This document shows positions 1-50,035 of a stretch of DNA of 50,035 nt, piece by piece. The DNA comes from Zygnema cylindricum (taxonomy: Eukaryota; Streptophyta; Zygnematophyceae; Zygnematales; Zygnemataceae). The DNA is taken from positions 13,658 through 63,692 of the forward strand of contig JBBHKE010002142.1 in the NCBI GenBank assembly GCA_037447655.1, in the 5' to 3' direction. Under the pieces are notes generated by a model. That model made no database searches and was not told where the DNA came from. It saw nothing but the letters and a program-made list of their open reading frames with translations. Both the position numbers and the translations under genes were made by a program. Each line of letters starts with the position of its first letter. Within the stretch, counting starts at the first letter, position 1.

Positions 1-744
1 GGTTGAGGTAAAAACCATGAAGAGGGTTTGACTGAGCAGAAGGTACCGGAAGCACGCCTCGGAGGTTGGTCTAAGAGATCGCACGCCGGAGCGTGGCGGT
101 TCTGAACGGTGCACCGCAAACAAGCACGGTAACAACTCGGCCGGCATGTCTTCGACTGCTAACTCCTCCCCCTCCGCGGCCGACACCGCTCGTTACGAGG
201 GCGCCGAGGCGGCCGCGGTTGACAGTGTAGCAGAGAGCATCCTTGTTGTTAGTAGTGAGGTTATCATTCTGCCGAGAGACGATGTGACAGTTGGCGCCGG
301 CGGAGCCGCGGGAGCATTGCTCGCCACAGCCGGCGCCTCCCCCTCCTCAATCGTCAGCTACTGTACGGCCGGCTCAACAATGGCACGAACAAACGCCACG
401 TGGCAAGTCTTGGCGGTGCGAGGCCGCACGCTAGAGAATCTGGTTGGAGGCTCCGCACGAAGGCCATGGAAGACGAGTCAGTTTGGGAGAAGTACCAAAA
501 ATGGAGTTGGACACGTGTGACAAAGGTCCAACGGTTGTAGGGCTTGCGCCATTACAGAGGAACATAAAAGGGAGAAGTGGCGATGAGAGTGGCGGAAAGA
601 CAAGAGGAATGATGAAAACGATGGGAGGGATGAAACATAAATTCAAAATCTGGCACTTTCAAGAGCTTTCAAATACTGGGGAAGTGAGACGTGTTGTGTA
701 TCGAAAGCCTTTGGCGATATAGTTGTGCCACGAAACTGTGCAAC
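1..744. other. GC-rich stretch, no recognised gene
   Basis: The first 0.5 kb is clearly more GC-rich than the AT-rich DNA after it. The longest open frame (146-520, plus, 124 codons) is rich in Ala, Ser, Gly and Val, shows no motif I recognise and overlaps open frames on both strands. It could be an exon edge, a CpG-rich promoter or an old repeat. An AT-poor CATAAAAGGG at about 563-572 resembles a TATA region but nothing downstream supports a transcript. I make no functional call. Confidence 0.2.
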
Positions 745-935
745 GGTACACCGCGACTCGTTAATAGTGTCAAAGTTTAAATAGTGTTGAAGAAAATTTA
801 CTGTAGTTGATGCTAATTAATAATTTGATTTTTTTCAAAAAAAATGTGTATTCTAATTTCGGCGTTAATGCTAATTTGGGAACAGCAAAAATGGGATATT
901 CGCCGTACAATTATTTACATTAATATATGTATATT
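745..935 (+). repeat. Half copy of the GTAC-core foldback repeat
   Basis: It opens with GTACACCGCGACTCGTTAATAG, a variant of the arm found in the three fuller copies at about 1.3, 2.26 and 3.55 kb. It continues through a run with GCTAATT, TTTTTTTCAAAAAAA and TTCTAATTTCGGCGTT. The same run recurs in reverse complement at 40,385-40,573 with roughly 90% identity by eye. Only one arm is present; nothing matching the opposite arm lies to the left. No coding capacity. Confidence 0.6.
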
Positions 936-1189
936 TACAAAATATAAGAAATCGTACGCCGTTGCGAATTTAATATATTCGTACATGCCATACTAATTTA
1001 TGTGTTGGACTAATCCCGTTTTTTTAGCGCACGTTCCTATGCGTGCGCGTCTGATTTAATTCACTTTTGTAAATTTTCACTTGAAAAGGTATATTTATGT
1101 ATGGTCTGACATCGACCGTACATCACATTATTTAGATTTTATTGTACTTTCGGGCTTTACGCTATTTTGTACGGTACCTTAATTAACGT

Positions 1190-1405
1190 CAAGGAAAAAT
1201 TAAAATCATGTATTCTATTTGAAAAAAAAATCAAAATTTTAAGAACCCAAACTAAAGTTATTGACACTAATAACAATTCACGGTGTACAGTACGGTACAG
1301 TACACCGCCAATCGCTATTAGAGTAAACAACGCTAATTCGGTGCCCTTTTTTCAAAAAAAAAAACCTGAAACACAATTCATAATTCTATTTTTTCCATTA
1401 TGCTA
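1190..1405. repeat. GTAC-core foldback repeat, copy 1
   Basis: Two inverted arms meet at a core made of GTAC repeats (about 1284-1304). The left arm reads CTAATAACAATTCACGGTGTAC and the right arm GTACACCGCCAATCGCTATTAG. Outside these, both flanks carry A/T runs and a TTCTATTTGA-type motif in opposite orientation, so the whole unit can fold back on itself. This looks like a foldback-type MITE. No ORF. Outer limits are approximate. Confidence 0.55.
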
Positions 1406-1681
1406 ATTAGGTTTTTTTTTCAGTTAGCATTATAATGGAAATACAATGCGATGGAAATAATGTGGCTTACGAACAGGGTATCTCCGTACGAAATGGTACT
1501 TTTTGAATTACAAAGGCATAAAAAGACACTCACCATTATTGCGCACACATGTGAATGTGCACTGAAAGAAAGAGACGCAAAATCGTCGACAAAAATCACG
1601 TTCTCATATGTTTGTCCGTCAACCGTGTGAACAGCGCGTCGGCGTACAAATTGTGAGATTTTTTATGGGTACACATATTAC

Positions 1682-2075
1682 TAGTGTTGGGTATCGAGTA
1701 AATTCATATCGCGATAATTTCGATATTCGATATATCGAATATCGATCGAGCAGACTCCTCGATATATCGTATCGGGACCAACATAATTTATCGCGATATA
1801 TATCGCAAAAAATGGGTGTCCGTACAGATAAAGTACAAAAAATCGTACGGAAAGTTGTACGAAAAATCATACGGAATATCGTACAGAACGTCCCTTCTAT
1901 GAGGCGCCACCTAAGGGGAAGGGGTGGCTTGAGAAAAAAATCGGGTAGAAAATAAAAATCGCATAAACATCTAGATATTTAGCTTATAGGTACATGGATT
2001 CGATATATTGATTGTCGGATACTTGAAATTCGATTATATCAAATATCGACAACAGGTCCTCGATACCCAACACTA
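1682..2075. mobile_element. hAT-type MITE, 394 bp, with perfect TIRs and 8-bp TSD
   Basis: The element starts TAGTGTTGGGTATCGAG and ends with its exact reverse complement, giving perfect 17-bp terminal inverted repeats. It is bordered by an exact 8-bp direct repeat CATATTAC (1674-1681 and 2076-2083). The TAGTGTTGGG terminus and 8-bp duplication are hallmarks of the hAT superfamily. The interior has no transposase frame. It carries many TATCG/CGATA motifs and a perfect 24-bp palindrome at 1721-1744, plausible transposase-binding subterminal repeats. It must have been moved by an hAT transposase encoded elsewhere. Confidence 0.9.
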
Positions 2076-2154
2076 CATATTACAGTAGACATCGAAAGGG
2101 CGGGTATTTATTATTCAGAACAAACCAAATTACAGTTAGGGATTAATTAGTATA

Positions 2155-2345
2155 TATATATTTTTTTCAAAAAAAAAAATTCCCGATTAGTGTTAATAAC
2201 ACTAATTTTTTTTTTACGCTATTTATTCCATTACTCTAATAGCGATTGAGTGTGTACTGTACAGTACACCGTGAATCGCTATTAGCGTTCATGGCTCTAA
2301 TTGAGGTACCCTATTTTTTTCGTCAAATTCTCAAATAGAATTGGG
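2155..2345. repeat. GTAC-core foldback repeat, copy 2
   Basis: This has the same arms as copy 1, here almost symmetrical around TGTACTGTACAGTACA (2253-2268): CTAATAGCGATTGAGTGTGTAC to the left and GTACACCGTGAATCGCTATTAG to the right. A second small near-palindrome (GATTAGTGTTAATAACACTAAT) lies just upstream at about 2188-2209. Outward flanks repeat the GCTCTAATTGAGGTACCC/poly-T/CAAATAGAATT pattern of the other copies. Non-coding. Confidence 0.55.
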
Positions 2346-2528
2346 GTAACGTTTCATCAAGCGAAAAGTGGGGAAGTTTACAGGAATCCGCGACTCTCGG
2401 TACTAAATCGTACCGCCTATTTTGTTTTTATTCAAAAAACTACAATACAAAGGATCTTGTCAATTCTCTCCTAAGGTCTTAGAGGTAGTATTGATTGTTG
2501 GATGTTCATCTACGACGAGTTCGCTTCA

Positions 2529-2589
2529 TTTTTTTTTGTAACTGACAACCCACCTTGATGAGGTGGGTTGGCATATACAAAAAAAAAAA
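2529..2589. repeat. Long hairpin with CAACCCACC stem
   Basis: A 9-bp perfect stem (CAACCCACC / GGTGGGTTG) closes a 7-nt loop. After a short mismatched region it is extended by a T-run followed by GTA on the left and TAC followed by an A-run on the right. The total foldback is about 60 bp. It may be a small MITE or an RNA hairpin. No function can be assigned. Confidence 0.5.
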
Positions 2590-3070
2590 TCGTGACACAC
2601 TAGAAGATTAAGCTACGTGTCATGATGTAAAACCAATGAAAAATCTTAAGATTTGCACATGACACGCGCTTTCCAAAATACCACCGAAAATAAAAACGAA
2701 ATTTTGTAACATTCCTTCGACACGCTATTTTCGGTAATTTTTGTTCGTCACACTATTTCTCTCAAAGAACTTTCGTTATGTTCGAAAATACAAACCTTAA
2801 AAAATGAGTTGGCGTACAGACTGGCGTCTGCAAAAAGTACAAACATTCTTTCGCATGATGATTTTGTACGCAGGTACATGGTACGCAAGTGAAGATTTGA
2901 ATTTAAGTTTGTCGGTGCTAAAAAATCTGAAAGATATTCACCATCGGATTGTAGCTTGCTTGGCACCAGTCAATTTAGAACACGTGATTTACAAACTCTT
3001 CGTGATGGAACATCGACTCAATCGACCCGGTTTGTAGAGTTGGCCGTACGATTACAGGAACATCTGATGG

Positions 3071-3093
3071 AACTTCACCCTAAGGGTGAAGTT
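3071..3093. repeat. 23-bp near-perfect palindrome
   Basis: AACTTCACCCT and AGGGTGAAGTT form 11-bp arms separated by one base. It is non-coding and of unknown role. Confidence 0.5.
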
Positions 3094-3429
3094 TTATCAT
3101 TGTAAATGATCCTAAACGTTATTTGAGGTACCACACTTACTATGTTTAATAACTCTAATACAGTGACGTTTTAAATAGTGTGGTGTACGTTATGTCAGAT
3201 TCGTACTATTTTGTAATTTTTAAGTAAAAAAATACAGAAAAAATATTTACGCTGTCGCGCGCATATGTAAACGTGCTCTGAAGAAACGATGAAATGGGGT
3301 CGGCAATGAAATGGTGTACGATTTGACCAATTTCGTACATGCATATATTTTAAACTGAAGATATTATGCGCCGACAATTATTAGAAATCAGTTTACAAAT
3401 TAGAATTAATGATAAATTAGAATAAGTAT

Positions 3430-3672
3430 TTCTTTGGAAAAAAATGAAATTCCCAATTAGCATAAATAACGTTAATTGTTTCCTTACGCTAATAGCGATT
3501 CACGGTGTATTGTGCGAGTGTGCAGTACTGCGGTGTTTACAGTACTATTAAGTACGAAAATGAGTCCGGACAAAGAGTAAGGTACAGTACTATACACTGC
3601 CAATCGATATTAGCGTTGTGTACGCTAATTACGTCCCGCTTTTTTTTATTTTTTATTCTCAAATAGAATTAT
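3430..3672. repeat. GTAC-core foldback repeat, copy 3, with 80-bp centre
   Basis: Arms ACGCTAATAGCGATTCACGG (3486-3505) and TACACTGCCAATCGATATTAG (3593-3613) are the same as in copies 1 and 2. Here they are separated by about 80 bp rather than meeting directly. The right flank (GCTAATTACG, poly-T, CTCAAATAGAATT) matches the other copies and then runs straight into the satellite array. Copies 1 and 2 could be internally deleted versions of this form. Confidence 0.55.
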
Positions 3673-6600
3673 CCACACTATTTAAAAAAACCCTAATTAT
3701 GTTTCTAACACAAATTTGAGTTTGTGCTAACAAAGATATTTGTAATAAACAACGTTTATTGTTCGCAGTCACAAAAAGAGGTAAAGTAAACTCCGTACCA
3801 TGTTTGTGACAGAAGTTTGTGTTTGCGCTAACAACAATAGAGGTAACAAACACATTCTATTGTTAACGCTCAAAAAAATAGTAAGAAAAACCCTAAACCA
3901 TGTTTATAACACAAATTTGAGTTAGCACTAAAAAAGATATTTGTAACAAACAATGTTTATTGTTCGCGGTCACAAAAAGAGGTAAAAAAAACTCCTAACT
4001 ATGTTTATAACACAAGTTTGTGTTTGCGCTAACAACATCAGTGTAAACAAACACATTCTATTGTTAACGCTCACAAAAATAGTTAAAAAAAACCCTAAAC
4101 CATGTTTCTAACTTAAATTTGAGTTTGTGCTAACAAAGATATTTATAACAAATAACGTTTATAGTTCGCGATCACAAAATGAGGTAAAATAAACTCTAAA
4201 CCATGTTTGACACACAAGTTTGTGTTTGGGCTAACAACAATAGTGGTAACAAACACTTTATATAGTTAACGCTCACAAAAATAGTTAAAAAAACTCTAAA
4301 CCATATTTATAACACAAGTTTGAGTTTGTGCTAACAAAGATTTTTGTAACAAACAACGTTTATTGTTCGTGGTCACAAAAAGGGGTAAAATAAACTCCGA
4401 ACCAAGTTTGTAACACAAATTTTTGTTTGGGCTAACAAGAATAGTGTTAACAAACACATTAGATTATTAACGCTCAAAAAAATAGTTAAAAAAAACCCAA
4501 AACCATGTTTATAACACAAATTTGAGTTTGCGTTAACAAAGATATTTGTAACAAACAACATTTTTTGTAACTGATCACAAAAAGAGGTAAAATAAACTCT
4601 GAACTATGTTTATAACACAAGTTTGTTTTTGTGCTAACAACATCAATGTAAACAAACACATTCTATTGTTAACGTTCAAAAAAATAGTTAAAAAAAACCC
4701 TAAACCATGTTTATATTACAAACGTGAGTTTGGGCTAGCAAAGATATTTGTAACAAACAACGTTTATTGTTCGTGATCACAAAAAGAGGAAAAACAAACT
4801 CCAAACTATGTTTATAACACAAGTTTGGTTTTGCGCTAACAACAATAGTGAAAACAAACACTTTATATTGTTAACGCTCACAAAAATAGTTAAAAAAAAC
4901 CCTAAACCATGTTTCTAACACAAATTTGAGTTTGCGGTAACAAAGATATTTGTAACAAACAACATTTTTTGTAACTGATCACAAAAAGGGGTAAAATAAA
5001 CTCCGAACTATGTTTATAACACAAGTTTGTTTTTGTGCTAACAACAATAGTGAAAACAAACACTTTATATTGTTAACACTCACAAAAATAGTTAAAAAAA
5101 TCCTAAACTATGTTTCTAACACAAATTTGAGTTTGCGCTAACAAAGATATTTGTAACAAACGACGTTTATTGTTCGCGATCACAAAAAGAGGTAAAATAA
5201 ACTTCGAACTATGTTTATAACACAAGTTTGGTTTTGCGCTAACAACAATAGTGATAACAAACACTTTGTATTGTTAACGCTCACAAAAATAGTTAAAAAA
5301 AACCCTAAACCATGTTTCTAACACAAATTTGAGTTTGCGGTAACAAAGATATTTTGTAACAAACAACATTTTTTGTTTTGGTCACATTAAGAGGTAAAAT
5401 AAACTCCAAACCATGTTTATAACACAAGTTTCTGATTGCGCTAACAACATCGGTGGTAACAAACACATTGTATTGTTTACGCTCAAAGAAATTGTTAAAC
5501 AAAACCCTTATCCATGTTTATAACACAAATTTGAGTTTGCGCTAACAAAGATATTTGTAACAAACAACGTTTATTGTTCGCGGTCACAAAAAGAGGTAAA
5601 ATAAACTTCGAACTATGTTTATAACACAAGTTTGTTTTGTGCTAACAACAATAGTGACAACAAACACTTTATATTGTTAACATTCACAAAAAGAGTTAAA
5701 AAAACCCTAAACTATGTTTATAACACAAGTTTGTGTTTGCAGTAGCAACAATAGTGGTAACAAACACTTTATATTGTTAACGCTCACAAAAATAGTTAAA
5801 AAAAACCCTGTACCATGTTTCTAACTTAAATTTGAGTTTGTGCTTACAAAGATATTTATAACAAATAACGTTTATAGTTCTCGGTCACAAAAAGAGGTAA
5901 AATAAACTCCGAACCATGTTTGAACCACAAGTTTGTGTTTGGGCAAACAACAATAGTGGTAACAAACACTTTATATTTTTAACGCTCACAAAAATAGTTA
6001 AAAAAACCCTAAACCATGTTTCTAACACAAAATTGAGTTTGCGCTAACAAAGATATTTGTAACAAACAACAATATTTGTAAGAAGCAATGTTTATTGTTG
6101 TGGTCACAAAAAGAGGTAAAATAAACTTCGAACTATGTTTATAACACAAGTTCTTTTTGCGCTAACAACAATAGTCGTAACAAACACTTTATATTGTTAA
6201 CGCTCACAAAAATAGTTAAACAAAACCCTGAACCATGTTTCTACCACAAATTTGAGCTTGCACTAACAAAGATATTAGTAAAAAGCAACGTTTATTATTC
6301 GCGGTCACAAAAACAAGTAAAATAAACTTCGAACCATGTTTATAACACAAGTTTGTGTTTGCGCTAACAAAAATAGTGGTAACGAACACTTTATATTGTT
6401 AACACTCACAAAAATAGTTAAAAAAATCCTAAACCATATTTATAACACAAATTTGAGTTTGCGCTAACAAAGATTCTTGTAACAAACAACGTTTATTGTT
6501 CGTGGTCACAAAAAGGGGTAAAATATACTCCGAACCATGTTTGTAACACAAGTTTGTGTTTGGGCTAACAAGAATAGTGATAACAAACACTTTATATTAT

Positions 6601-9600
6601 TAACTCTCACAAAAATAGTTAAAAAAAAACCCTAAATCATGTTTCTATCTTAAATTTGAGTTTGTGCTAACAAAGATATTTATAACAAATAACGTTTATA
6701 GTTCGCGATCACAAAATGAGGTAAAATAAACTATAAACCATGTTTGAAACACAAGTTTGTGTTTGGGCTAACAGCAATAGTGGTAACAAACACTTTATAT
6801 AGTTAACGCTCACAAAAATAGTTAAAAAAACTCTAAACCATATTTATAACACAAATTTGAGTTTGTGCTAACAAAGATATTTGTAACAAACAACGTTTAT
6901 TGTTCGTGGTCACAAAAAGAGTTAAAATAAACTCCTAACTATGTTTTTAACACAAGTTTGTGTTTGCGCTAGCAACAATAGTGGTAACAAACACTATATA
7001 TTGTTAACGCTCACAAAAATATTAAAAAAAAACCCTAAACCATGTTTCTAACTTAAATTTGAGTTTGTGCTAACAAAGATATTTATAACAAACAACGTTT
7101 ATTGTTCGCGGTCACAAAATGAGTCAAAATAAACTCCGAACAATGTTTGAAACACAAGTTTGTGTTTGGGCTAACAACAATAGTGGTATCAAACACTTTA
7201 TATTTTTAAAGCTCACAAAAATAGTTAAAAAAAACCCTAAACCATGTTTCTAACACAAATTTGAGTTTGTGCTAACAAAGATATTTTGTAACAAACAACA
7301 TTTTTTTTTCTTGGTCACAAAAAGAGGTAAAATAAACTCCAAACCGTGTTTGTAACACAAGTTTGTGTTTGTGCTAACAACATCAGTGTAAACAAACACT
7401 TTATATTGTTAACAATCACAAAAATTGTTAAAAAAATCCTAAACCTTGTTTCTAACACAAATTTGAGTTTGCGCTAACAAAGATATTTGTAACAAACAAC
7501 GTTTATTGTTCGCGGTCACAAAAAGAGGTAAAATAAACTTCGAACTATGTTTATAACACAAGTTTGTTTTGTGCTGACAACAATAGTGATAACAAACACT
7601 TTATATTGTTAACACTCACAAAAAGAGTTAAAAAAACCCTAAACTATGTTTATAACACAAGTTTGTGTTTGCGGTAGCAACAATAGTGGTAACAAACACT
7701 TTATATTGTTAACGCTCACAAAAATAGTTAAAAAAAACCCTGTACCATGTTTCTAACTTAAATTTGAGTTTGTGCTTACAAAGATATTTATAACAAATAA
7801 CGTTTATAGTTCTCGGTCACAAAAAGAGGTAAAATAAACTCCGAACGATGTTTGAACCACAAGTTTGTGTTTGGGCAAACAACAATAGTGGTAACAAACA
7901 CTTTATATTTTTAACGCTCACAAAAATAGTTAAAAAAACCCTAAACCATGTTTTTACCACAAATTTGAGTTTGCGCTAATAAAGATATTTGTAACAAACA
8001 ACAATATTTGTAAGAAGCAATGTTTATTGTTCGTGGTCACAAAAAGAGGTAAAATAAACTTCGAACTATGTTTATAACACAAGTTCTTTTTGCGCTAACA
8101 ACAATAGTCGTAACAAACACTTTATATTGTTAACGCTCACAAAAATAGTTAAACAAAACCCTGAACCATGTTTCTACCACAAATTTGAGTTTGCGCTAAC
8201 AAAGATATTAGTAAAAAGCAACGTTTATTATTCGCGGTCACAAAAACAAGTAAAATAAACTCCGAACCATGTTTATAACACAAGTTTGTGTTTGCGCTAA
8301 CAAAAATAGTGGTAACGAACACTTTATATTGTTAACACTCACAAAAATAGTTAAAAAAATCTTAAACCATATTTATAACACAAATTTGAGTTTGCGCTAA
8401 CAAAGATATTTGTAACAAACAACGTTTATTGTTCGTGGTCACAAAAAGGGGTAAAATATACTCCGAACCATGTTTGTAACCCAAGTTTGTGTTTGGGCTA
8501 ACAAGAATAGTGATAACAAACACTTTATATTATTAACTCTCATAAAAATAGTTAAAAAAAACCCTAAACCATGTTTCTAACTTAAATTTGAGTTTGTGCT
8601 TACAAAGATATTTATAACAAATAACGTTTATAGTTCGCGGTCACAAAATGAGTCAAAATAAAATCCGAACCATGTTTGAAACACAAGTTTGTGTTTGGGC
8701 TAACAACAATAGTCGTATCAAACACTTTATATTTTTAAAGCTCACAAAAATAGTTAAAAAAAACCCTAAACCATGTTTCTAACACAAAATTGAGTTTGCG
8801 CTAACAAAGATATTTGTAACAAACAACGACATTTGTAACAAACAATGTTTATTGTTCGCAGTCACAAAAAGAGGTAAAATAAACTTCAAACTATGTTTAT
8901 AACACAAGTTTGTTTTTGCGCTAACAACAATAGTGATAACAAACACTTTTTATTGATTAACGCACAAAAAAATAGTTAAAAAAAACCCAAAACCATGTTT
9001 ATAACACAAATTTGTGTTTGCGTTAACAAAGATATTTGTAAAAAACATCATTTTTTTTTCTTGGTCACAAAAAGAGGTAAAATAAACTCCAAACCATGTT
9101 TGTAACACAAGTTTGTGTTTGCGCTAACAACATCAGTGTAAACAAACACATTCTATTGTTAACGTTCAAAAAAATAGTTAAAAAAAACCCTAAACCATGT
9201 TTATATTACAAACTTGAGTTTGGGCTAGCAAAGATATTTGTAACAAACAACGTTTATTGTTCGTGATCACAAAAAGAGGAAAAATAAACTCCAAACTATG
9301 TTTATAACACAAGTTTGGTTTTGCGCTAACAACAATAGTGATAACAAACACTTTATATTGTTAACGCTCACAAAAATAGTTAAAAAAAACCCTAAACCAT
9401 GTTTCTAACACAAATTTGAGTTTGAGGTAACAAAGATATTTGTAACAAAAAACATTTTTTGTACGTGATCACAAAAAGAGGTAAAATAAACTCCGAACTA
9501 TGTTTATAAAACAAGTTTGTTTTTGTGCTAACAACAATAGTGAAAACAAACACTTTATAATGTTAACACTCACAAAAATAGTTAAAAAAATCCTAAACCT

Positions 9601-12345
9601 TGTTTCTAACACAGATTTGAGTTTGCGCTAACAAAGATATTTGTAACAAACAACGTTTATTGTTCGCGGTCACAAAAAGAGGTAAAATAAACTTCGAACT
9701 ATGTTTATAACACAAGTTTGGTTTTGAGCTAACAACAATAGTGATAACAAACACTTTATATTGTTAACGCTCACAAGAATAGTTAAAAAAACACCTAAAC
9801 CATGTTTCTAACACAAATTTGAGTTTGCGCTAACAAAGATATTTGTAACAAACAATGTTATTTTTTCTTCGTCACAAAAAGAGGTAAATTAAACTCCGTA
9901 CCATGTTTGTGACAGAAGTTTGTGTTAGCTCTAACAAAAATAGAGGTAACAAACACATTCTATTGTTAATGCTCAAAAAAATATAAAAAAAAACCCTAAA
10001 CCATATTTATAACACAAATTTGAGTTTGCACTAACAAAGATATTTGAAACAAACAACGTTTATTGTTCGCAGTCACAAAATGGGGTAAAATAAAATCCGA
10101 ACCATGTTTGTAACACAAGTTTGTGTTTGGGCTAACAACAATAGTGATAACAAACACATTATATTGTTATCGCTCAAAAAAATAGTTAAAAAAAACCCTA
10201 AACCATGTTTCTAACACAAATTTGAGTTTGCGCTTACAAAGATATTTGTAGCCAACAACGTTTATTGTTCGTGGTCACAAAATGAGGTAAATTAAAATCC
10301 TAACCATGTTTATAACACAAGTTTGTGTTTGCGCTAACAACAATCGTGATAATAAACACTTTATATTGTTAACTCTCACAAAAATAGTTAAAAAAAACCC
10401 TAAACCATGTTTCTAACACAAATTTGAGTTTGCACTAACAAAGATATTTGAAACAAACAACGTTTATTGTTCCCGGTCACAAAATGATGTAAAAAAACTC
10501 CCAACCATGTTTGTTACACAAGTTTGTGTTGGCGCTAACAACAATTGTGATATGAAACTCTTTATATTGTTAACGCTCCCAAAAATAGTTAAAAAAAACC
10601 CTAAACCATGTTTCTAACAAAAAATTGAGTTTGTGCTAACAAAGATATTTATATCAAACAATGTTTATTGTTCGCGGTCACAAAATGAGGTAAAATAAAA
10701 TCCAACCCATGTTTGTAACACAAGTTTGTGTTTGCACTAACAACAATAGTGGTAACAAACACTTTATATTGTTAACGCTAACAAAAATAGTTAAACAAAA
10801 CCCTGAACCATGTTTCTACCACAAATTTGAGTTTGCGCTAACAAAGATATTTATATCAAACAATGTTTATTGTCTGCGGTCACAAAAAGGGGTAAAATAA
10901 ACTCCGAACCATGTTTGTAACACAAGTTTTTGTTTGGGCTAACAACAATAGTGGTAACAAACTCATTATATTCTTAACGCTCAAAAAAATAGTTAAAAAA
11001 AACCCAAGATTATGTTTATAACACAAATTTGAGTTTGCGCTAGCAAAGATATTTGTAACAAACAACGTTTATTGATCGTGGTCACAATAAGAGTTAAAAT
11101 AAACTCAAAACCATATTTGCAACACAAATTGTGTTTGCGCTAACAAGAATAGTGGTAACAAACACATTATATTGTTAACACTCACAAAAATAGTTAAACA
11201 AAACCCTTAACCATGTTTCTACCACAAATTTGTGTTTGCACTAACAAAGATATTTGTAAATATAACGTTTATTTTTTGCGGTCACAAAAAGAAGTAAAAT
11301 AAACTCCGAACTATGTTTATAACACAAGTTGTGTTTGCGCTAACAAAAATAGTGGTAACAAACACATTCTATTGTTAAAAATCAAAAAAATAGATAAAAA
11401 AAACCGTAAACCATGTGTCATACACAAATTTGAGTTTGTGCTAACAAAGATATTTATAACAAATAACGTTTATAGTTCGCGGTCACAAAATGAGTTAAAA
11501 TAAACTCCGAACCATGTTTGAAACACAAGTTTGTGTTTGGGCTAACAACAATAGTGGTAACAAACACTTTATATTGTTAACGCTCACAAAAATAGTTAAA
11601 AAAAACCCTAAACCATGTTTCTAACACAAAATTGAGTTTGCGCTAACAAAGATATTTGTAACAAACAACGATATTTGTAACTAACAATGTTTATTGTTCG
11701 CGGTCACAAAAAGAGGTAAAATAAACTTCAAACTATTTTTATAACACAAGTTTGTTTTTTCTCTAACAACAATAGTCGTAACAAACATTTTATATTGTTA
11801 ACGCTCACAAAAATAGTTAAACAAAACCGTGAACCATGTTTCTACCACAAATTTGAGTTTGCGCTAACAAAGATATTTGTAAAAAGCAACGTTTATTATT
11901 CGCGATCACAAAAAGAAGTAAAATATACTCCGAACCATGTTTATAACACAAATTTGTGTTTGCGCTAACAAAAATAGTGGTAACGAACACTTTATATTGT
12001 TAACACTCACAAAAATATTTAAAAAAATCCTAAACCATATTTATAACACAAATTTGAGTTTGCGCTATCAAAGACATTTGAAACAAACAACGTTTATTGT
12101 TCCTGGTCACAAAAACGGGTAAAATAAACTCCGAACCATGTCTGTAACACAAGTTTGTGTTTGGGCTAACAAGAATAGTGTTAACAAACACATTATATTG
12201 TTAACGCTCAAAAAAATAGTTAAGAAAAACCCTAAACCATGCTTATAACACAAATTTTAGTTTGGGCTAACAAATATATTTTTAACAAACAACGTTTATT
12301 GTTCGTGATCACAAAAAGAGTTAAAATAAACTCCGAACTATGTTT
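3673..12345. repeat. Dimeric satellite array, left block
   Basis: About 8.7 kb of head-to-tail repeats. Two related monomers alternate, each about 101 bp (for example 5111-5211 and 5212-5312). The A type starts ATGTTTCTAACACAAATTTG and contains AACAAACAACGTTTATTG. The B type starts ATGTTTATAACACAAGTTTG and contains ATTGTTAACGCTCAC. The A+B dimer of about 202 bp recurs about 43 times with scattered substitutions and a few small insertions. The short minus-strand ORFs inside are by-products of the repeat. Composition is strongly AT-rich. Chromosomal location (for example pericentromeric) is inference only. Confidence 0.93.
5540..8730. repeat. Internal segmental duplication in the satellite, offset 1,932 bp
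   Basis: A block of at least 1.1 kb starting near 5.54 kb is repeated 1,932 bp further on, near 7.47 kb. The two share rare variants: an insertion AATATTTGTAAGAAGC at 6071 and 8003, a shortened ACAAGTTCTTTTTGCG, and CCCTGTACCATG. Variants shared at one fixed offset show duplication of a multi-monomer block and not independent mutation. A second shared-variant pair lies at about 4.44-5.3 kb and 8.94-9.78 kb (offset about 4.49 kb). Confidence 0.7.
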
Positions 12346-13332
12346 TGTTGAATTTGGAAATCTTTACTCAGTAGATAGAGCTGTGAGGAGGAATTAAGGA
12401 CTTAGAATATTTTGGGAAATGAAAAACTGTAATACTTACCTCATATAGTGTTACAATAATAAAAGATTAAGAGAGTGTACTGTACGGCCAGCTTGACACG
12501 CGTCACCAGGAAAAGGGTGTTGCAAATTTTACGGAGTAGCGCTGATGATCAGTTACACGTGTCGGGAGAATAGCGAACGGATTGATGAAATCGGACGAAC
12601 GGAACACAAACCGCATATCTAGGAAAGTATGGTACGGTCAGCCAAGAAGGGCCGTTGATTGACATCGAATTAACGGACGCGATTCGGAAGGGACCACAAA
12701 TGACGAAGCACACTTCGACGGTATCAGGTGCTTCGTAGGACATGACAACAGTCAGCCAGATGCTATGGACCATTGCTGACTAAGCGCAAGGATCATTTAA
12801 TGTACAGTTTTCTATTTGTAAATATCTGCAAACAAGGATTTGTAGTTTAGCTAATTTAAAATAGTGTGGCACTATTCAAATTTAGAGAAATGGCAAAATT
12901 AGGTTTTCGAAGTACTCTTGGAATACTAAGTACAGTTTTAGTACTTTGCCGTATTATAGGACAGTATTGTAGTACACTCACTTAAATAAGTGTGACCTGT
13001 AGATACTCATTGTGAGTATATAGTTTAGGACTTAGACAAATTGTGATTATCCAAGTCTTGGGATATTAAATCTACTAAGGTAGTTTTTGTGAATCTGTAG
13101 TGTAAATATCTTATGGTTGACTGGATCAATTGAGTTGAATCTTTGTAGAGTAATTCTACACTGTGCTTACTAGTGTTACGCAGAATTGAGTCTGCATTGA
13201 TCACGAAGTTGCATTCTGTCACATCTTGAAGTTGGCTGTTTAGTAGGGTGTTTGTTAGCTTCTGCTTTAAATGTCTTATTCCACTACTACTGCTTCAGGT
13301 TCTCCTCCTGCTATTGTGGTTGTAGAACAACA
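12346..13332 (+). repeat. 5' LTR of copia element D
   Basis: 987 bp, TGTTGAATTT at the start and GAACAACA at the end, closely matching 17,446-18,431. The first 60 bases carry CAGTAGATAGAG, also present in the other copia LTRs of this window. Its last 62 bases contain an ATG (13,271) opening the gag frame, so the LTR encodes the first gag codons. Confidence 0.9.
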
Positions 13333-16300
13333 TGTTATGGGCCTTTCATCAAGAATTCCCATATTCAATGGCCAGAAGTATGCATACTAGGAGGCGATGG
13401 TTGAATCCACATTTGAAACTGGTGACTTATTGAAAGTTTTGGATGGTACTTTAGATGAAGCAGATCCGAGCTGGGTGAAGAAAAACTCATTGGCGCGAAA
13501 CAATTTGATTCTGTGCATCTCGGAGAATTTGGTTATGTCTCGTCTCAAAATGAAGAAAGCAAAGGAAATCTGGGAATCACTAAAAACTGCGTTTGAGAAA
13601 TCTAATGTCCAGGAGGAACTTCTAGTGGCTGGACAAATCTGGGATTATAAATACTCAGGGGGGAGTATGGTGGAGTATTGTGATAACTTTCGTGCTCTTA
13701 TTGATGCACATTCTTCTGCTGGTGGCTCATTTCCTGAGTTCCAGCAGGCGGCTTTACTTGTTAGAGGACTCCCTAGTACTATGAAAGGAGTGCCTGTCCA
13801 GCTAAAAACTCATGATAAGTCTAGCTGGTCATTTCAGTTAGCATACAATCTGATATTAGAAGAAGAGGCAACTACTAAAATACTTCATGGAGAGAGAAAG
13901 GTAGAAGCTTTAAACACAGATTTTGACAGGAAAACGTTGCTAAATCAGAACAAGAATCAGGATAGAAATCAGAATCTGAATCAATACAATAATAGGCCAA
14001 ATAGACAGTATACTACTTGCTTTTACTGCTCTGAAAAGGGACATGGTTACAGGTATTGTTCGAAGCTGAAAAAGGCAAATGAAACAGGATTATATCGTCC
14101 AGGCTGGCAACAGAGCTCATATCATAAGGGATTTTCTGGGAGCTCTTCTCGGGGAACTGCTCCCTTCTCAGGTTCTACAACCAAAGAAGATGATCCCTTG
14201 TCTTATGCTGAAGGAGAAGAAGCAGAATTATTCGCAATGGCGGCAGCTATGGAAGGTCAACGGGATACAAGATGGATCATGGATACCGGAGCTTCGGCAC
14301 ACATGAGTTGGAACAAGTCTAGTTTTTCCAACCTCAAGGCGACAACTCCCAGAAACATCTACTATGCCTGTGGCATGTGTGTGCAAAATTCGGCACAGGG
14401 TGATGTATCTTTAATGGTAGATGTGGGGGGAAAGTGTGTTAAAAGAACTCTCCACAATGTGTTATATGTACCAGATTTCAAAAAGAATCTATTTTCTACG
14501 TCCTTGGTAGAAAGCAAAGGCTTTGATGTAATCCTCAAAGGAGGAAGACAGGTTGTTAGTAAGCTAGGTAAAGTTGCAGTAACAGGAACTAGAGATGCAA
14601 GCAAGATGTATAGGATGGATATGGCTGAATACAAAGAAAATGATGTTCTCTATTCCATTGTATCATCTGTTAATGAGTTATGGCATAAGAGATTGGGTCA
14701 TGTTCATTATGATAGCTTACAAAAGATGGTAAATTCAAGAAAGATTGAGGGTGTTTCTCTTACTTCTCAACCTGTAAAATCATGTGATGGATGCTCACTT
14801 GGAAAGATCCACATATTACCTTTTCCCCAGCAATCTGCTCACAGATCGGACAAAGTTCTACAACTTATCCACTCGGATGTTCTTGGTCCATCACAAGTTC
14901 CATCAGCTGGAGGTGTCCAATATATGCTTACATTCACAGATGACTACTCAAGGTTCACAAAAGTCTACTTCATGCAGTACAAGAGTGAAGTGTTTACACA
15001 CTTCAAGCACTACAAGGCATGGGCAGAAAAACTGCATGGAGTTCCAATCTTGGCGCTAAGGTCGGACAACAGGGGAGAATATACTTCAAAAGAGTTCGAG
15101 CAATACCTCCTCCAAGAAGGTATCAGTCATAATCTGACAGTTCCGTACACACCGGAACAGAATGGTGTATCTGAAAGACTAAATAGAACTGTAACAGAAA
15201 GCGCTAGATCTATGCTTGCAGACAAAGGTTTGGATTTGAAATTCTGGGCTGAAGCTCTCAATTGTGCGGTTTATATTAAAAACAGAATTGCATCTAGATC
15301 GGTTAAGACTACACCATATGAACTTTGGACAGGCATGAAACCAGATGTCAGTCATTTTCGAGTATTTGGCAGCAACTGTTTTGTCTTAGACACATCGTAG
15401 ACAAGGTGGAAAATGGAAGCTAAGGGCTTACCTGGGATCTTTATGGGATATGATGACAATGCAAAGGGTTATAGGGTGTATGTCTTAGGGAAAAAGAAAG
15501 TTATTGTATGTAGAAATATACAGTTGAAGGATGAACAGGATTCGGTGGATCTGTTCACTAACACTGAAAGTGAACAAACAGGAAAAGTACAGGAGTATGT
15601 GATCTTTCAGCATACTCAACCTGTCTATTTTCAGTCACAGCCACCAGCTGCAACTACATCCCACCAGGTTCCTATGCAAGATGCAGCACCTGCTGCACAA
15701 CCAGATTCGGCACTTGCAACTACTCAGATAAGGACATCAAATCGCAGGTTGCCGACCATTTCAGAGTCAAAATTTCCGGGGGGAAGAAGAACCAGCAGTC
15801 GTCTGCAAGCAAGCTCACATTTTGCTTTCTCTGCAGCTACAACGGAACCGCTAACAATTCAGGAGGCCTTCTCATCACCGGAGAGAAATCACTGGATCGA
15901 GGCGGTAAACGATGAAATGAAGTCGATCATGGAAGCGCAGACATGGGAGCTGGTGGATCTTCCTCCGGGCAGAAAAGCCATCGGCAGCAAATGGGTATTC
16001 AAAGTAAAGCTCAACCCGGATAACACAATTGAAAGGTACAAGGCCAGACTTGTGGCCAAAGGTTACAATCAGAAAGAAGGTATTGATTTTGAGGAAACCT
16101 TCTCTCCAGTTGTCACATTTCCCACTGTCAGAATCTTACTAAGCTTGGCTGCTGTAGAAAACATGGAAGTCCACCAGATGGACGTTAAGACTGTATTCCT
16201 GCATGGAGAGTTAGAAGAAACCATTTATATAAAACAACCAGAGATGTATGCAGAGAAAGGGAAAGAAAACTTAGTTTGTAAACTAATAAAATCTTTGTAT

Positions 16301-17422
16301 GGGCTGAAACAAGCCCCCAGACAATGGAACTTAAAACAAGATGAATTTCTTACTGGACTAGGATTTTAAAGGATTAGTTTTGATCATTCAGTGTATGTAC
16401 TACAAGGGGAGGATGGGATTCTTTATATTGTTGTATATGTGGATGACTTGCTATTAATAAGCAAGTCTATGGATGAAATAAATCGAATTAAAGCGGCTTT
16501 AAGGTCGAGATTCGAGATCAAGGACCTTGGTGAATCTAAGTATATCTTACGAATACAGGTAGAGAGAGACAGAAACAGAAAACTAATTATGTTAACCCAA
16601 AAGAAAGCAATAAGTAATATGTTGAAAAAAATTGAAATGAAAGATGTAAAAGGATATGTTACTCCCATGGAATTTAGACAGAAGCTTGATGGAAGTGAGT
16701 CAGACTCAGGCATAATGGTTAGTGAGAGTCTAAAGTCAGAGGAGGAAGAATTTATGGCTATAAAGCTGTATAGACAAGCAGTGGGAAGTCTCATATACCT
16801 CATGAATTGTACAAGACCTGACATTGCAGCAGCTGTAGGAGTCCTAAGTAGAAGTCTGTAGAATCCTAAGAGGGAAGATTGGGAAGCTGCAAAAAAAGTT
16901 TGAGATACCTTGCAGGCACTTGAGATCTTAAGCTGATACTCGGAGGAGGAGAAGTAAAAATGCAGACTTAGAGTGACGCCAGCTATGGGGATATGCCAAG
17001 CCGAAAATCCACAACCGGATTTGTCCTAAAGATCAGAGATGGAACTTGCTGCTGGAGGAGCAAGCAGCAAAAGGTTACAGCACAATCTACAATGGAGTTC
17101 ACAGTACATGGCAGCAGCTTCTGCACTCAAAGAACTCCTATGGGATATGTCCATTTTGCAGGAACTTGGATACATGCAGACAAGTCCACAGATTATTTGG
17201 TGTGACAATCAGGCAACCATTGCTATTGCTACTAACCCGAGTCATCATTTTAAGAGCAAGCACATGGATGTCAGACTTCATTTTGTGAGGGAAAGTGTGC
17301 TTGCAAGAGTCTTAAATTTGTGTTATTTACTGGATGAGAAAATGGTTGCTGACATGCTAACCAAACCACTTCCTGCTCCTAAGTTGCAGTTTTGTAGAAA
17401 GGCTGTTGGGTTGAGTGAGTGA
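13271..17422 (+). pseudogene. Copia gag-pol polyprotein (element D), degenerate
   Basis: Single polyprotein frame from ATG 13,271. Domains: gag with a CX2CX4HX4C knuckle (14,018-14,059); aspartic protease with DTGAS (14,282-14,296); integrase with the HHCC region (about 14,677-14,810: WHKRLGH, then CDGC), first Asp in HSDVLGP, second in RSDNRGEY (Arg replaces a usual Gly), Glu in NGVSERLNR; reverse transcriptase (15,870-16,640) with YVDD at 16,436-16,447; RNase H to the stop at 17,420-17,422. Lesions: TAG 13,388 at a conserved Trp, TAG 15,398, TAA 16,367, TAG 16,859, a one-base deletion near 16,901, TGA near 16,921, TAG near 16,968 (Trp of the RNase H WSDASYGD motif) and a frameshift near 17,097. 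The order integrase before reverse transcriptase defines copia. The main 2-kb frame from 13,397 is still open, so a Gag-protease-integrase product is conceivable. Confidence 0.93.
13333..13343 (+). promoter_or_regulatory. Primer binding site, half-tRNA-iMet type
   Basis: TGTTATGGGCC directly follows the LTR terminus. GTTATGGGCC is complementary to the anticodon arm of initiator tRNA-Met (GGGCCCAUAACC), not to the tRNA 3' end, which would require TGGTATCAGAGC. The same position in element E keeps the full 15-nt match. The triplets are also gag codons (Val-Met-Gly). Confidence 0.75.
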
Positions 17423-17430
17423 CTGAGTTT

Positions 17431-17445
17431 AAAGATTTAGGGGAG
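17431..17445 (+). promoter_or_regulatory. Polypurine tract of element D
   Basis: AAAGATTTAGGGGAG abuts the first TG of the 3' LTR and follows the pol stop by eight bases. This is the standard plus-strand DNA primer position. The sister family at 26,019-26,033 has a near-identical tract. Confidence 0.8.
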
Positions 17446-18431
17446 TGTTGAATTTGAAAATCTTTACTCAGTAGATAGAGTTGTGAGGAGGAATTAAGGA
17501 CTTAGAATATTTTGGGAAATGAAAAACTGTAATACTTACCTCATATAGTGTTACAGTAATAAAAGATTAAGAGAGTGTACTGTACGGCCAGTTGGACACG
17601 CGTCGGTAGGAAAAGGGTGTTGCAGTTTTTACGGAGTAGCGCCGATGACCAGTTACATGTGTCGGGAGAATAGCGAGCGAATTGATGAAATCGGACGAAC
17701 GGAACACAAACCGCATACTAGGAAAGTATGGTACAGTCAACCAAGAAGGGCCGTTGATTGACATCGAATTAACGGACGTGATTCAGAAGGGACCACAAAT
17801 GACGAAGCACACTTGGACGGTATCACGTGCTTCGTACTACATGACAACAGTCAGCCAGATGCAATGGACAACAGCTGACTAAGCGCCAAGGACATTTATT
17901 GTACGGTCTTCTATTTGTAAATATCTAGAAACAAGGATTTGTAGTTTAGCTATTTTAAAATAGTGTCGCACTATTCAGAATTAGAGAAATCGCAAAATTA
18001 TGTTTTGGAAGTACTCATGGAATATTAAGTACAGTTTTAGTACTTTGTCGTAGCATAGGACAGTATTGTAGTACAGTCACTTAAATTAGTGTGACCAATG
18101 GATACTCACTGTGAGTATATAGTTTAGGACTTAGACAAATTGTGATCATCCAAGTCTTGGGATATTAATCTACTAAGGGAGTTTTTGTGAATCTGCACTG
18201 TTAATATCTTATGGATGATTGGATCAATTAAGTTGAATCTTTGTAGAGTGATTCTAAACTATTCTTACTACTGTTATGCAGAATTTGAGTCTGCATTGAT
18301 CAGGAAGTTGCATGTTGTCACATCTTGAAGTTGGTTGTTGAGTAGGGTGCTTGTTAGTTTCTGCTTTAAATGTCTACTTCCACTACTACTGCATATGGTT
18401 CTCCTCCTGCTACTGTGGTTGTAGAAAAACA
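17446..18431 (+). repeat. 3' LTR of copia element D
   Basis: 986 bp, TGTTGAATTT to GAAAAACA. It carries its own copy of the gag start (ATG 18,370) with protein-level similarity to the 5' copy. The frame hits TAA just past the LTR end in satellite DNA, as expected for a 3' LTR. Confidence 0.9.
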
Positions 18432-20459
18432 TGTTTAAAACACAAGTTTGTGTTTGCGCTTACAACAATATTGGTAATAACTCTTTATATTATTAATGCT
18501 CACAAAAATAATTAAAAAAAAACCCTAAACCATGTTTATAACACAAATTTGAGTTTGGGCTAACAAAGATATTTGTAACAATCAACGTTTATTATTCGCC
18601 ATCACAAAAAGAGGTAAATTAAACTTCGAACTATGTTTATAACACAAGTTTGTTTTTGTGCTACCAACAATAGTGGTAACAAACACTTTATATTGTTAAC
18701 GCTCAAAAAAATAGTTAAACAAAACCCTGAACCATGTTTCTACCACAAATTTGAGTTTGCGCTAACAAAAATAATTGTAAAAAATAACGTTTATTATTCG
18801 CGGTCACAAAAAGAAGTAATATAAACTCCAAACCATATTTATAACACAAGTTTATGTTTGCACCAACAAAAATAGTGGTAACAAACACTTTATATTGTTA
18901 ACACTCACAAAAATAGTTAAAAAAATCCTGAACCATATTTATAACACAAATTTGAGTTTGCGCTAACAAAGATATTTGTAACATACAAATATCATTGTTT
19001 GATGTCACAAATAGGTGTAAAATAAACTTCGAACAATATTTGTAACACAAGTTTGTGTTTGGGCTAACAACAATAGTGGTAATAAACACATTATATTGTA
19101 AACTCTCAAAAATATAGTTAAAAAATAACCTAAAACGTGTTTATAAAACAAATTTGAGTTTGCGCTAACAAAGATATTTGTAACAAACAACGTTTATTGT
19201 TCGTGATCACAAAAAGAGTTAAAATAAACTCTGAACTATATTTATAACACAAGTTTGTTTTTGCGCTAACAACAATAGTGATAACAAACACATTATATTG
19301 TTATCGCTCACAAAAATAGCTAAAACAAACCCTAAACCATGTTTCTTACACAATTTTGTGTTTGCGCCAACAAAGATATTTGTAATAAACAACGTTTATT
19401 ATTCCCGGTCACAAAAAGAAGTAAAATAAACTTCAAACTATGTCTATAAAACAAATTTTTGTTTTCGCTAACAACAATAGTGGTAAGAAATTCTTTATAT
19501 TCTTAATGTTCACAAAAATAGTTTTAAAAACCCCTAAACCATGTTTGTAACACAAATTTGAGTTTGTGTTAACAAAAATATTTGTATCAAACAACGTTTT
19601 TTGTTCACGGTCACTAAAAAAGGTAAAATAAACTTCGAACTATGTTTATAACACAAGTTTTATTTTGCCCTAACAACATTAATGATAACAAACAATTTAT
19701 ATTGTTATCGCTCACAAAAATAGTTATAAAAAACCCTAAAGCATGTTTTTAACACAAATTTGAGTTTGCGCTAACAAATATTTTTGTCACAAACAATGTT
19801 TTTTGTTCGTGGTCACAAAATGAGGTAAAATAAACTCCGAACTATGTTTGTCACACAAGTTTGTGTTTACGTTAACAACATTAGTGGTAAATAACACATT
19901 ATATTGTTAATGCTCACAAAAATAGTTAAAAAATCCCTAAATCATGTTTCTAACACAAATTTGAGTTTGCGCTAACAAAGATATTTGCAAAAAACAAAGT
20001 TTATTATTCACGGTGATAATGAGAAGTAAATAAACTTTCAACCATGCTTGTAACACAAGTTTGTGTTTGCGTTAAAAACAATAGTGGTAACAAACACATC
20101 CTATTGTTAACGCTCACAAAAATAGTTAATAAAAACCCTAAACCATGTTTCTAACACAAATTTGAGTTTGCGATAACAAAGATATGTTGTTCTACAACGA
20201 TTATTGTTTGTGGTCACAAATAGGTGTAAAATAAACTTCGAACAATATTTGTAACACAAGTTTGTGTTTGGGCTAACAACAATAGTGGTAACAAACACAT
20301 TATATTGTGAACACTAATAAAAAAAGTTAAAAAATAACCGAAAATGTGTTTACAACACAAATTTGAGTTTGTGCTAACAAAGATATTTGTAACAAACAAG
20401 GTTTATTGTTCGTGGTCACAAAAAGAGGTAAAATAAACTTCGAACCATGTTTAAAACAG
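18432..20459. repeat. Dimeric satellite array, right block
   Basis: About 2.0 kb of the same alternating 101-bp monomers, same orientation and phase as the left block, roughly 10 dimers. Copies look somewhat more diverged from one another than those to the left. The array stops abruptly at CCATGTTTAAAACA, where copia polymerase sequence begins. Confidence 0.92.
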
Positions 20460-21772
20460 AACTTCTGCAGCAATATTCGGACGGGTACAGTTCATCAAAT
20501 ATATTAAACTTTCCACTATTTGTGTGTAAGGTATCAATGTCATAGGATCAACCTCCTCAACCTCAAAAATTTCACTGACAATAACACCCGGTTTTGTACC
20601 TTCCCCCTCTAACTTATGCCAAAACTCCATTGGTGTTACACATCCTTTTGCCCCCCGCATTCCATATTCATCTAACATGTTTCCAATAGCTTTCTTTTGA
20701 GTCACTTTTTTTAATCTCTTTTTCCTGTCCTTCTCTACCTAGATACCAAAAATATATTTTGCCTCACCGAGGTCTTTCATCTCAAACCATGAGTTTAAAG
20801 CATTTTCAATTTTGTTAATTTCAACCATTGATTTGCTAACTAACACTAAATCATCTACATACACCGCTATGTACACTATTCATCCTCACCTTTTAAAACA
20901 TAGACAGAGTGATCAGAACTTATCTTTTGAAATCGTAAGCGAGTTAAGAATTCATCAAGTTTTAGATTCCATTGCCGAGGGGCATGTGTTAGGCCGTACA
21001 AAGATTTTAGCAGTTTGCATACTAAGTGCTCTTTTCGTGGTTCCGCATACATTTCAGGCTGCTTCATGTAAATGGTCTTCTCTAGTTCTGCATGAAAAAA
21101 GGTCGTCTTTACATCCATCTGATGTATTTCTATATCTTTTATAGCAGCTAGAGATAGCAAAATCTTAACTGTCGCAAATCTTACAACAGGAGAAAATGTT
21201 TTTTTAAAATCAATTCCTTCCTTTTGATTATACCCCTTTGCCAGAAGTCTAGCCTTATTTCGTTCAATGGTATAATCTAGATTTAACTTCACCTTGAATA
21301 CCCATTTGTTGCCGATCGCTTTTCGATCCGAAGGAAGGTCCACAAGCTCCCATGTCTGAGCCTCCATGATCGACTTCATTTCAAAGTTTGTCGCCTTGAT
21401 CTACTGATTCCCCTCTAGTGGTGAGAAGGCTTCTCGGATGGTCAGAGGCTCCTTTGAGGTTGCCAAGTAGGCGAAGTGAGAACTTGCTTGCAGGCGGCTA
21501 GTGGATATTTTTCCCCCGGAAATTTTGAGGCTGAAATTGTCAGATCCCGTGCATTGCGCTTGTTTCGCTGATTGCGATCCGTAGGCAGTGACTGTTGTTG
21601 GTCTGCTTCGAAAACAAACTTGTTTGGGAACCTGATTATGTTCCTACTCTTGTGTAACCAGTAGTGAATTTTGCATCTGTGGGACAATATTATAGATGCT
21701 ATCTTAAATGACATATTCTTGTACTTTTTGTTGCTGCTGGTGCTCTGTCAATTTCAATAAGTCTATCGATTC
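20460..21772 (-). pseudogene. Copia reverse transcriptase remnant (internal2)
   Basis: Minus-strand polymerase 3' part of the truncated second unit. It holds the integrase-RT linker, the RT opening (WELVDLP...KWVFKVKLN), the FSPVV and QMDVKTTF blocks, SLYGL...APRQWN (21,379-20,876), a damaged YVDD region near 20,850, and the RNase H opening up to MNCTRPNIAAE (20,705-20,460). It ends at the satellite junction, so RNase H is missing. Several frameshifts separate the blocks. It is highly similar to 26,760-28,040. Confidence 0.85.
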
Positions 21773-22939
21773 TGTTGATATTTGAGTATTTTCTAGGACT
21801 GTATTAGGATAGAAAAAGAGCTGAGGCGGTCTGCCTCTAACTCCCCTATCCAAGCCCCCACACTTGTTGTAGTCACTGAAGGCTGGATAGGGAGCTAGAG
21901 CCATGGCTGTCTAGGCTCTCTAGAGAAGACAGGGGGTGAATTAGGTAGACTTACCAAAAGTAAGCTGCCGAACGCAGGAATTGATCTTGGTACCTGCCGT
22001 CCGTCAATCGGCATTAGCCGTCAGCTCTAGCCGTTAAGTCTAGGAATGATATTACGATATAAAGGGTTTGATAAATATATAAATCTTTATATGTAGATAA
22101 ATCCGTTTAACGGCTTATAGATACTTTGTACATAGATACAGTTTGATTTAGTACGAAGTACGGTATGTGGACAGAACGGATACCGCGCATTTGTTTCGAT
22201 AGCGAAACGAAGCCCGCGCGTCGAATTTTAGCGGCTAGGATTATAGCCGGTTTTGATCGGAAGGCCGCGATAGGCGCCGCGATCACGGAAATGTACTTTT
22301 GGCGTTTTACGGTCTTTGCCACGTCAGATTACACGTGGCGTAATAACATTGGATTACGGGGATTCCAAGGATTATAGGAACTAATCCTGATTTGACACGT
22401 GTCGACATTTTGGCCATGTCGTACAATGGCCGTGCGGCACCTGTACTTTTCTGTACGATACATTAATTTGATTGGTGCCGTACTTTAGTAGATAGAGTTT
22501 TAGAGAGGGAATAGGACTTAGAAAATTTTCGGTAGGCAGCTGCCTCTCCCAAAGAGCACTCTGTATAAATGGCAAACTTTGGCCAGCCATATCTATCAAT
22601 TTACTTGACCATTTTCAGTGATTCTTTTTGCTGCGGACTCAGGGGAGTCCATGCTACACAGGGGTGTAGTCGGTCAGAGTTTTTGTCTGCCAGGGTGGCT
22701 GTATTTCTAAGGGAAAGTCAAAGTGGGTGAATGTGTCCAAATCTCATATTCTAACTTTGCATTCTGTGGTGGAACTGAGCACACAGGAAGTGTTATTTCA
22801 CAGGGGTGAATCTATATTGGGGTTTTGACTGTCAAGGGGTCAGTCATTTGGGTTTATATCAACTTGGAGTCGGCACTATCTAGATTAGCTTCTTTTGGAT
22901 CTGCATACTCTGAGGGCCAATGGAGGTCTCAGAGTTTCA
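21773..22939 (+). repeat. Solo LTR of the element-E family inside internal2
   Basis: A 1,167-bp plus-strand LTR, TGTTGATATT to GAGTTTCA, similar along its length to 41,287-42,462 and to the reverse complement of E's LTRs. It splits the integrase-RT region: flanks CGATTC and TTAGTTC join up as CGATTCTAGTTC in the undisturbed copy at 28,068. I cannot find a target duplication. Near its end it carries ATG (22,920) followed by Glu-Val-Ser-Glu-Phe codons, the LTR-borne gag start of this family. Confidence 0.85.
22564..22570 (+). promoter_or_regulatory. Candidate TATA box of the solo LTR
   Basis: TATAAAT follows a CTGCCTCTCCCAAAGAGCACT segment. The same CCTCTCTC...AGAGAGC-TATAAAT arrangement occurs in the related LTR at 36,631, suggesting the U3 core promoter with transcription starting shortly downstream. 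Confidence 0.4.
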
Positions 22940-25130
22940 TTAGTTCATCTTTGACAACGATGTTCCTTGCTACAATAATTTTTTGCCTATTAAAGACAAA
23001 GACTCTATAAGCTTTAGAGTGATCATCATATCCTAACAAAATGCCCTGCAATCCCTTAGGTTCCATTTTCCATCTACCATTAGACGTATCCAAAATAAAG
23101 CATTTACTTCTAAAGACTTTGAAATAACTTACATCCGGTTTTCTACCCATCCAGATCTCGTAGGGGGTGGTTTATAGCGATCTTAAACCTATAAATTTTT
23201 TGATATAAACTGCACAATTTAATGCTTTAGCCCAGAATTTCGGATCCAAGTCCTTGTGCGCAAACATGGACCTAAAGCTTTCTGTGATAGTTTTATTTAG
23301 TCTTTCTGTGACCTTATTTTGTTTTGGAGAGTATCGAATTGTTAGTTTGTGACTAATACCTTTGTTAAGTAAGAAATTTTCAAACTCTTTTGACGAATAT
23401 TCCCGCCATTGTACGATCAGAGCTCCATAATTGGCAAACCCTCTAGTTTCTCCGCCCACGCTTTGAAGTGTTGAAAATGAGTGAAGGCCTCACTCTTGTC
23501 TTTCATACAATAGACTTTAGTAAACCTCAAAAAATCAAGTGTAAACGTAACCATATATTTCATCCCCCCGGCAGATGGTACTTTTGTAGGGCCGAAAACA
23601 TCAAAATGAATGAATTATAAAAGTTTAGTAAATTATGTTCACACTCTTGAGAAAACTATAATCTGTGTATTTTTCCTAATGCACCGCCATCACACGTTTT
23701 AGGTGACTTATTTGACAGAGTGACTCTTTCTATTTTACTAGCATTGACCATCTTTTCTATACTATCATAGTTCACATGGCCTAATCTTTTATGCCACAAC
23801 TCATATGATGATAATGCACCGGAATACAAAACATCATTTTTTTTATTATTGGGCATATCCATTCGATACATTTTGCTGGCATCTCTAGTTACCGTAATTG
23901 CAATTTTTCCATTTTTGCTAACAACCTGCGTGCCATGTTTCAGATTGACCTTAAACCCTTTACTTTCTACCAAAGAAGTTGAAAACAATTTTTTCTTAAA
24001 ATCTAGTAATGGAAAACATTATGAAGAGTTCTCTCAACTACCTTACCTTTACATTAACTAGCAAATAGACATCCCATAGAGCCCGTGTTTGCACACTCAT
24101 TCCACATGCATAGTAGATATTTATCTCCTGCGATGATTTCAGATTTTTGAAAACTGCCTTGTTCCAGCTCTTGTGGGCCAACGCTCTCGTGTCCATTATT
24201 TATCCATTGTCTTTCGCGCCCTCCATTGCTGCCGCCAAAGCAAATTGATAATTATCCTCTTTGTCAAAGAGTGAAAGAGACTCGTCCTGATGAGATGAAG
24301 ACGCCGAGAATAGTGATTTTCCTTGTTGTGAAGATCCCGTGAAGCCTTGATGAAATTGGCTCTGTTGCCATCCAGGCCTGTACCGACCTATTTTATTAGT
24401 TTTCTTGAGCTTAGGACAGAATTTATATCCATGACCTTTTTCATTATGTCTATTTCCTCTTTGATTAAACAATTTAAACTGATTTTGATTCTGATTAAAC
24501 TGATTTCTTTGGTGATAAAATTGAGCTTTTTTGTCAAATTTTGTGCTAAATGCCTCTATTTGTTTTTCACCATTAAGAATTTTAGAATCTGCTTCCTCTT
24601 CTAATATCAAATTAATCACTAACTGTAGTGTCCAGCTAGCTTTAACTTTCTGTTTCAGCCTACCTGACGTTGCTTTCATAGTAGTAGGAAGACCTCTCAT
24701 TAGCAAAGCAGGCTGTTGAACCTGAGGAAAAGATCCACTTGCACAAACATAAGAATCTATTAGTATTCAAAATTTGTTACATTAGTTCTTCCTGAACATT
24801 AGCCTTTTCAAAATAATTGTTGAGAGATTTCCATATATCAATCGCCTTTTTCATTTTAATCCATGACATAGCCAATTCTTCTGAGATACATAATTTCAAA
24901 AGGGGCCGAGCTTGCGATTTTTTTTTTGACCAAGACAGATCCGTTTCTGCGAGTGAACCATCCAAAACATCCAAAAGGTTAACATTTTTGAAGTGTGTCT
25001 CCACCATATCTGCCCAATAAGCTTATTTTATCATCAAAAAGATAGAAATTCTTGTTGACAGGCCTATAGCCAGTTGTTCAACGACCACTAGAGCAGGTGG
25101 AGCAACAACAGTAGTAGTAGAAGTAGACAT
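22940..25130 (-). pseudogene. Copia gag-protease-integrase remnant (internal2)
   Basis: Minus strand, starting at the ATG in LTR2 (25,130-25,128; Met-Ser-Thr-Ser-Thr-Thr-Thr). Gag core at 25,007-24,777 and 24,706-24,200, with only a partial zinc knuckle (ends GHGYKFCPK). Integrase N-terminal zinc region (WHKRLGHVNYDS, then CDGGALGKIH) at 23,988-23,656, and the core end with its Glu region (TERLNKT) at 23,459-23,172, then 23,150-22,929. This copy keeps TGG at the gag position that is a stop in three other copies. A stop in the leader and several frameshifts inactivate it. Confidence 0.85.
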
Positions 25131-26018
25131 AATTCACTCAAAGAAGCTTACAAAGAATCCTATCAAACAGTTGTTTTCTACATCTCACCAAATATGTCAC
25201 ATAAATCTAAACTACTTCAAACTATACCACAATATAGAATATCACAAATACTGACAACTCCCAAAGTTTGAGCTCAATTGATCCAACATACACCAAGATA
25301 TGCTACTCAAACGTTTCACAAAAATATTTTGCAGTTTACACAGTCTGGAAGTCTCGATACATAAAATGTTCTTCGTCCTAAGTTTTGTACTCTGCACTTA
25401 GTTGTCCTACTTCATAGTGCTCTACCGCCGATACAAGTGTACCTAAGAGATACGTCCAAAAAACTAAAATTCCACTAAGGTCAAGTGCTCCTAATAACGC
25501 TAAAACTAATCTTTCAGTGTACAATCAATATTACTAAGAATCCTATACAGGTTATTTGTTCAAATACTTGTCGCCGGCTTAGTGACAGTTGTCTGAATAC
25601 GTCCATCCGGCTGTTGCAAAGCACTTTCAGCGAGTCACTTGTTTATCCTCTTATGAATCTTGTCTATTGACTTGATTCATATCAACCACAGCTGTGAAGT
25701 TCAATTCTTAATCATATACAAATATTTCTAGCTTCATCGCAGCTGCGTTGTCCTATACCAAATAAGCGGCAGCTGCGTTTTGTGTTGTTGCGTCGCAGTA
25801 GTATTTTCCGTTTAGATCGTATCAAAGATTACCGCTGTTGCCCTTGTCTCATCAGCGTCGCACCAGCGTTATTCCACTCTATATGTGACACGTACATGCT
25901 GGTGTTGGTACCAATCCAAAACTTGCACTGTGTTTTTTACGACGACGCATGTCCTTATAGATCTATATTTCCACCGTCTTTCTAATTTGTTGAGATTGAA
26001 AGCTTTCCAAAACCAACA
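25073..26018 (-). repeat. LTR2, shared LTR of the tandem copia pair
   Basis: 946 bp. On the minus strand it starts TGTTGGTTTTGG at 26,018 and ends next to the degenerate primer site TGGCTATAGGCC (25,061-25,072). It is the 3' LTR of internal1 and the 5' LTR of internal2. Its end encodes a 22-residue gag leader. Compared with LTR1 it has extra sequence near 25,610-25,670. Confidence 0.8.
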
Positions 26019-26033
26019 CTCCCCTAAAGCTTT
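26019..26033 (-). promoter_or_regulatory. Polypurine tract of internal1
   Basis: On the minus strand AAAGCTTTAGGGGAG directly precedes the LTR2 start TGTTGG. It is nearly the same as the element D tract, confirming the LTR boundary. Confidence 0.75.
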
Positions 26034-26178
26034 AGAATAAGTATCCCGACGCAGCTGAGATGAAGAACTAGGGTAGCATTGCAACATAGCAACATAACAA
26101 TTAAACATGTCATCCAGTCCGACTACATCTCAATGTTGGACTATCGCAACATTGCAGTATAGCAGTGCAACAATTGAG

Positions 26179-29100
26179 CTATTCACTTAATCCCACTGCG
26201 TCCCTACAATACTTCATCTTAGGAGCAGGAAGAGCTTTAGTGGGCATATCAACAATTTTTTTTGCATCTGGTAAATAACATAATTTAATCACTCTAGAGA
26301 ACATTTTTTCTTTTACAAAGTGTAATCTTACATCCATCTGCTTGCTTTTGAAGTGGTGACTCGGGTTAGAAGCAATGGCAATGGCAGCCTAGTTATCACA
26401 CCAGATCACTTGTGGACCAACTTGCATGTATCCCAATTCTTGCAACATGGATTTCACCCATAAGAGTTATTTGAGGGCCGAGCTCGCAACCATATATTCT
26501 GACTCCATCGTCGATTGTGCTGTGACCTTTTGAAATCTGCTCGAAAAGCAAGTCCCGTTTCCAATTTCCAGAACGAATCCTGTGGTGGATTTTTGGCTTG
26601 GCATGTCGCCATAGCTTGCATCACTCCACGTTTGCAGCTTCACTTCTCCTCCGCCTAGTGTGAGCTTGAGGTCTTTAGTTCTTGCCAAGTATCTTAAAAC
26701 TCTTCTTGCTGCATCACGGTCAGATTTCCTCGGATTCTCTAGACTTCTACTCAGTACTCCAATTGTTGACGCAATATCCGGACGAGTACAGTTTCTGAAA
26801 TATATTAAGCTTCCCACTATCTATCTGTTAGGTATCACTGTCATAGGATCATCCTCCCCAGACTCAAAAATTTCACTGACAATAACACCCGGTTCTGTTT
26901 CTTCCCCCTCTAACTTATGCCGAAACTCCATTGGTGTTACACATCGTTTTACCCCCCGCATTCTATATTCATATAACATGTTTCCAATAGCCTCATTTTG
27001 AGTCAATTTTAGTAATCTTCTTTTTCTATACCTCTCTACTTGGATTTCTAAAATATATTTTGCCTCACTGAGGTCTTTTGTTTCGAACCGTGAGTTTAAA
27101 GCAATTTAATTTTGTTAATTTCAACCATTAATTTGAACTAATAGTAAATCATCTACATACACCGCTATGTACGCTATTCATCCTCACATTTTAAAACATA
27201 GACAGAGTGATCAGAACTTATCTTTTAAAATCGTAGGCCAGTTAACAATTCATCAAGTTTTAGATTCCATTGCCTAGGGGCATGTTGTAGGCCGTACAAA
27301 GATTTTAGCAGTTTGCATACTAAGTGCTCTTTTCCTGGTTCTGCATACATTTCAGGCTGCTGCATGTAAATGGTCTCCTCTAGTTCTGCATGAAAAAAGG
27401 TCGTCTTTACATCCATCTGATGTATTTCTATATCTTTCATAGCAGCTAGAGATAGCAAAATCTTAACTGTCGCAAATCTTACAACAGGAGAAAATGTTTC
27501 TTTAAAATCAATTCCTTCCTTTTGATTATACCCCTTTGCTAGAAGTCTAGCCTTATTTCGTTCAATGGTATAATCTGGATTTAACTTCACCTTGAATACC
27601 CATTTGTTGCCGATCGCTTTTCGATCCGAAGGAAGGTCCACAAGCTCCCATGTCTGAGCCTCCATGATCGACTTCATTTCAAAGTTTGTCGCCTTGATCT
27701 ACTGATTCCCCTCTAGTGGTGAGAAGGCTTCTCGGATGGTCAGAGGCTCCCTTGAGGTTGCCAAGTAGGCGAAGTGAGAACTTGCTTGCAGGCGGCTAGT
27801 GGATCTTTTTCCCCCGGAAATTTTGAGGCTGAAATTGTCAGATCCCGTGCATTGCGCTTGTTTCGCTGATTGCGATCCGTAGGCAGTGACTGTTGTTGGT
27901 CTGCTTCGAAAACAAACTTGTTTGGGAACCTGATTATGTTCCGACTCTTGTGTAACCAGTAGTGAATTTCGCATCTGTGGGACAATATTATGGATGCTAT
28001 CTTAAATGACATATTCTTGTACTTTTTGTTGCAGCTGCTGCTCTGTCAATTTCAATAAGTCTATCGATTCTAGTTCATCTTTGACAACGATGTTCCTTTC
28101 TACAATAATTTTTTGCCTATTAAAGACAAAGACTCTATAAGCTTTAGAGTGATCATCATATCCTAACAAAATGCCCGGCAATCCCTTAGGTTCCATTTTC
28201 CATCTATCATTAGACGTATCCAAAATAAAGCATTTACTTCCAAAGACTTTGAAATGACTGACATCCGGTTTTCTACCCATCCAGATCTCGTAGGGAGTGG
28301 TTTCTACCGATCTTAAACTTATAATTTTTTTGATATAAACTGCACAATTTAATGCTTTAGCCCAGAATTTCGGATCCACGTCCTTATCCGCAAACATGGT
28401 CCTAGAGCTTTCTGTGATAGTTCTATTTAGTCTTTCTGTGACCCCATTTTGTTTGGGAGAGTATAACATAGATAGTTTTTTACTAATACCTTCCTTAAGT
28501 AATAAGTTTTCAACTCTTTTGACGAATATTCCCGCCATTGTCCGATCAGAGCTCCATAATTGTTGTTTCTCCACCCAAGCTTTGAAGTGTTGAAAATGAG
28601 TGAAGACCTCACTCTTGTCTTTCATAAAGTAGACTTTAGTAAACCTCAAAAAATCATCTATAAACGTAACCATATATTTTATCCCCTCGGCAGATGGTAC
28701 CTTTGCAGGGCCGAAAACATCAGAATGAATGAATTGCAAAATTTTAGCAAGATTTTGTTCAGACTCTTGAGGAAACGGTAATTTGTGTATTTTTCCTAAT
28801 GCACCGCCATCACACGTTTTAGGTGACTAATTTGAGAGAGTGACTCTTTCTATTTTACTTGCATTTACCATCTTTTTCATACTGTCATATTTCACATGCC
28901 CTAATCTTTTATGCCACAACTCATTTGATGATAATGCACCGGAATACAAAACATCATTTTTTTTATTATCGGGCATATCCATTCAATACATTTTACAGGC
29001 ATCTCTAGTTCTTGTAACTGCAATTTTTCCATTTTTGCTAACAACCTACCTGCCATGTTTCGGATTGACCTTAAACCCTTTACTTTTTACCAAAGAAGTT

Positions 29101-30302
29101 GAAAACATTTTTTTCTTAAAATCTGGTAATGGAGAACATTATGAAGGGTTCTCTCAACCGCCTTGCCTTCTACATCAACTAGCAAGGAGACATCACCTAG
29201 AGCCCGTGTTTGCACACTCATCCACATGCATAGTAGATATTTATCACCAATGTTGATTTCAGATTTTTGAAAACTGCCTTGTTCCAGCATATGTGGGCCA
29301 ACGCTCTCGTGTCCATTATCCATCCATTGTCTTTCGCGCCCTCTATTGCTGCCTCCATAGCAAATAGATCATCATACTTTTTGTCAAAGAGTGAAAGAGA
29401 CTCGTCCTGATGAGATGAAGACGACGAGAATAGTGCATTTCCTTGTTGTGAAGATCCCGTGAAGCGTTGAGAAATTGGCTTTGTTGCCATCTAGGCCTAT
29501 ACACACCTGTTTTATTAGCTTTCTTGAGCTTAGGACAGAATTTATATCCATGACCTTTTTCATTATGTCTATTTCCTCTTTGATTAAACAGTTTAACTGA
29601 TTCTGATTCTGATCAAACTGATTTCTCTGCTGATAAAACTGAGCTTTATTGTCAAATTCTTTGCTAAATGCCTCTATTTGTTTTTCACCATTAAGAATTT
29701 TAGAATCTGCTTTCTCATCTAATATCAAATTAATTGCTAACTGTAGTGTCCAACTAGCTTTAACTTTCTATTTCAGCCCATCAGACGTTGCTTTCATGAT
29801 AGTAGGAAGACCTCTCATTAGCAAAGCAGGTTGTTGAACCAGAGGAAAAGATCCACCTGCACAAGCATGAGAATCTACTAGTATTCCAAATTTGTTACAT
29901 TATTATGCCGTAATGCCACTCGTGTATTTGTAGTCCCAAATTTGTCCAGTTAAAAATAGTTTTTTCGAACATTAGCCTTTTCAAAATCATCTTTGAGAGA
30001 TTTCCATATATCGATCACCTTTTTCATTTTTATCTGTGACATAGCCAATTCTTCTGAAATACAGAATTTCAAAAGTGACCGAGCTTGCGAATTTTTTTTT
30101 GACCAAGACGGATCCATTTCCGCCAGTGAACCATCCAAAATATTCAAAAGGTTAACATTTCAAAGTGTGTCTCCACCATGTCTGCCGAATAAGCGTATTT
30201 TATCCATGAGAAGATATACATTCTTGTTGATTGGCCTATTTCCTGATGTTCAACGACCACTAGAGCAGGTGGAGCAGCAGCAATAGTAGTAGAAGTAGAC
30301 AT
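26179..30302 (-). pseudogene. Copia gag-pol polyprotein (internal1), degenerate
   Basis: Starts at the LTR1 ATG (30,302-30,300), ends at TAG 26,181-26,179. Order: gag (30,147-29,384), protease with WIMDTRA where WIMDTGA is expected (about 29,330), integrase zinc region (about 28,800-29,000), integrase core (28,739-28,002: HSDVFGP, NGVTERLNRT), RT (27,677-27,225), YVDD in another frame (about 27,145-27,165: VYVDDLL), RNase H (26,817-26,467: WSDASYGDMPS, TMESEYM) and C-terminal end to 26,179. The protease Gly-to-Arg change and multiple frameshifts imply no active enzyme. At the gag Trp that is a stop in other copies it has TCG (Ser). Confidence 0.9.
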
Positions 30303-31129
30303 AATTCACTCAAAGAAACTAACCAAGAATCCTATCAAACAATTTTTTCTACAGCTCACCAAATCTGTCACATAAAACTAAAATGCTTCAAACTATACCA
30401 TAGTATAGAGTAACTCAAATATTGACAACTCCCAAAGTTTCAGCTCAATTGATCCAACATACACCAAGATATGCAACTCAGAAGTTTCCCAAAAACATTC
30501 TGCAGTTTACACAATCTGGAAGTCTGGATACATAAAATGTTATACTTCCTAAGTTTTATACTCTACATTCAGTTGTCCTACTTCATAGTGTTGTTCCGCC
30601 GATACAAGTGTCCCTAAAAGATACGTCCAAAGAACTAAAATTCTACTAAGGTCAAGTGCTTCTAATCAAGCTAAAACTAATCTATCACTGTAGGATCAAT
30701 ATTACTAAGAATCCTATACAGGTGATTTGTTCAAATATTTTTCGCCGGCTTAGTGACACTTGTCTAGATACATCCGTTGGCTTGATTCATATCAAGCGCT
30801 GCAGCACATTTCAATTCTTAATCATATTCAAATATATGAAGCTTCGTCGCAGCTTCGTTTGTCCAATACCAAATTAGCCACAGCTGCGTTTTGTCTCGTT
30901 GCGTCGCAGCTGTGTTTGCCATACACTTTGTATCAAAGATATCCGCAGCCATGTTAATCCCATCTGCGTTGCAGCTGCGTTGTTCCACTCTATGTGTGAG
31001 AGGTACAACTGGTGTCGGTACCAATCCAAAACACGCACTGTGTTTCACACGACATCGCGTGTCCTTATAGATGTATATTTCCACTGTCCTTCTAATTTTG
31101 GTGAGACTGAAAGCTATCCAGAACCAGTA
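30245..31129 (-). repeat. LTR1, 5' LTR of the tandem copia pair
   Basis: About 885 bp, roughly 85-90% identical to LTR2 by eye, with its first TG eroded to TA. It begins exactly where the gypsy integrase reading breaks off. It contains several GCAGCTGCGTT/GCGTCGCAGCTG motifs at 30,845-30,985 that could be enhancer-like repeats in U3. The end encodes Met-Ser-Thr-Ser-Thr-Thr-Ile then Pro-Pro-Ala-Leu-Val-Val-Val-Glu. Confidence 0.8.
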
Positions 31130-31400
31130 GGAGAATTGTTGAATCATTAACAAGACAAAACGGTTTCCCCTACAACTGGTTGGAAGTGGTCCCAGCACAT
31201 CGAATGACCATCTGTAAAACATCCCTCGGATGGGGAGGGAGTAAAGTTTTGTTCCACCCTTTTTGTCAAAAGCAGCTTTCACCCGGTCACACTAAGGGCA
31301 CGTCTGCACCAAACCATTGACCTAGGCGCGATACCCATGCCACCAATAGGATCGTGTGATCAGTAAGGTGACCCGTTTCAGTTCAAATTGCCCGCATTGC
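31130..31400 (-). pseudogene. Gypsy integrase, N-terminal part, truncated
   Basis: On the minus strand: a zinc-binding half CPxCDRVKAAFDKKGG near 31,300-31,255 (a TAG sits between the Cys residues), then PIRGMFYRWSFDVLGPLP with the first catalytic Asp (about 31,220-31,190), then FVLLMIQQFS, after which the frame passes into LTR1. The second Asp and the Glu are lost. The block would have acted in DNA insertion. Confidence 0.85.
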
Positions 31401-31689
31401 AGGTAAAGACGAACAATAAGGGTTTCAAGAACTGCCGGAGGAGGAACCACTTTCCTCGTCCCATCTGCTCTTTTTCTGAGAAGAATGCCTCATTCCCATT
31501 CATACGCCGCCATCCGGGTATGAACACAAGATAAGTGAATTCCGGCTAGGTGGGGAAAAGGGGAACCTTTCTGGATGGACTCAAGGGAATCGAGGTCATT
31601 CAAATATTCTTGCGATTGGCTCCAATGGGAGCCCGCCCCTCCAACTCTGCAGCAAAAGTTGACAATTCCTTTTCAGCTCTAGGCAGCTA

Positions 31690-32200
31690 AATAAAGGCTA
31701 AGGAAGCCCAGAGAAATTCCAGGTTGAGCTTGGGGTCTTCATCGTGCCAAGCCTCAGTAGAGTTTGTGGTGGAAGGGTCTAGATTCCTGCTGAGTCTATT
31801 TGCATTCACATGGATCTGCCCGGCTCGGTGGATAATGTTGAAGTTGTGTTCTTGCAAGATGAAAACCGATCTGGCCAGCTTGCCGACCAACTTACTGTTC
31901 TCCATTATCCATTTGAGGGGCTCGTGATCCGTAATAAGGGTGAAGTGTACTCCATAGAGGTAAGGCATGAAATGTTGGATGGCCACACCGCAACGAGTAA
32001 TTCCCCATGGTAATGGTTGTAATTCCCCTCGGCTCTGTTATTACTCCGACTTGCGTAAGCCACTACATACTCAGCCCCTGCATCGTCCACTTGAGCGAAA
32101 ACTGCTCCCAATCCGAACCTGCTCTAATCAGTATAAAGGACGAAAGGCTGCTGGGTGATTGAGCATCCTGAGCACAAGATGGTTCTTCAGGGAATCTTTC
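31690..32200 (-). pseudogene. Gypsy RNase H domain
   Basis: Two overlapping minus-strand frames give AVFAQVDDAGAEYVVAYASR, NNRAEGNYNHYHGELLVAVW (32,111-31,905) and then YLYGVHFTLITDHEPLKW and the HRAGQIHVNANRLSRN tail (31,986-31,780). These are the conserved tether-RNase H blocks, with TDHEPLKW near the active-site Asp. One frameshift splits the domain near 31,960. Confidence 0.88.
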
Positions 32201-32289
32201 AAGAATTGATAAGCAGTTTGCTGTCTTCCGCCTACTGCCACTCCTGAACCTTTTGCAATAATTGATTCAATGGCTGGGCATGGCTACTA

Positions 32290-33070
32290 AATTCGAGAAT
32301 AAACCTCTGGTAATAGTTGGCCTGGCCCAGGAAAGTGCGAAGAGCAGAAATGTCTTGCGGGGGTGGAAGGACGTCTAAGGCTGCCACCTTTAACTATATG
32401 GGGACCCAGTGTCCCAAGAGTCACCTCATGACCCTTATAAATGGTTTTTTGCACCCTAAAAATGCCCTTCCCCGGATGACACTTCAACCTCGCTGCTTTG
32501 AGAGCTCAAAGAACGATCTGTATATGCTCCAAGTGTTCCTCAAATATCTTAGAGAAAATGATCACATCCTCGGTGTAACACCGTGCACAATTGATCCCCT
32601 AGAGGGCCTCATCTATTTCTTGTTGGAATTTGGCAGGTGCATTTTTGAGGCCAAATGGCATGTACAGCCATTCATACAACTTGGATCCAGCCCAAAAGCG
32701 GTCCTCTCTCGGTGCTTTGGCTCCATTGCAATCTGGTGGAATCCATTTTTCATACCAGACGTTGAGTAAATGTTGGCCCTAACAAGAGAGTCAAAAACAT
32801 CTCTTCCCGGGTGGACATTGGATAACGGTCGGAGACAATTGCCGCGTTGAGCATCCGATAGTCCCCACACATCTGGAATTTTACAATTTTCTCGGATGAG
32901 TCTTTATTTGGAGAAGCACTGTTGGAGAGGCAAACCCATGTAGCCTTATACTTTCTTGCACTAGCCCCGCGTCCACCAAAGTCTGCATCTTTGCGGTGAT
33001 GAACTTTTTCTCCTTCACACTGAAAGGGTACTGTTTCTACCAAACAGTCGCCGTCTCGTCCGTCTGGTCA
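32290..33070 (-). pseudogene. Gypsy reverse transcriptase
   Basis: Blocks seen on the minus strand: KFQMCGDYRMLNAAIVSDRYPM (33,043-32,800, finger region), NIYSTSGMKNGFHQIAMEP with RTAFG (32,780-32,690), then the catalytic Y-x-D-D position at 32,566-32,577, which reads Tyr-Thr-Glu-Asp, followed by VIIFSK, and KCHPGKGIFRVQKTIYKGHEV (32,487-32,400, thumb edge). The Asp-to-Glu change would abolish or cripple polymerisation. At least three frameshifts are present. Confidence 0.88.
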
Positions 33071-33419
33071 ATGCAAAAAGGGATCCCCTTAAAGATCCCT
33101 TCATTTGTGTCAGACCAAGAGAACACTTGCATGTTCTCCTCTAACAGCTTAGAGAGCCGGGCATTTTGCTATGGGTCTATCTGTTCCCCTAAAGTCCTGT
33201 CCATCTTCCCAGGTTCCACTACCGCCAATGCTTCCGGTGGGCGACCCCAAATGGAGATGACGAATTCCAATTCTACCTGTGGATTTGTCCCTTGCTCGGC
33301 TGCTAAAACGCTAACATTCCCTAAGCTCCCTTGTTTTGAGCCTCCGCTCCCCCACATTGAGGATTTCCTAGGTTTAGTGTGCTATCTGAATGTAATTTGC
33401 TTTATTCGTTTTTTCTTGC

Positions 33420-34640
33420 CTATCTCCCCGCTTGAAGCTGTAGAGTAGCTTTCATGGCCAACAACTGTTGAGCTTGAAGGTATGTTGCCTGTGACTTTGG
33501 AGACTGGAGGTTGGAGAATGCCAGAGAATGTTGCAGCACCCATGAAATTTTATTCAAATCCATACTTTGCCCAATTAAACTGCACCCATTTGAGGCCAAG
33601 ACCCCTGGTGCGGCTGTGGTTGCTGGTCGAAATCCCATTGCTTGTTCACGTTTCTCAATACTTGGTGTTGTCAACGTAGCGATCGTATTGTCAAAGATCA
33701 TTCTTGGTGCGCTTTGCCGATAAGCATGGCAGTTAGGGAAAGATACCAGGGTCTGTAGGGCCCTTCGTGGATTTCCGGGTTTGTTGTAACCAAAAAAGGG
33801 TGCTTAGTCGGCTATGGTCACAAGGGTGGCCATTCCCCTTGGTCTGAGAATTTGTTGAAATGTGATGTTGGGATCCGAAGCGTGTGTTTTCAACAGCTGT
33901 TCGAGGATGGGAAGGGGAGCCACGTTGGTCCAATAAGCCCAAACTTTGTGGGCTTTTGATTCGACCTGAGTTGCATTAAACACTATTGGAGTCCTTAGAA
34001 CCTTGCTCAGTTGGTTCCTAGGGTTGACTACCTATTTTTTTTTAACATCTGAGGGGTGAACATTTTCAAAGGCGTACCCCACTGGTGTGTCTTGGCGATC
34101 TTATAATCCTATTATCAGTCAAGTCATGTGAAAGAATGTTGTGCTACGTACATCTTGGTGTCCTCTGCCTTGTTGCGCTAATGAATACCCCTAGCAAGGC
34201 CATCAAACAATCACCAGATATACCCTTCCAAGCTTCTCCAACTGTGAATCCGTGATGTTGTCCACATTCTGGGGAAGCGTACACTGAGAGTAAGACATGG
34301 CTGACACCGAGAGTTGCTCTGGGTAAAGATGGTGTTACTGTTGCAATCAATACTCACTGACTGCACGGGCTTCTGGGTCAATCTGACTGCTGAGTACGTT
34401 TCTACTTAGTGTCCAACTATCAAGACGACTTTGAAGTTAGAACTAATGCCAGAAAATAGCGATAGAATCTGGAGTCCTGAGAGCGGGATTTCTAGTGACA
34501 CCACTTGTCGTTTGAAGTCCTTTCCTTTGTTGGGAACCATTGGAAGTTTTGACCGAATGAACTTTGCTATCCTTGCGGATATCGCGGCAAAGCCCATGTC
34601 CACTCCATGCCGAAGTGTGGCCATCTGTACCAATCTGTTC
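33420..34640 (-). pseudogene. C5-cytosine DNA methyltransferase domain inside the gypsy polyprotein
   Basis: Ordered C5-methyltransferase motifs on the minus strand between protease and RT. Motif I LSLFSGI at 34,465-34,445 (SAM binding; next residue Ser where Gly is usual). IDPEARA at 34,382-34,362 (motif II, acidic Asp). Motif IV Trp-Pro-Cys with catalytic Cys codon 34,196-34,194, preceded by VYLVI. ENV at 34,067-34,059 (motif VI Glu). KAHKVWAYWTN ending 33,924 (motif VIII region). EKREQAMGF at 33,653-33,630 and LIGQSMDLN at 33,578-33,552 (motifs IX/X). Everything from about 34,385 to 33,425 lies in one frame, broken only by stops (TGA 34,203-34,205, TAG 34,191-34,193 and a few more). Motif I lies in another frame, and a one-base loss near 34,385 explains this. 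TAA lies at 34,406-34,408. The enzyme would transfer methyl groups to cytosine C5. Retrotransposon-borne methyltransferases are known from charophytes and dinoflagellates. This copy is dead, but the architecture is clear. Confidence 0.85.
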
Positions 34641-34689
34641 TGAAACTCTCTTTCCCATCGCTTCGAAATAGGGAATTGCTAGTGGAATC

Positions 34690-35220
34690 AACAATATCGG
34701 TGGAGTCTTTGAACATCTCTGAAGGAGTTGATGCAGCGTACACGCAATAACATCCTGTCAGTGGAACGATTATTTTTCCCCGATTACATAAATCTAAGAG
34801 GGCCACCACTTTGGTGCCCTCGGGATCCTCCGAGTCTGAAACTGTAAATTGTTCTTTCCATATGCTCAACTCCATGTTCAACCTTGTCCATGTAGCCATA
34901 CCCAGATGAATTCCAAATTGCTTACCTTCCACGACGAGGAAGAGGAGCTGACTTTGTACGTGTTGGCCTACGTCATCCGCAGATTCGATTTCTATTGCTT
35001 TAATGATGAAATATACTGGTTGGCTCCCACTGCTGACCATACTTAAGCATATGTCACTTCGACTAATTTTTGGCCTGAGTTCCTCGGGCATTTTTTGTAT
35101 TGCTGAGGTTGTGATGAGGTTAGGGAGAGCTCGGGTATCCACCACTTTATCATAAAATCCGTCGTATCTATTAAGTTTAAAATTACCTGTCCAGGTAAGA
35201 ATAAGAGCCACCTACAAGGC
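34690..35220 (-). pseudogene. Gypsy retropepsin-like protease region
   Basis: The minus-strand frame from 35,211 contains VVDTRALPNLITTSAIQKM. The DTR (35,139-35,131) stands where the catalytic DTG/DSG of a retropepsin is expected, followed by the usual hydrophobic alpha-helical stretch. Further on, VVEGKQFGIHLGMATW and VSDSEDPEGTKVVALLDL continue without a motif I know, leading into the methyltransferase. Gly-to-Arg would inactivate the protease. Assignment rests on position and the DTx-ALPNLI pattern. Confidence 0.6.
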
Positions 35221-36200
35221 CTTATAATCTTAATCCGCCATCGAGGTTTGTGGTTCGCCGACATGAAGACTATTTTGGGTGGTTTTGCCAATGCGACCCT
35301 TTCCCTGCTGGTGTGAATCTATTACCCCAGTGCGTGATTGAGGATTTTTTTGGGAAAATTGTAGGAGGAAGCTAGCGTTTTGACGTGAGTCAGGGCGTAG
35401 AGCATCAGGTGTCGTACTTGCATAACTCTTGGTTTGGAGGAAGGAGGTTGGGCTTTAGACGCTGAAATGGGTGAGTCCTCGTCTTCCGATTCTCTTATTC
35501 CCCCTCCCCTACTTCCTCACTCTCTGCGTCAGAGTTCCCTGTTGGAGGTGTAATTAGCGGATTTGTTGATGGTCTTTCAGCCAAGTATCAGTTGAACCAT
35601 TCCTGATCGGTTTCAGTGGTCGAAGCATCCTTTTTTGGCTATGGTTTCTTCTAATCCTCGCAACCGAGAGGAAGTTTTTTGGAGCACGAGGAGGCAGATG
35701 GGTCGGTTTTAGACCCAACCCATTGTCACTATTCAACACGACAGCTCGTAGTGTGAAAGATAAAGGTCCAACGGCCTTGCGGCTATGGTCTTTTGATTCC
35801 ATCAGCTGTTTGTCCTTTCTCTGTGAGGACGTGGTAGAGTAGAGTTGCATGTGATTGTCCCCTACTGCGACGTTCCTGGCTCCGGACAGCAATGTCCGAA
35901 CATGATGAGGCGTTACAGGCTTTATATCCGTACCCATGAGGTCATTATCATCTCCACCCACCGTGGTCTACTGTTCCACCTCCGTTAGCTTTTGTAGCAG
36001 TTCTTGTTTCTGTTTCTACAATTTTTGAGCAGGCGTCAAATGTCGAGGTGTGTGGGCATTTGATCCCCAAGGGCAGAGCAGCCAATTCTTCCTCCATGGC
36101 AGCCAATCTGGGACTGAGAGTCTAAATCGGATCCACTAATCTATCAATATTACTTTGGTGGCACAGAAACGTCGAACCTGGACCTAAGGTAATAAATGAA
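35221..36200 (-). pseudogene. Gag-like 5' part of the gypsy element, poorly resolved
   Basis: Upstream of the protease the minus strand has one longer frame (35,961-35,554) rich in Arg, Lys, Ser and Pro, with no zinc knuckle I can identify. Its position before protease and basic composition fit a decayed gag. A host sequence is possible. Confidence 0.35.
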
Positions 36201-36530
36201 CTAGAAGCCGATTGGACCTAAATTAAAGTCTGACTGACGTCAAACAACATTATCTAGATTGCAATCCCAAAAGTTACGTGCCAATCCACAAAGTACCCTC
36301 CGCTAAGGACGTTTGAAACTGCTTCCAGGTGAGGAAATTACAATCTTGGGAAAGGATTAAATTGGTCGTCCGGCATGCATTAGGCGTACACCAAATTGCG
36401 TCGGGCTCTGTGTGAAAAATAGAGGGATCTCGTCCGGACCGTTACACCTCAATATCCGTACCCTGGTGACTGTGCAGGGAAAAAGGGTTCCGAAAATTCT
36501 GGTAATATGGAAATATGTCGACAAGGCACA
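36201..36530. other. Boundary stretch between gypsy remnant and copia fragment
   Basis: No gene, LTR end or primer site that I can recognise. It could hold the eroded gypsy leader or unrelated DNA. Confidence 0.3.
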
Positions 36531-36851
36531 CGAGCTTCACATTGGTGGGTTGTTTAGTAGATAGGGGTTGTGAGAGGGGTTTAAGACTTAGAGAAGATAG
36601 GAGGTAGCCGCCTCTCTCTTAGAGAGCTTGTATAAATCTTTGCATCTTTACCACTATATATTAATTGTGTGGGTGGGCGTTTTTTGTGATTCTTTTTGCT
36701 GCAGACTTAATAAAGTTCAGACTACACAGGGGCGCAGTCATGTTACCTATTTGCCTTCTTGGGTAGTCGTGATCTTAACTGAAAGCGGGTCAGTCAAACC
36801 TGCTTAGAGGCTTCCTAAATTCTGTAGTCCAATGGGGGATACAAAATCACA
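36531..36851 (+). repeat. Partial copia LTR (3' portion), plus strand
   Basis: It begins around TTTAGTAGATAGGGGTTGTG and runs to TCACA at 36,851, followed by the primer site. It shares the GATTCTTTTTGCTGCAGACT and CTACACAGGGGCGCAGTC segments with the LTRs at 22.6 and 42.1 kb. The upstream part of U3 is missing. ATG at 36,832 starts Met-Gly-Asp-Thr-Lys-Ser-Gln, read straight into gag. Confidence 0.75.
36631..36637 (+). promoter_or_regulatory. Candidate TATA box in the partial LTR
   Basis: TATAAAT follows CTCTCTTAGAGAGCTTG, the same arrangement as in the solo LTR at 22.56 kb. Confidence 0.4.
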
Positions 36852-37601
36852 AGTTATGGGCCCACGCCTTATGGTGCCCATGTTCAACGGATCTGGGTTC
36901 ATTTATTAAGAAGCCATGATGATAGAGGCTTTGTGTGAAAAACGATACTAGGGTATTATTAGTGGACAAGTGAAAGGTCTACCTCAAGGAACCCCACCAG
37001 GGTTTGGTGGAGTGAGGTTTCTGCAGTAGTATCTGCTCTAACATAGGAGGCAGACGATGGGGACAATAGTGTGTCCAAAAAAAGGAAAGGGAACGAGACG
37101 TCTCTTACTCCTATTGCCACAACACCCACAGCGGCCGCCGTAAAAACCAAAAAAAATAATATTCAAACGTGGAAATACACAAACATGGCTGCCAGGCATT
37201 TCATTCTGAGAAACCTAACTTAAGCCTTAGCAACCTCACATCTTCACATATTTAAAGCCGAGGAGTTGTGGGTGACTTTAGTGGATATCTATAGAGCTAG
37301 TTCATTCGATGAGTCCTAGTTGGCCGAGAAAAGGTTAAAGGATTACACTTACAAAGGAGGAAAAATGTTAGACTACTCTAATGATCTCTCTTGTTTGTAT
37401 ATAGAGATGAAGAGTGGCGGGAGGACAAGTACAATGAAGATGAAAGTCAACACCCTCATCATGAAGTTGCCTGATGAGTATGGGAACATAGTATACCAAG
37501 TGTAGGAAATGGATGACAGTACTTGGAAGTGGAATACAGTGGTTCAGATGATCTTTGTGCATGAGAACACGATTGAGATTCGGAGAGGAGGAATGAGCAT
37601 T
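36832..37601 (+). pseudogene. Copia gag fragment between opposed LTRs
   Basis: Same gag as element E (TWKYTNMAARHFILRNL, DYTYKGGKMLDYSNDL, LIMKLPDEYGNIV). TAA at 36,907-36,909 replaces the conserved Trp, with ATG six bases later. TAG 37,316 replaces a Gln, and TAG lies at 37,503. The sequence stops at 37,601, where an LTR in the opposite orientation starts. Zinc knuckle, protease and polymerase are absent. Confidence 0.85.
36852..36865 (+). promoter_or_regulatory. Primer binding site, half-tRNA-iMet type
   Basis: AGTTATGGGCCCAC directly follows the LTR end. GTTATGGGCCCAC is complementary to the initiator tRNA-Met anticodon arm and is also read as gag codons Val-Met-Gly-Pro. Confidence 0.75.
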
Positions 37602-38190
37602 TGCAATTCCGTGTCCCCCATTGGACTCCAAAATTCAGGAAGCCTCTAGATAGAATTTGACTAACCCACTTTCAACTAGGACAACTGCTACCCAAGCAGG
37701 CAAATAGAAAATTTGACAGCACCCCTGTGTAGTCTAGACTCCCATGAGTCCATAGCAAAAAAAATCATTGAAAATGCCCAACCAGGCGTTTAGTTACGAA
37801 GTGGCAAAGATGCCAATATGTATACAAGCTTGTTGGGAGAGAGGCGGCTACCTCCTCAATCCTCTAATTCATATACCCCTCTCACAACCCCTATCTACTA
37901 ATGTACGAACTAATCAAAATATTGTACAGTATAGAAAGGTACTCCGACCGATGTACTTTTTGTACGGCCTGTGTACAACAAGGCCATGGAGTGGACGTCT
38001 TTCTCTTCTGGACTTGTCCTCACGCTCCCCGGGATTCCCGCTTCCAATGACATATTGCAAGGTGTCGCCGGGTCATGTCACGTCCAAAAAACCGCCAAAG
38101 CGGTCATTCATGGATCTCGGCGATGATATGGGCAGTCGGATCCAAACCAGCTTTAATTGCTCGTCGTTCAAAAACAAATGTATATGCCCT
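37602..38190 (-). repeat. Partial copia LTR, minus strand, inverted relative to the gag
   Basis: On the minus strand it ends ...CAATGGGGGACACGGAATTGCA at 37,602, matching the LTR end at 36,832-36,851. It shares the GCACCCCTGTGTAGTCTAGACT and CCTCTCACAACCCCTATCTAC segments in reverse complement. To the right it fades beyond about 38,190, so the U3 end is missing or too diverged. With 36,531-36,851 it makes a pair of inverted LTR pieces. Confidence 0.75.
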
Positions 38191-39216
38191 TAAGACCCAT
38201 ATTGTATTGGCCGCAAAATGAAATAAAATAGGAACAGGGTTGAGTTGCACATCGATCGATAGAGAATTAAACGACATGTCTAAATTTTGAAAAAAAATCG
38301 GACAAAAAAAAATATTTATGAGAGTTTTGAGGGACTTTTTATTTAAACCGTCAGATTTGGACGATCGGACGGTCGCTGGTCAAAGAAGGCGATTTAAAAA
38401 GATCACATGAAAATCCATAACACAACTTACGAAAGGACAATCTGTCATATTAGCGTCTACAATTTTGAGGACCACACTAAATAAAGCCTCAAATTGGCCA
38501 ACCAGGCAGTATGGGACGATAAAAAAAAAAAAATACCACACTGCCAAAAAAATTACCAAAACCTACGGTAGAATTTTTGTTTGGTTGCCCGTCCGCATAT
38601 TTTTTTTTCCCGGTTTTTTTTCCCGGTTTTTTTTCCCACGGAATGTCATCCTACGCCGTGTCAGTTCGCTAAAAAAATTCGTCCGGCGGCGTGCGTTGTA
38701 CTTTGATCTTACGTCAGATTCGGACGTTCGTACAAGAGTGTGCACGACGCACACACATACAGTATGCCTACGTTGCGCGAGTTTTGTGCAAAGTTTTGTG
38801 CGCCTACCAAAGGCCTACCATAAAAAAGCCTACTTTTGAACTATGCCGCAAAGCGTTTCCTTTTTCGTACGGGCAAGTGGCTCATATCACAACACGCTAG
38901 TTCACGTAGGCTAGCGTCACGTGCCAGTTCACGGAGGACAAAAAAAAGTACCGTTTCCATACCATACCGTTTTCCCCTTTTTCAAGAGTGAACCATGCAT
39001 ATGATGTTGATTCATCGATAGTGTGGCTCGATTGCGTCACATGTGACGACGCGCATTTTTTTCATTTAATTTCTTTTGATAATTTTACGCCGGTTCATTT
39101 TATTATAATGTACAAAGTTTATTTCGTTTCGTGCGTTTTATTATTTCCGTACAAGACTTATAGTATTGCAGTTTAAAGAGGTTTCGTTTCAGTTTGCGTC
39201 AAAGTTCAATGTAACG
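38191..39216. other. AT-rich intergenic DNA
   Basis: No gene recognised. It contains a small tandem of TTTTTTTTCCCGG units at about 38,601-38,638. The open frames (for example 38,465-38,839) overlap on both strands and look random. Confidence 0.4.
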
Positions 39217-40000
39217 CTTAGGGTGCGTCACTGTGTGCTTAAGTAAGGGTTTTTTTCTGTAATTTTCCTGTAAAACTTAGAGCCATACCACGTAAGTTTC
39301 AACCGTACAATAAAATAGAAAAGAAAAAGTACATTTTGCGTCATCATCGAATTTAAAATGTACCACATCTTGTCGTCTTGTGTTCTTCGACCCACTTCGA
39401 CGGCAAAAAACGTCATCTTCAACCTTATCTTTAAAATACAGGGCCGATGTGTTTTAAAATTAGGGATTTTCTATAAACAAATAGGAACATATATTCGCGC
39501 GTGCCATATTTTTGGAAATTTTCAAACGATTTCAAGCGACGTGGAAGTGTACACGATTCGCTATGTTTTATCCGTTTTTGTTTAATACGACAAAGAGAAG
39601 TACACAGTTTGTTTTGTTTTGTCCGTTTCCATCCGGTACGGGATTTTTTTTTTGTAGGGGTCTCAAGGTTTCGATGCCATTTCACGTCGAGCCGACAATA
39701 GACGCAAAGTCAAAACGCATCTTCTTCAACCATGAAACGGCACAGGCTGGAGGGCGGTAGGTCTACAATGTCACGAAATTCACGCGACGTCACAAGCAGT
39801 TACGAAAAAATAACGTGCGTCATCACAAATTGTAGACGTTGACAACCGTCATGGGCATTGTTGACGTATACAATCGTCACGCCCTAAGTGACAATTTCGT
39901 TTGGTACACATAGGGACACCCGAAACCCGAGTCCGCCGGATCTGCGCTAAAAAACAAAAAAAAATCTCTAAGTTTGAAGTACATAGAGACGCACCCTTAG
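39217..40000. mobile_element. Candidate non-autonomous TIR DNA transposon, 784 bp
   Basis: Left end CTTAGGGTGCGTCACTGTGT and the reverse complement of the right end, CTAAGGGTGCGTCTCTATGT, match at 17 of 20 positions. Similarity weakens into a T-rich stretch on both sides. A 3-bp ACG flanks both ends (39,214-39,216 and 40,001-40,003). A 3-bp duplication with such TIRs would suit PIF/Harbinger or CACTA-like transposition, but the motif alone cannot decide. No transposase frame. Confidence 0.55.
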
Positions 40001-40384
40001 ACGACTAAATTTCAATTTTGCGGATAAGTTTATGACTTAATGTCCAACGTGCTCTCACTGTGGAGCTCACGTAACCACAAAAAATGACAGTTTGCAACAC
40101 TTTTATTTACATGTGGTTGCCGCAGTTTTATTACCGTAAACATGCGCCGGCCGTGTGAATTGCTATTTTTTTTATGACGGTCGACGTTCGCAAGCGCAGC
40201 AAAAGTTTAAGCGATTGAAAGAATATTTTGAATGTCAAAGCTGTCCAACCGATTGACCGTCAAATTTATACTTAACGGTACTTTACTTGTACCAATGTGT
40301 ACTTCGAACGTACCATTTTTGACAAAATGACGTAAGTGACTGTGCGCAACCAAAATAGTCACTACCATGATCAATTCCGTGAAT

Positions 40385-40573
40385 ATATTAATGTTTATTT
40401 TCATATGGCAAATATTCCATTTTTGTTGTTTACAAATTAGCATAAACGCCGAAATTAGAATACAAGTTTTTTTTGAAAAATTTCAAATTCTTAATTAGCA
40501 TCAATTAGAGTAAATTTTCTTTAACACTATTTAAACTTTGACACTAATAACGATTCGCGGTGAATTGTTCTCG
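40385..40573 (-). repeat. Half copy of the GTAC-core foldback repeat (inverted)
   Basis: The reverse complement of this stretch matches 745-935 at about 90% by eye, including the AATAGTGTCAAAGTTTAAAT and TTCTAATTTCGGCGTT segments. As at 745, the sequence loses similarity at the end of one arm. It is non-coding. Confidence 0.65.
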
Positions 40574-41286
40574 GTCACGGGGTGCAACCCACTAATCCGT
40601 GTGTAACGTACTGATATCTTGTTCATAATAAAGCTTTGTTTGACGACCGCAACGGAATGACGTTCGATCATAGTTGTTCAAATTGCGCGTTTTTTTCATT
40701 TTTTCGGATTTTTACGTATTATTCGTGACTTTTGAAAAATCGCAAAAAAGCACGATGTACTTTCTGTCTGGTAAACTGAACGGCCAATTCACGTAAACTA
40801 TAAGGAATATTACGGTAACTGTACGGTTTTTTATGACAGATGTAAGGAATTTGACAAAAAGATACGCTGCACGTATTAGTACATTTTGTCCGTTAAACTG
40901 AACAGAAATTTCACAGTTAATGTTCGGAATTTTATCGTTCATGTACGGACAATTTCGAAAAGAGACGTTGCAGCGTCACACTATTTGCGCGCGGTGTTTG
41001 AAATGTGGACGAACGTCCGTTCATGTACGGCTAGAATTTCATTAACGATTTTTACGTTTTTTTAAATCGACCTCTCTGGTTTTTTCATATTATTCGCTCG
41101 TTTGAATCTTGTGTTAAATACGATATAAAACAACTATGCTTTCTATAATGTAGGGATCTCGTTTCACGGACAAATGTTATTTATAGAATTTGTCGAAACA
41201 ACGTTCTGAAATAGTACTCCAAAGTACAGTTGTGTGTATTTTTCCCAAACGGGCCAACGGTAACCCGAAGAGTTGACATCACAATG
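40574..41286. other. AT-rich DNA with a diverged 70-bp duplication
   Basis: No gene seen. Two 70-bp stretches (40,757-40,826 and 40,879-40,948) share GTAC at the start, TAAACTGAAC in the middle and TGTACGG at the end, and look like an old duplication. The frame 40,712-40,942 (minus) overlaps them but has no motif. Confidence 0.4.
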
Positions 41287-42462
41287 TGTTGATATTTGTG
41301 TATTTTCTAGGTCTGTAAATAGGATAGAAAAAGTCAGAGGCAGTCTGCTTCTAACTCCCCTCTCTAACCCCCCGCACTTGTTGTATTCACTAAAGGCTGG
41401 ATAGAGAGCTACAGCCATGGTTGCCTAAGCTCTCTAGAGAAGACAAGGGGTAAATTAGGTAGACTTACCAAAAGTTAGTTGACGGACCCAAGAATTGATC
41501 CTAATACCTGCCGTCTATCAGTTAATTATAGCCGGTAGCTTTAATCGTTTAGTCTAACGCTACTATTAAGACATATAAGGTTTGATAATTATTTAATTTG
41601 TTACACGTAGACTTTATCATTTAACTAGAAATATATACGTAGTGCATAGATACAGTTATATAAAGTATGAAGTACGATACGGTTACGAAATAAATACCGC
41701 GCATTTTGTCTGACATCAAAAAGAATACCGTGCAAGTATTTATGACGGCTACGATTGAAATCCGGATTTGATCAGACGGCCGCAAAGGATGTCGAGATCG
41801 CGGAATAGGATTTTGGCGGTTTGCGATCACCGCCACATCGAATGACACGTGGCAAAACCACATTGGATTGCGGCAACTCCGGGGATTACGGAAACGAATC
41901 CGGATATGACATGTGTCGACATTTTGGCCATGTCGTACGATGGCCGTACAAAAAGTACACCAGCACCTGTACTTTTATGTACGACATAGTATTTTAATTT
42001 GCCGTACTTCAGTAGATAGAGTTTTAGAGGGAGATAGGACTTAGAAAAATTTGGTAGATAGGACCCTCTCTCTGAGTGAGCTTCTGTACAAAAGGTCATC
42101 TTTGACCATTCATAACAATCAATTTACTTAACCATTTTCACTGATTCTTTTTGCTCCAGACTCTGAGGAGTCCACGCTACACAAGGGTGTAGTCGGTCAG
42201 ACTTTTTGCCTGCCAGGGTGGCTGCATTTCTAAGGGAAAGTCAAAGAGGGTGAATGTGTCCAATACCCATATTCTAACTTTGCATTCTGTGGTGGAACTG
42301 AGCACACAGAAAGTCTTATTTCACAGGGGTGAAGCTAAAATGGGTTTGTGATTGTCAAGGGGTCAGTCATTTGGGTTTATATCAACTTGGAGTCGGCACT
42401 ATCTAGATAAGCTTCTTTTGGATCTGCCTACTCTGAGGGCTATTGGAGGTCTCAGAGTTTCA
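41287..42462 (+). repeat. Solo LTR of the element-E family, plus strand
   Basis: 1,176 bp, TGTTGATATT to GAGTTTCA, matching 21,773-22,939 along its length and E's LTRs in reverse. No internal region follows on either side. I see no convincing 5-bp duplication (CAATG left, GTTCA right), so it may come from recombination between elements or be an eroded insertion. The gag-start ATG of the family is TTG here (about 42,443). Confidence 0.82.
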
Positions 42463-42765
42463 GTTCACCTTGTCGGCGTGGTGTCAGCGACCACTTTAGA
42501 AATCTAATGTACGGCCTGTGTATAATGTAGCCGTTCACTTGTCGATTTTACAAGTGCGCCACGGTGTATGTCAATTACCGTCATCAGAATATTGACGGGA
42601 AAAGGTGGACAAGCGTGCAGGGTGCAGATTGAGAAAATGACCTCAAAATTGTGAAGTTCGTGTGCGGTTTACTACAGTACTTTTACTTTTTGGCGGGCGT
42701 TCACCTTAGTTGAGGGCGTCCACATAAGTGGGTCCACGCTGTATGAAATGATGTCATCACCATAT
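42463..42765. other. Unassigned 303-bp spacer between two LTRs
   Basis: No gene or repeat is recognised beyond GCGTTCACCTT appearing near 42,698 and GTTCACCTT at the start. If element E inserted into a host gene (see 49,178-49,343), this spacer would be the continuing host sequence. Confidence 0.35.
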
Positions 42766-43818
42766 TGAAACTCTGAGACCTCCATAAGTCCTCAGAGTGG
42801 ACAGCTTCCAAGAAGCCTCTGGGATAACTCTTACCCCTTTGTGTTTCAGCAAAAAACATTGCCGCCCTGGCAAACAAAAACTCTGATCACCTCCACCTCT
42901 GTGAAGGTAAGACTCGCTTGAATCTATAGCAAAAAAAAATCTCTGAATTTGCTCCCCTGAGCAGTAAGTTATGGAGGGTCAAAGTTGACCTTTTGTACAG
43001 AAGCTCTCTGTGAGAGAGGGTCATATCTCCTAATTTTTCTAAGTCCTATCTCTCTCACAGACTCTATCTACTGATGTATGGAACCAATCAGGTTACAGTT
43101 CCGTATGTAATAGTACAGTTACGCGTGTACTTTCTGTACGGACATTGTACAACATGGCCTAAATGTTGACACATGTCATATCCAGATTCGGTGCTATAAT
43201 CTCCGGAGATACCACGATCGAATGTAATGTAGCCACGTGTCATCTGATGTGGCAATGGTCACAAACCACCGAAATCTTCTTCCGCAATCTCGGCGCTAAT
43301 TCCGGCTGTCTTATTAAATTCGAATTTAGTCGTAGCCGTAATAAATACATGCGCAATATTCGTTTCACCTAAGAAAAAAATGCGCGGTATTGATTTCTTG
43401 TCCGTACTGTATTCCGTACTTATACATTACCGGATCTATGTATCCCGTAAACAAATAAAGTTAAATGATTTATCCTACGTATACATGTTTAAATAAATAT
43501 CAAACTATATAGTACGTAACACTAGTTCTAGACATAACGGCTAAGGCTACCGGCTACCGGCTGTCTACCCGCCGGTAGGTACAAGGATCAAATCCTGTGG
43601 CCTGCACATACCTTTTAGAAACATAAACCCCTAACTAATAAATTAGCCGTAAACCTTTGGATAGCCTTGGTAGCCATGGCTCTAGCTCCCTCCCAAGTTC
43701 TCACTAATTGCAACAAGTTTGAGAGTGGGAGAGAGAAGTTAGAGGTAGACTGTCTCTGCTTCAACCTATATTTCTATTTAGACCTAGAAATACTAAAAAT
43801 GGACCATTAATTTCTACA
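42766..43818 (-). repeat. 3' LTR of element E
   Basis: 1,053 bp. On the minus strand TGTAGAAATT at 43,818 to GAGTTTCA at 42,766. The CA terminus is intact, and ATG plus Glu-Val-Ser-Glu-Phe codons lie at its end, an orphan gag start. Confidence 0.9.
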
Positions 43819-43832
43819 CTCTCCTTATTTTC
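43819..43832 (-). promoter_or_regulatory. Polypurine tract of element E
   Basis: On the minus strand GAAAATAAGGAGAG lies immediately before the LTR start TGTAG and overlaps the end of the pol stop TAG (43,834-43,832). Confidence 0.7.
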
Positions 43833-46800
43833 TAGTCAATCTTTAATTTCAGACCGCACTTCTCCTTGTAGAAAATTAGCTTAGGGGAAGGCACAGGTTT
43901 GCTCATCATAAAACTACCATCTCACTATCTGGTCTGTACTCTAAACTGATTATTTTGTTTTCTACTTTCCCTCTAACAAAGTTCAGTCTAATGTCCATGT
44001 GTTTGGCTTTAAAATGATGTTTAGGATTGGCAAAATTAGCGATTGCTGCCTGATTATCACAAAAAAATTTCTGCACATCACTCTTAAAGTGACCAAGCTC
44101 ACCAAGCAAAGACTTGACCAACATCAATTCTTTTACAGCAGAGCAAGAGGCCATATACTCAGCCTCAATGGTGGACTGAGCAATAACCCATCACCCACAC
44201 ATATGTAGAAGTGCATCTCCTCATCGGAGCATCACCATAATTGGCATCAGTCCAAGTAGTAATGTCACTATTCTCCCCACCCAAATGCAACCATAGATCC
44301 CTAGTTCATATGAAATATCTAAGGACTCTCTTAGTTGCCTTCGAATCCTTCTTAGTGGGAGCATTTAGAGTTCTACTCAGCACTCCTACAGCTGCAACTA
44401 AATCCGGTCGGGTACAATTCATAAAATAGATTAGACTTCCCACTACTTGCCTGTAAGGAATAGTCTGCATGAACTTCTGTTCTTCAGGAAAGAATTCCTC
44501 GTCTAAGACTATGACTCCTTCTTCCTCACTCCCCTCACTACCATTCTTCAACTCCATTGGAGTTGTACAACTATTAGCTTTCTCCATTTGAAATTTTTCA
44601 AGCATGTTCCCTATTGCTTCTTTTTGAGTCAGTCTTATAATTTTTCTTTTTCGGTCTCTCTCTACTTGAATTCCCAAAATATATTTTGCTTCCCCCATAT
44701 TCTTCATTTCAAATCTGCACTTAAGATCCGTTTTCAATTTATTAATTTTTTCCATTGATTTACTTAAAACAAGCAAATCATCAACATAAATTGCAATAAA
44801 TATAAAACCTTCCTCATCTTCAAAAACATAGATTGAGTGATCTGAGCTGATCCGAATATATCCCAGACCGGTAAGAAACTCATCAAGCTTCTTATTCCAT
44901 TGTCGAGGTGCTTTTTTCAAACCATAAAGAGATTTAATCAGCCGGCATACCTTACTCTCCTCTCATTCCTCCACAAAACCTTCGGGTTGTCGCATGAAAA
45001 TCTCCTCTTCCTATTCTCCATGCAAAAAGGCTGTCTTGATGTCCATCTGGTGCACTTCCATGTCTTGCGCTGCTGCTAAACTGAGAAGTATGTGGACGGA
45101 GGGAAATCTGACCACCGGGGCAAAGGTTTCCTCGTAGTCAATTCCCTCCTTTTGTGTAAATCCCTTTGCCACTTATCTGGCCTTGTAGCGCTCGATTGTG
45201 TTATCTTGGTTCAGTTTTAATTTGAAAACCCACTTACAACCGACTGGCTTTCGGTTAGGTGGATAATCCACCAGCTCCCAAGTATCGGCTGCCATGATTG
45301 AGGCCATCTCCTCATTGTTGGCTGTCTTCCACCGGTTTTTTTCTGGACAAGTCATCGCCTCTCCATAAGTTTGAGGTTCATCTTGATGAGATAGTTTAGT
45401 TACCTTGTTAATAACCTGTTTTTCTTGCAGTCTTTTGCTACTTCTCCTCCCCCTTTCAAAATCTGAGGCTGGAATAGATGGTTCTCGTGGATTCTTTCGA
45501 ACAAACTCGACTTCTCCCCTATCCGTTGATTCCGAATCAATTTCCACTAGGTCTTCCGCTTCGAGTAGAGTTGTCACTGGAGTTTCCACAGCCGAGTCCT
45601 TTTCGGTCTGATTTGTACCTGCAAGAATGTCATCTTCTCTAAAACTTGGATAGTTAGGAAGCTCAAAGTCATCGGAATTTTTTGACTCAAATCTGATTTT
45701 TACTGACTTCGTATATTTGAAGGGATCCACAGACTTTCCTTCATCCATAACTACTAGATGTTTTACTAAGATTATATCTTCCCTTTTTAGATCATAAACT
45801 CTATATCCTTTAACATCTTCATCATATCCTAATAAGTATCTCGGTTTTCCTTTAGGATGTAGCTTCCAATTGGACCGATCAGTATCTAGACTGAAAACTT
45901 GACTGCCGAAAACCTTTAAGTGAGATATGTATGGTTTCCGGCCTGTCCATCTCTCATAAGGTGTTTGATCTTTTATAGCTGAAGTAAGAACTCTATTCTT
46001 GAGGTAATTAGCACAGTTCATTGCTTCTGCCCAAAACCTTTTTCCTATTTTTTTATCTGACAACATACTTCTAGCACTATCACTTAGTGTTCTATTTAAC
46101 CTTTCAGCTACCCCATTCTGTTCCGGATTTTCTGGAACTGTCTTTTGGTGTTGAACCCCATCTTCCCTCAGAAAATCCTCAAACTGGTTATAAGTATACT
46201 CTCCACCATTGTCACTCTTTACTCTCTTGATTGGAGTTTCATGGAGTTTTTCGCTCCATGCTTTATATTGTCTAAAGCAATCCTCAGCTTGTGACTTGTT
46301 TTTCAAAAATTACACCCGGGAATACCGAGACAAATCATCAGTTATAGTCAACATAAATCTCTTCCCCTCCCGATGAGGGCACTTTAGCCGGTACCCAAAT
46401 ATCTGTGTGTACTAGATCTAGAATTTTTTCTCCCTTATAGGTGGCTGATTTAGGAAAGGGTAATATGTGTGCTTTACCTTGAGCACATCCACTACAATCA
46501 CTTATATCATCACTCTCACTGAACTGAATCCCTTCCACCACTCCCATCTTTTTCATCTCTCTTAACTTATCAAGATTCACATGCCCAAGCCTCTTATGCC
46601 ACATCATAATATCATGAACACCAGCATAATAAAGTTTCTTCGTTTCATTACTTCAAATCAGCCCAAACATCCCATGGTTACCTTTCTCAGCAATGAAATA
46701 GACATCCTCCTCAAAACTAGCAGCAAAGACTCCTTCCCTAGTGCTAGTAAAAAAACCCTTATCATCTAATACAGATGTAGAGATGAGGTTTTTGTTCACC

Positions 46801-48140
46801 TCCGGAATAAACAATACATCGGAGAATGTTACTATCGATGTCTTTCCTTCTACTAACACTTTCAAATCTACCAATCCTACAAGAGTAGTGGTGACTATCC
46901 TCCCATCCCCGTACTCTATCTCTACGGTGGGAATATTTCTTATCTTAGTGAACAGGTGCCTATCCTTACACATGTGCATGGAGGCACCTGAATCTACAAT
47001 CCAGCCTGCTTCACCTTTCAATCCACCGTAAGCACATTTCTGCCTTCGTGGAATTTAGACCTCGTTTTTCGCCTCCAACTCCTCATCTAAAAGAAGCTCA
47101 TCGTCCTCGTCCTCGGATTCCGCCTCATGTACCTGTGTCATTAGGGCCTTTTTCTTTCCTCTCGAGGTACCACCAGTCTGCCCCTCCTTTAACCGAAGCT
47201 TGGTTATCTTAGTGCACTCTGTCATATAGTGCCCAGGTTTCTTACAAAAATGACATAAACCTTTGGGAGCCCTTGGTCCAAACTCGTCGATCTGATTTTT
47301 CTACTCCCTACCCACATAGTTTCCGACCGGTTTCCGGGAATCCTTGTTCCTCTAATCGGTCACAGTTGCCAAGGCTTGGCCACTCTTTCCTCCCCTTCGG
47401 ATCTCAATCGTATTCTCCCGAACGAGAATCATCCCTACCACTGAGTTCCATATCCACCTTGAGTCGGCAAGTCCTGCACACGGTTGACTATGTTTTCCAA
47501 CTCATCGGGTAACTTCATCAGTAAACATTTAACCTTTTCCTTTTCACTAAAATCTTTTCCCGCACTCTCTAGCTCCATGAAGAGTGTAGCAAGCTCATTG
47601 CAAAAATCCAACATATTTCCCCCTTTGTATACATACTCGTTAACTTTCTGATCAGCCAACTGTTGTTGTTGAATCGTACCACTTCGGTAAATCTCTATGA
47701 GAGCCATCCAAAGGTCGGATGCCCTTTCTACCTGCAAATGAGGACATGCAAGTCCTTGAGTGAGATGGCGTAGGATGAAGTGTTTTGCCGCCATATTGAT
47801 GAAGTCCCAGGTTTCAGTATCATTCTCCTCATTCCTTGGTATAGGTGACATGAATGCCGAACCAGTTTCTATTGGTGTGGTCGCCTCCTTCTCTTTTCCT
47901 TTGTCCACCACTTCTCCTTCCTTTGTTTCCTCCGTTGGAAGTGGATCCTCTTTACTGGTGAATCTGCTTCCTCCAAACCCTGGAGGGATTCCAAGACTTG
48001 AACCGTCCACTCACTATCCCCCAAAACATTTTTTCGCATAGAGCTCCTATCATCATACTTTCTTAGTATATGAAGTTAGTTCCATTAAAGATTGGTACCC
48101 TAGAGGGTGGGCCCATAACCTAAAACTCTGAGACCTCCAT
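43832..48140 (-). pseudogene. Copia gag-pol polyprotein (element E)
   Basis: The frame opens at ATG 48,140-48,138 in the LTR, crosses the primer site, and meets TAG at the LTR end (48,122-48,120, formerly CAG) and TAA 48,065-48,063. Gag core 48,010-47,435. A perfect knuckle C-HF-C-KKPG-H-YMTE-C lies near 47,260-47,220. Protease WIVDSGASMHM near 47,000. Integrase zinc region WHKRLGHVNLDK ... CSGCAQGK (46,607-46,440). Integrase core with KSDNGGEY and NGVAERLNRT (46,306 onward), running in one frame into RT (WELVDYPPNRKPVGCKWVFK) to 45,173. RT with YVDDLLVLSK (about 44,780). RNase H part at 44,154-43,906 (CDNQAAI). Stop near 45,173 (Leu to TAA) and frameshifts near 48,010, 47,400, 46,330, 44,950 and 43,910. 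Protease and integrase catalytic residues look intact. Confidence 0.92.
48106..48120 (-). promoter_or_regulatory. Primer binding site of element E: initiator tRNA-Met anticodon arm
   Basis: On the minus strand GGTTATGGGCCCACC follows the LTR end with no gap. It is the exact complement of GGUGGGCCCAUAACC in eukaryotic initiator tRNA-Met (anticodon CAU with its stem). Drosophila copia is primed in this internal way by a cleaved tRNA half. The CCA-end site TGGTATCAGAGC typical of plant copia elements is absent. The site is also in the gag frame. Confidence 0.85.
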
Positions 48141-49177
48141 AAGTCCTCAGAGTGGACAGCTTCCAGAAAGCCTCTAGGATAGCTCTGACCCCTTTGTGTT
48201 TCAGCGAAAACAACTGCCTCCCTGGCAGACAAAATTTCTGACCACTTGCACCCATGTGAAGGCAAGACTCACCTGAGTCTATAGCAAAAAAAAATCTCTG
48301 AATTTGCTCCCCTGAGCAGTAAGTTATGGAGGGTCCAAGTTGACCTTTTGTACAGAAGCTCTCTGGGAGAGAGGGTCCTATCTCCTAATTTTTCTAAGTC
48401 CTATCTATCTCACAGACTCTATCTACTGATGTACAGAACCAATCAGGTTACAGTTCCGTATGCAAAAGTACAGCTGCCGGTGTACTTTATGTACGGACAT
48501 TTTACGACATGGCCAAAATGTCGACACATGTCATATCCAGATTCGATGCCATAATCTCCGGAGATACCACGATCTAATGTAATTTAGCCACGTGTCATCC
48601 GATGTGGCGATAGCCACAAACCGCCAAAATCTTCTTCCACGATCTCGGCGCTAATTCCGGTCGTCCGATTAAATTCGAATTTAATCGTAGCCGTAATAAA
48701 TACATGCGCGGTATTTGTTTCACCTAAGAAATAAATGCGCGGTATTGATTTCTTGTCCGTACCGTATTCCGTACTTATACGTTACCGGATCTATGTACCC
48801 CGTAAACAATTAAAGTTAAATGATTTATCCTACGTATACATGTTTAAATAAATATCAAACTATATAGTACGTAACACTAGTTCTAGACTTAACGGCTAAG
48901 GCTACCGGTTATCCACTCTTTGCCGGCCGGTAGGTACAAGGATCAAATCCTCTGGCTGGCACATACCTTTTAGATAAATAAACCCCTAACTAATATAAAT
49001 TTCGCGTAAACCTCTGGATAGCCTAGGTAGCCATGGCTCTAGCTCCCTCTCCAATTTCTCAGTGACTGCGACAAGTTTGAGAGTTGGAGAGAGAAGTTAG
49101 AGGTAGACTGCCTCTGCTTTTTTCTATATTTCTATTTAGACCTAGAAAATACTAAAAATGGACCATTAATTTCTACC
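48121..49177 (-). repeat. 5' LTR of element E
   Basis: About 1,057 bp, highly similar to 42,766-43,818. Its outer TG is eroded (TTTCTACC instead of TTTCTACA on the plus strand), and its inner CA has become TA, which also turned the junction gag codon CAG into TAG. Confidence 0.9.
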
Positions 49178-49343
49178 CATGTCACGGGGCATACCTCGTC
49201 AAAAAGTATACTTTCCAGCCGCATCAGCGGCTTACCGGCCGTCGCTAAGAATCCAGTATTTTTGACTGTTTGGGTGAACACCCCCAGTGGGTGACCATCG
49301 AAGGGTTCAATTTTACATGTCCAGATAACATAGTTGCTCACGG
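49178..49343 (-). CDS. Possible host exon fragment of unknown function
   Basis: Just outside element E the minus strand reads a protein-like stretch, from NYVIWTCKIEPFDGHPLG through TGFLATAGKPLMRLESILF to Asp-Glu, with balanced composition unlike the repeat DNA around it. It is followed by GAG/GTATGC, a good plant splice donor (about 49,191-49,199), 15 bases before the LTR. A possible acceptor AG precedes CAACTATG near 49,340. I do not recognise the protein. If it is real, E inserted into the following intron. A chance frame remains possible. Confidence 0.3.
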
Positions 49344-49576
49344 CGATTAATGCGAACGTACCGTACGCGACGAATTATACGTAACAAACGCATTGAACCT
49401 TTTGATCAAATCGTAAAAAAACGTTAATGAATTTCCTTCCGTACTATTCCGTACATAAAAAAACAAAAAAATATTACATATAACGCAGTTTGCAAGCTTT
49501 TCCCGTTAAATGAGCGGTAAAACAATAAAGTCTTTATATATTAATCACACATCATGTTGGTATCGGATCTTCGTCA
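49344..49576. other. AT-rich DNA without recognised features
   Basis: Nothing identifiable. It contains GTACCGTACGCGAC and A-rich runs like other intergenic parts of the window. Confidence 0.35.
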
Positions 49577-49885
49577 TTAGCTGGTAGTCCAGCCGTCTAA
49601 CTTAGGGTACGTTACCCATGTGACATACCCGGGTTGGAATGCCACGAAGGTAAAATTTCCGTCTAACTTAGGGTACGTTACCCATGTGACATACCCGCGT
49701 TCGAATGCCACGAAGGTAAAACTTTGTGAAATTTCGTCTGTCCGAGCTTGTCTGACAAACATACATTGCCGCCTTCTGACTGCCTTCTTTCTATATCTCG
49801 CATTCTTTCTATATCTCGCAGATAGCGCAACCAAGAGGGAGGGAGGAGGGTAGGACATGGGGAAGCGGCTTCCGGGGTAGGACAT
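49577..49885 (-). CDS. Hypothetical ORF with three in-frame internal duplications
   Basis: Open frame of 132 codons on the minus strand (49,975-49,577), with first ATG at 49,885 (about 102 codons). Three adjacent tandem duplications keep the frame: GSRFPMSYP twice (27-bp unit), ARYRKN/ARYRKK (18-bp unit), and a 22-residue unit ending TWVTYPKLDG twice (66-bp unit, 49,593-49,658 and 49,659-49,724). The protein is basic in the middle, with no known domain. It may be an exon of a gene outside the window or a repeat-derived frame. The 66-bp unit also has a GTTCGAATGCC stretch like the tRNA B box, so a SINE origin is an alternative. Confidence 0.3.
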   Translation of the reverse strand: MSYPGSRFPMSYPPPSLLVALSARYRKNARYRKKAVRRRQCMFVRQARTDEISQSFTFVAFERGYVTWVTYPKLDGNFTFVAFQPGYVTWVTYPKLDGWTTS

Positions 49886-50035
49886 GGGGAAGCGGCTTCC
49901 TTGCGGTTTCGTTTTCAATGTTCCATGGCGTCTTCTTTCAAAAAAAATTGAAGAAGACGCCCGTACAAATTTCAAACTGAACGCGCGAAATTATTGTGAC
50001 GCTCGTCTCTTTTCGAAAATGTCTGTACATTTTTG
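49886..50035. other. Window end, no feature recognised
   Basis: The open frame continues to 49,975 without an upstream ATG before an in-frame stop. Otherwise nothing is seen. Confidence 0.3.

Follow-up and report, generated by a model that had tools for sequence, protein, structure and literature searches.

How does a Ty3/Gypsy retrotransposon come to carry a cytosine DNA methyltransferase, and what would it gain from one? Cytosine methylation is a main plant weapon against transposons, so that a transposon keeping a selected methyltransferase of its own presents a paradox. The question is raised by a window of 50,035 nucleotides (the whole stretch of DNA that was analyzed), in which the original prediction placed a C5-methyltransferase between the protease and reverse transcriptase (RT) of a Gypsy element. 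The window contains a single decayed Ty3/Gypsy copy (36106-31131, minus strand) with a Dnmt3-type methyltransferase at this place. The copy is longer than had been predicted and is cut by Copia in the integrase. Its features are as follows:

31131..36106, minus strand: decayed Ty3/Gypsy copy, Pol region and upstream (blastn, 79.6% to L039:978-5996)
34684..35492, minus strand: protease region, with D-T-R-A replacing D-T-G-A and an FGIHLGMATW block (tblastn with the L039 protease, two pieces, 71% and 77%)
35211-34873, minus strand: protease core (81% to the L006 protease)
34679..34681, minus strand: conserved UAG, followed by CAATTCCC, between protease and methyltransferase (identical trinucleotide in relatives)
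34379..34498, minus strand: methyltransferase motif I piece (LSLFSGI), in a frame unlike the remainder (tblastn 68%, E 1e-10)
33495..34385, minus strand: methyltransferase motifs II, IV, VI and VIII to X, in one frame with stops (tblastn 72%, E 4.5e-136; PDB DNMT3 matches)
33420..33803, minus strand: longest stop-free methyltransferase piece (EKREQAMGF ... GQSMDLN), 127 aa (open reading frame)
31603..33351, minus strand: RT and RNase H, broken frames (tblastn 54%; PF00078, PF17917 and PF17919 above cut-off in stop-masked frames)
31121..31666, minus strand: N-terminal part of the integrase (H2C2 and start of the core), cut by Copia (tblastn 68%; PF17921)

The predicted methyltransferase motifs are present in canonical order on the minus strand of 34498-33420, with motif I out of the single, stop-containing frame of motifs II-X. 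Profiles for RT, RNase H and integrase-H2C2 exceed their cut-offs immediately downstream of the methyltransferase, on the same strand and in Gypsy order, and blastn aligns the copy with L039, from the same genome, in a single co-linear match of 5,033 positions. The window protease block alone gave no profile match, and the protease of the open relative L006 gave E 2.1e-4 and 22.3 bits with PF13650 (cut-off 24.3, not reached). Identity between the copy and L006 is 81% for the protease, 68% and 72% for the respective pieces of the methyltransferase, and 54% for RT. The predicted arrangement is borne out by the RT-side profiles, the L006 protease match and the 5-kb alignment. As also predicted, the copy is mutated, and it is dead, with stops, frameshifts and a Copia insertion: Copia similarity starts near 31,126, where Gypsy similarity stops, and the integrase is cut near 31,130. 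The interrupting Copia copy (about 26183-31126) is the second of two similar copies lying head to tail, the first at 20470-26015 (80-94% in parts). Elsewhere in the window, AT-rich satellite arrays with units of ~101/202 bases occupy 3684-12345 (42.6 copies of 202 bases) and 18430-20458, and between them lies a Copia element with terminal repeats of ~990 bases, 91.6% alike (12346-13336 and 17446-18435).

Chance occurrence of the motifs was rejected by a three-frame local alignment of window 34800-33301 (minus strand) with the human DNMT3A catalytic domain, which scored 80, well above 300 codon shuffles (maximum 51, mean 35.2, sd 4.0). When the window was tiled on both strands (130 combinations of tile and strand), the segment's two tiles scored 80 and the next best 45. 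The same segment scored 58 with M.HhaI, 45 with reversed DNMT3A and 38 with reversed M.HhaI. When compared with the PDB, one unjoined stop-masked frame gave 27 matches with E up to 10, 26 of them DNMT3A/3B (best E 0.0037), and two frames combined gave 39, comprising 29 to DNMT3A/B/C (best 2.6e-6), then 10 to HhaI at E of at least 0.66. In the PF00145 profile search proposed with the prediction, the segment itself remained below cut-off (E 0.065, 13.1 bits; with frames joined E 0.035, 14 bits); TIGR00675 also stayed below cut-off (E 2.9e-4).

The relatives contain motifs I-IV-VI-VIII-X in order, with the catalytic Cys and ENV, and the window copy has the same order plus stops. Among cytosine methyltransferases of known structure in the PDB, the relatives' enzyme is nearest to DNMT3 (DNMT3A 8e-13, HhaI 3e-5, DRM2 5.8e-4; in a second ranking, DNMT3A 1.4e-10, HhaI 0.003), and in a structure model it has the predicted DNMT3 fold. 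A DRM-type enzyme was rejected, as the motifs run from I to X rather than with VI-X before I-V, and as the PDB ranking favors DNMT3. The element enzyme differs from human DNMT3A and DNMT3B in sequence (identity only about 20-28%), in motif IV (GW(P/E)CQ, unlike GSPCN), in being part of a polyprotein, and in having no match to a PWWP or ADD profile in L039 or L040. A bacterial or phage origin was also rejected, on two scans of low sensitivity: the sole IMG/VR match (L078) is an ordinary cytosine methylase, 41% identical over about 50 residues, on a phage-like contig that is unrelated to the Gypsy element and has a presumably Dam-like adenine methylase frame nearby. A scan of prokaryote genomes, insensitive like that of IMG/VR, found no relative of the element enzyme. 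The 127-aa piece had no match in a viral scan, nor did the window DNA in a plasmid search, and Rfam and tRNA scans were likewise empty.

The assembly of the same genome (352.8 Mb, 2,689 contigs) contains many related elements. A PF00145 search gave 123 scored matches from 782 candidates; the matches listed all exceed the cut-off, and several lie inside very long open frames. With the L006 methyltransferase region as query, at least 109 matches were found, a lower bound because 107 of 1,964 candidate places were scored. The 30 best-scoring places (L009-L038) are 78-100% identical in the methyltransferase and contain, on the same strand and within 1.5 kb, a protease upstream in 28 (not in L030 and L035), an RT downstream in 27 (not in L023, L029 and L036; L037 is cut by a contig end), and both in 25. 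For 12 more diverged, hand-picked places (L041-L052) the corresponding counts are 10, 10 and 9 (L044 without protease, L049 without RT, L050 without either), so that the layout sought among relatives does recur. Having been picked by methyltransferase similarity, these loci show the position of the domain, and not the number of sister elements that lack it.

Methyltransferase and RT share one open frame in L006, L039 and L040. The expectation of intact relatives in the genome holds to the extent of two long open Pol frames: that of L039 (1,525 aa) comprises methyltransferase, RT, RNase H, integrase and a weak PHD finger, and that of L040 is a single frame of 2,395 aa running from zinc knuckles through to a strong PHD finger, with profiles for protease (weak), RT, RNase H and integrase in Gypsy Pol order. 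L040 represents a second family (B), with a methyltransferase 42% identical, and carries a pair of identical 300-nt direct repeats at a distance of 9,467 bases, touching the start of the fetched stretch, which suggests a young insertion. Direct terminal repeats were not found in the fetched L039, and none were assigned to the window copy. The genome contains at least two families (A and B) with many well-preserved copies.

An alternative origin for the segment is a Dnmt3-like host gene captured once, into the window copy, or a host pseudogene beside which the element landed. Cytosine methyltransferases are host genes in plants, and the genome contains a host-gene-like exon (L007, 1498-1800, CGGPPCQGASGHNRFR ... 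MENVTD) which we take to be from a chromomethylase, and a green plant that has non-CG machinery of its own is therefore the probable host; the window copy alone would be compatible with such an origin. However, the domain occupies the same place in most of the fetched relatives, shares an open frame with RT in three of them, and is included in a single 5-kb alignment that spans the junctions. This origin is therefore extremely improbable, and for the family it was rejected on the repeated layout and the alignment across the junctions. The anatomy, a Gypsy Pol with an inserted Dnmt3-type methyltransferase, is close to certain.

In family A, the protease frame terminates in UAG, and CAA UUC CC and the methyltransferase-RT frame follow in phase; there is no stop at the corresponding place in family B. 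The string TAGCAATTCCC is exact in 28/30 of the close relatives L009-L038, with TAG kept and the next codon changed in the other two (L017 and L032). TAG CAA TTC is present in 11/12 of L041-L052 (absent in L050), and also in the distant L003, the following proline codon in these more diverged loci ending in T, G or A, or being itself altered. Across both sets of relatives (L009-L038 and L041-L052), TAG is kept in 41/42 and TAG CAA TTC in 39/42. The type I leaky stops of plant viruses are defined as UAG CAA UYA in PMC2754532, which also names a rice Gypsy element as a readthrough candidate. UAG CAA UUC agrees with this definition at five of the six bases following the stop, the last being C and not A, and it is therefore a resemblance rather than a type I site. 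Its conservation suggests a readthrough site in family A.

Both of the long Pol frames end in a PHD finger, a type of domain that recognizes histones. It is matched by PF00628 at 1.5e-9 and 38.1 bits in family B, with a PDB match to PHF12 at 5e-17, and at 2.4e-4 and 21.5 bits in family A, below the cut-off of 24. The cysteine-histidine pattern of the PHD finger was found in 13/19 fetched tails, comprising 6/6 for family B and 7/13 for family A and its near kin. The elements thereby resemble chromoviruses, which carry a chromatin reader at the integrase C-terminus, and differ from Gypsy elements with chromodomain integrases in having a PHD finger as reader instead of the chromodomain, and in their additional methyltransferase. 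The open-licence literature searched yielded no report of PHD fingers in Gypsy integrases, which is no proof of their absence from print.

The element methyltransferase has a dN/dS of about 0.12 and, by this measure, is kept under purifying selection; it very probably has a selected function. The cysteine of motif IV is the catalytic residue of the cytosine methyltransferase class, and it is invariant (Cys109) across a 45-row alignment from which L048 was left out. Among 179 aligned proteins, the commonest form of motif IV is WPCQ (87), with WECQ in 37 and FPCQ in 17, the stretch missing in 21 and the cysteine missing in a few; at motif VI, 82 have ENV and 25 have EHV. WECQ, in which Pro is changed to Glu and the cysteine kept, occurs in L040, L056 and many database polyproteins. 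The conserved copies are predicted, with good probability, to encode an active enzyme. It is rather unlikely that the domain has lost its enzymatic role and is retained within Pol as a structural or DNA-binding spacer: this would account for the WECQ forms, the missing stretches and cysteines, the AHWQA at motif IV of a Chlamydomonas relative (P0174), the unremarkable CpG footprint described below, and the inactivity in yeast of the related Klebsormidium nitens domain (PMC5890265), a result called inconclusive by its authors, but not for the prevalence of WPCQ and FPCQ at motif IV and of ENV and EHV at motif VI, or for the invariant cysteine.

A footprint of self-methylation, which the original prediction had suggested alongside methylation of host DNA, was sought in base composition and rejected, the CpG depletion of the element being no stronger than that of neighboring Copia (observed/expected 0.59 in the window copy, 0.64 in L039, 0.89 in the L040 frame and 0.49-0.67 in Copia). 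Within 2,241 compared columns, changes from C to T or from G to A affected 12/74 CG sites, 60/614 CH sites and 56/428 C/G positions of unclear context, the CG excess being small and on few sites.

Similar elements are found beyond this genome. A methyltransferase profile search of databases returned 116 proteins, mostly metagenomic, with Closterium sp. NIES-53/54 among them. The 1,525-aa Pol as query gave 171 matches, and the analysis' own methyltransferase profile, run on the best 120 of these, was found in 61. Carriers among the best 120 include Klebsormidium nitens (P0147), Closterium, Marchantia (P0191 and P0198), Haematococcus, Chromochloris (P0178), Pseudoscourfieldia (P0217) and Chlamydomonas (P0174, with a decayed motif IV). 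When the two polyproteins from this genome are added, an RT region is present in 59 of 63 carriers (not in P0203, P0206, P0207 and P0217), and among the matches listed the methyltransferase precedes RT in 26 of the 59 and follows RT-RNase H in 33. It precedes RT in 13/13 named rows from Klebsormidium, Closterium and Marchantia, and follows RT-RNase H in 7/7 from Chlamydomonas, Haematococcus and Chromochloris, again among the matches listed. The position of the after-RT domain ahead of the integrase was read directly in P0174 only. This Chlamydomonas reinhardtii protein (CHLRE_09g398141v5) is a PHD-bearing Gypsy polyprotein with a decayed methyltransferase at residues 1219-1537, in the interval between RNase H and integrase. 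As P0174 and Haematococcus P0188 have no PF00145 mark in the database listing, such domains may have been overlooked; a DNMT in chlorophyte Gypsy elements was not found in the open-licence literature searched, which does not prove that none is in print.

An RT tree was built by a quick method from 99 rows with near-full RT and rooted at its midpoint. In it, the 46 methyltransferase rows all fall within one part of 77 rows, comprising 27 of the after-RT kind, 19 of the before-RT kind, 30 too short upstream to be classified and one without the domain (P0173). The after-RT kind and P0173 form one group of 28 (SH-aLRT 99), around which the before-RT kind is scattered. In a methyltransferase tree from which domains under 230 residues were left out, 60 retroelement rows stand apart from eight outgroups (SH-aLRT 99), the sole DNMT3 outgroup being human DNMT3, on a long branch. 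The after-RT kind is again one group (98), which includes four RT-less rows and one fragment, and K. nitens P0147 is grouped with family A (SH-aLRT 95). Distances in the two trees are correlated over 42 rows (r 0.497) and within the before-RT rows (r 0.864, n=17), with 0/2,000 permutations as high in either case; within the after-RT rows (n=25) r is 0.207, with 164/2,000 permutations as high. The simplest reading of the trees would be one capture, then one move; since the tree contains one host-type DNMT3, two captures from near relatives are possible as well. P0180, which has a PHD mark in the database listing and no methyltransferase by profile, adjoins the root on the methyltransferase-free side of the RT tree (support 88), a weak hint that the PHD finger may have preceded the methyltransferase. 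A tentative proposal, on balance doubtful, is that of an ancient green-plant Gypsy lineage with both writer and reader, in which a PHD-bearing Gypsy captured the enzyme once, before the streptophyte-chlorophyte split or with later transfer, a single relocation inside Pol left the domain ahead of RT in streptophytes and behind RNase H in chlorophytes, and the element would methylate its own DNA and read chromatin for landing.

Elements of this kind are already known. The charophyte precedent mentioned in the original prediction is genuine: KnitGypsy-Dnmt3 of K. nitens is described in PMC5890265 as an LTR Gypsy element with a Dnmt3-type domain in Pol, and K. nitens proteins are among the matches here. 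Likenesses include the unrearranged Dnmt3-type domain in Gypsy Pol, intronless copies and purifying selection, and in P0147 the DNMT precedes RT, as in the streptophyte relatives found here. A figure legend in the same paper gives KnitGypsy-Dnmt3 a repeat structure like that of a DIRS element. The present elements differ in belonging to another genome, with one family of at least 109 matches, and in having a PHD finger and a UAG junction (the main text of PMC5890265 contains neither 'PHD' nor 'protease'). The dinoflagellate SymbioDIRS-Dnmt3 and SymbioLINE-Dnmt likewise carry a methyltransferase within a retrotransposon coding region, but are DIRS (tyrosine recombinase) and LINE elements, unlike the Gypsy elements with DDE integrase here; two dinoflagellate DIRS domains methylated CG, and SymbioDIRS forms have two differing domain orders (PMC5890265). 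Citing this 2018 paper, PMC12344493 refers to LTR Copia and DIRS elements with an embedded DNMT3 in streptophytes and dinoflagellates. What the present elements add to the text of PMC5890265 is another host in which they have expanded, the PHD finger and the UAG junction, two families that differ in motif IV, a second position of the domain, found in chlorophytes, and occurrence in Marchantia and Closterium. PMC5890265 proposes an independent acquisition in the K. nitens lineage, whereas relatives are found here also in Closterium, Marchantia and chlorophytes; a single ancient capture, if true, would replace that separate capture.

In better-preserved members, Pol runs from protease through Dnmt3-type methyltransferase, RT, RNase H and integrase to a PHD finger. 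To make the methyltransferase and everything downstream in family A, ribosomes would have to pass UAG CAA UUC, and the position of the enzyme behind UAG implies that little of it would be produced, along with RT and integrase. The putative enzyme most likely would methylate de novo the newly made DNA of the element, or the insertion site, and the PHD finger may help the integrase to read chromatin. That the element's own cDNA is the main substrate is plausible, though held with somewhat less than even confidence. An enzyme acting on the host, marking host chromatin or the insertion site, or damping the element so that the host survives, is unlikely: a PHD reader in the same polyprotein could bring it to chromatin, and host benefit and insertion-site effects are discussed in PMC5890265, but particle-borne action agrees at least equally well with its placement behind UAG alongside RT and integrase, and the present data do not separate host action from cDNA methylation. 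The reading that we consider reasonably likely as a whole is that the window contains a dead copy of a large Ty3/Gypsy family, whose selected methyltransferase lies behind a readthrough UAG and would act de novo on the element's own DNA or its insertion site, with a PHD finger that aids the integrase.

The role of the retroelement methyltransferase was left open by the 2018 report (PMC5890265). Well-preserved copies are numerous in the present genome, and at least two families can be compared. The UAG junction provides a testable account of the amount of enzyme, and the PHD finger would tie the enzyme to chromatin. The named streptophytes and chlorophytes differ in where the domain lies, which allows a direct test of one capture or many, and the elements add to a rare and little-understood kind of selfish DNA.
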